Below, in pieces: positions 1 to 64,000 of a DNA stretch of 64,000 bases. The first letter of the stretch is position 1. Each line of letters begins with the position of its first letter. The position numbers and the translations under genes are program-made. The notes under the pieces are model-generated. The model made no database searches and was not told the origin of the DNA. It was given only the letters and a program-made list of their open reading frames with translations. Location of the stretch: positions 1 to 64,000 of the forward strand of contig JAOTOL010000435.1 in NCBI GenBank assembly GCA_034440575.1, in the 5' to 3' direction. The stretch is from Imbricaverruca yamaguchii (Eukaryota; Arthropoda; Thecostraca; Neoverrucidae).

Positions 1-1450
1 AATCCTTCCTGGGGATTCTAAGATTCGAGAGATTCTCGTACTGAAAGTTGATATAATAGTGTGTGGACTTCAGTATTGTATGTATGCTCCCTAATATAAT
101 ATAATGTTAAAAAGTATTTTCGTACATATCTGCGTGCTATGCCAGACTGAAAATCCAATGAAATGTGGAACTTTGTACGTTGTTCTATATAATTTCAATC
201 ACGTAATAAATGTATAGTGTGGCAATTTATACTTTCAATAATAAAAAATAGAATGTAAAACGTTGAAGTGTATGGCAGCTAAGACCAAGGCCCTATATAA
301 TACATTGAAAGCACAGGCAAGGCGAAACACATTGAAAATTGCATGATCTTACCTTGATTGTGTTACGTTACTGTTTCAGCTTCCTTACAATCTTCCACTC
401 TATGCAATATTAATGAAATTGATGTTTAGGATGCTATTAGTCAAAGAACCAAGTTGAGACTCTAGTATGAACATATTTTGGCACTGGCTGGCACATTATC
501 TTCTTTATAGTATTTTCTCATAACATAAGGTAAGGTGTGAATGTCCATATATATGTTGCATCACATCAACTACTGAATTAGTTACGTTATTGCAGGGTCG
601 TGGCCAAGTGTGCATGACTTAGGGAAATGAAGTGCTGCGATGTGATATGTATAACTTTTTACGTAGTTGTGGATTGCAGAAAGTTTTCGCACACACATTC
701 AAATGTGTGAATGCTGCATTTTAGGCAATTTAGATGTCTCAAAGTGGAAGGGCCAGCTACCATTATTGCCCCCCCACACTTTGAAAAGTGGGTGGGCCAT
801 GCCCCCCTGACCCCCCCTGTTTCTACGCCTATGCCTACCATATTTCATCGAGATCACGAATAAATCGCACTCAACAAATTTCGTGAAATATACGTAGCAA
901 TCTGATCTAGAGGACTGGGAACTTCCTCCAACCAAACGAGCTAGCCGAGCGAGCCGATTCAAATGAGTCATATGGTTTGATTAATCCGTCTTCCCGTCAA
1001 ACTACGTATAGTATGTGTATTCACGATCTGACGAATGCAGCCCAATACTGCGCGCACTGGAGGAGAGACGAAGTCCGCACATAACTCCGGTTTTTCGCAA
1101 ATTTTTCGATTGTACCGGTCGATATACGCAATGCTTTATATACCTGCCATAAAATGTACCGCACGTCGTTTGACGCAAGAGAAACGAAAATTAGGCGAAC
1201 ATTTTGTCGAGCTACAGGCTATCTAAGTCAAAACATTTTGTAGGGCCAGACCACAGATATTGGCGCTGATGCGCTTCCGTATATTGGCAAAGGGAAGTAT
1301 TCTTGGCAACACTAGCGACTTGCTCAGTGTATATTGTTATGTTCTATAGTTCCAAAGTCATGTAAGGCCACCGAGGTCAAGTCAGGTCATGCTAATGACA
1401 GGTCAACTGGAAGATTTTCATAAACGCAAATGACTCATACGATTCATGCC
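1..1450. other. Non-coding stretch, no gene seen
   Basis: AT-rich sequence with no reading frame that resembles a protein. A C-rich patch near 770-830 followed by a CTACGCCTATG-like motif resembles the terminus of a hAT-type MITE seen in many animal genomes, but no partner end or target duplication was found. Confidence 0.4.
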
Positions 1451-1989
1451 ATTTCGCATGTTACTCCCTACACATCCTGAACACTACTTTTTTTTCATTG
1501 TAAATCTGAGCGTTTGCACATTTCATTCATGCACTTCGGCCCTTAGTCTTCGTGAAGCCATGGCCGCCGGCGCGGGGCCGCTCGCCGGCCAGCCGGGCGG
1601 GCGGGGTTCCGATAAATTGAGCGGTAAATGGGCGGGCGAGCGGGGTTCTGGAAACTTGAACGGGAGATGGGCATACACCAATCGGTCTGTTTGCACAGCA
1701 CCTTGTTTGTCGCTGTTCAAATATGCCTCAATTACTGCAGCGGGACGTGAAGGTTTATCGGTATTTGAAGAGGGCGTATCGAGCATATCAATGCCTCGGT
1801 CGGTACTAAGATCGAACTGTGGGCAAGACCTTCACGACCACGATAATAGTCGTTGAACGTGGTGTTTGATTCGGCAAAACCCGTTTCGCTTTCCACCACC
1901 GTGAGTCGATAAGAGTTTCTGTTGAAGCATTTTCTGTTCTGAGCCCATACAGGTCGGACGCGAAGCTGATCGCTCATCATATCCCGCCG

Positions 1990-3155
1990 TACGCTTCGCT
2001 GACTTGGCGCCGCTGAAGCAGCGTATCTCATCCCGCTGATCGACTCCAATGAAGACGAACTTGAAGCAACGTGCGACTCAGACAGCCAAGAAGATGCCTT
2101 GTACGTTCCAGACGAAGACGATACGGATGACGAGAACACTTCTGTGTCTACAGCCGCTGCCGCCGACACGTCAGCCGACACGTCAGCCGGCACGTCAGCC
2201 GGCTCGTCAGCCAGCTCGTCAGCCGGCTCGTCAGCTGGTTCGTCAGCCGGTCCGTCAGCCAATCCATCAGCTGGGACGCCAGCTGATGCGACCGGCGCGG
2301 CCACCCGTGGCCGCCTTCGTACTGCGGGACCAGCCCATTCCGGCACCCAGCGTTCGGAGCTTACAAAGTCGAAGCGCACCCTGAAGGAAGGCAAATACGT
2401 CCCATTTCAGAAAAGCCCGGGCGCCTTCTGCGTGCGTGACCACCACAACAAAAGTGGCTAAGTGGTCGTTGCAGCCGCCAGCTTAGCGCTCCAAGAGGCT
2501 GGACGCAAACCTGACGCGCCATATGCCTGGTCTCACCGGGGAGACGAGGACCGTATCATCGGACATGGCAGCATCCACGCTGCTTTTTTCCCAAGACAGC
2601 GTGATCGACCTGACTCTAAAAAAGAAAAAAAAGGTCCAGTGACACGCTCACAACTAATGACTTTTGTCGGCCTCTCTCTGCTGCGGGGCTGCGTGGGTGC
2701 AAATAGCACAGCTGAGGACCTATTCCAGCGTGGATTTGCACCCGCGCCCCTCTAAGCCACAATGAGCCACCGCCGCTGCATGAAGCTTCCGCGCTGCCTT
2801 CGGCTTGACGATATCACAAGCCAACCTGTCGGACGTGAAGCCGACAAATTCTGCCTGCTTCGTGAGGTGTTCGGCATGTTTGACGAAAACCTGCGGCACC
2901 ACGTGAAGCTGTCAGACGTTTGCGTGGACGAGACGCTCGTTCGGTTCCGGAGACGCTGTGGTTTCAAGGTTTCTATGCCCTCGAAGCCCGGCAAATATGG
3001 CGTTTTGTCCCGGTCGGTGGCCGATGCCAAGTATCGGTATATCCGGAAACTCTGCCCATACGCCGGGAAACAGGCCAGCCCGCAGCAAGCGCCGCCAAAC
3101 TCCACCTTCGCGTCTGTGGTGGAGCTTGCGAAATACCTAGTAGTAGGAGTAGCAA
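1990..3155 (+). pseudogene. Decayed piggyBac transposase, 3' truncated
   Basis: Three consecutive forward frames (2099-2461, 2462-2755, 2762-3166) together follow the order of a piggyBac transposase (DDE_Tnp_1_7). First comes an acidic, low-complexity N-terminus, then a segment with the fold entry LMTFVGLSLLRGC, then MSHRRCMKLPRCLRLDD and DKFCLLREVFGMFDENL. These are followed by VCVDETLVRFRRRCGF, MPSKPGKYG and VADAKYRYI. VDETLVRFRRRC corresponds to the motif that holds the first catalytic aspartate of the family. A stop at 2459-2461 and another at 2753-2755 break the frame, and homology ends soon after the KLCPYAG block near 3060, so the remaining catalytic aspartates are missing. No flanking TTAA or terminal repeats were identified. 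It is inactive. A cellular piggyBac-derived gene is less likely because of the breaks. Confidence 0.75.
2158..2290 (+). repeat. 12-bp tandem repeat inside the piggyBac N-terminal frame
   Basis: About ten degenerate units of TCAGCCGGCTCG type. Because the unit is a multiple of three, both strands stay open: SAGS/SADT-type repeats forward and ADEP/ADVS-type repeats reverse. The reverse-strand frame 1732-2394 is a shadow of this periodicity, not a separate gene. Confidence 0.8.
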
Positions 3156-3359
3156 GGGGGGCCTAGGGGCGCTTCGACTGCTTCGGTCATACAGCGAAGT
3201 AGTAGTAGTATGATTATTATTGTTATTATTGCTGTTCTCGTCATTATTCTTATGACAATACCCAGTATAGTTTTCTCACATGTCCCAAAGCGTAATGATC
3301 CATTAAATACATCAAATGAATAAAAATACATACCATGACCTTTATAAAGTACTGATATA

Positions 3360-3690
3360 TAAGTGACCAGAGGTCAAATGCAGCATCTATCATCCTTATT
3401 GCGCATCATTAGTCCTGCTCAAAGCATCACGAAAGCCCATTGTGTGGCAATACATAGCAATGTCAAGCTAAGGCGCGCAAAAGAAGCAAAGTTAACATAT
3501 TTGACCGCATTTGACCTTAAAGATATAGACTTAAGGTCATGCAATTTGCACACGATAGAGTTTACCACTGTACCCATCTATCCTGAAAGTTCCTTAACTC
3601 TAGCTTTAATTTGAGCCGAGATCTTAGGGGTGGAATCCCACCAGCGCGCATAATCCTGAGAGGCCCTCCAGGGCGCGTGTTAGCACGCTG
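3360..3690 (+). repeat. Dispersed repeat Y, copy 1
   Basis: Resembles 30885-31240 through most of its length. Shared blocks include CATTTGACCTT, GAGCCGAGATCTTA and AGGCCCTCCAGGGCGCGTG. No protein is recognisable. The class of element is unknown. Confidence 0.6.
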
Positions 3691-3699
3691 TGAGGAGAG

Positions 3700-5055
3700 C
3701 CAGGCGTGTTCGGTCTGCATTTAAACCAACCCGACGCCTAACATTGTCACACGACACCTCCGCCGTCTGAATACCATCGTCCTAATAGTGCATGATTCGT
3801 GGTTGGTAATATAAATGAAACATATCCTTTGCCACATATTTCCACACATGTATTGAACGTGCATCACTTTAACTCTGCCCGGCATTCAACAGTACAAAAT
3901 GGCTTAACGTTCTGGTTTTGAGGAAATTATAATTGTATACACGCCAGGTCACACAAGGACTTGCCCGGCTCCATGTGCCTAAGTACGTTTAGCCAGTCCG
4001 TACAACACAATTGCAAGAACACGACGTTGTCCGCATCTTGACAACGGAAAGAAAAGGTGCTTGTAGGCGAAACAGGATTGTCCTGGCAGTATTCGGTTAT
4101 TTAAGTACCACCTACAGGTCATGGCTGACGATAGTGACGATGTCATGCCCAGAGGAATGGTTACAGTTCAATGAGTAGAACACGACTGCATTAGCGTTAC
4201 GAGCAAACCCGTAAACCTTTGCCTCATCGAGGGGTACAACAGTCTATTTGCCAACCAAGACAAAACACGCAGCACCCATCTCTGGACTCTGAGACCAACT
4301 GGGCCAACCATGACATAAATTCAGCACTTTACGACAAGTGACAATGTCTGGGAGAATTCGTAATTGCCGTAATGTGCAGGTGCCAGTCGAGCGTGATACA
4401 TTTCGAACAGAACTCCACAGTCCACACATCCCTCACATCACGACAGATCAGCACTAATCCGAGGGCACTGTGGTCATCGCGTCTGAACGTCCGATTGCGA
4501 GTATTTTACATCAATGTTACTGTAGCACTAACATATCATTACAAAACTGGGGCAAAGATGAAGATGAAATACAAGGACAGCAGTAGCAGGAATACTATCA
4601 GAGCTCCGCGAACAGCAGCTACGCCGACGGCAGTAGGAGAGCCATCAGAAACTCCGCCAGATTCAGCAGCGCCACAGGGAACTGTCTCAGCAGTAGCCGC
4701 TCCGCCGCAGCCCTCCAAGCAGCAACACCGATGCCAGGTGTCATAACAGCTCCGTCCGAGGTTGCTGTCATGCTGGTTACAACTGGCAGTAATACCTGAT
4801 AAAGTAACTGCAGCAACTACTCAACCGGCTGCTAAAGGACATGCTGACTATATTCAACTGCAATGATATTGCAATGCAAGCTATATAGCAGTATGCATTC
4901 AAACAGGGATGTACCTGACAAGATACGATGAAATACTATTGCATGCCACAGACACAAAGTATCTGGTAATTTTGCAATTAAAGATCATGATCAAGTACAA
5001 CTGGAAATGTCTTGAAGAAAATTGAATGCGACATGCCATACAGTCTAGTTCCAAG
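3700..5055. other. Intergenic stretch, no gene seen
   Basis: No convincing coding sequence. A short forward frame (4372-4746) ends in a compositionally biased A/P/T/Q-rich stretch from CAG-type and GCC-type repeats (4570-4740). I see no domain and would not call it a gene. Confidence 0.35.
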
Positions 5056-5059
5056 AGCT

Positions 5060-5480
5060 GATTTCATTTTTATATAGGATACAACACCAAAGATGCAAAT
5101 TTTATTCAGCACAAGTATGGGAAGATAGTACAAGGCATATCAAACATGCATTTTTGCATCAACAGCTTTGGTGCCTTACAGCCATGGGTGTAACCACGAT
5201 TCTGAAATTGGTGGTGGGGGGGGGGGGAAACCAGGGGATAAGGGCCACTACAAGTTCGTCGAGCTGCTGGTCACACGGTGAGCACGGAAAAATTGGGGAG
5301 GGGGGGGGGACAAATCGCCACGTTTCTGAAATGGAGGGCGGGGAATGTACCCCCAGCCCCCAAAGGTTACACCCAGGCTTACAGCCATGATTTTTCTTGC
5401 TAATAGCACACAACCATGAAATTGCACACACCTGGGAAAGAAGACATGTTAAAGTCGACGAAAAGTCTGGTGAAAAGAAG
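5060..5480 (+). repeat. Dispersed repeat W, copy 1, interrupted by a MITE
   Basis: The sequence outside 5175-5385 matches 8070-8290: the CACCAAAGA, TATTCAGCACAAGTATGGGAA, TTTTTGCATCAA and GCTAATAGCACACAACCAT blocks occur in the same order. The copy at 8.1 kb lacks the 195-bp insert, so the two copies give a filled and an empty version of the site. Confidence 0.7.
5183..5377. mobile_element. 195-bp hAT-type MITE with 8-bp target duplication
   Basis: The insert begins CATGGGTGTAACC and ends GGTTACACCCAGG, which are inverted repeats of 13 bp with one mismatch. It is bounded on both sides by CTTACAGC (5175-5182 and 5378-5385), an 8-bp direct repeat of the length hAT transposases make. The interior is G-rich and non-coding. 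The homologous repeat at 8.1 kb lacks the insert. The family assignment rests on the duplication length and the CA-start of the termini. Confidence 0.8.
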
Positions 5481-5679
5481 ACCCATGTCGCCTACAGCAG
5501 GCATTTCACAGACTCAAATGGAGGATATGAAGAAAGTAAGCACAGAATGGGACGACAAATTTCGTCAAGAAGCTAGGTGTCAAAAGGCAACAACCGAAGT
5601 AGAAGCATTTCATATTTTCAAAACCTCCTCTGGGCTTTTGGTGCATAGATAGATGAGGTTTCCCTCATCGTAATCATAA

Positions 5680-7923
5680 AGCCATAAAGACATAAACGAT
5701 TAGTGCAACTATGAGCCACAAGGGCCCTTCTTGGTTGCACTCTGTACACTCAACCAGTTGCCCACCAGATCCGTCGATCAGCCCTCTCTGTAATACTGGA
5801 AAGCCAGCCCTCTATTCTTATGATTGTCTATGCTATTTTTAAAGATGTTCAATGTGGTGCTACTTACAATGGTTTCTAGCAACTGGTTCCAGTGTTCTAC
5901 TATCCTGTTGGTGAAGAAAGACCGTCTTAACCTTGTTCTGCTGTAGTTAGCTTTAATTTTGAATTGATGACCTCCAATTGCATCATTTCTGTTCAATTCA
6001 AACATTTCCCAAAGATATCCCCTCTCCAGACCATGGACAAATTTAAAGACCTCGATGAGATCTCCTCTCTATATCTAAGTGAAAACACATTCAATTTCCT
6101 CAACCTTTCCTCATATGCCAGGTTGCTTATACCATTAACCAGTTTTGTAGCCCTCTGTTGTACTCTCTCTAAAAGCCAACAATCTTTTTCATAGCTAGGA
6201 GACCAAGTTTGGATGCAGTATTCCAAATGTGGTCTGACATATGCACAGTAAAGCTTTCTGGTGACTTCTTCACTTCTGTATGATACATTCCTATTTATTT
6301 CCCCAAGCATTCTCAGTGCCTTCTTCCTGGCTTCCTTGGTCTGTTCTGATGCCCCAAATTTTGTGTTTATAATAACACCTAAATCCTTCTCCTGTTGAGT
6401 CACTGATAGCACCTGGCCACCCATCAAGTATGGGGCCTTCATATGCTGCTTACCTACATGCATGATTTTGCACTTACCAAAATTAAATTTCATTTGCATT
6501 CTTCGGACAACTTCACAAGTTCGTCTAAGTCTTTTTGCAGCAACATATGCTCATGTTGACCTGTTATTGCCATAAAGACTTTCAAATCATCCGCAAATTT
6601 CAAAACCTTACTGCTTAGGCCACTTTCAATGTTACTTACAAATATAATGAACAGTAATGGCTCTAGTACTGACCCCTGGGGGACTCCACTAAGAACATTT
6701 TGCCATGATGACTTTGTACCATTTAGCATCACTCTTTGTTGTCCATCTGAAAGCCACAACTCTATCCATTTTAAGATGCTACCTGCAATATCACGGGCCT
6801 GAAGCTGTATCATTAACCCTCGCATGGCTGGTGGTCTGAGCCACCTTCGCCAGGCTGGGGGGTAGATACCTACCCCTCAGGTATCTCACGAACCAAGCAA
6901 GATAGAACGAATCTGAAAACTGCATCGGATAGGGCGAACAAATTCCAGGCGAAAGTACTTCGGTAGTTTTCACGCTAGGATTCGAACTTAACCCTCGCAC
7001 AGCTGAGGGGGATAGATACCTACCCCACCAAAGTTTTCCCGCGACAGCGGGAAAACAGGCGCGCGGCAGGACGCTGAAATTTGACATACCTTACAATTAG
7101 CTATTTTTACATCTTCTAAACAAAAATTCAAACCAAAAAACACAATATTTTAAAATTTTGGATTTTCAAAATTTTGGAATTTTGAATTTTTCCTTTTTAA
7201 ATAGGTATACGAACCAAAAATATCACGTTCTAGGTCAACTTAGCATTATACAAAAGTCCATAGTTTGTCTGCAATGTTGATGTTACTTTAGATAAAACTA
7301 CAAAGTGCAAAAAATGACGCCAAAAATCAAAATTCGAAAATTCTGAAATTGTACGTTTTGACGCTCAGTCAAGATAAGAAAACCCTGAAACTGTCATTGT
7401 AATATCTTCATTATTGAAGGCGTGGGACTGCTTAAATATTTCTGCAGGTGACCTCACGACCCACGATAACTCGGTGACTTTTGGTGACCCGACCAGATTT
7501 TTTTAAGAACATGTAAAAATAGCTAATGGTCAGGTATACCAAATTTCAGCGCGCTGCCGCGCGCCATTTCCCCCGCTATCGTGGAAAAACCTGAGAGGGT
7601 TAGGTATCTACCACCCCCAGCTGTGCGAGGGTTAACCGTTTATGGGGTACCTTGTCAAGGGCCTTACTAAAGTCAAGATATGCTACATCAACCTGATTTC
7701 CCTAATCAAATTGTTCTGTGGCGAAGTTTAAAAAGTCCAAGAGATTTGTGAGACACGATCGCCCTTTCCTAAACCCATGTTGAGTATCTTGAATCAATCT
7801 GTTTCCTTCCAGGTAACTAACTATTCTATCCTTGATAATTGATTCGATTACCTTGCAGACTAGGGGTGTGAGACCTACTGGCCTATAGTTTTCAACTTTC
7901 CCTCTTTCTCCTTTCTTGAAAAT
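5680..7923 (-). mobile_element. CR1-type LINE fragment, family 1, split by a piggyBac MITE
   Basis: The reverse strand carries the 3' half of a CR1-like ORF2. RT pieces lie at 7702-7935 (FKKGERGKVENYRPVGLT, TQHGFRKGRSCLTNLL) and, after an interruption, at 6490-6825 (SGVPQGSVLEPLLFIIF and FADDLKVF). The C-terminal region is at 5993-6499 and 5778-6005. The 3' end at about 5680 has the ATAAAGAC octamer tail typical of CR1. Several frameshifts make it dead. Its 5' end is truncated near 7923. Confidence 0.85.
6817..7631. mobile_element. piggyBac-type MITE, apparently nested, inserted at TTAA
   Basis: The CR1 sequence CATTAACCG is interrupted here. TTAA stands at 6813-6816 and again at 7632-7635. 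The left end reads CCCTCGCATGGCTGG and the right end, complemented, CCCTCGCACAGCTGG. A second TTAACCCTCGCACAGCTG lies inside at 6988-7005. The arm starting at 6992 matches the complement of 7510-7631 over about 120 bp, including TAGATACCTA, a GCGCGCGGCAG core and TTAGCTATTTTTACAT. The best-defined element is therefore 6992-7631, with an outer end of a related copy at 6817. TTAA target use and CCC-start termini are diagnostic of the piggyBac superfamily. It has no coding capacity. Confidence 0.85.
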
Positions 7924-8069
7924 CCAGGGGTTCATGGCAAGAAAGGGTGGAACACTCTCGGTCTGTCTCCTACAAGACTAGAAGAACGGAAGCCTTCGGC
8001 TGCCTTGCAAGAAGCACACAAGTCACCTCACCAACGTCAAGGTGGCGTTCTAAGTCTAAGTGTTCAAGG

Positions 8070-8420
8070 CTTTACTTTTATTTGGGATACAGCACCAAAG
8101 ACACTAATTTATTCAGCACAAGTATGGGAAAATAATACAAGGCATATCAAGCATTCATTTTTGCATCAATAGCTTTGGTGCCTTTTCTTGCTAATAACAC
8201 TTGTTTTGCTAATAGCACACAACCATAAAATTGCACACATCTGGGAAAGATGACAGATTAAAGTTGGCGAAAAGGATGGTCACCCATGTGCGCAGCAGGG
8301 TGGCCAGTCCCGTTGAAGTGCCTCCTCAAACAAAGGAAAGACGACAGGCTAAAGCCGACGACGAGGTTTATCACCCATGGGCGCAGCAGGGAACAAGTCT
8401 CGGTCAAGCGTCGCTTCAAA
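8070..8420 (+). repeat. Dispersed repeat W, copy 2
   Basis: Homologous to 5060-5480 but without the 195-bp MITE. The forward reading frames here (8231-8695) do not resemble any protein and are probably chance. Confidence 0.6.
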
Positions 8421-8699
8421 CCTGGGGAAGAGGGCAGGTAGCATTATTACGCACAGGCACTGCACTGGGCGGACATTTTCAGCTTCCGGATACATCGTCC
8501 AGAGGACGCGGCATGACCTGCTGGAGGATGCTTGTCACAGTCATGCTTGTCACTGGGAGTGAACTTGACCAGTCAGCAGTCAGCAGAGCTTGGAGAACCA
8601 GCAACCATGAATATGTCTGCCATTACAAAGTACCATTTGTACAAAATGCTTTAAGATGCATAACTCAAAATAACAACTATTATTGTGTTAGTTAATAAT

Positions 8700-9840
8700 G
8701 CTTTCATCTCCAATGTTTATTTAGTGTCGGCGTCTCTCACTCCATGCCAGCGAGGGGCGAGGTCCCGCAGTCAGGAAAGTGCATGATTAGTGCATTGCCA
8801 TTGCACACTTTTGCATCACATAACAAAACAAGTTTGCATTAGCCCGTTTCACGTCCAATAAGCACCGGGATGCAATGTGGATGACTTCGTCTAGTATGAA
8901 TGGCATATTATTGAAATATATGCACTTTCTGTGTAGATAGGAAATCTTTCGGAAGTGAAATCAGACAATAAATTAAATATAAAACTCAACCAAGTATTCA
9001 AATGGCGGCACCGATTTAAAGAAAAAAACTCGACTCAAACAAACGACTAGCCAATCTGGCACCATGGCGCGCGATTTGAGAGTTGTCGGATAAAACATAA
9101 ATTTGCAATTGCATTACTAGCAAACGTACAATATTGAGAGGAAGTAGCATTAGTTATCATGCTGATATTTTTCTCATTTTACGCTTTATTTCATGGATGT
9201 GAAGTAGCTGTATTATCGACAAAATGAAAATACATCACTCTCAGATGGTACGATTTCATCTTGACGATCCGAAAATAACATATTCTCTCCATTTTACGAG
9301 CGGGCTGTTTACAGTTCAAGTGCCGTCCACTCCAAATCACCATACGAGGATCCGTTCTTAAATGTCGTTTCAACATACTACCTACACACATGCCTGAATA
9401 AGATGCAGTAAGTATGGGATTCGGCAACGGCTGACGTGTGCGTTTCAGATGGGGGGGAGACTCCTTTTAGTGGATTCCTTTCAGTCAACGCCATGTAAAA
9501 GGACTGTACTTAAGGGCGGTGTTGCACACTGGCACCCCATTCGTTCCGGTGCCACTACAAAATTACGTGGATCCTCACCCAAAGCAAATGTCAAAAGGGT
9601 TTCAATGCCATTCACCAGGTACCTCACGAGTGGAGGAGGGTCAGCGGGGGGCTCGGCCCTTCCTGGAACCCACCGGTAGAGCTACTTTCAAAAGCTCTAA
9701 GATAACGTATTGGACGTGTGCCCCCTCTTCTTGGCTGGTCCTGCCCCCCAAGAGTAAGTTTTGGCCATGGATATATTTAGTGTGCGTGTGTGTGTGTGGG
9801 GGGGGGGGCGAAAGCACCAACCCTTCATTTTTCGGCCAGG
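8700..9840. other. Intergenic stretch, no gene seen
   Basis: No supported coding sequence. G-rich runs near 9448 and 9795 resemble degraded MITE interiors, but no paired termini were found. Confidence 0.35.
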
Positions 9841-9844
9841 ACCT

Positions 9845-9912
9845 CGTTTGATTGATTGATTGATTATTTGGGCTTAAGGGCGCATCAACTGCTACTGGTT
9901 ATGTAGCGCCCA
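9845..9912 (-). repeat. SINE-like 3' tail (GGGCGCATCAACTGC motif)
   Basis: Holds ATTGATTGATTGATT followed by GGGCTTAAGGGCGCATCAA, then GGTTATGTAGCGCCC. Related tails occur near 22655, 37620, 45580 and 53665, which makes this a dispersed short-element end. In the complementary orientation the tail ends in a short tandem AATC run, typical of a SINE 3' end. Confidence 0.55.
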
Positions 9913-10366
9913 ACCGGGACCTCGTTGACTGCAGACAAACCCAGGGTGGTCGAATGCACCTCAGTCTAGACATTTTCATCGACGGTGCCTTTCGAGGTAC
10001 AAAGGACATCCTCCACCAGGATCGAGTGAGTCCCACTTTAATTTTTGCAGCAGAATGTACCCTTCTAAGCAGGGTTGTTGTTTTGTATACTATTGAGGGG
10101 AAAGTGCCCCTCAATGATGGTTTTGCGCCCCCGCCCCCAATAATTAACATAAGACCTCGTGAAGTGCACCCCTATCCATTTGGGCCTGCCCATTGCCTTC
10201 ATGTATTCCCCCTCCCTCCAATTATTTTGAAAAATAAACACCCATGCTAAGCCAAACTGTATGTCCCCATTCTGGGAAACTTGGATGCACCCCTTCTTAA
10301 AATATTATAAATCGGTGGAGCCCCTCCAAGCTAGCGCAACCTAATTATCGTCCCCCCCCCACACAG

Positions 10367-10698
10367 CCCGCCAGGTCGAGTGCAGCCGACGCAGGCGGTG
10401 CAGACCAGCCCGCGAGGTCAAGCGGCAGCGCCACCGGAAACGGTCCAGTGAATCCTGGCCTTCGAGCGGAGCGTCGCAGGCCCCGACGTCTGCGTCCCGA
10501 CATCGATAACCGGATCCTGGGAATTCTGGATCGCATGGACACAAGGGAGAGGAAGCATTGGCTCTGGAGTAAAAAAAAGACCTGCTGCGGGAGCAGGTGG
10601 AGACGAATCGGCGCCACCTCGGTACCATGCAGCGCCTAAAGGGACAGAATAAAGCCGTTTTTCGCGCCATGACCAACAGACGAGATGATCTGGACTGA
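10367..10698 (+). pseudogene. DNA-binding partner of a PIF/Harbinger element, C-terminal exon
   Basis: The exon follows a C-run acceptor ending ACACAG at 10366. The frame gives a basic segment (LRAERRRPRRLRPDIDNRIL) and then DRMDTRERKHWLW. After a one-base slip in the A-run near 10570 it continues LLREQVETNRRHLGTMQRLK and ends RRDDLD with TGA at 10696-10698. Composition and layout suit the charged, coiled C-terminus of the Myb/SANT-like protein that accompanies PIF/Harbinger transposases. A transposase remnant lies convergently 0.7 kb away, as such two-gene elements are often arranged. The Myb domain itself is not seen, so the identity is an inference from context. Confidence 0.5.
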
Positions 10699-11401
10699 AC
10701 TTTTCCTTGCTATTGTTGCTGAGTTTCACAACCAAGTGTTTTCCGCCTCATCTCGTATGTTTCACCCATCCTGCATACACGGCAAACACGTTAAGTCAAT
10801 GTATGTGTACAATTTTAGATCAGTTATCAAACAAGTTGGCCGCCCGGTGTGGGCGGACAGCAGGACGTCATACCATGGCGGTGGCGACGGACAGTATTGA
10901 TGATTCGACAAGCTCGCGATTACCTGTTCTCAGTTGGCTAAACACAGTAAAAAAACAAAACAACAACAACAAAAAGACCTCAACTGGTGGGAAATTGCAT
11001 GACTACTATTCGCTAGACATATTCTGGCTGGATTACCGAGTCCACCTGCGAACAATCGATGTGAGAGGTTGACAACCCTATATGGCCAGGCAGTAGAATG
11101 CGTGATAAAAGAACCCATGGTTGTTCTACGTTCTTTGTTGTTCTTCATTGTTCTTCGTTTGACAGATTATAAGCAAAACCATGCTTGCCGCGGTAATCAC
11201 TAAGAGTTCGTACGTCCACGGTGAATAATCCCAATGAGCGAATCTGACATCACTGCATATAAAGGGAGGGCCACAGCATTCATCAATTCAGCTATACACA
11301 CGCACGCACGAATTAATTAAATGAATACAAACGAACCAATGAACCTAACAGCAAACGAACAAATTGATCTACTCAAACGAATGAGTCCAAAGGATACAAC
11401 T

Positions 11402-11800
11402 TCACAAACTGTCCTTGATGTGGTCGCGTATGCCTGCGGCAGTTCTACTGTCTTCGGCTGGATGACACCTTGCCGTAGGTGGCTGCCCGCCGGTAGACAG
11501 CAGCTCGGCTGCGCGCAGTGCACCTGCTGGCAAGTCGTCATGGTATGACTCTACCACGTTGTGTAGGATAGCGGCGGCGAATGCTATCTGTGGGACGAAA
11601 CGGAAGTTGTGTTCGGACGGCTTCAAGACCCTTACCACGCCAAGCTTGGCGTTGAACGCGTCCCCTGTTGCACGGTCGGGCTGGTCCTCTCGGCAACCTC
11701 AGTAGCCAGGGCGTGAGCGGGTATGCTGCATCGCCAGCCAACATGAGCATACCCATATATACCTGAAAGTGCTCCAGCCAGTCTTCAGGTTGAAAATTGA
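11402..11800 (-). pseudogene. PIF/Harbinger transposase, C-terminal part
   Basis: On the reverse strand the upper frame gives MGMLMLAGDAAYPLTPWLL, matching the catalytic Gly-Asp-x-x-Tyr-Pro-Leu block of DDE_Tnp_4 transposases. A frameshift later, the frame 11402-11638 gives VRVLKPSEHNFRFVPQIAFA followed by AAILHNVVES, the conserved Leu-His-Asn block near the family C-terminus. The shift between the two frames and the missing N-terminal part (replaced at about 11930 by a CR1 insertion) make it inactive. It probably belonged to the same element as the + strand exon at 10367-10698. Confidence 0.75.
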
Positions 11801-11929
11801 GGACACCCTCCTCCCAAAATCACTACTTCGCAGAGCCAACCTCCTTCTGTGGTGTGCCACTCTTTGGGCCAAAAGAATGGGCATAATGTGCTGCTGATGG
11901 TGGCCACCAGCATCTTCCAGCTCCCTCAT

Positions 11930-14094
11930 GGATGGGAAGAAGAATTCTCCAATTTAAATGCCTGTGAAATGTGGGAAAAGTTCAAATCTTACTTAAAGGA
12001 AACTCAGATTAGACATGTCCCCCAAAAGCAAAGACGCAAAAGAAGGGTAGGAAAGCCAGCATGGCTTACACCAGACGTGATAAAAGCAATTAGGGCTAAG
12101 AAAACTGCATTTAGAGTTTTTAAAGAAGCCTCAAATGTCATTAATCTAAAGGCGTATCGAAAAGCTAGAGACACTGTGAAGCAAAAAACCAGAGCAGCAA
12201 AGCGAGCAAAGGAACTGGATTTAGCTAGAAACTGTAATGGGGACAGTAAAAAGTTCTTTAGTTTCTACAAGCTGAGTAAAGTTTCTAACACAATTGGTCC
12301 ACTGGAAGTAAACGGGACTACATTGGGTGAGGATAGTGAGATGGTTGAGGAGCTGAGCAAGCAGTTCAAATCAGTGTTTACATTGGAAGATATGACCAAT
12401 CTGCCGACCGTACACCATAGTTCAGATACATGGGATCTGACAAATGATGTTGATTTCATTGGTAGTGATGTTGTTTACAATCATATCAGGAAAATAAAGC
12501 CAAATAAGGCAGCAGGACCTGATGATATTTATGCTAGGGTGTTGCGGGAAACTGAAAAGGAACTGGCATTTCCACTTAGTATAATATTTTGTAGATCAGT
12601 TTCACATAATGAAATTCCAACCGATTGGAAAAGGGCAAATGTAGTTCCTATTTTCAAGAAAGGAGAAAGAGGGAAAGTTGAAAACTATAGGCCAATAAGT
12701 CTCACATCCCTAGTCTGCAAGGTACTCGAATCAATTATCAAGGATAGAATAGTTAGTTATCTGGAAGGTAGCAGATTGATTCAAGATACTCAACATGGAT
12801 TTAGAAAAGGACGATCGTGTCTCACAAACCTCTTGGACTTTTTGAACTTCGCCACAGAACAATTTGATCAGGGAAATCAGGTTGATGTAGCATATCTTGA
12901 CTTTAGTAAGGCCTTTGACAAGGTACCCCATAAACGGTTAATGATACAGCTTCAGTCCCATGGTATTGCAGGTAGCATCTTAAAATGGATAGAGTTGTGG
13001 CTTTCAGATAGACAGCAAAGAGTGATGCTAAATGGTACAAAGTCATCATGGCAAAATGTTCTTAGTGGAGTCCCCCAGGGGTCAGTACTAGGGCCATTAC
13101 TGTTCATTATATTTGTAAATAACATTGAAAGTGGCCTAAGCAGTAAAGTTTTGAAATTTGCAGATGATTTGAAGGTCTTTAGGGCAATAACAGGTCAGGA
13201 TGAGCATATCTCGCTGCAAAAAGACTTAGACGAACTTGTGAAGTGGTCCGAAGAATGGCAAATGAAATTTAACTTTGATAAGTGCAAAATCATGCATGTA
13301 GGTAAGCAGCATATGAAGGCTCCATACTTGATGGGTGGCCAAGTGCTATCAGTGACTCAACAGGAGAAGGATTTAGGTGTTATTCTAAACACAAAATTGG
13401 GGGCATCAGAACAGACCAAGGAAGCCAGGAAGAAGGCACTGAGAATGCTCAGGGCAATAAATAGGAATGTATCATACAGAAGTGAGGAAGTGATCAGGAA
13501 GCTTTACTGTGCATACGTCAGGCCACATTTGGAATACTGCATCCAAGCTTGGTCTAGCTATGAAAAAGATTGTTGGCTTTTAGAGAGAGTACAAAAGAGG
13601 GCTACAAAAATGGTTAATGGCATAAGCAACCTGGCATATGAGGAAAGATTGAAGAAATTGAATATGTTTTCACTTAGATATAGAAGGCTGAGAGGAGATC
13701 TCATCGAGGTCTTTAAATTTGTCAATGGTCTGGAGAGGGGATACCTTGGGAAATGTTTGAATTTAACAGAAATGATGCAATTAGAGGTCATAAATTCAAA
13801 ATTAAAATTAACCACAGCAGAACAAGGTTAAGGCAAACTTTCTTCACCAACAGGGTAGTGGAACACTGGAACCAGCTGCCAGAAAACATCGTCAGTAGCA
13901 GAACATTGAACATCTTTAAAAACAGCATAGACAATCATTATAAGAATAGAGGGCTTGCTTTTCAGTATTACAGGGAGGGCTGATTGGCAGATTTGGTGGG
14001 CAACTGGTTCAGTGTACAGAGTGCAACCAAGAAGGGCCCTTGTGGCTCAGAGTTGCACTGATCTTTTATGTCTTTATGTCTTTATGTCATGTGG
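11930..14094 (+). mobile_element. CR1-type LINE, family 1, 5'-truncated
   Basis: The CR1 sequence begins near 11930, after Harbinger sequence, lacks the endonuclease domain and runs to a 3' octamer tail (TTTATGTC units) near 14070-14094. It is the most complete of four family-1 copies; the others are at 5680-7923, 14477-15149 and 35311-36041, all reverse strand. 5' truncation is the usual outcome of target-primed reverse transcription. Confidence 0.9.
11936..13983 (+). pseudogene. CR1 ORF2 reverse transcriptase, one frameshift
   Basis: This is an RNA-dependent DNA polymerase of the CR1 clade that would copy element RNA at a nicked target. After a basic linker (KAYRKARDTVKQKTRAAKRA) come the RT blocks: IKPNKAAGPDDIYARVL, VPIFKKGERGKVENYRPISL, TQHGFRKGRSCLTNLL, VAYLDFSKAFDKVPH, SGVPQGSVLGPLLFIIFVNN and the catalytic FADD of KFADDLKVF. 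The conserved C-terminal region (RPHLEYCIQAW, LERVQKRATKMVNGISNLAY) follows. A one-base loss in a G-run near 13750 moves the last 75 codons (frame 13753-13983, ending NRGLAFQYYREG) out of frame. The sibling copies have one more G there. The frame opens upstream at 11849, but that part is Harbinger sequence. The endonuclease domain is absent. Confidence 0.9.
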
Positions 14095-14476
14095 GCTTCA
14101 GAGCCTTTTCAACTGCTTAATTTTGATGTGGATGACCAAAAGAATGAACAAACAACAAACAACACATGAACATCTCAATGGGATCCATGATTCACTATCT
14201 TTCTGTGGAAGAAAAACATATGGGTAAATATAACCAACAAATCATCATGGATAAATAAAACAGATGATGGCAGACCTTGGGCACCACAACGTGTTCCCTA
14301 TCACAGCCACAGTCAAATGGATTTGATATGCTTTAAACAAATCATGATTCACATTTGTTTTCTTCAGGATGGATAATGGTATATGTTTCTTAGAAATGAA
14401 GAGGAAACAGGTGGCAATAGATAGACTGATGCATCAGTATCTAGCTCATCAGGTGATGAGTAATACCTGTATAAGA

Positions 14477-15149
14477 CATAAAGACATAAAGACATAAAAG
14501 ATTGGTGCAACTATGAGCTACAAGGGCCCTTCTTGGTTGCACTCTGTACACTGAACCAGTTGCCCACCAAATCTGTCAATCAGCCCTCCCTGTAATGCTG
14601 AAAAGCAAGCCCTCTATTCTTATAATGATTGTCTATGCTGTTTTTAAAGATGTTCAATGTGCTGCTACTGATGATGTTTTCTGGCAGCTGGTTCCAGTGT
14701 TCTACTACCCTGTTGGTGAAGAAAGTTTGCCTTAGCCTTGTTCTGCTGTGGTTAATTTTAATTTTGAATTTATGACCTATAAAAGCATCATTTCTGTTAA
14801 ATTCAAACATTTCCCCAAGGTATGCCCTCTCCAGACCATGGACAAATTTAAAGACCTTGATGAGATCTCCTCTCAGCCTTCTATATCTAAGTGAAAACAT
14901 ATTCAATTTCTTCAATCTTCCCTCATATGCCAGGTTGCTTATGCCATTAACCATTTTTGTAGCCCTCTTTTGTACTCTCTCTCTAAAAGCCAACAATCTT
15001 TTTCATAGCTAGGAGACCAAGCTTGGATGCAGTATTCCAAATGTGGCCTGATGTATGCACAGTAAAGCTTCCCGATTCTTTTTTCCCACTTCTGTATGAT
15101 ACATTCCTATTTATTGCCTCGAGCATTCTCAGTGCCTTCTTCCTGGCTT
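14477..15149 (-). mobile_element. CR1-type LINE fragment, family 1
   Basis: The reverse strand encodes only the last part of ORF2: RVQKRATKMVNGISNLAYEG, then GEMFEFNRNDAFIGHKFKIK and VVEHWNQLPENIISSSTLNI. A frameshift near 14985 separates the upstream piece. The 3' end carries three ATAAAGAC octamers (14477-14500). The 5' end breaks at about 15149 inside the KEARKKALRML block. Confidence 0.85.
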
Positions 15150-15184
15150 TGAAGATAATAAGAGGCAGTATTGCCTTATTCCTC

Positions 15185-16050
15185 TTGATTTGAAACAAAT
15201 GTGGTGGTAGAAATGGTCAATAGTAAAGTTGAATGATAAATGGACACCCTTCAACTCATTTTGGCATAACTTAAGCTGGGGGAAGAGTGGGGGATCTGAA
15301 CATATTCTGTTTCTTGAACATCTACCTTTGGATGTCTCCCACATTATGTTCAGTACATAAATAACAAAAAGATGATGGCATTCATAAATGATGGACCTGT
15401 ATCTACCAATATATGAAGGTCTTGTCACATAGTTTTACAGGTTCTTTGTGTATAGAGCTAGCAAAGTTAATAGGCAAAATTTTGGGATATCCAAGAGCAG
15501 TTGGCTTAAGTAAACAATAAGGAAGTAGCTTTCAATATTTTTTTGGGCAATTACACCAGCATTTTTAGTGACTACTAACAACTTGCAACACAATAGCTTT
15601 AGTGGCTACTAACAACTTGTGCTACAATAGCTACAGTGAGGTAATCCTGCACAATAACTTTTTCGTGTTCAGAACACAGCACCTCACTACAAAATATTTT
15701 TAGTTCACTCTATGCAAGTGGTTAGAGGATTTTCATTGAAAGAAACTGTTCAAATATGGGTAGCTTATTCATTTTTGTGTTCCGTAAACACAGTGCAATT
15801 ACTGGTTCGGCCATACAGAAGCAGCAGTAGAGCTATTTGTTGCATGAAGTCATACATGTTCAGAAACCCTCATCTTCTGCCATACAGGTACACCATAACA
15901 ACACAAGTCTGCAAAACTGAATTAGTTGATAAGTTATTGGAAACAACCAAAATAATGTCTTTGTTCAATATTTCAATATCGAATATTCATATAATTTGCA
16001 TGCATCCAGTACAAGCATTTCTTTAATTGCACATAACAGAAGACATTGCA
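15185..16050 (+). repeat. Dispersed repeat Z, copy 1
   Basis: Resembles 62555-63230 in order and content. Shared blocks include ACCTTTGGATGTC/ACCTTTGGACGTC, GTGCAATTAC-GGTTC, CAGAA-CAGCAGTAG and ATTTGTTGCATG. No protein frame. Probably a non-autonomous element of about 0.7-0.85 kb, class unknown. Confidence 0.6.
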
Positions 16051-16167
16051 AAATACCTGCCATAGCATGATTGGCATCATACCTACTTGCTAATAGCTAA
16101 TATCATACAATTTCATAAGTACACACCATTCAAAAGTTGCAGTTCAGTTGTTAAAACCACTTATCAC

Positions 16168-16170
<3 letters not shown>

Positions 16171-16212
<42 letters not shown>
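16171..16212. repeat. (TA)n microsatellite
   Basis: About 20 uninterrupted TA units immediately outside the left arm of the inverted-repeat element at 16.2-17.8 kb. Confidence 0.95.
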
Positions 16213-16213
<1 letters not shown>

Positions 16214-16234
16214 CAGTTACATATTATAATCAAT

Positions 16235-17795
16235 TGTATTCTTGTTAAGAGGGAGTTGTTACAATTGAGAAAACCGTTTGACACCAGTAGGAGTTTCAAT
16301 AATGCAAATACCACAAGAAAACGAAGGCATGGAACGATACTATACACACTTGCAACCCTAAACCAGATTTGTTGGGTTCTTGAAATACTGGTACAAAAGG
16401 TAGACACCTTTGCGCATTTGAGCATTATTGTGCACTATTTTGCCCCACATTTCCTAAATTGCGATGGGTACCAATTGACCCCTGTCTCTAAATATCATAC
16501 TAGAAAGAAAGAACAAATCATTAATCATTTAAAACAACACCCAAACATCGCAACACGTCCAAAATATGTGCATCCGAGACAAACTTGCTTGTTAGCTAGC
16601 CTGCCGCATTTCAGCCGTAAATAATGCAATCGGAGCACAAATGGCGACGTCATTTTTAAAACGTGGATTATTCGTCGTAGCAATTGTAAAGAACCAATAC
16701 CTTTCTCCTCGAAAAGGACCCCAGCAAAAACCACCAGATTTCACCAAGATCTGCAAATTTCCAAAGTTGGCAGCATCCAGGCGCTGTAAAGCTAATGAAG
16801 CCGGACATCTAGCGGAGAATATACCAACATTAGGTTCCTTTCACTGGCGCCACTAGGCAGAGTCCAGAAGAACGTAAGACCTCCGTACGGACGAAAATCG
16901 CCTGCCATGGCCCGGCGTCGTCAGCTGATATTTGAGGTTATGATACACTTGAGGTTGCGATACATTTGAGGTTATGATACACTTGAGGTTACGACACATT
17001 AGAGGATATGACACATTAGAGGTTATGATACATTTGAGGTTATGATACACTTGAGTTTATGATACATTTGAGGTTACGATACATTTGATGTTATGACACA
17101 TTAGAGGTTACGACACATTAGGGGTTATGATACACTTGAGGTTATGATACATTTGAGGTTACGATACATTAGAGCTATTCAAATTTGGGGTTATGATACA
17201 TTAGGGGTTATGATACATTTGAGGTCTTGATACATCCCCGTATGATAACCTCAAACGTATCATAACCCCACTAGGGGGAAGTAATCGTCATGACATCCCA
17301 ATGGCGGAGTCAGACCATATTAGTTACCTTATTCTTTAAGCTTTTAAACTGGATATTGGACCAATTTAATATGTGAATAAAGAAATAAGAGGATGCTCAG
17401 TAACATAGTACGGCAAGTTTTTCGAATAGCAAAAACTTGTTTATGCACACACCATGAAAATATACACCTACTTCCGCTCCTGGGAGTCACTAGTCGGAAA
17501 ACTGGAAGTCAGACCACATAAGCCTCACATGTTCAGAGACGGTGTCATTTGGTACCCCTCGCAATTTAAGAAATGTGGGGCAAAATAGTGCGAAATAATA
17601 CCCAAATGCACAAAGGTTTCTACCTTTTGTACCAGTATTTCAATAAAAAAAACATGGTTTAGGGTTTCTAGTGTGTGTGTATCGTTCCACGCCTTCGTTA
17701 TCTTGTGGTATTTGCATTATTAAAACTCCTACTGGTGTCGAACTGGGTTTTCGGAATTGCAACAGCTCCCCTCTGAACAAGAATAAGGCCTTGGA
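16235..17795. mobile_element. Inverted-repeat (foldback-like) element with internal minisatellite
   Basis: 16235-16500 is repeated in inverted orientation at 17515-17795. Shared blocks are AGGGAGTTGTTACAATT / AGGGGAGCTGTTGCAATT, GACACCAGTAGGAGTTT, ATAATGCAAATACCACAAGA, AATACTGGTACAAAAGGT and GCACTATTTTGCCCCACATT. The loop holds the minisatellite at 16925-17265. A further copy of the arm stands alone at 30585-30765. No coding sequence and no clear target duplication, so the class is open. Confidence 0.65.
16925..17265. repeat. Minisatellite, 16-17 bp unit GAGGTTATGATACATTT, array 1
   Basis: About 20 units of GAGGTTATGATACATTT/ACTT with small variants. The same unit forms a second array at 34795-35062. 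Both arrays are preceded by related sequence containing CAAAATCGC and CGTCAGCT, so the array and its flank appear to move or duplicate together. Confidence 0.9.
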
Positions 17796-18065
17796 ATTGT
17801 ATTACTTTCGCGACCCTTGCGACCGCTGGTACAACAGCCGTGAGAACCGTAGTGATTGAAATAATTATGACGTCACCTTACTGGGCGCTGACTATCCTGC
17901 TGCGAACACGAGCAAGACAGAATATACGCGATGTGGACTGCGAAAACACCTAAACCCAGTCTGTCTCAGGTGCGCCGTGATTGACATTGTCTTTACCAGA
18001 CTAGCGCTCCCAATATGAAAATCATTAAATTCAACTCCGCGCTGTTCGGCATTCTAGCGGGGTCG

Positions 18066-19040
18066 AACGCAGGATATCTCCCTTATATCTTCAACCTGTA
18101 GATTTCAAGGAATATACCCAGTTCGCTAAGCAATAGCAAAGTTATTGTGACAGCTATCTAGCCTAGGGCTGGAGTCTCCTCTGAGTGGAACTCTAGGGCA
18201 CTGGCAGCCAGTGCCAGGGTAGGTAAGCTCTGCAATTAGTTAGGTTTGCCATTGGTTGACAAGTGGTGCAGGTATTATCGCTCATTGGACCTGTATCAGA
18301 GGGTTGGCCTGCACTTCTCTGAGAATTGGGGTATTCTTTTACTTTCTGCCATAACGTTGCTTGCACTAGATATGTAGCCGATTGTACCTCTACCTCTGAC
18401 AGTATAGGAGGTAGCAATTTATAGTGAATAATAGTCGGCTAATTTTTAATGAATGAATTTTTGTCGGTTGTTTAACGAGTTAATTTCAATATAAATCTAG
18501 GTTGGTTTCTACCAGGATGCAGGCACTAGAGGAAGAGATTAGGGCCCTTAGGGCAGAGCTTGCCAAGCTCAAGGCTGCCCTTGTTGCACAGGGCAGGCAA
18601 GATAAGGTAGCAAGGGGTCACTCCACAGCAGGGACATCATGTGCCCAGGTGGTCGCTGGCCACCAGGTAGCTGAGGCTTCCCCTACTGTGGAGGTGGCTG
18701 GGATTTCTCTAGAGGAGAGTGTTAATATCTAACAGAGGAGGGGTAGTTCTGGTAGGTCACAGGAGGGGAAGTGGCATGAGGTCAGGGGTTGGAGGATTCG
18801 GAGACGCGAGCCTAAGGAAAGGCTCAGTGAGTGGCAGGTGGCAGGTGGTAGGAGTGGGAGGAAGCCTAGTCAAACTGCTCCACAAGCATGCATAGCAATA
18901 TCGAATAGATTCCAGGAACTATTTTGCGCCCAGGATAGTAATAGTGAGGATACGGTACTGGTCTTAGGTGATTCTCGTGTGCGACATTTAGATCGGGTAT
19001 TTTGTAAAGGTAGATTGGAAAACAAGTATGTCATATTTTG
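18066..19040 (+). mobile_element. CR1-type LINE 5' part, family 3, copy A
   Basis: Matches the complement of 29649-30535 over the 5' UTR and ORF1 start, for example CCTAGGGCTGGAGTCTCCTC, TACCTCTGACAGTATAGGAG and the ORF1 start codon region. The copy continues past the site where the hAT element interrupts copy B and reaches GDSRVRHLDRVFC. It stops at about 19030 next to a piggyBac-like end. Confidence 0.8.
18502..19040 (+). pseudogene. CR1 ORF1 (coiled coil plus SGNH esterase start), stop and truncation
   Basis: ORF1 of CR1-like elements is an RNA-binding or esterase-type protein. The frame starts MVSTRMQALEEEIRALRAEL, a leucine-rich coiled coil, then a low-complexity linker. A TAA at 18730-18732 replaces the GAA seen in copy B (VNIEQRRG), an in-frame nonsense change. 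Beyond it the frame reopens to DTVLVLGDSRVRHLDRVFC, where GDSR is the block I nucleophile motif of SGNH hydrolases. The rest of the domain is lost. Confidence 0.8.
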
Positions 19041-19122
19041 GCGCGCTGCCTCACGCCTTTCGTTCTCTGTCCGCGAAAAAAAAACCTGAGGGGGCGATTG
19101 AAGACCACCCGAGACGGGACGG
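19041..19122. mobile_element. Right end of a piggyBac-like MITE
   Basis: GGCGCGCTGCC, a run of A's then ACCTGAGGGGGCGATTGAAG and GACGGG precede TTAA at 19126. Order and motifs match the right arm of the MITE at 6992-7631 (GCGCGCTGCCG, AAAAACCTGAGAGGG, then TTAA). Only one end is present, so it is truncated against the CR1. Confidence 0.5.
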
Positions 19123-19126
19123 GTTA

Positions 19127-21214
19127 AATTTAATTGATAATGTTCATCGGTCGAGACCATCTGTGGTTCTTCATTCCTGACCCATGTCAGTAGGCCATTT
19201 GGAGTCGTGTCATATGCGCCCATCTGGATCGGGACTTATTGGGAAAATTCCACCAGTCTCACCTGTTGGTCGATGTCGCGGCCTCACGTCGCACTCAGAA
19301 GCTGGCACTGGAGCTAACCGCTTCTAACCACTGTTGCCAGTCAGTCGTGATGAAAAACCTTCAGATTTGGTATCCAAAACTTCTAGGAACCTCTGATGTT
19401 TTTAAAAACCCTCTAGAATTCCCTCTGAAAATTATGTTCGCTAGAGATCGCAATTTTTTCCCAAACCGGGTCGAGAAATCCAGGTGCGAATACATGGGGG
19501 AGGGGGCAGGGTGCAACTCCGGGGCGCGCAAAAAAGCACTAAAACTGCGCGAAGCAGGAACGCGGTTCGACAGTTAGCATTGCGCCCCCTACCCCACTGG
19601 GAGGAATTCCTGGATCCGCGTCTTAGCGGCTGTCCATAAATTACGTTTTGCATGGAGGGGTGGGTTGGGGGGTTGGACCGAGCGTAGCCGGGGTATAGAA
19701 ACCCATGCTAAGGATACTAAAAAATGCGTGAAAGGGGGGGGGTGCATTCCCATCCGATTCATACATACATAAAGAATAAAAGGACACATACCTGGCTCGT
19801 CTGTGATAAATAATGTGGCTCAGATCTTCAGGCGCTTGTATATTCTTCCACTGTCCTGTTCACGATTTTAGTCGGTAGTTATCACATCTAGGTATGTGAG
19901 GCGTGACGCATGCAGGAGCCCGCTGTGTGGCCATAAGCGACGAAGCGTCACCGCAGATTGTTTGGTGTGGGTGGGTTGATGGGGGATGGGGAAAACGCTA
20001 TTTTGGGCGCGTTCTTTCAATACCATACCATAGACGTAATGTAAAATTTTCCTATTTGACGGGTCATGATCTTCCCCCTCTCCCCGATTCCGCATGGGCG
20101 ATATATTTATGTGTACAAATGAATAAAAGAAAAGCAACAAAAAAACATGAAAATTAAATGACAATTACTAAATGAAATAAATGCATATATCAGTACAAAT
20201 TATCAGTACAAATTAATTTCTATGCGCGGTGCTTTGAAACCTCTAGATTTCCCTTTAGGAACGAAAAACCTCTGATTTCAAAATTTTCCCTCAAACGGAT
20301 GGCCAAAACCTCTAGATTTCAGGGAAACCTCTGATTCTGGCAACACTGCTTCTTACCCAGGGCACTGGCAGGGATGGCGGTGTTAGATAGAGCTGGTCGG
20401 ATACGCTTACCCCAGCACTAGAAGTACAGTTGATCACGGGGCGGGCGAACAGGTGATAGCTCGGAGTAAATTTCGAAGAAGTATTATGGACCCTTCACTG
20501 ACATTGATGAACCCTAAATGCAGCTATATTTCAAGGCGCCTGATTTATCTTCGCACACATTTACACAAAATTATTTGTCAGTCATGCATAAGTGCACAAA
20601 TGGCATTGGTTTCTTGGTGTAATCGCCTCGGAGAAATTGCTTGCACCGGGGCCGATTGTAGTAAATTTGTAGTGATTTTCATGCATTGAATGGTGTCAAT
20701 CAATTTGGCATGCTGTTCCAAATTTTGAAGTAAGGCCATCTAGGGTCAACGAGTTAGTCAGGGTCAAGTGAGGTCACTTAAAAAAAAGCTAAACCAGTCA
20801 ACACGCTTTAACGGACACAGATATTTTAACGAAACTTCCAGCGTATGCTTATCCTTAGGGTTGCAACAAAACGTACCAGAGGAATGTTTTTTTTCTTCCA
20901 TTTTTTACTACTTATTAATTTTAAATATTTGCTTATTAGAGTTAAAATTCAAGATTATGTCTAAAGTGAGCATTTTTTTTTATGAGAGCAAGTTGACTTC
21001 CAACAATGTTTCTCGGTCTGCTCTACCCATTAGAAAAGGAAATTGAAGAAAACTTGAAGACTCAAAATTTTGAAATTTCAACAAAAATCTTTTTGGGGGG
21101 GGGGGGAATTGTATGGCCCTGGTTGATTTCGCTGTCCTTTTCTTATTCCAATTTTTTCAATTTTTATTTATTATACTCTAGATCAAAATTTCATACTTCA
21201 GCTAAAACATTTTG
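19127..21214. other. Repeat-derived stretch, no gene seen
   Basis: No coding sequence is supported. G- or C-rich patches at 19495-19605, 19640-19750 and 20075 resemble MITE remains. Phrases such as AAACCTCTAGATTTC recur (19365-19430, 20235-20340), suggesting a short degenerate repeat with an insertion between its halves. Confidence 0.35.
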
Positions 21215-21474
21215 TACTCCACTACACTGTCCAGAAGGGCCCTATATTCCTGTAGCAGCTCCTCACTCCTAGCAGGACTTATGTTATTCACCCCTACCTG
21301 TACTAGAACTGTATTAAACTGGTGATCACTGGTGGCCTGTGCCACCACTGGCACCAGGTTCTCAACATTGGCACCAGACCTGGTGATGCTCCTCTTGTCC
21401 CTCCTACCTTTACAAAATACCCGATCTCAATGTCGCACACGAGAATCACCTAAGACCAGTACCGTATCCTCACT
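21215..21474 (-). pseudogene. CR1 ORF1 SGNH domain, family 3 copy B, 3' piece
   Basis: The reverse strand encodes the esterase segment that follows the hAT insertion point. It begins ACGGTACTGGTCTTAGG (VLVLGDSRVR) and continues to a stretch with ANVENLVPVVAQAT, VLVQVGVNNIS and EELLQEYRALLDS. GDSR and GVNN are SGNH blocks I and III. It joins 29649-30097 across the transposon: removing 21475-29648 plus one copy of TCCTCACT restores the order seen in copy A at 18900-18980. Confidence 0.8.
21467..21474. repeat. 8-bp target duplication (left) of the hAT transposon
   Basis: TCCTCACT, repeated at 29649-29656. In the uninterrupted CR1 copy A the complement AGTGAGGA occurs once (18947-18954). Confidence 0.9.
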
Positions 21475-22191
21475 CAGAGGCGAAAAAAGCCGGCGACACG
21501 CCGACGCATGCCGGTGACAGCTAAAGGGACACGGAAGATTAGTGAGACAGCCAAAGTCTGACATGTCTTTTTCTTTCCGAGCTTGAAAAAACGTATTTTT
21601 AACGTAATTTTTTAGAACGAATCGTATCAGTCCATTCTTTGGCTAGTTTACATTAGAAGACGGCACATTTTATATATAGTGGTGGCGTCCTTATGAGACA
21701 GCTGCTGGCTGAAAAAAAGCTGCAGTCCGAGCGGCGGCCTGTACTAAATCCTCATAGAGGTCGTCACGATGTCGGTGAGTCAGCCGATAGCTGTCTCATG
21801 CGGGACATTTGTGGCGCGCTTAAACTTGCTGAACGAAGGAAAATCGGGTCCTGGTAAATGACATCATGAAAGTTAAGGGCATCTGCCTGCTCTTAATTAA
21901 CGCAATAATTCGTGAAACAAAAAAGCAAATCAACACGAAGACATTTGTTTCAAGCAAATCACAACAGGTACCCAAAATATTGTCACTTCCTTTTATAGAT
22001 CCGCGGGTACGTATATAGTTTTCTGTGATGTCATTTGGAGAATGGAAAATGGAGAATTGGAGAATGGAGATACTTGATGGCTTGAATGGTTTGCCATGAT
22101 CTTTGTCCACCGTTTGGTTCGTTCGTCAGGCCTCTGTGCGAATAGTGGCAGTTCTGCGCTCTTTTTTTGCCCTTGTAGAGTAGCTGGAACC

Positions 22192-22414
22192 ATGGGGAAG
22201 TCGACGCCTTCTACACCATCAAGGAAGAAGGTGACTTGCGGCTATGAAAGCTGTAGTTATGAAGGAGAAATGCGCAACATGAAGAGGCACAATAAGTTGA
22301 GGCACGGAGGTGGGCCGTTGCGAGTAAAAAATATGTCATTCGGTGTAGGAGGAAAGTGGGAACGATGGTGTAGACCGGTGCCGAATGACGATGTCAACGA
22401 ATCATCAGGAGCAG
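22192..22414 (+). CDS. hAT gene exon 1 (N-terminal zinc finger)
   Basis: Encodes MGKSTPSTPSRKKVTCGYES and the finger Cys16, Cys21, His33, His38. Donor GCAG|GTAATT. It ends in phase 1. The frame is open upstream to another ATG at 22096. Confidence 0.75.
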
Positions 22415-25400
22415 GTAATTAATGCTTTTTTGTGTGTGTGGTGATTCACTGGACAATTCTATGCAGGCGAGGAATTTATTTTCTTGTGCTGGCTGTGCCT
22501 GCTGACCAGGTTTATGTACCCAGGTAGCCAGCCGATATCACCAAGCGGTGGCAGGCTGGCAAAACTCACACACACACACGTAGGTAGGTAGGTAGGTAGG
22601 TAGGTAGGACCTACCCGCCTAACACAGGGCTCTGTTTGTGCTTTGTAATCCTAAATATGGACAAGTATGGGCGCAATATGACCAGAGCAGTCAAAGCGCT
22701 CGAAAGCCCAAATAACTAACTAACTAAATATGGACAAGAAGTTGTGGGGTAAAGCAATATGGAGAGGATGCTTTTCTTCCAGCCTGAAACATCTGAATCT
22801 GCTTGCACTGCCAATGAGTCAAGGATTTTGTTGCAGAGCTGTTAATTGTCAAGCAATACCACTCAACCCAAGATAAGAAGAATGAGATGATAATTAAGTG
22901 GGGGATGATGTTCTAGGTGCAAAAATTAATATAGCAATAGTCAATGTCTAATTCTGTATCATGTCCACATTTTCAGCATACAAAGTAATGTCCACATTTT
23001 CAGTCAGCATTCCTGCTAACAGCATGCAAAGTAATGCTTTAAAAATACAAATTAAACTTAGTCTGTCCTCCCCTTGAAGAAAAACAAAACAAAAGGGAAA
23101 CTGGAAATATTCAATGGTATTATTGCATTTTAAGGTAGCCAGAAGACAAGTTTTACACACATTTTACTTCATGAACATATCAAGGTGTTAGGTGATGCTC
23201 TAGTTGAAATATTTTTGGATTTTAGTGATTCTTTAAAATACAATTCATGTAATTTCTTTTCTTGAAGTGGAGGTGAGGCTATGTTAGGCTTGGTTACTTC
23301 TTTTCTGTATTATTTGTGTGATTTTGTGAGTACCACCACAACTAGTCCAGGAATCGTTGTCATCAGGCAATGGTCAGCATATTTTAGACAAAATGTTATG
23401 CTGAGCATTTTGTAACTACATGCCAGTATGGAGAAAAAACAAGGTATACAATAATGCAACAATATGGTAACCTTGCTTTGAGACTGGTACAATGTTGTAG
23501 TGATTTTGTTGCACCATGAAAAAGAGCTGATGCATATGTATGTAATACGGAGCTGATTTGAACTCAATTTTATACTTGCATCAAGCATGTACTGACTGAC
23601 ATAATATCAGTGCTGACTTCTCTCTTACAATGAATATGTACAGGATGACATTGACTGTTCCCAACCTGTCAAAATAGTTTTTACAATAATGTATTCAAGA
23701 AGATGATACATTTCCTTGCTCATTTGAGAGGAATCCATGGCTCATTCTGCTCTGTTGCATATCTCATTGAAACCACATATTTTCGGACTACTCCACCTGG
23801 GGACACATCCATGCCTTCATTAGGTCCTGAATCATTTTTCTTTCAACCATCACTTCTCAAGACTGAAAAGTCAATAAGAATCACGCATTTGCAACCTGTT
23901 TTGGGGAATGGCCCAATTGTGCATCCAGTTTCCTTTTGTTAACATCTGTCTCAAACTGCCTGGGCTTCACCAATTCCATTTCCCATGGAATTTCCAATTT
24001 ATTCAATGAATGATGCAAATTCCCATGGAAATGCACTGATTTGTATCCCATTTAAAGTACACATATGAGTTATTTTTAATAGCACGCTCTTGAACTATAT
24101 GTATGGTGGAATACATTACAGGTTATATTACATATTTGTCTGAATTTTCATGAAATTGGAACATACCAGGAAAAGGCCTACAAATGAACATTTTATTGTC
24201 ATAAATAGCTTTAAAAATAGTGCCAAGGTTTCACTCATATCACAGGACCAAGCATTCATTTCGATCCTTACCATGTTCTGTTAACTATGGTATTTGACAG
24301 AAAAAGAGGATGTGGTGTGATTCATCGCTATCATTGTGGGTTACAGTGCTCATTATCTCCTGCAGATTCAGCCATGGAATGCATGGGCTCTAAGGCTGAG
24401 GAAGCACCTGATGTGGATTATCCAGCCATGGATGCTGCTGATGCCCAACTTGAGGAACCAGTCCAGAAAGCATGTGCGAATGCTGGATTAAATAAGACTA
24501 CTAGTCAACAAGGAACTGCTTGCGGAGGTAATTCATATTTAGTAATTTAGGATCATATAAATATGTTATGCATTTGCAGCACTCTTTGCCACTGGACATG
24601 CACATTCATCAGGTATGAGCCCATGTATTTAAAAACTTGTTTTTATGTGTGTGTGTGGGGGGGGGGGGTCATTTTGTGGATAATTAAAAAACAAAACAAA
24701 ATATTCAGAGTCAGAAAAGGGAGGCTGTGGATCATGTCCATAACATTTCTGTCCATAAGAATCAAATGTTTAAAAATTATCCTTTTTAGTTTTCTATAAA
24801 AAATGTTTAATGAATTGAGCGGACTGCAGCGTGTTCTTTGCAGTCAGCGTGTTCTAAACATTGCGTGTTGGGGCCGAGCGGTGAACCCGCCGTGGTGCAT
24901 ATCAGCCACTGGGCATGATAAGGGCGCTCCGAGAGCACCCATAAGGCACTCCGAGGGTGCTTCAGGGAATTTCGAGGGCGCCGTTAAGGCATCACGATGC
25001 TTCATGGTGTGGTGTGGGAGTTCCTTACTCAAGGTTACTTTGGTCAGGTTTGGGTAGGAGCAATATTAGTGAAATTGCGAAGTAATAAAAATAATAATTT
25101 TCGTAGTCGATTTTCCCTACCATACTTGCCCAACATGCAAGCTAGCAACGTTATTGTCTTAAGTATCTATAATTCGAAGATCCATACTGATAATGCGTCC
25201 TATAATCCTTCCACGTACAAATGTGGCACCAGGTGTTCAAAATGGCATTACGAATGTGACGTAACCAGTAACCAGGATGTCGCTGGTGTAAGCCGACATT
25301 TAACACTGGAGTAAACATTGGGCTGCATCACACGTCACTTGATTCATGTTCCGTTCATTTATGTGCCACTCGGGCATGAACAAAAAGTGAGATGTGGTTG

Positions 25401-28400
25401 CCATTTAGCTTTAAAAAAAAAGAATATGCGGGAGTTTGTGCCACCTATGGCATCACATCTATGTAAACGCCAGTTAACCACACCACAAATTATTAATATA
25501 TCATGTTTCTATTTCAGTGTCGTCGTCCGTTGAACCAAGCTGCGCTTTGGAAACGAGGGTATCGGCGTTAGAGAGGGACACCACCAGAATGTTTCGACTG
25601 ATGGGAAGTGCAGGTGCGGTGGCCTCGACCAATCCTCAGCTACCTAGCAACGTCGACGCCGCCATCAGATCTGCCAGAGGCGTCGATGATCTGCTTGCAG
25701 CCTGTGGAGGCCTCTTAAAGACGGCTGAGACGACGGATGGCTTTTATTGCTCTGTGTGTACGAAGGACGCATCGGGCACCCAACAAAGCCTTGCAGGTGT
25801 GTTCTCGTACAACTTCAGCAAAGTCACTGCTTTCACATACGCCGAGCATTTGCCACTGCCTTTCAGAAGGCTGAAGGACACCGTGAAGAGGCACTTCGAC
25901 AGCGAGCGACATGTCCGAGCTCGGAAAGCGTCCGAGGAGAAGTCTCGACAGGCCTCAGCTCGAGAAAAGGAAGCCGGAAGTGTCGCCATGCGAGTGCTGA
26001 GGACGGCATATTATGTCTTGAAAAAGTCGTTGTCACATACCGTGTTCGAAGACCTCATCGTCCTCCAACATATTAATGGAGTGAATGTGGGTGATATTAA
26101 TCACTCAAAAATGTTCATGATGCAAGTGCGAGAGCAGTTCACAGCGGAAATCATTCGAAAGCTCGCTGATCACGTCAGAAGCCAGCCGTGTGTCGCACTG
26201 ATGGCTGACAAACTTACAATCAACCACAGGACGATCGACATCACTGCCATTACGACGATCGTGCCCGATGCTCCCGTAGGGCAAATGCTACAAAGCTTCG
26301 TGGTTGGGGCGCCCGTAGTCAAGGACCACGACGGCGACGGGCATGCTCGGCAGCTGCGAGCTACCTTAGCCGGAATCGGCATCGCATGCACCGAGCAGCT
26401 GTCTGCAATTGCAGCAGATGGCCAGGTGCACCACAATGGTGTGCCAGGCAAGCTGTTCAGGATGATGAACCGTGAAAATGAAAACCGGCCGCCGTCTGCT
26501 GCTTGCGTGTCGTGTGTGTGGGACGGTTCGCACCTGGTCAATTTGGCCGACGGGGACGCCCGCCGCGACTCGACGTGCCGCTGGGTGGATGCCACCATCG
26601 CTATCGTGACCCGTGCCACCAAACGCTTCTCCCATGGCAGTGGTCTAGAAAGTCTGTTGGAGGCTGGAACACAGCTTCGGCACCGCGTGCTCAGGCCAAA
26701 GCTGTGGTCCGAAACGCGCTTCGCCCCCCACGCGGCGGATGTCCTGAGCACGTTTCAAACCAACATCCCAGCGATGACGCGCGTGCTGCAGGGGCGCATC
26801 GCCACGGAGCAGAGAGGCGGCGTCCGCAACGAACTGGAAGCCGACTTGAGAGCGCTGAAAGGTTAGTTAAGTTTGATTGTTTGCCTGATAATAGTAATAT
26901 TTCCCATTTTTCCATACATGATATAGAAATTCGCGGTGTGAACCCTGCGCGGCACGCATCACTGTATTGTTTTCGCTGGAGTCATGTTCACCTGCGGAAT
27001 CGTGGACTTAAAATGTGAGACCTCAAAGCCCTTTAAACAACCAAACGTGGGATAATTGAGCTCATCACGATATAATAACAATGCTCGTCAACTAAGGGGC
27101 ATCTTCCCCATCCCTTGAATCCTCGTATGTTTTCGTTATAGGAGTCCTTTCTATTCTTCACTATATAAGCAGTTGAAATAAACAGTGTTTTGTGCACTCA
27201 CAGATCGAGACTTCCTAGCACGGGTAGCTGTCTTAATCGACGTGTACAAGGTGCTGGCCAGTGGAAGCCGAATACAGCAGCAGGTGCAGAACCTACCGTG
27301 GCAGTACGTGGCCGGCTTCGGACACACCATCTGCACCATCCGTGAAATGGCTGATATTCTGGATGTCCCCACCCGCGGCGACGTCTCCGTGGCAGACATG
27401 ATTGAGTTGGCCGATATGGATACCAGATGGCCAACTCTGTCGAGCTTCTCGCCGTGCGACAAAGCAGTGGTGAGCAGCGCTATTTTACCCTTAAGAGTTC
27501 TCCTTGAAATATACCTATTTACGTTTATCCGGAGTATTTCTAGCATTCATATTGCGCTTATCCAACATATAAAAGCCAGTATTGAGCCCACATCGTCGCC
27601 CACTTGGGCATTCAGTCGTCTCGCATCCGCAATACCAATGGCCTCTATGTATGTTCTGTTCATGTTCAATCTCTGTATGCTCTGTGTGTGTTCTGTTCTG
27701 TTCATTTATTTATTTGTCATTGTAGGTTGCCTGTTTTGTTTTCAACATAAAGTAGCTCATCGATTTGCAAATAGTAAATCGCTCGCTACTACAAATTTAC
27801 TCTAGCTTAGCCTAGATGATGGGCTTGGCTTATTGATGAATGCACTTTTGAGCCATATATGTTAGTTTTCCCAAGTAAAATCACTTTGTACAATGCTGTA
27901 ACAGGTTGTGACTGCCAAGGCTAACCTTTTCCATCAACACACGCTTTTTCCGGTCTTTTCACGAACGATGCGTTCCATGTATTTGCACATGCATATCATA
28001 AGTGAGAGTACTGTGATAGATGGCTGAGTAGTTATTTTGTTCCACTATTGACCGTGGCATTTGCCTGCCAAAGCACTTCGAATTAATTTCCTTTCAAAAT
28101 ATCCAGGCCGTATTGTTTTATACTTATCGTGTACAGCTAATTCAGGCTCTGCCATTCGTTCACAGACGAAGGACGCCACAGCCTTCTGTCGTAGCTTGGC
28201 CAGGCAATTGAGGCACAGGCGAGGTGGCTTGAATGCGACCGGTTCAAGAATGGGCACAGACAACCAGAGCCTGATGGACGCCATGCTCGACATCAGGGAG
28301 GTGGCCGATGTGGAGCGCATCAGGGCCACCAGTGACGCCAGTGCCGGCACCATCCAGCGTGCTGCTAGTCGCCTGGTGGCCCGCCGCGTCATTCCGCCGT

Positions 28401-28852
28401 CGTGCCGCTTGTCCCTCGAATCCGCGACCGCAGGCTACAAGGTGTTGCACGAGCCGCGCTGCGCGAATGGGTGCAACCAGCAGCTACTCAAGGTACTGTG
28501 GAAGAGCCGCGACAGTACGCCCAGCCTTGGACCATACGTGGACTTGGTAACCCGACTGTGGCTCATCTTCCCTACTGAGAGTGTTGTAGAAAGCATGGGG
28601 AGTGCAGTGCAGGAAGTGTTCGGCATGCACCGTCAGCTCGACCACGCCAACGCGGCGAAGGAGCTGGTAGTGCGCTGGAACGGGCCGGACCCGTGCCAGG
28701 CCGATGATGTGGTCCGGGCCGTTCAGCGCAAAGCCGGGTTCAACTTTACCCGGCACTCGACAAGTCTGCGCCAGTCGCTGGCTGGCACTGTCATCACGCG
28801 CCACAAAAGCACGGCATCTGCTAAGTGCGCAATATATGCGTATAAGGAATAG
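22192..28852 (+). CDS. hAT transposase-like protein, five exons, 893 aa, intact
   Basis: Exons: 22192-22414, 24366-24527, 25518-26861, 27204-27469 and 28166-28852. All introns are GT-AG; phases are 1, 1, 1 and 0, each consistent across its junction, and the total is 2,682 nt, exactly 894 codons. Residues 16-38 form a C-x4-C-x11-H-x4-H finger behind a basic start. C206-x2-C209 with H254-x5-H260 (LKDTVKRHF then DSERH) resembles the TTF/BED-like finger before hAT domains. D359 lies in ALMADKLTI and D429 in AIAADGQVHHNGV. E807 lies in VESMGSAV, placed like the Glu of the hATC dimerisation block (E, then S four residues later). These suit the D/D/E triad of an RNase H-fold hAT enzyme. The gene sits inside the matching transposon ends, so an active transposase is more likely than a domesticated gene. 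An upstream in-frame ATG at 22096 is the alternative start. Confidence 0.85.
22560..22730 (+). repeat. Microsatellite and SINE-like tail in hAT intron 1
   Basis: An (AC)n run and (GTAG)n run at 22566-22608 precede a tail at about 22655-22730: ATGGGCGCAATATGACCAG, AGCGCTCGAAAGCCCAAATA and ACTAACTAACTAAA. The tail is the complement of the motif at 9845-9912 and 45580-45650. Confidence 0.6.
24366..24527 (+). CDS. hAT gene exon 2 (acidic linker)
   Basis: Acceptor CTCCTGCAG|ATTC, donor GGAG|GTAATT. Length 162 nt, phase 1 at both ends. It encodes an acidic, alanine-rich linker (DSAMECMGSKAEEAPDVDYP and onward). Because it is symmetric it could be skipped without a frameshift. Confidence 0.75.
24915..25000 (+). 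repeat. Short degenerate repeat in hAT intron 2
   Basis: GGCGCTCCGAGAGCACC, GGCACTCCGAGGGTGCTTC and GGGCGCCGTTAAGGC follow one another at about 28-30 bp spacing. Confidence 0.4.
25518..26861 (+). CDS. hAT gene exon 3 (second finger and first two catalytic Asp)
   Basis: Acceptor TTCTATTTCAG|TGTC, donor AAAG|GTTAGT, phases 1 and 1. Carries the CSVC finger, D359 and D429. An in-frame TAG follows directly after the donor, so splicing is required to continue. Confidence 0.85.
27204..27469 (+). CDS. hAT gene exon 4
   Basis: Acceptor GTGCACTCACAG|ATCG, donor GCAGTG|GTGAGC. Enters in phase 1 and leaves in phase 0. Encodes DRDFLARVAVLIDVYKVLAS and a helical segment ending PCDKAVV. Confidence 0.8.
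28166..28852 (+). CDS. hAT gene exon 5 (C-terminal catalytic Glu region)
   Basis: Acceptor CGTTCACAG|ACGAAG in phase 0, TAG at 28850-28852. Holds LVTRLWLIFPTESVVESMGS and GMHRQLDHANAAKELVVRWN, comparable to the hATC block in which a Glu and a following Ser lie near the end of the fold. Confidence 0.85.
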   Translation, partial: TKDATAFCRSLARQLRHRRGGLNATGSRMGTDNQSLMDAMLDIREVADVERIRATSDASAGTIQRAASRLVARRVIPPSCRLSLESATAGYKVLHEPRCANGCNQQLLKVLWKSRDSTPSLGPYVDLVTRLWLIFPTESVVESMGSAVQEVFGMHRQLDHANAAKELVVRWNGPDPCQADDVVRAVQRKAGFNFTRHSTSLRQSLAGTVITRHKSTASAKCAIYAYKE

Positions 28853-28884
28853 CACGCGCCTGTTCAGTAGAAGGAAAGTGAGAC

Positions 28885-28966
28885 CCCAGGGCGTCTGTAG
28901 CTCAGTAGGAAACTGGGTGTCTGAGAAACAAGAGGTGCTGTGTTCGGTCGATTCTCGGTGGTGTCC
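28885..28966 (+). repeat. tRNA-derived SINE head or tRNA pseudogene
   Basis: GGCGTCTGTAGCTCAGTAGG resembles a Pol III A box, and GGTCGATTCTC about 45 bp later resembles a B box. The cloverleaf is incomplete, so this is a SINE head or tRNA relic, lying 40 bp downstream of the hAT stop codon. Confidence 0.5.
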
Positions 28967-29648
28967 TCCCTTCCTGCCAAGTTGAGAGGCAAGCGATGCA
29001 ATGTGGCCCCAACTGATTAGCCACAAATAACACAAAAAGTATGACTCCACGACCTACCCTAGCTCAGGTCTTTGCCCTTAAACTCTTCTTACCTACCAAC
29101 AGCGTGCACCTGAGTGTGCGGGAAAATTCCAGTTTTACACCATTTTGAGAACGTTGGGGACGGCCGCACGAGCCCGCTCCCCGCCAACCGCTTTCTGTCG
29201 TCTTCCCATTTGCTGGATAACCAGCTCAATCTGAAGGATAATATTAAGGGAACGCTGAAGTACCTTGGCATGTCGTATCGGAATGGTCCGCTTATTAGGT
29301 CAGCTCTCTGCTGTGTCAACCAGGAAGCCTTATGACGTAGCCATGGGCGAAAGCTGCATTGTTCGAACTGATAACCAAGGTCCAAACAGCTTCTTCCTGC
29401 GGCATCCACCGGTGGCCCCCAAACATATTTCGTGCACTTAATGGTGACACAGCTCACGATTCCAAACCTAAAAAGTGTCTCTCCAATTTCTGGCTGAAAT
29501 ATGTATGAACTGCAACGAGGATCAAACATTCTTTTTCAACGCCGCGAAGCAGGTGTGCGAGGCACTTGTTTTATGAAACATATATGCAAAAAAATTGAGA
29601 CAGCTCACAGGTTCGTCGGTGACAGCTTCGGCATTTTTTTCACCCCTG

Positions 29649-30535
29649 TCCTCACTACTACTATCCTGGGCGCAAAATAGTGCCTGGAATCTATTCGATA
29701 TTGCTATGCATGCTTGTGGAGCAGTTTGACTAGGCTTCCTCCCACTCCTACCACCTGCCACCTGCCACTCACTGAGCCTTTCCTTAGGCTCGCGTCTCCG
29801 AATCCTCCACCCCCTGACCTCATGCCACTTCCCCTCCTGTGACCTACCAGAACTACCCCTCCTCTGTTCGATATTAACACTCGCCTCTAGAGAAATCCCA
29901 GCCACCTCCACAGTAGGGGAAGCCTCAGCTACCTGGTGGCCTGCGACCACCTGGGCATATGATGTCCCTGCTGCGGAGTGGCCCCTTGCTACCTTATCTT
30001 GCCTACTCTGTGCAACAAGGGCAGCCTTGAGCTTAGAAAGCTCTGCCCTAAGGGCCCTAATCTCTTCCTCTAGTGCCTGCATCCTGGTAGAAACCAACCT
30101 AGATTTAGATTGAAATTAACTCTTTAAACAACCGACAAAAAGTAATTAAAAAATAGCCGACTATTATTCACTATAAATCGCTACCTCCTATACTGTCAGA
30201 GGTAGAGGTACAATCGGCTACATATCTAGTGCAAGCAACGTTATGGCAGAAAGTAAAAGAATACCCCAATTCTCAGAGAAATGCAGGCCATCCCTCTGAT
30301 AGAGGTCCAATAAGCGGTAATACCTGCACCACTTGTCAACCAATGGCAAACCTAACTAATTGCAGAGCTTACCTACCCTGGCACTGGCTGCCAGTGCCCT
30401 AGAGTTCCACTCAGAGGAGACTCCAGCCCTAGGCTAGATAGCTGTCACAATAACTTTGCTATTGCTTAGCGAACTGGGTGTATTCCTTGGAATCTACAGG
30501 TTGAAGATATAAGGGAGATATCCTGCGTTCGACTG
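29649..30535 (-). mobile_element. CR1-type LINE 5' part, family 3, copy B
   Basis: The reverse strand carries the 5' UTR and the ORF1 start (ATG at 30097) matching copy A at 18066-18960. ORF1 is MVSTRMQALEEEIRALRAEL and continues without the nonsense codon of copy A to CAQDSSSED, where the hAT element interrupts it. The other side resumes at 21474. Confidence 0.85.
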
Positions 30536-30584
30536 TTGACGGCTGTTGTACCAGCGGTCGCAAGGGCCGCGAAAGTAATACAAT

Positions 30585-30765
30585 TCCAAGGCCTTATTCT
30601 TGTTCAGAGGGAGCTGTTGCAATTCAGAAAACCAAGTTCGACACCAGTAGGAGTTTTAATAATGCAAATACCACAAGAAAACGAAGGCGTGGAACGATAC
30701 ACACGCACTAGAAACCCTAAACCATATTTTTTTCTTGAAATACTGGTACAAAAGGTAGACACACC
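30585..30765 (+). repeat. Dispersed repeat X (same as the arms at 16.2/17.6 kb)
   Basis: Shares AGGCCTTATTCTTGTTCAGA, GACACCAGTAGGAGTTTTAA and AATACTGGTACAAAAGGTAG with 17615-17795 (inverted) and 16235-16420 (direct). It lies directly 5' of CR1 copy B just as the 17.6 kb copy lies 5' of copy A. Confidence 0.75.
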
Positions 30766-30884
30766 TTTTGTACCTAACTTTTCACTCCTTTCTTTCCGAA
30801 GCCGATTGTGCCGAGCCTCTCAACGGAGCAGTCGGGTGGGCAACCCGGTTTCGGTAACTGGAGCAGGCAATGACCTGATAAAGT

Positions 30885-31240
30885 GCTCTTATATAGGTGA
30901 CATGAGGTCAAATGGAAGATCTGGCATCTGTATTGCATTATTAGTACTGTCCGAAACATCATTAAAGCCAATTTTGGAGCATTTAAACACAATCACAGCG
31001 ATCCATAACCATGACAAGCCAAGCCACGCAAAATCAAGAAATTCTGCAATTCTGACTTCATTTGACCTTGAAGATATTGACCCAAGGTCATGAAATTCGC
31101 ACACAATATCGTTGACTGCCGTGCCCATTCACTCTGTAAATTTCGTTGCTCTAGCCTTAATAGGAGCCGAGATCTTATGGGGGCGGAATCCACCACCTAC
31201 TCCAGTGCGCGCAATTTTCAGAGGCCCTCCAGGGCGCGTG
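30885..31240 (+). repeat. Dispersed repeat Y, copy 2
   Basis: Homologous to 3360-3690. Several short forward and reverse frames cross it, but none resembles a protein. Confidence 0.6.
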
Positions 31241-31415
31241 TTAAGGCACACAGAGGTCACAAGGACCCAACAGGGCTTGGAAAAGAGGCTGGGGCCGCAA
31301 ATGGCAAGGTGGTTCAAAAATGACCAAAAGCACCGGGCGTTAGATGAAGACATCGGGAGCTTCTAAAACGCCCCGAAAAAGATATTGTTAAAAAAATCAT
31401 CGGTGCCCCAAATAA
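31225..31415 (+). repeat. Fragment of the 50-kb inverted-repeat family
   Basis: Blocks such as GAGGCTGGGGCCGCAAATGG, AAAAGCACCGGGCGTTA and ATGAAGACATCGGGA occur here, at 50395-50545, and in complemented form at 51105-51260. It abuts repeat Y. Confidence 0.7.
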
Positions 31416-31493
31416 CAATCATCACAGAGCATGAGTTCAAAGACTAGAAAGTTTGAGCAAGAAAAGATGAATGCGGGGAACACCGTCGCATTC

Positions 31494-31494
<1 letters not shown>

Positions 31495-31566
<72 letters not shown>
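31495..31566. repeat. (TA)n microsatellite
   Basis: About 35 TA units without interruption. Confidence 0.97.
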
Positions 31567-31570
<4 letters not shown>

Positions 31571-31799
31571 ATATTATAATAGTAGCATTCTAATTTGTAG
31601 TTGGAAATTGCTCCTAAAAATTTGACGTGATCCAGTAACATTTTGGCATCACACATAGTGCTATATTCTGACCATAATGTTTGATGTTTCAGCTTTCATG
31701 TAGGGAGTGATAACCGTAGACAAGCTAACGTTTGGAACATGGTGCTACACGGCTCAGGACAGGTTTGTTAAGGGTGGATTGGGGTAAATTGGTGCATGC

Positions 31800-32920
31800 A
31801 CTCAGGCGCGCACCAAAAAAAATTCCATGGGGGGGGGGACGGACCGAAAAGGGCACTTGGCCGGCTCAAAAGGGGCACTTTGCGGCCCGGGGCACACTGT
31901 AAGGTTTGCTGACCGGGGGAGGGGGGAGGGGGGGGGCGTGAATTTTCCATGGGACACGTTATATGTTACAGCACCGAACCCTTGTATTTACAATAATATT
32001 TCCAAAAACATACAGCCTGCATGCATTATGTCGTGAGATGAAGGTTGCCCGCTTACCTTTGATGCAAAAGTACGCAGAATGTGGATTTCTGGAAAGGATG
32101 ATAACAGCTGACACGAAGGCGATGGTCCTGAAGGCAGGTGACACGTACACAAACGTGTAACACAATACAAATAGCGAAAGCTTCTTGCATACCCCAGATG
32201 CAGCAAGAGTAAGTGTCAAACAATCAACGCGATGAATGCGACTATGCGAGCATGCAAATAAATTTTAGCAAGGAGTGGTGAATGATTTCAAAATTTTAAC
32301 ATGGTGATGTAGCCACGAAAGGAGAGGTTTTAAAATTGCTAGAAAAATGAGCTAGAATCCTCTTTGAGAACGGAAAAACAAAAGTAATTAGACATCACCA
32401 TAGCTGCATGGGCACGACGCAATTTGCTCACCTAAACATGGCGAGCAGCCTGGTAGCCGAATAGTTAGGGCGCTTGTTTTCGATTCTGACGGTAACCACC
32501 GGCGTCGGCATGCGCTTGAATCCCAGCACGGTGGTCACGTTTCCGGGCCGGTGGTTCGACGTTATTGGCTAGCAGCCCCAGGGCAGGGCACAGGGCAGGA
32601 CACAGGACAGGGCAGAGTTCACAGTACAGCACAAGGCACAGGGCAGGGTACAGGGCAGGGCACAAGGCACTTTTACATCAAAAGGGCACCTAATTGGGAC
32701 AGGAAAGGGCACAAGGGAATGTCATTTTTATGCAAAAAGGGCAGTTTTGGGCCCAAAGGGCACCTTTGGCACAGGCGGGGCACATAAGGCAGGTGATTTT
32801 TGGGCTAACTTTGGGACATTCCGGCCAAGAGGGCACTTTTCGGTCAAAAGGGCACCCTGGTCTCATGGGGGGGGGGACCGGGCCCCCTCCCCCTCCGGTG
32901 CGCCTATGGGTGGGATGTCT
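31800..32920. repeat. G-rich repeat region with AAAGGGCAC units
   Basis: AAAAGGGCAC-type phrases recur at 31848-31885 and 32670-32850, with G-runs near 31830, 31915 and 32868. CAGGGCAGGGCACAGGGCAG-like 10-bp units run at 32577-32665. It looks like one or more MITE-like inserts, but no consistent terminal pair or target duplication could be found. Confidence 0.5.
32447..32545 (+). repeat. tRNA-derived SINE head
   Basis: CTGGTAGCCGAATAGTTAGG resembles an A box and GCGCTTGAATCCC a B box, spaced as in a tRNA with an enlarged middle. There is no complete cloverleaf. Confidence 0.5.
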
Positions 32921-33984
32921 GACAACGGTCCGACGTCAGCTGGCCGTTATTGATATGTCGAATTCAACCCGACATATGCTGATATTCCAGATCAGTATGC
33001 TGATGTCGGGCTGAGAGCGGCCAAATGTTGGCATGCCGTTTATTAGATGTCGAGCTCGCCCCGACACATGCAGACAGCGGGCAGATATCGGCATGTTTAC
33101 TTGGTGGAGATGCAAATAATCAGGGAAAGAAGCTTCTGATGATAGTGTCTAGCTTCCTGCTGTTTCACCTCAACAGTTGAGTATTTGGCCACGCTGCAAG
33201 GGAAAATCCTCGCCGGTGGGAGCATGACATTCATTAGTAACACCTTGGCCCAATCTAGCCCAAACGTATTCATACCACAACGCTACTTACGAATTTGCAA
33301 TATGTTCCTTGGCCGCACATCGCTTCCAATGTGCGTCGCCATCTTGGAAAAACCGCACAGAACGGGGCTGGACATATTTTTTCATTCCGCGCGTTCCCCG
33401 GGGAATCTGCGAAATCTGGCCGCGGAATTCCTGAGCAACGGACAAAGAACGGCACATGATGTCAGAGTCCAGGGAATTTCTTGGCGGAACGTGACAAAGA
33501 ACGCAGCCATAATGTGATATAACCATGGATTTGACTTTCTCTCGTCATGCACGTCTTGTATCCCCATGTGGAAATACCACCGGAATAGGATCCCTGCACC
33601 TATGGGAACAGGGCCGAATAATCTGGAGCCACTTCGATTGCTTTATAGCGATTGGGCAGTATCACTGTGACTGTTTGTGACGTCATCAAAACGTTGCTTC
33701 CATATCGTCGTATATTTGACCAGTGCGCTATCTCTTGCCTATATGCGGCATATTCGGCTACATATCTAGTGCAAACAACGCTACGGCAGAAAGTAGAAGA
33801 ATACTGCCATCTCAGGGATATGCCAATAATGACAGCATAGGCAAGAGAACCTCAGAATCAGCGAATAGGGGCAGCAGAGGGGTAGAGTGGTAGCTCATCC
33901 AGAGATGATAGAGCTACCCAACATAAAAAGCTAAGGAGGGTTATGAAACTTCTTAAGTGTATGATGCTTAATAAGCATTCGATC

Positions 33985-34415
33985 CAAATTTGATGAGTTC
34001 ATATGTTATGTTGCTGAGGAAAAGCCAGATTTTCTTTGCATTATTGAAGCATTGGTCAGTGAGGGATATTTTGGGGATAACTTGCAGGACTATGAGATTC
34101 ATGGATACAATATGTTTTCGTGTAATATGGGTCCAACAGTGAAAGGGGGTGGTGTAATGCTCTATGTGAATAGCTGATACAGTTCTTAAAAAGTAGCAGA
34201 TTGGGTAAAAAAAATATGTGTGAAGTCCATTTGACTCGATGTTGCTGTGGGAAAAGGCGACAGCAATAAACTGAGGATAGGAGCTTTGCATCGATCAGGA
34301 ACCTTGACACGTTCTCAGCAAATGGAGCTCAATAAGGTGATTTGTGAGGAAATCAGTAGGCACTTTCGGAGGAAATGCCTTATTCTTGGTGACTTCAATC
34401 TAGAATCTTAAACGG
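33985..34415 (+). pseudogene. CR1 endonuclease fragment, heavily decayed
   Basis: Conceptual translation with frame changes gives PDFLCIIEALVSEGYFGDNL, GYNMFSCNMGP, GGGVMLYVNS, LRIGALHRSGTL and CLILGDFNL, in the order of the CR1 apurinic-type endonuclease: the E of the IxE block, the GGG-LYV block and the GDFN block. Stops and shifts are numerous. The upstream 33750-33800 carries the CR1 family-3 5' UTR phrase CGGCTACATATCTAGTGCAA. Confidence 0.65.
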
Positions 34416-34794
34416 AAAAACCTTCAGATGTAGGAAAACATCAAAATTTGCAGCACTTATCGAACTGCCCAAAAACGTATGAACTAACGTGTTGGTCTGT
34501 AGCCTTTGCATGGCCCGTAAGCAAAGCAATGCATCAATAAATCGTGCCTTGAATCATCATTTATTCGGAAACCTCTTTGATAATCAATTAACTATAAAGT
34601 TGCACACACACACACACAATAGTTTTGGTCATTGTCCATGGTGCAAGTAAAATAGCATGCAGACACGTAGCGAGGATACGGTATAATTCAAGTTCATTTC
34701 TTTTTCGCAATAGTTTTCCGTAAGCTGAGACCTGCTTTGATTTAGTACGGGCCAAAATCGCACGCCACATTTCTCCATCGTCAGCTTATATTAC

Positions 34795-35062
34795 GGGTTA
34801 TAACACATTTGAGACTATGATGCACTTGAGGTTACGATACATTTGGGGTTATGGTACACTTGAGGTTACGATACATTTGAGGTTATGATACACTTGAGGT
34901 TGCGATACATTAGAGGTTATGACACATTAGAGGTTATGATACATTTTATGTTATGATAAATTTTTTGTTATGATACATTTGAGGTTGTGATACATTTGAG
35001 GTTATGATACATGTGAGGTTATGATATATTAGAGGTTATGATACATTAGGAGTTACGATACA
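34795..35062. repeat. Minisatellite, GAGGTTATGATACATTT unit, array 2
   Basis: About 15 units of the same 16-17 bp monomer as 16925-17265. The left flank (CGGGCCAAAATCGCACGCCA then CGTCAGCT) resembles the left flank of array 1. Confidence 0.9.
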
Positions 35063-35310
35063 GACCCCTTCTAATAGTAGGTTGTATTATTTTAGCAGCT
35101 CATGGTATGTTGATGACATCACGAATGAGAGGCTTCTGCTGCTAACGTGGGAGAATATTAACAATATTTTACACCTGTTGTAATATGCATACGCATATTA
35201 TGAGATATAAAATATAATATGCATAGTACGGGGTAGAATCTGTCAAATTTTAGACCGGGAAGGATGCAATGAAGTCTTCCAGGAAAGGTACTTTTCTCGG
35301 TCGGTCTGAG

Positions 35311-36041
35311 TGGTAAAGACATAAAGACATAAAAGATTAGTGCAACTATGAGCCACAAGGGCCCTTCTTGGTTACACTGTACACTGAACCAGCTGCCCAC
35401 CAAATCTGTCAATCAGCCCTCCCTGTAATACTGAAAAGCAAGCCCTTTATTCTTATAATGATTGTCTATGCTGTTTTTAAAGATGTTCAATGTGCTGCTA
35501 CTGACAATGTTTTCTGGCAGCTGGTTCCAGTGTTCTACTACCCTGTTGGTGAAGAAAGTTTGCCTTAACCTTGTTCTGCTGTGGTTAACTTTAATTTTGA
35601 ATTTATGACCCCTAATTGCATCATTTCTGTTCAATTCAAACATTTCCCCAAGGTATCCCCTCTCCAGACCATGGACAAATTTAAAGACCTCGATGAGATC
35701 TCCTCTCAGCCTTCTATATCTAAGTGAAAACATATTCAATTTCTTCAATCTTTCCTCATATGCCAGGTTGCTTATGCCATTAACCATTTTTGTAGCCCTC
35801 TTTTGTACTCTCTCTAAAAGCCAACAATTTTTTTTTCATAGCTAGGAGACCAAGCTTGGATGCAGTATTCCAAATGTGGCCTGACTTATGCACAGTAAAG
35901 CTTCCTGATCACTTCCTCATTTCTGTATGATACATTCCTATTTATTGCCCCGAGCATTCTCAGTGCCTTCTTCCTGGCTTCCTTGGTCTGTTCTGATGCC
36001 CCCAGTTTTGTGTTTAGAATAACACCTAAATCCTTCTCCTC
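35311..36041 (-). mobile_element. CR1-type LINE fragment, family 1
   Basis: The reverse-strand frame 35413-35787 gives the ORF2 C-terminus (MVNGISNLAYEERLKKLNMF, then GEMFELNRNDAIRGHKFKIK and VVEHWNQLPENIVSSSTLNI). ATAAAGAC octamers mark its 3' end at 35311-35335. A short insertion in a T-run near 35828 shifts the upstream part. It is cut at 36041 by a minisatellite. Confidence 0.85.
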
Positions 36042-36064
36042 CCTAGAAAAAATTCCATTAGGAA

Positions 36065-36335
36065 TTTCCTAATGGTATTGCCCCTTGGAAATTGGAACAT
36101 TCCGAATGGTCTAATGGTCCTGATGGTCCTAATGGTACCTAATGGTCCTGATGGTACCTAATGGTCCTGATGGTACCTAGTGGTCCTGATGGTTCTAATG
36201 GTACCTAATGGTCCTGATGGTATCTAATGGTTATAATGGTACCTAGTGGTTTCCTGATGATTCCTGTAATCCCAATGGACCCTTATGATCCCAATATCCC
36301 CTGGTGGTTTCTAGTGGTCTGAGTGGTGGGCTTTC
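36065..36335. repeat. Minisatellite, CTAATGGTCCTGATGGTAC unit
   Basis: About 12 units of 18-20 bp (TAATGGTCCTGATGGTACC) with increasing degeneration to the right. It begins where the family-1 CR1 fragment stops. Confidence 0.85.
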
Positions 36336-36339
36336 TAGC

Positions 36340-37360
36340 AGAAATATATACTGATATTGGGAACAGTTTTTGGATGTTTACCCTCGCTGTATAAATCGTG
36401 GTACGAATTCCCTTGTTGTATTTCATGCCTAAAGGCAACACGCAACACTATGACTCTTGCAGCGTTTTGCCGTAGCTGTTGCACACACACATACATATAA
36501 GTAAACATTTATCAACACTGCGCCGCCTGATACAATGCACCACGTTAAAATCGGGCGTTTAATCAGGTCCATAAATCAATGACAACTACTAGAAGTGTTG
36601 GGTTTTGCTTTCATACTTATTGATATGGGTTCACGCAGTAGCCATACTTTTGAAACCATCAGTATGGGAGTCAGCTACGGAATCGAACAGTGCCAAAGTT
36701 CTGCGCACAACACGGTAAAGTTCTACCAGCTTCGAACGATATATTCCACAACATACGGATGGATGGCATACATTGCGGTCTTTTCCTATCACAACCAGGC
36801 CAAAATCAAGGCGTGTGGCACGACTGTTCGGCGCGAGAAGCGGAGTGACCGTGGCTCAGCTTCTTTCTGCATTTCTGGTGCAGCAGGGTACTTCGGTTTT
36901 CTGCGCAGGTCGTGTTTTTTATTCAGGAACCTGGACACCTTTCGTTCCACAAGCGCTAAGTAGTCAGCCGAGCTCCTGGTCGGTTGCAGGTGTCTTTTTA
37001 GTTCATCTGTGGAAAAAAAGTTCGCCTGAAATATATGATATATAAACTGTACGGCCATTAATGCATATGCAATTAAGTGTTGTTAATCCAGGGTTTTTGC
37101 TTCATAACGTTACAAGGGCGATCACCGTAAGGAATAAAACTATGACTGCACCCACGTTGGAACTAACAAAAACAAAAACACTAACATATATATAGCCTAT
37201 AAACAAATGAAATTTGAAAAGGGCCAATGCGCCATCTGTAAATGGGACCACGGGACTATTCCATTAATCTACAGTGGGGAAGAAGAGCGGAGAGGTTCGG
37301 GGAGACTCGAACAGGAAATGAATGGAACAGCGGGCAGACATTTGGGGAGATGTGAACTTA
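36340..37360. other. Intergenic stretch, no gene seen
   Basis: Short frames (36595-36963 and shadows) have no recognisable domain. This is the 3' side of the reverse-strand coiled-coil exon at 37369. Confidence 0.35.
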
Positions 37361-37368
37361 TGAGTTGC

Positions 37369-37612
37369 TTACGGACTGATCTTGTCTTCCAATAGTATTC
37401 TGGGTTTGTTGGGTCTTGATTCATTCTCACCTTGTCCTTGAACAGCAGCGGGCACTTCGTGCTGGAATGCATGGTTCAGCTCCTGCAGCTGCTTGGCATA
37501 ATCCTGAAGAGCCTCTTTGTTGCTCTCGAGGAGGGTGACCTGCTGCTTCAGCTGAGTAACCTCCTCATTCTGCTTTGCCATCTCTTTCTGCAGGAGTTTG
37601 AACTTCTTGTAC
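37369..37612 (-). CDS. Last exon of a coiled-coil protein, probably a THAP-type gene
   Basis: The reverse-strand acceptor TTCTGATAG|GTAC opens a frame YKKFKLLQKEMAKQNEEVTQ followed by LKQQVTLLESNKEALQDYAK and ending RILLEDKISP with TAA at 37369-37371. Heptad leucines across about 40 residues indicate a coiled coil. The previous exon (38442-38569) ends in phase 2 and this one completes its codon, so the two join as EKQAKYKKFK. THAP proteins commonly end in a coiled coil for self-association, and a THAP exon lies upstream on the same strand, but nothing here names the protein. Confidence 0.6.
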
Positions 37613-38441
37613 CTATCAGAAATTGATTATTTGGGTTTAGGGATGCCCCGACAGCAGGGTCATTTGGCGCCCAGTACCTATTAGATACACAACATTAGTA
37701 ATGTCATTGCGATAAAGGACCTAGTATCATTTGAAGACATGGGATAGTGAGGATTGAAACTTCCAGGAGAAATTAGAATTAAAGGTGAAAGTAATCAAAC
37801 ATCCTTCCTCACAACCATACAAGTGCTATATATTTTGATGGGTTATTGCTAATTTCCATTGATTCTGGGGTCCTTGCTTCGATACAACTTGGCGATGCCC
37901 CCAAATTAACAACTTCCATCCATCCAAAAAATATGACTACCCCATCAATCAGCATCTCTCTCTTGAGTTATGTGGATGGCTATGAATCCACATACACACA
38001 ACACGCACACTGTACACTGATAAAGTGTAATTTAACACTTTACATGGCTGCGGCAAGCACAATCAGCTGGCTACATTTGCTAGTGACCAACAAATTATAG
38101 TTAGTTTTCTCTACTTACCTTCAGGAAATACTGTACATGAATTATATATATTGGTGTCTAAGCCAGATGAAAGTTCAAATACGTCGTGTAGAAATGAAAT
38201 GATTATTGTACTAAAGTCATATTTTGAGAGGAAAATGGTATCAGGATGAAACGCAATGCTCTATTCTCCATCCAATTGTATATTTGGAGCATATCTGAAC
38301 TTCTTCATTGCAAGCATATTTAAAACCATCACAACTTAACATTGGTGGGCTGTGTTCACACATTCCTTAGTACCTGCTGATCCTTTGAAACCACTACGGG
38401 TTAAATACCCCTAATTTTGTATTTGAATTAAATCTACTTAC
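37613..38441. other. Intron between the two coiled-coil exons
   Basis: No coding sequence. A SINE-like tail (TTGATTATTTGGGTTTAGGG then TTTGGCGCCCAG) lies at 37622-37675, next to the acceptor of the last exon. Confidence 0.5.
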
Positions 38442-38569
38442 TTGGCTTGTTTTTCCAGTGGTTGATGGATATCATCTGGAAGTACAGAGGTGCCACCAAA
38501 GATACCTTCATCAGAGGCGGCCTAGCACCTTTTGGCCGACTGATCAGTCTCGTCAGGCTGGAGCTGCTG
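38442..38569 (-). CDS. Penultimate exon of the coiled-coil protein, with an in-frame TAG
   Basis: Acceptor ATATTCTGCAG|CAGC and donor GCCAA|GTAAGT on the reverse strand. The frame that joins the last exon reads QQLQPDETDQSAKRC, then TAG (38522-38524), then AASDEGIFGGTSVLPDDIHQ and PLEKQAK. Either the stop is a real nonsense change or the exon starts at the TAG itself, which could serve as an acceptor (GTGCTAG|GCC), although its pyrimidine tract is poor. Confidence 0.5.
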
Positions 38570-39359
38570 CTGCAGAATATACACAAATGATTACAATCAT
38601 GCAGATTAGTGAGCTATTAAGGTTTTTGGTGCACCAACAGCTCTGGCTATATACCCAGTATTCATGATTATCACGCATTTCACTACTGCAACAGCAATGA
38701 TGCATCTAGATTCTGTAAAAATAGCCAACACACAAAAAGGAACCTGTATGCTGATGTGCAGAAAGGAACATTGAAAACAAAATTTTAGCAGAATACACCA
38801 CAATAGTCACAGCATCCTTGTGATATGTCCACTCAATGAAGCTAGCATAGATGGCATACAGTGGGAGGAGAATCAAGGAATATCTAATCATATCTCACAT
38901 ACATCTTACTTTAGGGTACATATTTAAATTGTCACAAAAAGCTTGATGCAATTGTAAAGTTGAAAATGTTTTGCTTGGTCTTTTGAATGCATCTCATAGT
39001 CACCTTTGACATGATCAGTGCCTTGTATTTTGCTAGACAAAGGTGGATTGCTTATAAACACCACCATCTTAGTCATAAAGTCATAAGTCATACAGTGTTA
39101 AGGCTTAATAAGGGCCACAAGGGCCCATCTGGGTCAAGCCTGTCTAGAAGATATTAGAAAGTACATGTTCACACCTATCAATTCCAAACCCATGCAATCC
39201 CTCCACCTGTGCCACCTCAGCCAATCTCATCAGTATGACATCACAAAGGAAGTTGCCAAATCCACTGCTAGGTACACCCCATATAGTACAACATAATACT
39301 AGCATAATGTTATACCCTATATAGCTAGTGAAAATACTCAATATCCCATGCATCACAAG

Positions 39360-42233
39360 TTAGAATTCAAAAACAACATTTTCCTGTCTAAAAAAATTAT
39401 CCACCCTACTTTTAAAGACATTCAATGAGGGACTCCCCACTGCATCAGCAGGCAGCCTATTCCATTGGTCAACAACCCTTTGACTGAAGACCTGTTGTCG
39501 TTTAACTGTCCTGCACCTCATTTTGTCTAACCTGAATTGATGACCCCTATGGGATACTCTAAACTGCAGAGCATCATTCAAATTGACCTGATCTAGCCCT
39601 CTAACAATTTTGTACATTTCAATCATGTCTCCCCTTAATCTCCTATACTTGAGTGAGTACATATCTAATGCATTAAGCCTTTCTCCATATTCTAAGTTAC
39701 TTAATCCACTGACGAGTCTAGTGGCTTTGCGCTGGACTCTTTCTAACATATCTATATCCTTTTCTAGGTAGGGGCTCCATGCTTGTACAGAGTACTCCAA
39801 GTGGGGCCGCACATATGCTAAGTACAGCTTTTTCATGACTTCCCTGCTCTTATATTTCACACTTCTATTAATGAGTCCCAGCATTCTGAGTGCCCTATTT
39901 CTAGCTGAGATACATTGTTTTTCTGCTTTAAGGTCTTTTGAGACCAACACACCTAAGTCCCTTTCCTCTTCAATAACATCCAGTTCCCTCCCTCCCATTT
40001 TATAACTGAATGTCTCGCCTGCAGACCCTATATGCATAACCTTACACTTATCATAGTTGAAAGTCATCTGCCATTGATCAGCCCACTCTTTTAGGTCGTC
40101 CAAATCTAGTTGAATATTACTAGATTGATCTCTGCTGTTAGCCACTCCTACCAGCTTGATGTCATCAGCAAATTTGAACACTCTATTCCTCAGCCCTACT
40201 TCAATGTTGTTCACAAAGATGATAAAGAGGAGGGGCCCTAGAACAGAGCCCTGTGGCACTCCACTCAGAACATCTTTCCAACCAGATTTACATCCATTCA
40301 ATACTACCCTTTGTTTCCTTCCCTGCAACCATGCTTCAATCCAATGTAGAACTTTTCCTACAATCCCATGTTGTTGTAATTGATGAATTAACCTTCCATG
40401 TGGAACTTTATCAAAAGCTTTGCTAAAGTCCAAGTACACAACATCCATCCTGCTTTCATTGTCTACTTCTTTGGTAACATACTCAATGAACTCCAATAGG
40501 TTAGTTAAACAAGACCTTTGAAATCGAAATCCATGTTGAGTATCCCTTAAAAGGTTGTGCCTATCAAGATGAATCTGAACATTCTGTTTAACCAGCTTTT
40601 CTAGTACTTTGCAAACTAATGAGGTCAAACTGACTGGCCTGTAGTTTCCTACACTCTTCCTATTTCCCTTTTTGAAAATTGGTACTACACTTGCATTTCT
40701 CCAATCTTCAGGTACTTCTGAATACTCCATAGATCGCCTGAAAATGATACCTAGGGGAGTTGCTAAAGCTTTAGCACACTCTACTAAGATCCTAGCATAT
40801 ATTTCATCTGGTCCGGAAGCTTTATTAGGTTTTATATTCTGCAACTGCTTCTCTACGGCTTCTGTAGTTATTGTAAGATCCTCCAGCATATCACCTGCCA
40901 TGGCATGGCCTACAGATGTTCCTATTGTACCAGAATTATCTTTAGTGAAGACTGATGAGAATTGCCTGCTTAGGGATTCCACAATGTCGCAATCATCAAC
41001 CACTATTTCCCCATCTACCTCCAGTGGTCCTACACTACACTTTTTAGCCTTAAATTTATAGAAGCTAAAGAATCTCTTAGCATTACCTGCTGAACATTCT
41101 CGAGCAAAGTTGATTTCAGCAAGTCTTTTAGATGCTCTAACACACCTCCTAACTTTATTTCTAGATATTCTATATGATTCTAGGTTTAACCCAGAGTTAG
41201 TATCTTTTAGTTTCTTGAATGCTTGTTTCTTTGAGTCCAGTAATTGCTTAACTTCCCTAGTCAGCCACGAAGGGTGCTTAACCCTGTTTGATCTAATTTG
41301 CCTACTGGGAATGAACCTATCCTGACCCTGAAATAGCTTATCTTTTATCATTGTCCACATTTCATAAGCATCTAAGCCATTCAATATGACTTCCCAATTA
41401 ATTTCACTTAGGAAGCTCCTGAACTCACTGTAATTCCCTTTTGTAAAATTCGGAATCAATGTTCTGTTGGTTGCTACCCTTCCAACATATAATGAGAAGC
41501 GTATAATGTTGTGATCACTATTACCAAAGGTCTCTCCGACGTTAACATTTTGCACAAAATTTTCCTCATTAGTAAGCACTAGATCTAATATTTTATTTTC
41601 CCTTGTAGGCTCGTGTATCATTTGAAAGAAGAAATTGTCCTCAAAACAAGCCATGAAACATCTTTCTGATTTGCTTACACCTATTGTTTTGTTTCCCAAT
41701 CCTGCTATGTTGAAATCCCCCAACAAAATAGTTCTCTCCTGTACTCTCCTACTTATCTCTTCCTGCATCAGCCTGTCAGTGTTTTCATTCTGGTCTGGAG
41801 GTCTATAGAATGCCCCAATCCTAAATTTTGTTCCATTCTTCAGAATTATATCTAACCACAAAGATTCTACTCCTGCACTATGTACTCCATCCTCTATGGA
41901 ATGACATTTCATTACTTGCCTAACATACAAGAGAATGCCACCTCCTATCCTTGCCTCTCTTTGATAGGCATGCATGTTGTAGCCTGTCAATTCAAATTCT
42001 TGCAAATTGTCTCCAAACATGCTTTCGTTAACCCATGCTTCTGTTATGCACACCAAATCTAGCTGTTCAGACAACATATATGCATGCAGTTCCCCAATTT
42101 TGTTCCTAACACTTCTGGCATTGACATAAAAACATGATAAATTATTCCTTCCATTGCTTGCTATGCTTCTCTCTTTATCAGCTACATCCCCCCATGTCCT
42201 GCCTAGTTTCCCTGTTTCCTGTTGAGAGCCTCC
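39360..42233 (-). CDS. CR1 ORF2: endonuclease and reverse transcriptase, intact
   Basis: The frame is open from 42233 to the TAA at 39360; the first ATG gives 905 residues from 42077. Codons upstream of that ATG encode a genuine endonuclease start (SCFYVNARSVRNKIGELHAY), so translation probably begins earlier. Endonuclease blocks are LDLVCITEAWVNE, GGGILLYVR, GAFYRPPDQNEN, TILLGDFNIAG, LDLVLTNE and GNSDHNIIRFSL. RT blocks are IKPNKASGPDEIYARILV, VPIFKKGNRKSVGNYRPVSL, VVYLDFSKAFDKVPHGRL, SGVPQGSVLGPLLFIIFVNN and the catalytic FADD of KFADDIKLV. The C-terminal CR1 region (RPHLEYSVQAW, LERVQRKATRLVSGLSNLEY) follows. No internal stop. Confidence 0.92.
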   Translation of the reverse strand, partial: GGSQQETGKLGRTWGDVADKERSIASNGRNNLSCFYVNARSVRNKIGELHAYMLSEQLDLVCITEAWVNESMFGDNLQEFELTGYNMHAYQREARIGGGILLYVRQVMKCHSIEDGVHSAGVESLWLDIILKNGTKFRIGAFYRPPDQNENTDRLMQEEISRRVQERTILLGDFNIAGLGNKTIGVSKSERCFMACFEDNFFFQMIHEPTRENKILDLVLTNEENFVQNVNVGETFGNSDHNIIRFSLYVGRVATNRTLIPNFTKGNYSEFRSFLSEINWEVILNGLDAYEMWTMIKDKLFQGQDRFIPSRQIRSNRVKHPSWLTREVKQLLDSKKQAFKKLKDTNSGLNLESYRISRNKVRRCVRASKRLAEINFARECSAGNAKRFFSFYKFKAKKCSVGPLEVDGEIVVDDCDIVESLSRQFSSVFTKDNSGTIGTSVGHAMAGDMLEDLTITTEAVEKQLQNIKPNKASGPDEIYARILVECAKALATPLGIIFRRSMEYSEVPEDWRNASVVPIFKKGNRKSVGNYRPVSLTSLVCKVLEKLVKQNVQIHLDRHNLLRDTQHGFRFQRSCLTNLLEFIEYVTKEVDNESRMDVVYLDFSKAFDKVPHGRLIHQLQQHGIVGKVLHWIEAWLQGRKQRVVLNGCKSGWKDVLSGVPQGSVLGPLLFIIFVNNIEVGLRNRVFKFADDIKLVGVANSRDQSSNIQLDLDDLKEWADQWQMTFNYDKCKVMHIGSAGETFSYKMGGRELDVIEEERDLGVLVSKDLKAEKQCISARNRALRMLGLINRSVKYKSREVMKKLYLAYVRPHLEYSVQAWSPYLEKDIDMLERVQRKATRLVSGLSNLEYGERLNALDMYSLKYRRLRGDMIEMYKIVRGLDQVNLNDALQFRVSHRGHQFRLDKMRCRTVKRQQVFSQRVVDQWNRLPADAVGSPSLNVFKSRVDNFFRQENVVFEF

Positions 42234-43077
42234 TCATACCTATTGCTGAGCAATTCCACTCCTCTCTTGCTCAGATGTAATCCATCTAAAGCAAACATCT
42301 CCGTCCTCCCCCAAAACTCCCCCACAAATCCAAGAACTGCACCCCAAGCTCCTTACAAATGTTGGCCACCCTGGTATTGAGCCCAATGGCCCTCGAATAC
42401 CACTCCATGCTTGCATGGACCATAGGGAGGATGGATGTCACCACTCCTCTTTTCCTACTTCCTGCTAAACTACCTATCAAAGCCCTATAGGCTTTCATTG
42501 TTTCCTCTGTATTATTTTTTCCTACATCGTTAACTCCAACCTGCACAATTACCGTTGCACCCTCTCCACTTCCCCTCATTACTCCCTCCAGCCTATCCCT
42601 AACATCTTTCACCTGCGCTCCCGGGTAGCAAACACGCATCCGTCTGCTGGGGTTCTTGCTACAAAATGTTCGATCCATGTACCAAACCCTGGAATCCCCT
42701 ATGACTAAAACCTCTCTCTCTCCATCTCTATCTTCAGCCATCTGGTCATCCCCACCTCCGTCCCTCTCATCATTACCTTCCCTCTCCTCCAGTGCATCAA
42801 ACCTATTTTTAATTGGGACGCCCATGTCCACCTTCCTTAGCGCCAGTCGGGTGCTATGGCGCCTTGCCACCTTCCAACTGCCACCATCCCGGACCAAGCC
42901 ATCCGAACTCCCATCAGTCCTCCGCTCGGGCACCCGAGTTGCCTGGCTGGCACCTCCCATGATGGGTCCCGCCACCAAACACTTCAAGCGCTCCACCTCC
43001 CCCGTTAACATATCTAACCTCTTACTCAAGTCCCCAATGATTCCCACACACTTACAATTCCCACAGTCTCCTTCCAT
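42203..43077 (-). pseudogene. CR1 ORF1: coiled coil and SGNH esterase, frameshifted
   Basis: Starts MEGDCGNCKCVGIIGDLSKR, a short Cys motif and coiled coil. After a charged linker comes an SGNH hydrolase: VLVIGDSRVWYMDRTFC (block I), YPGAQVKDVRDRLEG (block II), VIVQVGVNDVGK (block III). The last block, ALDGLHLSKRG with the catalytic Asp and His, lies in another frame ending at the TAG 42203-42205. The shift falls in a C-run on the + strand (42319-42323, five C; copy 2 has four). The in-frame product ends early at 42286, so copy 1 ORF1 would lack the catalytic Asp/His. Confidence 0.85.
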
Positions 43078-43228
43078 TTTTGTTGTTGTCTTTTTTTTTC
43101 TTTCTACTCTTAGTACTAAGTCTAGTTACTGTAAGCTTGTAAGCCTACAAGTATCTACTGTAATATATCTACAGTAATACAGTAATATAGCCTATAAGTA
43201 TCTACAATACACTATAATCCCGTATAAT

Positions 43229-43545
43229 TACACTAGATATGAAGATACCTACTGTAATTTATGCCCACTATTTTAGTCCTAAAATCTATCTTAAACTTAC
43301 ACACCAATTTGACACAAACTTATTCACTACAGAAGCCTACACTATAGAATTATACACTCTAGAATTACACACTACAGAGCTCACACCACACAAATATACA
43401 CCACTGAATCAAACACTGTAGTACCCGTCCACAACACCCAACAATCCTGCAGTTACACTAGGATATGAAGATATACCTAGTGTAATGCTATGCCTACTAT
43501 CTTAGTCTTAAAATCTATCTTAAACTTAAACACCAAATTGACACA
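43229..43545 (-). promoter_or_regulatory. Tandem 5' UTR monomers of CR1 copy 1
   Basis: 43229-43316 and 43454-43545 repeat the same approximately 90-bp segment (TACACTAGATATGAAGATA and TACACTAGGATATGAAGATA, both ending in AATTTGACACA/AAATTGACACA) at a period of about 225 bp. Repeated 5' monomers in LINEs often carry the internal promoter. That role is an inference here. Confidence 0.5.
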
Positions 43546-43951
43546 GCCAACACCCTTAGAACTTAACAAAATGGCGCTGGGCAGCCTCCCTGGGTTAATA
43601 TAGCCTAATTTGCTGGTCAAAAATACTTATTTGATAAAAACTGTTGAAATATACGCTCAGAAGCAACCGCTAAATATCTATACACAATTTATCCCAGTAC
43701 ACCGTCCTTTTCCGCAACACTTAGCTCGTATGTAGTAGCCCCACCAAACACGTGTTTCCTCCTCAACGCCTGGCGGCAGACTGCACTGTGTGTATTGCAT
43801 ACACACACATTACAAGAAACGAAAAGTGGTCTCGCTGAGACCCAGCACCCAAAATAGGAGTTTTAGTCCCCTCACAGTCTGAGCAGTGGGCAAAAATTGT
43901 ACAAATTGAATTTCTCCAGTTTTTCCATTTTCAGGCAGAGGTTGAACTTAC

Positions 43952-44137
43952 CTCAAAATGATCTTCACAGCAGAACCAGGGAGCAGAAGACACCAAACTG
44001 TCCTTATCGTCACGCCTCGCCATTTGGGCCCATTTACGTCGGGGTTCAACAGCACGGGGTACTGGTAGGAATATTTTGTTAGGCGTGAGAGAGGTAGAAT
44101 TAGTGCACTGAGGCACAAAACACCACTTATAAGTCAC
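43952..44137 (-). CDS. THAP-type zinc-finger exon
   Basis: The reverse-strand frame gives KWCFVPQCTNSTSL, then NKIFLPVPRAVEPRRKWAQM and SSAPWFCCEDHFE before a strong donor GAG|GTAAGT at 43951. C-x4-C, the conserved Trp, and C-x2-H with the following Phe are the zinc ligands and core of the THAP domain (a C2CH DNA-binding fold). No in-frame ATG precedes it: a TAA lies just upstream of the GTG at 44137, so a first exon or an acceptor such as ATAAG|TGG must supply the start. It ends in phase 0, as needed by the exon at 38569 on the same strand. Confidence 0.7.
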
Positions 44138-44144
44138 AGTTTAG

Positions 44145-45835
44145 CTCATTTTCATGGACTTTTACGCACAAATTCGAAACTCTCGCCAGCACGCTATTTC
44201 CCCACCCTCGTCAGGCGCAAATAACCTTGTAAATAATACCCTTGGCGGTCGTACTATCGAGTGACGTCAGTGCTTTGTCAGCCAATCAGATTATTGGAAT
44301 TAAATGACGTACTTAATAGGTTTTTAACAATTTTTGTACTTTTTAGCTTATATAAATCACAAATAACAAGCACATACTGACTTATAATTTAAAGCACATA
44401 TACCCAACATAATCTTTACCCGGCTCAAAAAAGGGTAGCAGACCCCATTGCAAAGGTCAATTAATTTTGACAATGAACATCCTGGTCATTTGGCTTTGCA
44501 CATCCTGTCGCTAAGCCAGGCCGTGAAATATATTTCTCTCCAGCCTTTGAGTTTGGTCCACCACCACAAGGGTGATTGCAAGGTCACCAGCAGCGACCGC
44601 GGGCACGTGCCCCATGGAAGGTGGCGCCCCTAACCGGGAGGGGTGTCTGGAGGGTTTGGTTGGCCCCCTTGCCACCCCAACAAACGCATTTCGATTTTTT
44701 ATCAGCCGGACCCTTCAATGTGCAGAGTGCACCTTCTCAAATATTTCAACTAGATGCGTCCCTCCAGACAAATTCCCCGCGACAGTTCTTGGATCCGCCA
44801 CGGTACCCCGACTGGAGACATGGCGAAAAATTAAATTACACCAACGGGTAGCCTCGACGTTAGGCAGCACCTCAAAGTAACCTTGGCCGCTGTCAGATTT
44901 CTGTACAACTGGCTTGGTTTGATACATAACCTAGATTGGCAACTTCTAATCATGGCTGACTTCTCGAGACCGTGTGCTTCAGTCTGGTGATTCCTTTATG
45001 GCGACTATTTCGTATCATCATACGCTATCCCAGCCAGCAATATTACTTGGGGTCAGCGCGAGCCCTAGTCTGGTTTGTCCTGGCATTCCTGCTTGGGGCA
45101 ACCCATGGTCGAAGTTAGGTTGGGAGTCAACAGGAAGTCTAACCATTGCTGGAGCAATGCCAAACTAACTCTAGCCCAAGGGAGCAAGCACAAATTTAGC
45201 ACAATCAGGCACCACTGCCTGAACTTAGCTAGGGGCATGGGCGGTGTTCTGAAAACTTTTTTTTTAAGCGGGAGGGGGGGGTCAATACATGAAGGCAATG
45301 AGCGGGCCGAAATGGACGGAGAGGCACACCACATCAGGTTCCATGTTAGAAGTTAAAATTATTTGGCGGATCGGCATTGCGGGCCAAAGCCCTCCCAAAA
45401 GCACATAAAGCTACATCCCTGGCCAAACGAGTGTACGAAGGACCACCATGCAATGATGCTCTTGACCCGATCTTTCTCTGACCTGGCTCCGACCTCCCTT
45501 TGGTCGCCTTATCAGAAACTTGGCCGGGGAAACTTGCCGAGGATCGCCATCTAATGATGCTCCGGGACCGACCTGGCGCAGTTAGTTAGTTATTAGGGCT
45601 TTAGGGCGCATCGACTGCATTGGTCATGTAGCGCCCATCGACTACCCCAACTACCTGGCGCAGAGAATCTCCACGAATCTCCATAGCGCCGTTTTGGGCC
45701 GATCTGGTTTTGCACTGGTGTGATCGAGGCCCTTGGTGTGGTCTGCATTCACCCAACCCGGAGGCCTCTGAAAGCTTCTGAAGTATTTTATTCGGTGTGA
45801 TTCCAAAATATTTTCGCTTCCTTCTCTCTACTACC
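44145..45835. other. Repeat-derived stretch, no gene seen
   Basis: C- and G-rich patches at 44620-44690 and 45240-45290, and a GGATCCGCCA motif at 44790, suggest MITE remains. A SINE-like tail with GTTAGTTAGTTATTAGGGCT and GGCGCATCGACTGCATTGG lies at 45580-45650. No convincing reading frame. Confidence 0.4.
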
Positions 45836-45837
45836 GT

Positions 45838-46122
45838 CGGCTGGCTGGCGGCACTGGTCGTCGGCTGACTAGCGGCGCTGGTCGTCTGCTGACTCGCGGC
45901 ACTGGTCGTCGGCTGACTAGCGGCGCTGGTCGTCGGCTAACTGGCGGTGTTGGTCGTCGGCTAACTGGCGGCACTGGTCGTCGGCTGGCTGGCGGCGCTG
46001 GTCGTCGGCTGACTAGCGGCGCTGGTCGTCGGCTGACTAGTGGCGTTGGTCGTCGACTGACTGGCGGTGTTGGTCGTCGGCTGACCGGCGGCGCTGGTCG
46101 TCGGCTGGCTGGCGGTGTTGGC
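45838..46122. repeat. Minisatellite, 24-bp unit GGCTGACTAGCGGCGCTGGT
   Basis: About 12 units of 24 bp, each containing TGGTCGTCGGCTGACTAGCG-like sequence, with little length variation. Stops occur in some units, so it is not a protein repeat. Confidence 0.92.
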
Positions 46123-46249
46123 TAGTTTTTTTTAAACCTCGGCAATTGCACCAATGAACACAAAATACAAACAGAACTTGTCATATCGAGCAGCGCAAAA
46201 GGCTTCCAGGTAGGAACCTGCGGTCATTGATTAAGAACAAGGGCCGATA

Positions 46250-46880
46250 CAAGGGGGATGCAGTGGGGAAATGTGCCCCCCCCCCATGGAACGTAATGCC
46301 CTTTCGGCCAGGAAAAGGCGCCCCTCTGGGAAGGCCCCAATGCACCCCTTCGAATTTTGCAGCCAGACACTCCCCTCAGGAGGCAAAACCGCCCGAAAAG
46401 AAAAGAATTATCTGCCCATGCTTATATTATTTTAAGCTTAAAGGTACAGACCCAGTAAATCAACGCCGTCTTTGGACCCAGTAAAGAAAAAGCGTTGGTA
46501 ATAGATTCAGAATATCACGCTTCCACGATTTTGGACACTTGCTATGCATTCCACCATGGGTGGATCTAGTAATTTGCATGGGAGGACACACGCCTGAAGG
46601 GGCGCCACTTTGTCTTCCGAGGGGAGCCATTGACTGAAAAAAATGGAGGGGCGCACTCTATCCCTAATGGAGGAGAGCCTTTCCCTGAGATGGGCGCCTC
46701 TGACTGCAAAAGATTTGAGGAGAGGTGCACTCATGCCTTCCCAGAGGGGCGCCTCTAGGTGAAAAATTCGAGGGGTGCATTCCAGCTCTTGCAGAGGGGC
46801 GCCTTTTTCCCGGCCGAACGGGCACCACCTTCCCATGTGGGGAGGGCAAATGTATCCAGTGCACCCTTCCCTTGCATTCG
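46250..46880. repeat. GC-rich repeats in inverted arrangement
   Basis: 46295-46380 (AAAAGGCGCCCCTCTGGGA, TGCACCCCTTCGAATTTT) is the complement of phrases at 46740-46815 (AGAGGGGCGCCTCTAGG, AAAATTCGAGGGGTGCA). Related phrases recur about every 60 bp across 46590-46810. Probably a MITE-like element with long arms. Confidence 0.5.
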
Positions 46881-46889
46881 TCCCTGCAT

Positions 46890-48235
46890 TTCACCGCAAG
46901 GTGCTTCGATCAAGCATGTCCAAGACGGACGAACAAACATAAGAATAAACTTGGCTGGACACGAAGGAACGCTGGACCCACGGTGAAAGGCAGACGCGCG
47001 CAATGCACATGGTGATTAAATTGGAAGCGTGGCTGCAGTGGAGCGCGACGCATGCGGACAGAAGACGACGACGGCACCAGAGGAGCAGCAAAGTTGCGGG
47101 GGGGGGGGGCGGAGTGTCGGAACTTCCTTAACAACCAAAAATACAATTGACTAAACGATATATTTCAGGATTTGCACCATGCAAAACCATACATTTGATG
47201 TGCTCAAAGCGCGCTGAAAGCGGTCTCCGCGAGTGACTTCCTTCGGCCGAGACTCCTCTTCTAAAAACCATTGCTGCGCCCCTGGACAGATCCGTGAACG
47301 CATCAACAATAGTTTATGCATAAATATTGTCTCAGGTAAACAATTGTTACGGCAAAGCAATGGTGGGAATGGATTTTGAAACAATGTTTGACAAAATGAG
47401 ACTAGACGCTTTTTAAAATAATGCCAAAAAAACGATAATCTGGAAAAAAATCAACACAGGTGATAAGACCAACAACCAAGCAACAGATAATTGACAGGCA
47501 TCACAAAACTACGAAACCACGACTCTTAGGTTTGCAACTGTCGTGAAAAGTCAGCATACGATCCGCCGTTTGACGTAAATCCGTACTTTCGTAGATTTGA
47601 GAGATATTTTGTGAAGCAGAGCTCAGGACGCTCCAGTGCACTCCTTATATTTTTCAGCCGTAGGTAGAAAAGACGCCCCTCCAGGGATACTAAAATGAAA
47701 CCCTATGAAATCTTACCAATGGGTTCCCTACAGATGGTGCACCCACTCACCATCATCAGAATTCCTGCATCCGCCCCTGATTTCGATCAATATGAGAATA
47801 TCATAGGAATGTACAACCTATGTTCCACATATACCCACAGCCTCCATACATTGCCCAGTATCAGAAACGGCTGTCCATGCATTGCTTACCTGCTGTCAAT
47901 ATCCCGTCTTTAACTACACAAAATACCTTACGAAATCGATATGGGTGTACACGATGTACCAACTGCTATCTATATACTGAATGTACCAAGGTGAATATAT
48001 GTAATATTCTCAGTCCCTGGAGATTGAAAATAACTAAATTATTCATTTCAATAAGCATTACACCTTCGAGAACGCCTTGTCCAGAAGATGTAGCAGGTAC
48101 TTGTCTGCACATAGTTTTTTTTTGTCCCAATCACGCAGCTTTGATATATAAAATTGGCAATACGCCAGTGGCTCCCAAACTTGCCATCCTATGTTGTTAT
48201 GTATGTCGAATCTTCATAACTTCCTAAATGCCCTT
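46890..48235. other. Intergenic stretch, no gene seen
   Basis: No frame with recognisable domains and no clear repeat structure apart from a G-run near 47100. Confidence 0.35.
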
Positions 48236-48296
48236 GAGTCAGGGGCGTCGCCAGTGGGGGGGGGAGCGGGGGAAATTTCTCCCTGCCGTGAGACAC

Positions 48297-48480
48297 CCAG
48301 GACGAAAAGGAGGCCCCCAGGACGAAAAGGAGGCCCCCAGGACCAAAAGGAGGCCCCAGGACGAAAAGGCGGTCCCCAGGACGAAAAGGAGGCCCCCAGG
48401 ACGAAATGGAGGCCCCAGGACGAGGAGGCGCCCTGGACAAGGAGGCCCCCAGGACGAGAAGGAGCCCCCCCCGAGGAAGA
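48297..48480. repeat. Minisatellite, 20-21 bp unit GGACGAAAAGGAGGCCCCCA
   Basis: About nine units, followed by increasingly degenerate relatives to about 49350 (for example 48950-49020). All frames are partly open because of the composition; none is a gene. Confidence 0.85.
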
Positions 48481-49789
48481 AAAGGAGATTCTACAAATTA
48501 GAGGCCTCCAGGAGGAGGCCCATAATTTGAGAAGGAAGTCACATAGGAGAGGGTAGGAGGCCCCAGAAACCAAGAGAGTGCCAAAAACTGGCACCAAGGC
48601 CCCCAACATTGCAGGGAGTCTCCATACGGGAAGGGAGACCCAAGAAAATGAGAGGAAGCCCTGAGCGGGAAAAGAAAGCCAGTGGATGAGATGAGGTTTC
48701 GAAGCAGGGACGTCGCCACCGGGGTGGGGACAGCGGGGGCAATCGTCTCCACCCCTTGCCTTGAGACTAGGGGGGACGCCCCCTGTAATTTGAGGAAATC
48801 ACTATCCGGAAATGCATAGGACAAAAAGGTGAGCAAGGAGCCCGACGGGACAAAAGATGATGCTGTCAAGGAGGATCCAAGACTGACAACGAGGCCCCCA
48901 GGAAATATTATCAGATTCCTATAAGAGACATAAAACAGAGATTGTAAGGAGGCCCCCCAGAACGAAAAGGTGGCCCCAGGACGAAAAAGAGACCTCCAGG
49001 ACGAAAGAATACCACCAAAACGGACAAGAAGCCACCCAGGGTTACACGAGAAGCCTTCCGATGGGTGGCAAGATATTCTTAATGTGGAAAACGAGTCCCA
49101 AGGTGGAAGAGAAGGACCCTACAATATAAAATAATGACAAGAGATATTTATCCGGACGCAAGAGGAGGCCCCAAGATGGGTAAGAAGGTCCTCCTAGGAA
49201 TGAGAGGCCACTGAGACCGGCCAGATGAGGCCCACATTTTAGAAGACGAGTATCCTAGAAGAGAAAATTTAGGACTAGTACACACAAGCAACCTGCTAAG
49301 AGGATAATGAGGCTCCAAACACAGATGACGAGGCCTCCAAGACGTGAAAGGAGTCCCATAATTGTAAAAAGGAGTCCGGCCCCCAAAAGTTGCAGCTGCT
49401 CCAAAAATCAATTCTTAACCGGAACGTCACTCTGGGACAAAAGCATACTCCTTCAGTGGCCACAGTGGCATATCAAAGGGGCAAATGCCCCCTCTACCCT
49501 GAGAGGCACAACCTCCCAAAAATCGTGCCGGGGCTCAAAAACTCGCGCTGGGGCCACAGAAATTCGCGTCAATCCACCAGAATTCGCGCATGGGTCTCCA
49601 AATAAGTGCTTCGGGCCCCCGAAAACTCGTTCCAAGGCTCGAAAACTTGCAATAGGAACCGCCAAAATCACGTTGGGTAACAACTAAGTACAACGCTTCC
49701 CACAAATTAGAATCTGTCCCCCAAAATATTGCGCTCGGGACACAATTCCCATCGGTAGTCCCGTCGAAGCTCCACAAAATTGACGTCCA

Positions 49790-50530
49790 GGCCCACACGT
49801 AAGAACAGCGTGACCATAAAAACGGAATCGGAATCCGAAACAAAATCAACCTGGAGCCTTTCAAAATAAGAATGGATTCAACAAAATAAATGTCCGGTTA
49901 AAAAAATGCTTCTGGAGCACCGAACACACTATCAGATGCCTCCACAAATTGCTTAGGGCATTGGAAAACATACCGTATCTAAAAAAAATCGAGGTGAGAT
50001 GCAAAAACGTGGCGCCAGGGATTCGAAAAATCAGGCCGGGATTCGGATTTTACAGAAAAAAAAATCCACGAAAATCACGCTGAGCCCAAAAAGCTGGCGT
50101 TGGGTCCGAGGAACCACGCACCTGGGCGCGATAAATCGCTCTGGGACTAAGAAGCACCGCACCGAAACCACAAAATCGCACTGGAGCACCACAAATGTGC
50201 GTCAGAAGCCCCAAATAAACACGACAGGAACCTAAGAGCACAACGGGAGCCGACAATACAACTGGCCCTCCAAAACGCACATAGTTTCCCAAAAAGCGAC
50301 AGGGCCTTTACACATGCGTTGCAGCCATAAATAAACATATCTGGACGTCTAAAAGAATACACAATAAGCTCTTAAGGCACACAGGGGTCATGAGGACGCA
50401 CTAGGGCCCTGAAAAAGAGGCTGGGGCCGCAAATGGCAACATGGTTCGACAACGAACAAAAGCACCGGGCGTTAAATGAAGACATCGGGATCTTCGAAAA
50501 CGCCGTAACACGTAAAAAGATCATCGGTGC
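49790..50530. repeat. Left arm of a long inverted repeat
   Basis: Complementary to 51105-51850. Matching phrases in order are CTTCTGGAGCAC / GCTCTGGAGCAC, GATGCCT-CACAAATTG, ACATACCG, TGGCGCCAGG, CTGGCGTTGGGT, CCACAAATGTGCGT, AGAAGCCCCAAATAAACAC and ATCGGGATCTTCGAAAACGC. Divergence of roughly a fifth is my visual impression only. Confidence 0.8.
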
Positions 50531-51104
50531 CCCCCCCCCCAAAAAAAAAACACTAAAACGAGGAGGGGTTTCGAAAATGCATTAGGTCACAGCGCAGAAA
50601 GACGCGGATGGTCCAACAAAGAACATTGAGGAAGGGCCTCGGTTCGATAGCCATTCTGGGAGGATAGCAGCAAAGATATCCGGTGCATCAAAGCTGAGCG
50701 GAATCTGCATTTCATAACTGCTAGAAAATGTTGGAGGTAGTGAATTAATGATCGGATTGAACTACTCGACTTTTCGCAACGAACGCCCATACTAAGCATT
50801 CCAGCACGTCAAATATAGCGCGTCAAATATAGCGTCAAAATATATAATGTGGCAGTAATTAGCAAAAGGCAGAAGGCCTAGCAGAAACCGTAGCATCGCA
50901 CGAAGTGTGGGAAATGCACCGAATGTGCAAGATGAGTGTGCACGTGCGCGGACGTTGGCGTCGTGGCGACCGGGTGATATGAACTGGAATGCCTCAAATT
51001 CAGAAACTGTATATTTCAAAGTGACGGGTAATATATTTTGAATTCAAGTTAGGGGTTTAATACATTTTCTAAACTCCTGCTCGTTTTAGGGTTTTGTTGT
51101 TTTT

Positions 51105-51850
51105 ATGCACCGAGGATATTTTTACGTGTCAGGGCGTTTTCGAAGATCCCGATATGCTTATATAGCTCCTGGTCTTTTTGTTCGATTTGGAACCATTTTG
51201 CAATTTGTGGTTCCAACCACTTTTTCAGACCCTTGTGCGTTAGCATGGTCCCTGCGTACCTTGAGAGCTTCCAGTGTGTTTCTTCGTAAAGCTCCACGTA
51301 TGTTTGCTTACGGCTGCCACGCATGTTTTAGGGCCCTATCGCTTTTTGGGAGATGGTGTACTTTAGAGAGTCAGTTGTATTTTCGGCCCCGCTGTACTTT
51401 TGGAGTCCCGCTGTGTTTATTTGGGGCTTCTAACGCACATTTGTGGGCCCTAGTTCGGCTTTGGGGCTTCGGTGCGATTTTGCTGAGTTCCAGTCTTACT
51501 TATCGCTCCCAGGCGCGTGGTTCCGGATACCCAACGCCAGTTTTCTTGGCTCAATGCGATTTTGTGGATCCTTTCTGATTTTTTCTCTCAAAAGCGCGAA
51601 TTCTGGCCAGACATTTCGAGAACCTGGCGCCATGTATTTGCATCCCATCTATATTTTTCGAGATTCGGTATGTTTTTGGGCGGCGTACACAATTTGTGAA
51701 GGCATCTGGTAATATGTTCTGTGCTCCAGAGCCATTTTACTGACCATAACATTGATTTTTGTGGGAATCCCTCCATATTTTTTAGGCCTCCAGCTTGACA
51801 TTTTTGGATACCGATCCGGTTGCTGTGGTACATGTGTAATTTCAGCAGTG
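51105..51850. repeat. Right arm of the long inverted repeat
   Basis: Complement of 49790-50530, separated from it by a spacer of about 570 bp with no matching partner. Reading frames across the arm (51105-51578 forward, 51588-51986 reverse) are compositional. Confidence 0.8.
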
Positions 51851-52741
51851 TGAGTTGATTTATCACGGGATACCAAAGTAAAACCGTAGAATTGGGTGGG
51901 GGAGTTAGGGTTGAAATCCCACGAATCAGGGAAGATAGTGGCAGATTAGTCCCCTCCACAGGATAATTCGGTTGATCACTAATCACTTAATTTCGATAGA
52001 TCCTCTTTGACAAAGTAGCGGCCGAAATCCCAGGTGTTCGTGAAGAATTTGTTATTTTAGCTTGTTTGACAGGTGACTTGCAGCCAGCACCAAACGTAGG
52101 AAAAAGTCGCAAATTCATAAGGTTCCGATCAGAAAACCAATGTAAACCACTTCTTGTTGTCACCTTCGCGAAATTATCGTCGTAGGACTGAGAAATGATC
52201 GCTTTAGCTTTGCTTAGGTCATCAAGCTGGTGGTACCTTAGGTATTTATCTTGGCATGGCCCGGATTTCAGGGGAAAAAAATTGCTATTGCGTGTTGGGT
52301 AAATAATGCACCATGTCAAGAACAAACAGTGCATTAATATGAAATCATGTTCCCCCATTCCCGACCCATACTATGGGCTTAAAAACAATAGGAGGCCCTA
52401 ACACAATGGAGGCCCCTTTTCGGGGAGCAGGAGGCCCCCTTTCGACCTTGACCCCCTGGAAGAAATTCGTGGCGACGCCACCGCCATGAGTACGGAACTT
52501 CTGGTGCAACTAGGGCCATGTTGCTGGTGGAGGTGATATACCTCAAAAGCCCGTATGCACATCTTAGCTTCACCACACACGCATGCTATTTTGGGTGCTG
52601 TATGATGTTCTTGGTCCCCGTGACGAAGTTGTGAATGATAATATATAGGATATTTTTGTATGAATAGCCTCCAGGAAATCAGTCCGCAATTCTTGTGCTC
52701 CGCCTAGGGTTTGTTGCTTGGAAAAAGTTGGTTGGTTGGTT

Positions 52742-52895
52742 ATTGGTTTTTACGACACATAGACCGTTGAGTCATGTGGCGTCGCCAATCTCTCATGCCG
52801 ATTGGTCGCGGGCGAAGGGTAGCGGCAGGTGAGACTCGAACCCACAACCTTTCGATTGTGATACGAGCAACTTACCCCTAGGCTACTCGTCCCCT
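52742..52895 (-). repeat. tRNA-derived SINE, copy 1
   Basis: On the reverse strand GGGGACGAGTAGCCTAGGGG (A box), then GGTTGTGGGTTCGAGTCTCA (B box with a five-pair T stem GTGGG/CTCAC), form a tRNA-like head. A body with CGCGACCAATCGGCATGAGA and a tail ending in AACCAATAACCAACCAACC follow. A second copy lies at 53540-53758. Confidence 0.75.
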
Positions 52896-53539
52896 TGGAA
52901 AAAGTTGCCAAAGGATGGAATCTTAGCGTACGTATAAGTTGGCTCATGTCACGCTTAAAACTGAGGATTGAGCTGATGACAATAATTGGATAACACTTCG
53001 AAGAATCTTTCAGTACGTGCATAACTAACTGAAATCGACTTGATAACCAGTACATACTTATAAATACACAATAAAGGACCCCGCAACCGCGGAAAATACT
53101 TCATCAGGGTCATATCTATTTCTCATCATTCCATGGGATCAGAATTAAGCTTATGCAGCTTTTGTTCCAGTTTTCAAATGGCATAGTCGGCTATTGTGTC
53201 TGTTTCGAATAAGAAAGACCATTGGTTGAAGTCCGAGCTTCAGCAGTCTTCCTCATTCATTACTTACTAAACGTGTTTGTTCGCACAATACTTGATGCAA
53301 CTTGTACTTATTGCTTCTTTTGAGTGCAATTCGATATATTGCCCAATATATTGTATGATATACTTCCAGGTGAACCAATTCCCCTCGATGGTTCTTTTTG
53401 GTCATTAAAAATGTCTCCAGATTTAGCATGGGACCCTGTGAATCTGATACTCAACATCGGAAGCTCCATAGATGGTACATGGATTGCTACCCTCGCCTAC
53501 ACAACGCACACAAATATCACCCGTGTTCCCTGCTAGTGG

Positions 53540-53758
53540 TAGTTATTGGTTCTAGACACTTCGACCGTTGGGTCATGTAGCGTCGCCAATCTCTCACGCC
53601 GATTGGCCGCGGGTGAAGAGTAGCGGTAGGTAAGGCTAGAACCCACAACCTCTCGATTGTATTGTTACTGTAGTTTAGGGACGCATCAACTGCATAGGTC
53701 ATATATTAATATGTTGATTGTGAGACGGACAACTTACCCATAGGCTACTCGTCCTTTA
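53540..53758 (-). repeat. tRNA-derived SINE, copy 2, with insertion
   Basis: Same element as 52742-52895: the tail side (CTAGACACTTCGACCGTTGG, GTCATGTAGCGTCGCCAATC) and the head side (ACTTACCCATAGGCTACTCG on the + strand) are present. They are interrupted near 53658-53715 by a foreign tail with TTTAGGGACGCATCAACTGC. Confidence 0.7.
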
Positions 53759-53764
53759 TTCTCG

Positions 53765-54590
53765 GTTATATACACCCTAAACTTGTGTTGTTCACTGCAT
53801 CCAGCAGCTCTGATTGATCCCACATTACCATATACCCCATATTCTCGACCATGATAAGAAGCGGTCGGTCGCGTCTGGGACACACACTATGGCATAGGGG
53901 GCACACCAATGCCCTCAAATGAGTTAAAGTTGTGGGCAGTTCTGGCAGGCTAATGAGCAGTGGCAAGCAGACCAACCAGCAGGCTGTTGACCCAGGCCTA
54001 GACCAGGTCGCAAACTTCGGTCAACGAACACGACACTTTATACGAAACACATGTAAAAAGCACGGAACAAAACCAAAACGGTACACCGGAAACTTGCAGA
54101 TGATGAAATCCTAACTATCAGTAGCAGAACTCATAATGTGACATGCATATATCACCGGGAATCCTATTGATAATCCTTTGTCAGAAAACACAGTAGTACC
54201 CCCGTAGATAGGCGCCTCACAGCTCACCGTCGCACCATAGCCCATACTCTTCGCAAACTGGTGACACGGGTAAGATTCGTCAGACTGATCAGACTGGTCT
54301 AACCAGGATTGTATTTATGCTCAGCATTCTTGACTCTGGTTAGCATCATTTTGGAGCTATTTCCAAATTTTTTCTGCAGTGTTCATAGGGAATTCCTGCA
54401 CACGCCTTTACATGTCCTGCGCATGGGCAAAGAGCGAAATAAATATCCGGGAGCAAGAACTCATTGGCCTTGATGACCTTTCCGAAAATAAGTTGGGCAC
54501 CTCAATATAAACCAACATTGTTAATCTTGTCGGGGGGGGGAGAAGAGAACAACTTTCCGGTATGACGCTACGTTCAACAAAATACAGTGC
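53765..54590. other. Intergenic stretch, no gene seen
   Basis: No supported gene. A G-run occurs at about 54532-54540. Confidence 0.35.
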
Positions 54591-54599
54591 AAGGCTCCT

Positions 54600-54860
54600 C
54601 TTCTGACTCCAGGTCGGCCCGTACTCAGACTGATCTGCCCTTGCTTAGACTGTGGTCAGACTGGTCCGATTGCGGTCCGACCGGTGCGGCTGCGATTAGA
54701 TCAGTGCGACTGCGATCGGACCGTCAGACCGGTACGACTTGATCTGACTGCAGTCCGACTACAGTCAGACTGCGGACGAACTGGCCAGACCGTGGTGAAG
54801 ATGGATTGTGTTTCGACTGTGATCCGACAGTGGTCGGACTGAAGCCACAGACCACGACTG
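54600..54860. repeat. Degenerate minisatellite, GGTCAGACTG-type unit
   Basis: Phrases such as GACTGTGGTCAGACTGGTCC, GATTGCGGTCCGACCGGTGC and GACTGCAGTCCGACTACAGT recur at about 12 or 24 bp. It lies just 3' of the stop codon of the reverse-strand HEAT gene. Confidence 0.7.
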
Positions 54861-54894
54861 CTGCTGGCCACAGCTCAAAGCCGACACGACCGTG

Positions 54895-55107
54895 TCAGGG
54901 CATGGTGGCGGCGTCCCCAGTCAGCTGCTTCACTAGCTGATCGCACAGCTGCGGACTGCGTTGCTTGTCGCGTTGCTCAGTCGCTTGCTCGCACACGACG
55001 TCGGCGTTCAGCCGGCCGGTTGACAGCAGCGCCTCTGGCGACAACAGGACGAACTGTTCACAGAGACCGAGTAAGTCGGGAAACATTGAAAATGTGCGCA
55101 GCCAACA
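54895..55107 (-). CDS. dnaaf5: DNAAF5-like terminal exon, 5' boundary unresolved
   Basis: The frame LRTFSMFPDLLGLCEQFVLL continues to VVCEQATEQRDKQRSPQLCD and ends AATMP with TGA at 54895-54897. An in-frame TGA lies at about 55111-55113, and no AG dinucleotide occurs between it and FPDLL. The intron therefore ends non-canonically, or the acceptor is the AG after GLCEQ (phase 0, mismatched), or there is a sequence error. Confidence 0.6.
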   Translation of the reverse strand, partial: CWLRTFSMFPDLLGLCEQFVLLSPEALLSTGRLNADVVCEQATEQRDKQRSPQLCDQLVKQLTGDAATMP

Positions 55108-57587
55108 CAGTCAGGTATTAACGAAGATGGGAGAACCACGGGTGGTAAAATATGGAATGCTGGAAGAATATAACTCATAGCGTCGATGGTTTTCTGGAAG
55201 TGTAAGCGGTTAGTACAGACGATGATGTTTGTAGCACGTTCATGTCAATACATGTGATCTCACAGTTTAAAAAAGAACTCAGTCCGTTAGTAGGATTCCA
55301 ACAACGCCAGAATTATAACTTGGGAATACATCGCATCCACACAGCTCTATCTGACAGTTGTACCGCAACATCACTAACCACAGACCGATTTATGTCTTGC
55401 CATCACTCACCATAGACCAGTGTCTGCAGCCGCGCGTCGGTGTCGTCCAGGAACACCAGCAGCGTTTTGGCGAAGTACTCGAGGTGGCCGCGCCACTGGC
55501 GGCCGCAGTAGTCGGCCGGCAGCGCGTGCAGCAGCGTCGGGAACGTCTCAGCGGCGCAGTGGCGCACCTCGGCCACCGTGTCGTCCAGCCGACGGAGCAG
55601 CTCTGCCGCACCGAGACACGCCCGCTGGTCAACAGGTCGCGCCACCATTGCCAGCCCTACCGCCACCGCCGAACGGCGATCAACTGGCGACAGCAGCTCA
55701 TTTGCCGCGAAATCTAGCACATCTGTCGGTTGGTTATTCAAGATATATCACGTATCGATTAGGCTTGGTCATTTGGTCATTCGCTAATATCGCTAGTAAT
55801 GCATCATTCTTGGTACACCAAAGTAATTACTTATGCGCACTGACATATTATTCCACATTGATTGCAGCGTACCTGCAACGACGGTGCAGGTTGTACCGTA
55901 CTTGTGGCAGTGGGACAGGCTGTACTGTACCTGCGGCGGTGATACAGGCCCGGTACAGGCTATACCGTATCAATGGCGAGGAATACACGGTTATACCGTA
56001 CCTATGACGACGGTACAGGCCACACCGTACCCGTGCGGTGGCACAGGCCGTAATGTACATGTGACGGTGTGCACAGGCTACACCAGTGGCAGGGAATACA
56101 CGACTATACCATAAATGTGACTGCGGTATAGGCTATACCTGTGGCAGCGGTGCAGGCTATACTGTACCTGCGGCAGCGGTACAGGTTATACCGTACCTGT
56201 GGCGGTGGTACCAAACAATACCGGACCTGTGGAGGTGGTACAGACAATACCGTGCCTGTGGAGGTGGTACAGACAATACCGTGCCTGTGTCGGTGGTAGA
56301 ATCAATACCGTACCTGTGGCGCTGGTACCAGACAATACCGTGCCTGTGGCGGTGGTACAGACTATACCACCGCCACAGGTACGGTATAGCCTATGGTGGT
56401 AGTACAGGTAGTCTATACCACCGCCATACCTGTGGCGGTGGTACAGGATATACTGTACCTGTGGCGGTGGTACAGGCCATATCGTACCTGTGGTGGTAAT
56501 ACAGGCCATACCGTACCTGTGGCGGCGGTACAGGATATACCGTACCTGTGGCGGTGGTACAGACAATACCGTACCTGTGGCGGTGGCGCAGACTATACCG
56601 TACCTGTGGCGGCGGTACAGGTCATACCGTACCTGTGGCGGTGGCACAGACTATACCGTACCTGCGGCGGCGGTACAGACAATACCGTACCTGTGGCGGC
56701 GGTACAGACAATACCGTACCTGTGGCGGTGGCGCAGACTATACCGTACCTGTGGCGGCGGTACAGACAATACCGTACCTGTGGCGGTGGCGTGCAGCTGC
56801 TGCACGTCGATCCCGCCGGGAGGTGCCAGGCGGAAGAGAGCGGCTAGACAGCGGATTGCCAGCAGTCGGCTTTTGCGGTCCTCCTCCTCGAAAAGACCTG
56901 GCCAATACACTAGTGGTCAGTGCTGAAGGCCAGGCAACTCGTCAACGACCTCTCAACAATATCAGATAATCAGCGATTGGTCAGTCATACCAAACAAAAG
57001 GCTAGCGCCTCTGCAGCACTGGCTCGGTGCGGCCAATGACGTCATCAATTCACCAGTGACATCCAACGACTGACTGATGGAGCTGTTGACCCATTGTTTT
57101 TTTCTTCAATATGACATTAAGAAAATACCAATTCTTATTCCACACAACCTGCAAGCATCATAATGTGGGAGAAGATTGGCAATTGGAATGCAGGGAGTAT
57201 TTCAACATGTGATATGAAGGATGCACGAGGACTTCAAAACCAGCACACAGGGGACCTTCACTTACAAATTTATAATGTTCAGCTATAAACAAACGTCAGA
57301 ACAGATCTAACCCCCTCCCACCTTTCAGTTGGAATGCCTTGTACCCGCTTCTGACATCACATCAGTGCTCAACGTCCTGGTAATGCTATAACACGTCTCC
57401 TGTGATAAGCCATTATTTGGTCACAGAATACCTGTGATAGATGAAACAAGTTGCTGTAGATCGCTGGTGACCATGTCCACGGAAATGTCGGCCACTTGCA
57501 GCTCCATGAATAGACAGGAGATGGCCGCGGTGCGAATGGCAGCATCCGATCGACCAGGATGCCACACAATACTAGGCAACACAATAT
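54895..57587 (-). CDS. dnaaf5: C-terminal exons of a HEAT-repeat protein, probably DNAAF5 (HEATR2)
   Basis: Reverse-strand exons 57432-57587, 56778-56897, 55411-55722 and a last exon ending with TGA at 54895. The first three join in phase 1 throughout. Their products are DIVLPSIVWHPGRSDAAIRT with AAISCLFMEL, then GLFEEEDRKSRLLAIRCLAA, then LLRRLDDTVAEVRHCAAETF with YFAKTLLVFLDDTDARLQTL, and finally FPDLLGLCEQFVLL to AATMP. Their order and motifs (IVW-GR--AAIRTAA, RLDD--EVR, FLDD, FPDLL near the end) fit the C-terminus of DNAAF5, a cytoplasmic HEAT protein needed to preassemble axonemal dynein arms. Earlier exons are not in the window. The last exon has no clear AG acceptor, so its 5' boundary is unresolved. 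Identification is from memory of the family. Confidence 0.7.
55411..55722 (-). CDS. dnaaf5: DNAAF5-like exon C
   Basis: Acceptor CCGACAG|ATGTGC and donor CTATG|GTGAGT. 312 nt, phase 1 at both ends. Two HEAT-type helical pairs: DVLDFAANELLSPVDRRSAV and RLDDTVAEVRHCAAETFPTL, followed by YFAKTLLVFLDDTDARLQTL. GC-rich compared with its surroundings. Confidence 0.8.
55870..56790. repeat. 29-bp minisatellite inside the DNAAF5-like intron
   Basis: About 32 units with the + strand core ACCGTACCTGTGGCGGTGGT and a more variable ACAGACAATA part, degenerating towards 55900. Since 29 is not a multiple of three, every frame repeats after 29 residues, which creates long open frames on both strands. These are not genes. 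On the reverse strand each unit contains CCACAG followed by GTACGGTA, a good 5' splice-site match. Confidence 0.92.
56778..56897 (-). CDS. dnaaf5: DNAAF5-like exon B, donor supplied by a minisatellite unit
   Basis: Acceptor TTGGCCAG|GTCTTT. 120 nt, phase 1 at both ends. It encodes GLFEEEDRKSRLLAIRCLAA, LFRLAPPGGIDVQQLH and a short ATAT tail. The donor GCCACAG|GTACGG is the first unit of the 29-bp array that fills the following intron. Confidence 0.7.
56950..57430. other. Intron of the DNAAF5-like gene
   Basis: Non-coding sequence between exons B and A. No repeat or domain recognised. Confidence 0.5.
57432..57587 (-). CDS. dnaaf5: DNAAF5-like exon A
   Basis: Acceptor GATTGCAG|ATATTG and donor ATCACAG|GTATTC on the reverse strand, 156 nt, phase 1 at both ends. 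It encodes DIVLPSIVWHPGRSDAAIRT and AAISCLFMELQVADISVDMV. Confidence 0.75.
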
Positions 57588-58217
57588 CTGCAATCAGTTC
57601 GGTCTTGTATGAATTAAATAGAAAAATGTGAGCCTTATACCGTTCGAATGAACACACCATCCATACATACATCTACAAGACAACATATTACACATCAGGG
57701 TGGGAATTTTGGGCCTCTCCTGGAGTATGGAGACCTAAGGACATTTTATTCTCCAGGATTGTGACTGCAAATGTTGAACTTTTTTATTCTCTGAATGAAA
57801 TGTGCCAATTTATGGATGACATTTTGCTTCCAGGATCTCAGTACAGCTCCAACAATGCAGTTGCAGTTTCCAGTCCATCATACAAATTAGAAGCCTGGAC
57901 AACAGAACAGAAGAGTATGGCATAGCAGGTCATAAAGTCATAAAGTCATAAAGTGTTAAGGCTTAATAAGGGCCACAAGGGCCCATCTGGGTCAAGCCTG
58001 TCTAGAAGATATTAGAAAGTACATGTTCACACCTATCAATTCCAAACCCATGCAATCCCTCCACCTGTGCCACCACAGCCAATCTCATCAGTATGACATC
58101 GCAAAGGAAGTTGCCAAATCCACTGCTAGGTACACCCCATATAGTACAACATAATACTAGCATAATGTTATACCCTATATAGCTAGTGAAAATACTCAAT
58201 ATCCCATGCATCACAAG

Positions 58218-61091
58218 TTAGAATTCAAAAACAACATTTTCCTGTCTAAAAAAATTATCCACCCTACTTTTAAAGACATTCAATGAGGGACTCCCCACTG
58301 CATCAGCAGGCAGCCTATTCCATTGGTCAACAACCCTTTGACTGAAGACCTGTTGTCGTTTAACTGTCCTGCACCTCATTTTGTCTAACCTGAATTGATG
58401 ACCCCTATGGGATACTCTAAACTGCAGAGCATCATTCAAATTGACCTGATCTAGCCCTCTAACAATTTTGTACATTTCAATCATGTCTCCCCTTAATCTC
58501 CTATACTTGAGTGAGTACATATCTAATGCATTAAGCCTTTCTCCATATTCTAAGTTACTTAATCCACTGACGAGTCTAGTGGCTTTGCGCTGGACTCTTT
58601 CTAACATATCTATATCCTTTTCTAGGTAGGGGCTCCATGCTTGTACAGAGTACTCCAAGTGGGGCCGCACATATGCTAAGTACAGCTTTTTCATGACTTC
58701 CCTGCTCTTATATTTCACACTTCTATTAATGAGTCCCAGCATTCTGAGTGCCCTATTTCTAGCTGAGATACATTGTTTTTCTGCTTTAAGGTCTTTTGAG
58801 ACCAACACACCTAAGTCCCTTTCCTCTTCAATAACATCCAGTTCCCTCCCTCCCATTTTATAACTGAATGTCTCGCCTGCAGACCCTATATGCATAACCT
58901 TACACTTATCATAGTTGAAAGTCATCTGCCATTGATCAGCCCACTCTTTTAGGTCATCCAAATCTAGTTGAATATTACTAAATTGATCTCTGCTGTTAGC
59001 CACTCCTACCAGCTTGATGTCATCAGCAAATTTGAACACTCTATTCCTCAGCCCTACTTCAATGTTGTTCACAAAGATGATAAAGAGGAGGGGCCCTAGA
59101 ACAGAGCCCTGTGGCACTCCACTCAGAACATCTTTCCAACCAGATTTACATCCAATCAATACTACCCTTTGTTTCCTTCCCTGCAACCATGCTTCAATCC
59201 AATGTAGAACTTTTCCTACAATCCCATGTTGTTGTAATTGATGAATTAACCTTCCATGTGGAACTTTATCAAAAGCTTTGCTAAAGTCCAAGTACACAAC
59301 ATCCATCCTGCTTTCATTGTCTACTTCTTTGGTAACATACTCAATGAACTCCAATAGGTTAGTTAAACAAGACCTTTGAGATCGAAATCCATGTTGAGTA
59401 TCCCTTAAAAGGTTGTGCCTATCAAGATGAATCTGAACATTCTGTTTAACCAGCTTTTCTAGTACTTTGCAAACTAATGAGGTCAAACTGACTGGCCTGT
59501 AGTTTCCTACACTCTTCCTATTTCCCTTTTTGAAAATTGGTACTACACTTGCATTTCTCCAATCTTCAGGTACTTCTGAATACTCCATAGATCGCCTGAA
59601 AATGATACCTAGGGGAGTTGCTAAAGCTTTAGCACACTCTACTAAGATCCTAGCATATATTTCATCTGGTCCGGAAGCTTTATTAGGTTTTATATTCTGC
59701 AACTGCTTCTCTACGGCTTCTGTAGTTATTGTAAGATCCTCCAGCATATCACCTGCCATGGCATGGCCTACAGATGTTCCTATTGTACCATAATTATCTT
59801 TAGTGAAGACTGATGAGAATTGCTTGCTTAGGGATTCCACAATGTCGCAATCATCAACCACTATTTCCCCATCTACCTCCAGTGGTCCTACACTACACTT
59901 TTAGCCTTAAATTTATAGAAGCGAAAGAATCTCTTAGCATTACCTGCTGAACATTCTCGAGCAAAGTTGATTTCAGCAAGTCTTTTAGATGCTCTAACAC
60001 ACCTCCTAACTTTATTTCTAGCTATTCTATATGATTCTAGGTTTAACCCAGAGTTAGTATCTTTTAGTTTCTTGAATGCTTGTTTCTTTGAGTCCAGTAA
60101 TTGCTTAACTTCCCTAGTCAGCCACGAAGGGTGCTTAACCCTGTTTGATCTAATTTGCCTACTGGGAATGAACCTATCCTGACCCTGAAATAGCTTATCT
60201 TTTATCATTGTCCACATTTCATAAGCATCTAAGCCATTCAATATGACTTCCCAATTAATTTCACTTAGGAAGCTCCTGAACTCACTGTAATTCCCTTTTG
60301 TAAAATTCGGAATCAATGTTCTGTTGGTTGCTACCCTTCCAACATATAATGAGAAGCGTATAATGTTGTGATCACTATTACCAAAGGTCTCTCCGACGTT
60401 AACATTTTGCACAAAATTTTCCTCATTAGTAAGCACTAGATCTAATATTTTATTTTCCCTTGTAGGCTCGTGTATCATTTGAAAGAAGAAATTGTCCTCA
60501 AAACAAGCCATGAAACATCTTTCTGATTTGCTTACACCTATTGTTTTGTTTCCCAATCCTGCTATGTTGAAATCCCCCAACAAAATAGTTCTCTCCTGTA
60601 CTCTCCTACTTATCTCTTCCTGCATCAGCCTGTCAGTGTTTTCATTCTGGTCTGGAGGTCTATAGAATGCCCCAATCCTAAATTTTGTTCCATTCTTCAG
60701 AATTATATCTAACCACAAAGATTCTACTCCTGCACTATGTACTCCATCCTCTATGGAATGACATTTCATTACTTGCCTAACATACAAGAGAATGCCACCT
60801 CCTATCCTTGCCTCTCTTTGATAGGCATGCATGTTGTAGCCTGTCAATTCAAATTCTTGCAAATTGTCTCCAAACATGCTTTCGTTAACCCATGCTTCTG
60901 TTATGCACACCAAATCTAGCTGTTCAGACAACATATATGCATGCAGTTCCCCAATTTTGTTCCTAACACTTCTGGCATTGACATAAAAACATGATAAATT
61001 ATTCCTTCCATTGCTTGCTATGCTTCTCTCTTTATCAGCTACATCCCCCCATGTCCTGCCTAGTTTCCCTGTTTCCTGTTGAGAGCCTCCT
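58218..61091 (-). pseudogene. CR1 ORF2, copy 2, one frameshift
   Basis: Same endonuclease and RT blocks as copy 1, but split into 59888-60934 (endonuclease and linker, ending FYKFKAKSVV) and 58218-59861 (RT with KFADDIKLV, and C-terminus). The cause is one lost T in a T-run (59899-59902, four T; copy 1 has five at 41041-41045). Otherwise the frames are open, so the copy is young but disabled. Confidence 0.92.
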
Positions 61092-61933
61092 CATACCTAT
61101 TGCTGAGCAATTCCACTCCTCTCTTGCTCAGATGTAATCCATCTAAAGCAAACATCTCCGTCCTCCCCCAAAACTCCCCACAAATCCAAGAACTGCACCC
61201 CAAGCTCCTTACAAATGTTGGCCACCCTGGTATTGAGCCCAATGGCCCTCGAATACCACTCCATGCTTGCATGGACCATAGGGAGGATGGATGTCACCAC
61301 TCCTCTTTTCCTACTTCCTGCTAAACTACCTATCAAAGCCCTATAGGCTTTCATTGTTTCCTCTGTATTATTTTTTCCTACATCGTTAACTCCAACCTGC
61401 ACAATTACCGTTGCACCCTCTCCACTTCCCCTCATTACTCCCTCCAGCCTATCCCTAACATCTTTCACCTGCGCTCCCGGGTAGCAAACACGCATCCGTC
61501 TGCTGGGGTTCTTGCTACAAAATGTTCGATCCATGTACCAAACCCTGGAATCCCCTATGACTAAAACCTCTCTCTCTCCATCTCTATCTTCAGCCATCTG
61601 GTCATCCCCACCTCCGTCCCTCTCATCATTACCTTCCCTCTCCTCCAGTGCATCAAACCTATTTTTAATTGGGATGCCCATGTCCACCTTCCTTAGCGCC
61701 AGTCGGGTGCTATGGCGCCTTGCCACCTTCCAACTGCCACCATCCCGGACCAAGCCATCCGAACTCCCATCAGTCCTCCGCTCGGGCACCCGAGTTGCCT
61801 GGCTGGCACCTCCCATGATGGGTCCCGCCACCAAACACTTCAAGCGCTCCACCTCCCCCGTTAACATATCTAACCTCTTACTCAAGTCCCCAATGATTCC
61901 CACACACTTACAATTCCCACAGTCTCCTTCCAT
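61060..61933 (-). pseudogene. CR1 ORF1, copy 2, frameshifted in the same C-run
   Basis: Frame from MEGDCGNCKCVGIIGDLSKR through GDSRVWYMDRTFC and VGVNDVGK. At 61176-61179 (four C on the + strand) the frame departs, giving GVLGEDGDVCFRWIT to 61097. The expected terminal block ALDGLHLSKRGVELL is in the frame that ends at 61060. Copies 1 and 2 are shifted differently at the same run. Confidence 0.85.
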
Positions 61934-62083
61934 TTTTGTTGTTGTCTTTTTTTTCTTTCTACTCTTAGTACTAAGTCTAGTTACTGTAAGCTTGTAAGCC
62001 TACAAGTATCTACTGTAATATATCTACAGTAATACAGTAATATAGCCTATAAGTATCTACAATACACTATAATCCCGTATAAT

Positions 62084-62400
62084 TACACTAGATATGAAGA
62101 TACCTACTGTAATTTATGCCCACTATTTTAGTCCTAAAATCTATCTTAAACTTACACACCAATTTGACACAAACTTATTCACTACAGAAGCCTACACTAT
62201 AGAATTATACACTCTAGAATTACACACTACAGAGCTCACACCACACAAATATACACCACTGAATCAAACACTGTAGTACCCATCCACAACACCCAACAAT
62301 CCTGCAGTTACACTAGGATATGAAGATATACCTAGTGTAATGCTATGCCTACTATCTTAGTCTTAAAATCTATCTTAAACTTAAACACCAAATTGACACA
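62084..62400 (-). promoter_or_regulatory. Tandem 5' UTR monomers of CR1 copy 2
   Basis: The same two monomers as in copy 1 (TACACTAGATATGAAGATA at 62084 and TACACTAGGATATGAAGATA at 62309), period about 225 bp. A role as internal promoter is inferred. Confidence 0.5.
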
Positions 62401-62554
62401 GCCAACACCCTTAGAACTTAACAAAATGGTGCTGGGCAGCCTCCCTGGGTTAATATAGCCTAATTTGCTGGTCAAAAATACTTATTTGATAAAAACTGTT
62501 GAAATATACGCTCAGAAGCAACCGCTAAATATCTATACACAATTTATCTTGTTG

Positions 62555-63230
62555 TGCTTTATGCACCAAACGTGATGTGGGAGACATACAAAAGGTAGGT
62601 GTTCAGTAAACAGAACTGTTCAGGACCTCTTTCCCCAAGGTGGAAGTGGGGGCATCTAAACATATACAGTTTACTGAACACCTACCTTTGGACGTCCACA
62701 GCATCCTGTTCAGAGAGTAAATAAAGAAGATGGCAGTATTCATGAGCAATGGACCTTTCCATACTGAAATATGAAAGCCTGACCACATAGTTATACTAAT
62801 TCTTTGCTCATGGAGCTAGCAGTCTGCAGGCGTCATCGCTTCCGATAGCAGAGGGCCGACAAAAACACAAGGAAATTACCTATTTTTTGTTTGCAACTGC
62901 AACAGTAGTTATATTCTGTAGTGGCTACTAATGACTAGTGTCACAACAGTTGCAGTGAAGTAACCCTGCACAACCACATCTCCATGTTTGGAATATGGCA
63001 CACCGCTAAGAAATTATGGTGATTTTGAAGGATGATTTTTTCAAGCGGTTGAATAATTTCATCAAAAGGAAACTTTTGAACATTGAATAGCTTGTTCATT
63101 TTCATGTTTAGTACACTGTGCAATTACCGGTTCAACCACACAGAATCAGCAGTAGTTATTTGTTGCATGGCGTCTTAAGTGTTCAGATGTACATAAATCT
63201 TCCCAAATGTACATAAATCAGTAGTTTCTT
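62555..63230 (+). repeat. Dispersed repeat Z, copy 2
   Basis: Homologous to 15185-16050. It carries a perfect 21-bp inverted repeat at 62591-62611 and 62669-62689 (AAAGGTAGGTGTTCAGTAAA plus one base), not preserved in the other copy. No coding frame. Confidence 0.6.
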
Positions 63231-63570
63231 TCACTAGGTGCCAAAGGCAAGCGATTTGTCACGTGATCGTTGCCAGAAGTTAGTGGTCTTGTTTAAGAAA
63301 CACTATCAAATGAAACGTATGCAAAAAGCACACCGAAATTACCACTTACAAGCCAGTTTTGGTACTTGTGCTGTATAACAGTCCGCTTGATCCGCCGCAA
63401 GCCTCTCCACATGACCCGGACTGGCGCAGAGGGACGTAAATCGTACTTACTCCTAGGTCCGAAGTCCTGTATATCACTAATGTGAACTACCTTTCTCGAA
63501 TTATCTTTTAGGTCCGATATGTATGCATAAATGGCAAATCACCGTGATCGATGCTTCAAAGAAAACCAAA

Positions 63571-64000
63571 CAACAAGTTGGGGGATTTCAACATAGCAGG
63601 ATTGGGAAACAAAACAATAGGTGTAAGCAAATCTGAAAGATGTTTCATGGCTTGTTTTGAGGACAATTTCTTCTTTCAAATGATACACGAGCCTACAAGG
63701 GAAAATAAAATATTAGATCTAGTGCTTACTAATGAGGAAAATTTTGTGCAAAATGTTAATGTAGGAGAGACCTTTGATAATAGTGATCACAACATTATAC
63801 GCTTCTCATTATATGTTGGAAGGGTAGCAACCAACAGAACATTGATTCCGAATTTTACAAAAGGGAATTACAGTGAGTTCAGGAGCTTCCTAAGTGAAAT
63901 TAATTGGGAAGTCATATTGAATGGCTTAGATGCTTATGAAATGTGGACAATGATAAAAGATAAGCTATTTCAGGGTCAGGATAGGTTCATTCCCAGTAGG
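63571..64000 (+). mobile_element. CR1 LINE, family 2, copy 3, 5'-truncated and cut by the window end
   Basis: The forward strand matches copies 1 and 2 from the GDFNIAGLGNKTIGVSKSER block of the ORF2 endonuclease through LDLVLTNEENFVQNVNVGET and NSDHNIIRFSL to the window edge. It starts abruptly at GTTGGGGGATTTCAACATAG, a 5' truncation. One visible change is DN in place of GN before SDH (GATAATAGTGATC). Confidence 0.9.

Follow-up and report, generated by a model that had tools for sequence, protein, structure and literature searches.

A probable hAT-superfamily DNA transposon with an open five-exon transposase frame in an apparently CR1-like retroelement copy of Imbricaverruca yamaguchii

A [C/D]-x-x-H motif after the second catalytic Asp is used as a feature of the hAT superfamily of DNA transposons as a whole, and hAT transposases are quoted as 600-800 aa long. 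According to excerpts of the papers cited here and below, Hermes of Musca domestica leaves its site through double-strand breaks, the hairpins forming on the flanking DNA (PMC4763223), its N-terminal BED finger binds subterminal repeats (PMC10368747) and so does the finger of maize Activator, Ac (PMC4890040), while the R-W motif of hAT elements is named as DDE/RW (PMC10641963).

In this study we describe an insertion of 8,174 bp at positions 21475-29648 of the window, that is, of the whole stretch of 64,000 nucleotides of I. yamaguchii DNA that was analysed. We read it, with a probability of about 0.9, as a hAT-superfamily DNA transposon that looks autonomous and inserted by cut-and-paste into a copy of a CR1-like retroelement. 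The assignment to hAT is made because of the predicted fold, the motif layout, the ends, the length of the target site duplication (TSD) and the subterminal repeats; we uphold the first-pass annotation, which had called the locus a hAT-type transposon with intact ends, a TSD and an open five-exon transposase. The locus has an 8-bp TSD, short CAG-type terminal inverted repeats and subterminal repeats near both ends, as hAT elements do. Its boundaries and target site are:

21467..21474, no strand: left TSD TCCTCACT, identical to the right copy and present as a single copy in the pre-insertion relative
21475..21488, plus strand: left terminal inverted repeat CAGAGGCGAAAAAA (end comparison and pattern search)
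29635..29648, minus strand: right terminal inverted repeat CAGGGGTGAAAAAA in minus-strand reading (end comparison and pattern search)
29649..29656, no strand: right TSD TCCTCACT, a perfect 8-bp duplicate of the left copy
18062..19022, inverted orientation: uninterrupted relative of the target, representing the pre-insertion sequence (alignment to the joined flanks)

The 14-bp ends CAGAGGCGAAAAAA and CAGGGGTGAAAAAA are identical at 12 of 14 positions, and the pattern CAG[AG]GG[CT]GAAAAA and its reverse complement match once each in the 64-kb window, at the two ends of the element. Together with the perfect 8-bp TCCTCACT this bears out the earlier claim of intact termini and a target duplication. 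When the flanks were joined with one TSD copy and aligned to the reverse complement of the copy at 18.06-19.02 kb, 921 of 952 positions (97%, 4 gaps) were identical; the alignment passes through the junction, where a single TCCTCACT is found. These alignments show a single insertion event with an 8-bp duplication, and by this empty-site comparison the insertion is younger than the target copy. The joined flanks hold one minus-strand frame of 168 aa across the junction, which ends in VLVLGDSRVRH followed by a stop; the right-flank frame at 29525-30115, of which 124 bases belong to the right end of the element, had no Pfam match. We call the target CR1-like by analogy, since two CR1-like elements lie elsewhere in the window and the flank carries a GDS motif. 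Hence the earlier view that an uninterrupted CR1 copy displays the pre-insertion site stands for the empty site itself, whereas the label CR1 is an analogy.

Other repeats were observed in the window as well. Two CR1-like retroelements at 39072-43693 and 57929-62548 are 99.6% identical over 4.6 kb and both carry a GDSL ORF1, an endonuclease and RVT_1 by Pfam; in the one at 39072-43693 the endonuclease and RVT_1 share an open frame of 957 aa. A third CR1-like piece, 99.1% identical, lies on the other strand at 63577-64000. These near-identical copies point to either very recent CR1 activity or a duplication, to judge from their identity. A 676-aa frame at 11801-13828 is open and codes for a reverse transcriptase domain (RVT_1, E 1.1e-37); stretches of this frame and of the sequence 3' of it are repeated elsewhere in the window, among other places at 5675-6818, 14475-15149 and 35314-36040. 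Two arrays of one 17-bp minisatellite unit, ATTTGAGGTTATGATAC, occupy 16930-17235 and 34796-35062, about 17.5 kb apart, and about 22 copies of a 29-bp unit fill 56136-56789, with frames of at least 150 aa over the array on both strands.

Parts of the model of the transposase gene have independent support from relatives. One of them, the barnacle homolog P0001 (LOC122375015) of Amphibalanus amphitrite, aligned across window exons 1, 3, 4 and 5. The gene and the repeats in its first intron are:

22192..22414, plus strand: exon 1, with the start codon and a C2H2-like zinc finger (C16, C21, H33, H38), aligned to the N terminus of P0001
22580..22608, no strand: (GTAG)n microsatellite of 7.2 copies in intron 1 (tandem-repeat result)
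22667..22725, no strand: 59-bp repeated piece in intron 1, with two partial matches in the window at about 45.6 kb and 9.9 kb
24366..24527, plus strand: exon 2, a poorly conserved linker (open frame and splice sites)
25518..26861, plus strand: exon 3, with the second zinc finger (C-x2-C ... H-x5-H), the candidate catalytic D359 and D429, D464-x-x-H467 and W525-S-E-T-R-F530; donor conserved in 18/18 relatives
27204..27469, plus strand: exon 4, part of the helical insertion domain, aligned to P0001
28166..28852, plus strand: exon 5, the C-terminal part with P-T-E803-S-V-V-E807-S-M (catalytic Glu candidates) and the stop; acceptor supported in 18/21 informative relatives

All four introns are GT...AG with phases 1, 1, 1 and 0, and no internal stop is present, as the earlier description of an open five-exon frame with agreeing phases had it. 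The spliced exons comprise 2,682 nt and encode 893 aa followed by a stop; the 894 codons counted before are correct as a total that includes the stop. Exon 2 has 162 nt between two phase-1 junctions, only its open frame and splice sites clearly support it, and the frame stays open with or without it. Because both inclusion and skipping of exon 2 keep the frame, skipping might be possible and 893 aa would be one of two possible lengths. The residue directly after the exon 3 alignment is Gly (15) or Ser (3) in 18/18 exon-3-type ORFs of other contigs (P0003-P0020), which supports, at the protein level at which these relatives were read, read-through of a phase-1 donor G|GT or A|GT. Two further ORFs were set aside from this set: P0021 diverges from the family at its two ends, and in P0022 the family frame is lost part-way along. 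Similarly, the residue before exon 5 is Gln in 18 of 21 informative exon-5-type ORFs (the exceptions are P0040, P0070 and P0089), which supports a phase-0 CAG acceptor that is apparently read through. For this count 28 of 67 rows had upstream residues and aligned at the junction, and 21 were kept after exclusion of P0001, P0002, P0026 and P0068 (gene models or longer) and of P0028, P0058 and P0075 (the residue is the initiator Met).

Introns holding SINE and microsatellite sequence had been reported for this gene. The microsatellite does lie in intron 1; the SINE-looking stretch, tRNA-like by eye at 28890-29080, sits after the stop codon and before the element's right end. ARAGORN reported no tRNA, including in this stretch at about 28.89-29.08 kb, and Rfam gave 0 matches. 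The idea that introns are unusual for a mobile gene, and with it introns as the mark of an unusual element, we rejected, since the transposase of maize Ac has five exons (PMC3260210, excerpt).

A repeat search found short motifs close to the ends:

21512..21522, plus strand: first copy of CGGTGACAGCT
21543..21551, plus strand: copy 1 of TGAGACAGC
21694..21702, plus strand: copy 2 of TGAGACAGC
21790..21798, minus strand: copy 3 of TGAGACAGC
29596..29604, plus strand: copy 4 of TGAGACAGC
29617..29627, plus strand: second copy of CGGTGACAGCT

Thus CGGTGACAGCT occurs once near each end, and the four exact copies of TGAGACAGC in the element are divided three to the left and one to the right with none in the interior. 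With one mismatch allowed there are 9 matches to TGAGACAGC in the element, 2 of them interior.

The residues expected of the enzyme are highly conserved among the relatives. The two Asp, the D-x-x-H, and the W, R and F are invariant in 21/21 rows (P0001-P0020 and P0023; D359, D429, D464-x-x-H467, W525, R529 and F530 in the window), so that D464-x-x-H467 provides the [C/D]-x-x-H after the second Asp. The two candidate catalytic Glu (E803 and E807) are invariant in 22/22 rows (P0001, P0002, P0025, P0026, P0027-P0043 and P0068). The position of R-W in the insertion domain reads W-S-x-T-R-F in 21/21 rows, an equivalence that we infer from motif order. N-terminal to these core residues the zinc-ligand pairs C-x2-C and H-x5-H are found in 19/20 rows (P0014 starts after the former) and 20/20 rows, respectively, the set being that of the core residues minus P0002. 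The finger of exon 1 reads C-x4-C-x11-H-x4-H, and together we predict two N-terminal zinc fingers as a putative DNA-binding domain. Family motifs are D-K-x-T at the first Asp, DGQ, W-D-x-x-H-L, W-S-x-T-R-F and P-x-E-S-V-V-E-S-M around the Glu.

Relatives were collected with three queries: the spliced query (residues 120-893) gave at least 4 protein matches at E<=10; the first family alignment gave at least 19 and a C-terminal alignment at least 64, both at E<=0.1. These numbers are lower bounds, as only the 7,993-7,995 candidates with most shared words were scored. Among the matches listed, the only relatives named by their source are Amphibalanus amphitrite proteins labelled uncharacterised or hypothetical. 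These proteins (P0001, P0002, P0026 and P0068) and unnamed ORFs (ena, lgn) are homologous over the core and show 34-62% identity to the window query in the aligned part; they have neither a listed Pfam domain nor a transposon name from their sources. For the family model we used A6, an alignment of 41 rows (39 of 86 relatives plus window exons 3 and 5, with the register checked by motif), because rows were misplaced when exon 3 and exon 5 ORFs were aligned together in large sets.

Similarity to hAT HMMs, which the first-pass annotation had named as a test, was not found: no Pfam hAT, BED or hAT-dimerisation model matched at E<=10. This holds for Dimer_Tnp_hAT and the other Pfam hAT models with the 893-aa protein, five A1 members and the 41 A6 rows, in a search run without a known hAT as positive control and with HMMER filters that drop most matches above about 0.1. 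A Pfam hAT match is a means of recognition and not a defining feature of the superfamily. DUF1644 (E 0.033) and other single weak Pfam matches were judged to be chance, and a weak Pfam match to zf-C17orf113 in 2 of 41 A6 rows (best E 0.16) is a lead only. NCBIfam returned nothing relevant for P0001 or window exons 3 and 5, no Pfam THAP match was listed for the window protein, and a profile of five family members found only an unrelated chain (E 1) in the PDB. In viral contigs 46 stretches fit a search pattern, and 0 of them were relatives.

The fold was modelled for P0001, the barnacle homolog, and not for the window protein. The model predicts a Hermes-like fold with a DDE RNase H core and a large helical insertion before the Glu; its first 138 residues have pLDDT <50 and leave the first finger without a model. 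Among the fold-search matches listed, six Hermes entries are the best and stand well ahead of the others, at modest Foldseek TMt values of 0.41-0.51 for the six chains and a VIA rmsd of 6.6-7.5. On the basis of hAT knowledge and of this fold the enzymology is most probably as follows. The N-terminal zinc fingers of the transposase would bind the subterminal repeats and its core the tips; DDE-catalysed excision would proceed as in Hermes, through double-strand breaks that leave hairpins on the flanking DNA; and insertion at staggered 8-bp cuts would be converted by host repair into the 8-bp duplication.

Could the gene instead encode a transposase of a different superfamily that also combines an RNase H core and a helical insertion with 8-bp duplications, P elements being one example, or of an unnamed superfamily next to hAT? 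P elements presumably make 8-bp duplications like the one seen here, and the lack of a Pfam hAT match would fit as well. The P superfamily, too, is described with [C/D]-x-x-H and with an insertion that lies between strand 5 and helix 4 (PMC8230255, excerpt). However, the lead of the six Hermes entries among the structural matches, the CAGRGGYG ends akin to those of the hATs Tgf2 and Mar in the excerpts available, and conserved Cys/His spacings that are C2H2- or BED-like make such an origin improbable; no P transposase was among the fold-search matches listed, which is no proof of absence. We consider it very improbable that the gene is a domesticated host gene or a cargo whose ends belong to a different surrounding element. 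The repeats held by intron 1 would suit a host gene or cargo, but Ac has five exons too (PMC3260210, excerpt), the conserved acidic and zinc-ligand residues are intact, and one locus combines hAT-type ends and subterminal repeats with a Hermes-like enzyme. Moreover, all frames of at least 150 aa inside the element overlap an exon of the transposase gene, which leaves no second transposase candidate of that size.

More serious, though still rather doubtful, is the view that this hAT element is an inactive copy that has yet to gain a stop codon, which can hold alongside our main explanation. An open frame alone is no proof of activity, and the microsatellite and repeated piece in intron 1 suggest some age of the lineage; yet the TSD, both ends, the frame, its splice sites and the conserved catalytic candidates show no damage. 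For the hAT transposon as we read it, the perfect TSD and the open frame agree with an insertion that is recent and autonomous, and perhaps the element is still autonomous.

This kind of element is already known, and the general view of how hAT elements work is unchanged. The lineage is invisible to Pfam and departs from common hAT motifs, with D-x-x-H for C-x-x-H and, by motif order, R-F for R-W. In the part of the literature surveyed (Repbase lay outside it) we found no description of this transposase family. We tentatively suggest, at slightly less than even odds, a deep and so far unnamed hAT lineage in barnacles and in the organisms behind many other contigs. Its marks would be DKxT, DGQ, WDxxHL, WSxTRF and PxESVVESM, together with a splice donor conserved in position after the second Asp and before the Glu. 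The lineage would escape the Pfam hAT profiles, its copies being annotated as uncharacterised genes, and the intact copy in the window may still move. Pfam and gene annotation treat this transposase family as unknown, and the element provides one intact example of it with well-defined bounds. A profile seeded from it could reclassify 'uncharacterised' genes, for example those of barnacles, as transposons, and with ends, subterminal repeats and gene together in one place it is suited to an excision assay.

Compared with known systems, the element resembles Hermes in the fold of the core and of the helical insertion domain, as seen in the P0001 model, with only 10-12% identity in structural alignments. 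We take the two catalytic Asp of Hermes to be about 70 residues apart, as the two candidate Asp are in the window protein. Both systems have an 8-bp TSD, subterminal repeats and an N-terminal zinc finger, a predicted one in our element; Hermes has 612 aa (PMC10368747, excerpt, for the Hermes features), and the protein here has 893 aa, longer than quoted for hATs, with two predicted fingers. Where Hermes and Kat1 have C-x-x-H, we find D-x-x-H within W-D-x-x-H-L (PMC4763223, excerpt). The TSD TCCTCACT is not of the nTnnnnAn type of Hermes, and of the nnnTAnnn of Buster-type hATs (Mar, TcBuster) in the excerpts available it has the T without the A; at this one site T4 fits Buster and the other three specified positions of the two types misfit. 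By motif order, R-F stands here where hATs have R-W.

The ends of maize Ac, which we assume to start with CAGGG, resemble those of our element. Ac differs in its 807 aa, its 4,565-bp length and its subterminal motif, as compared by description, and is alike in combining a five-exon transposase with subterminal hexamer repeats (PMC3260210, excerpt). Finally, the end of Tgf2, CAGAGGTGTAAAAG, and that of Mar, CAG(G/A)GGTAGGC, as given in the excerpts at hand, are akin to the CAGRGGYG ends of the element described here.
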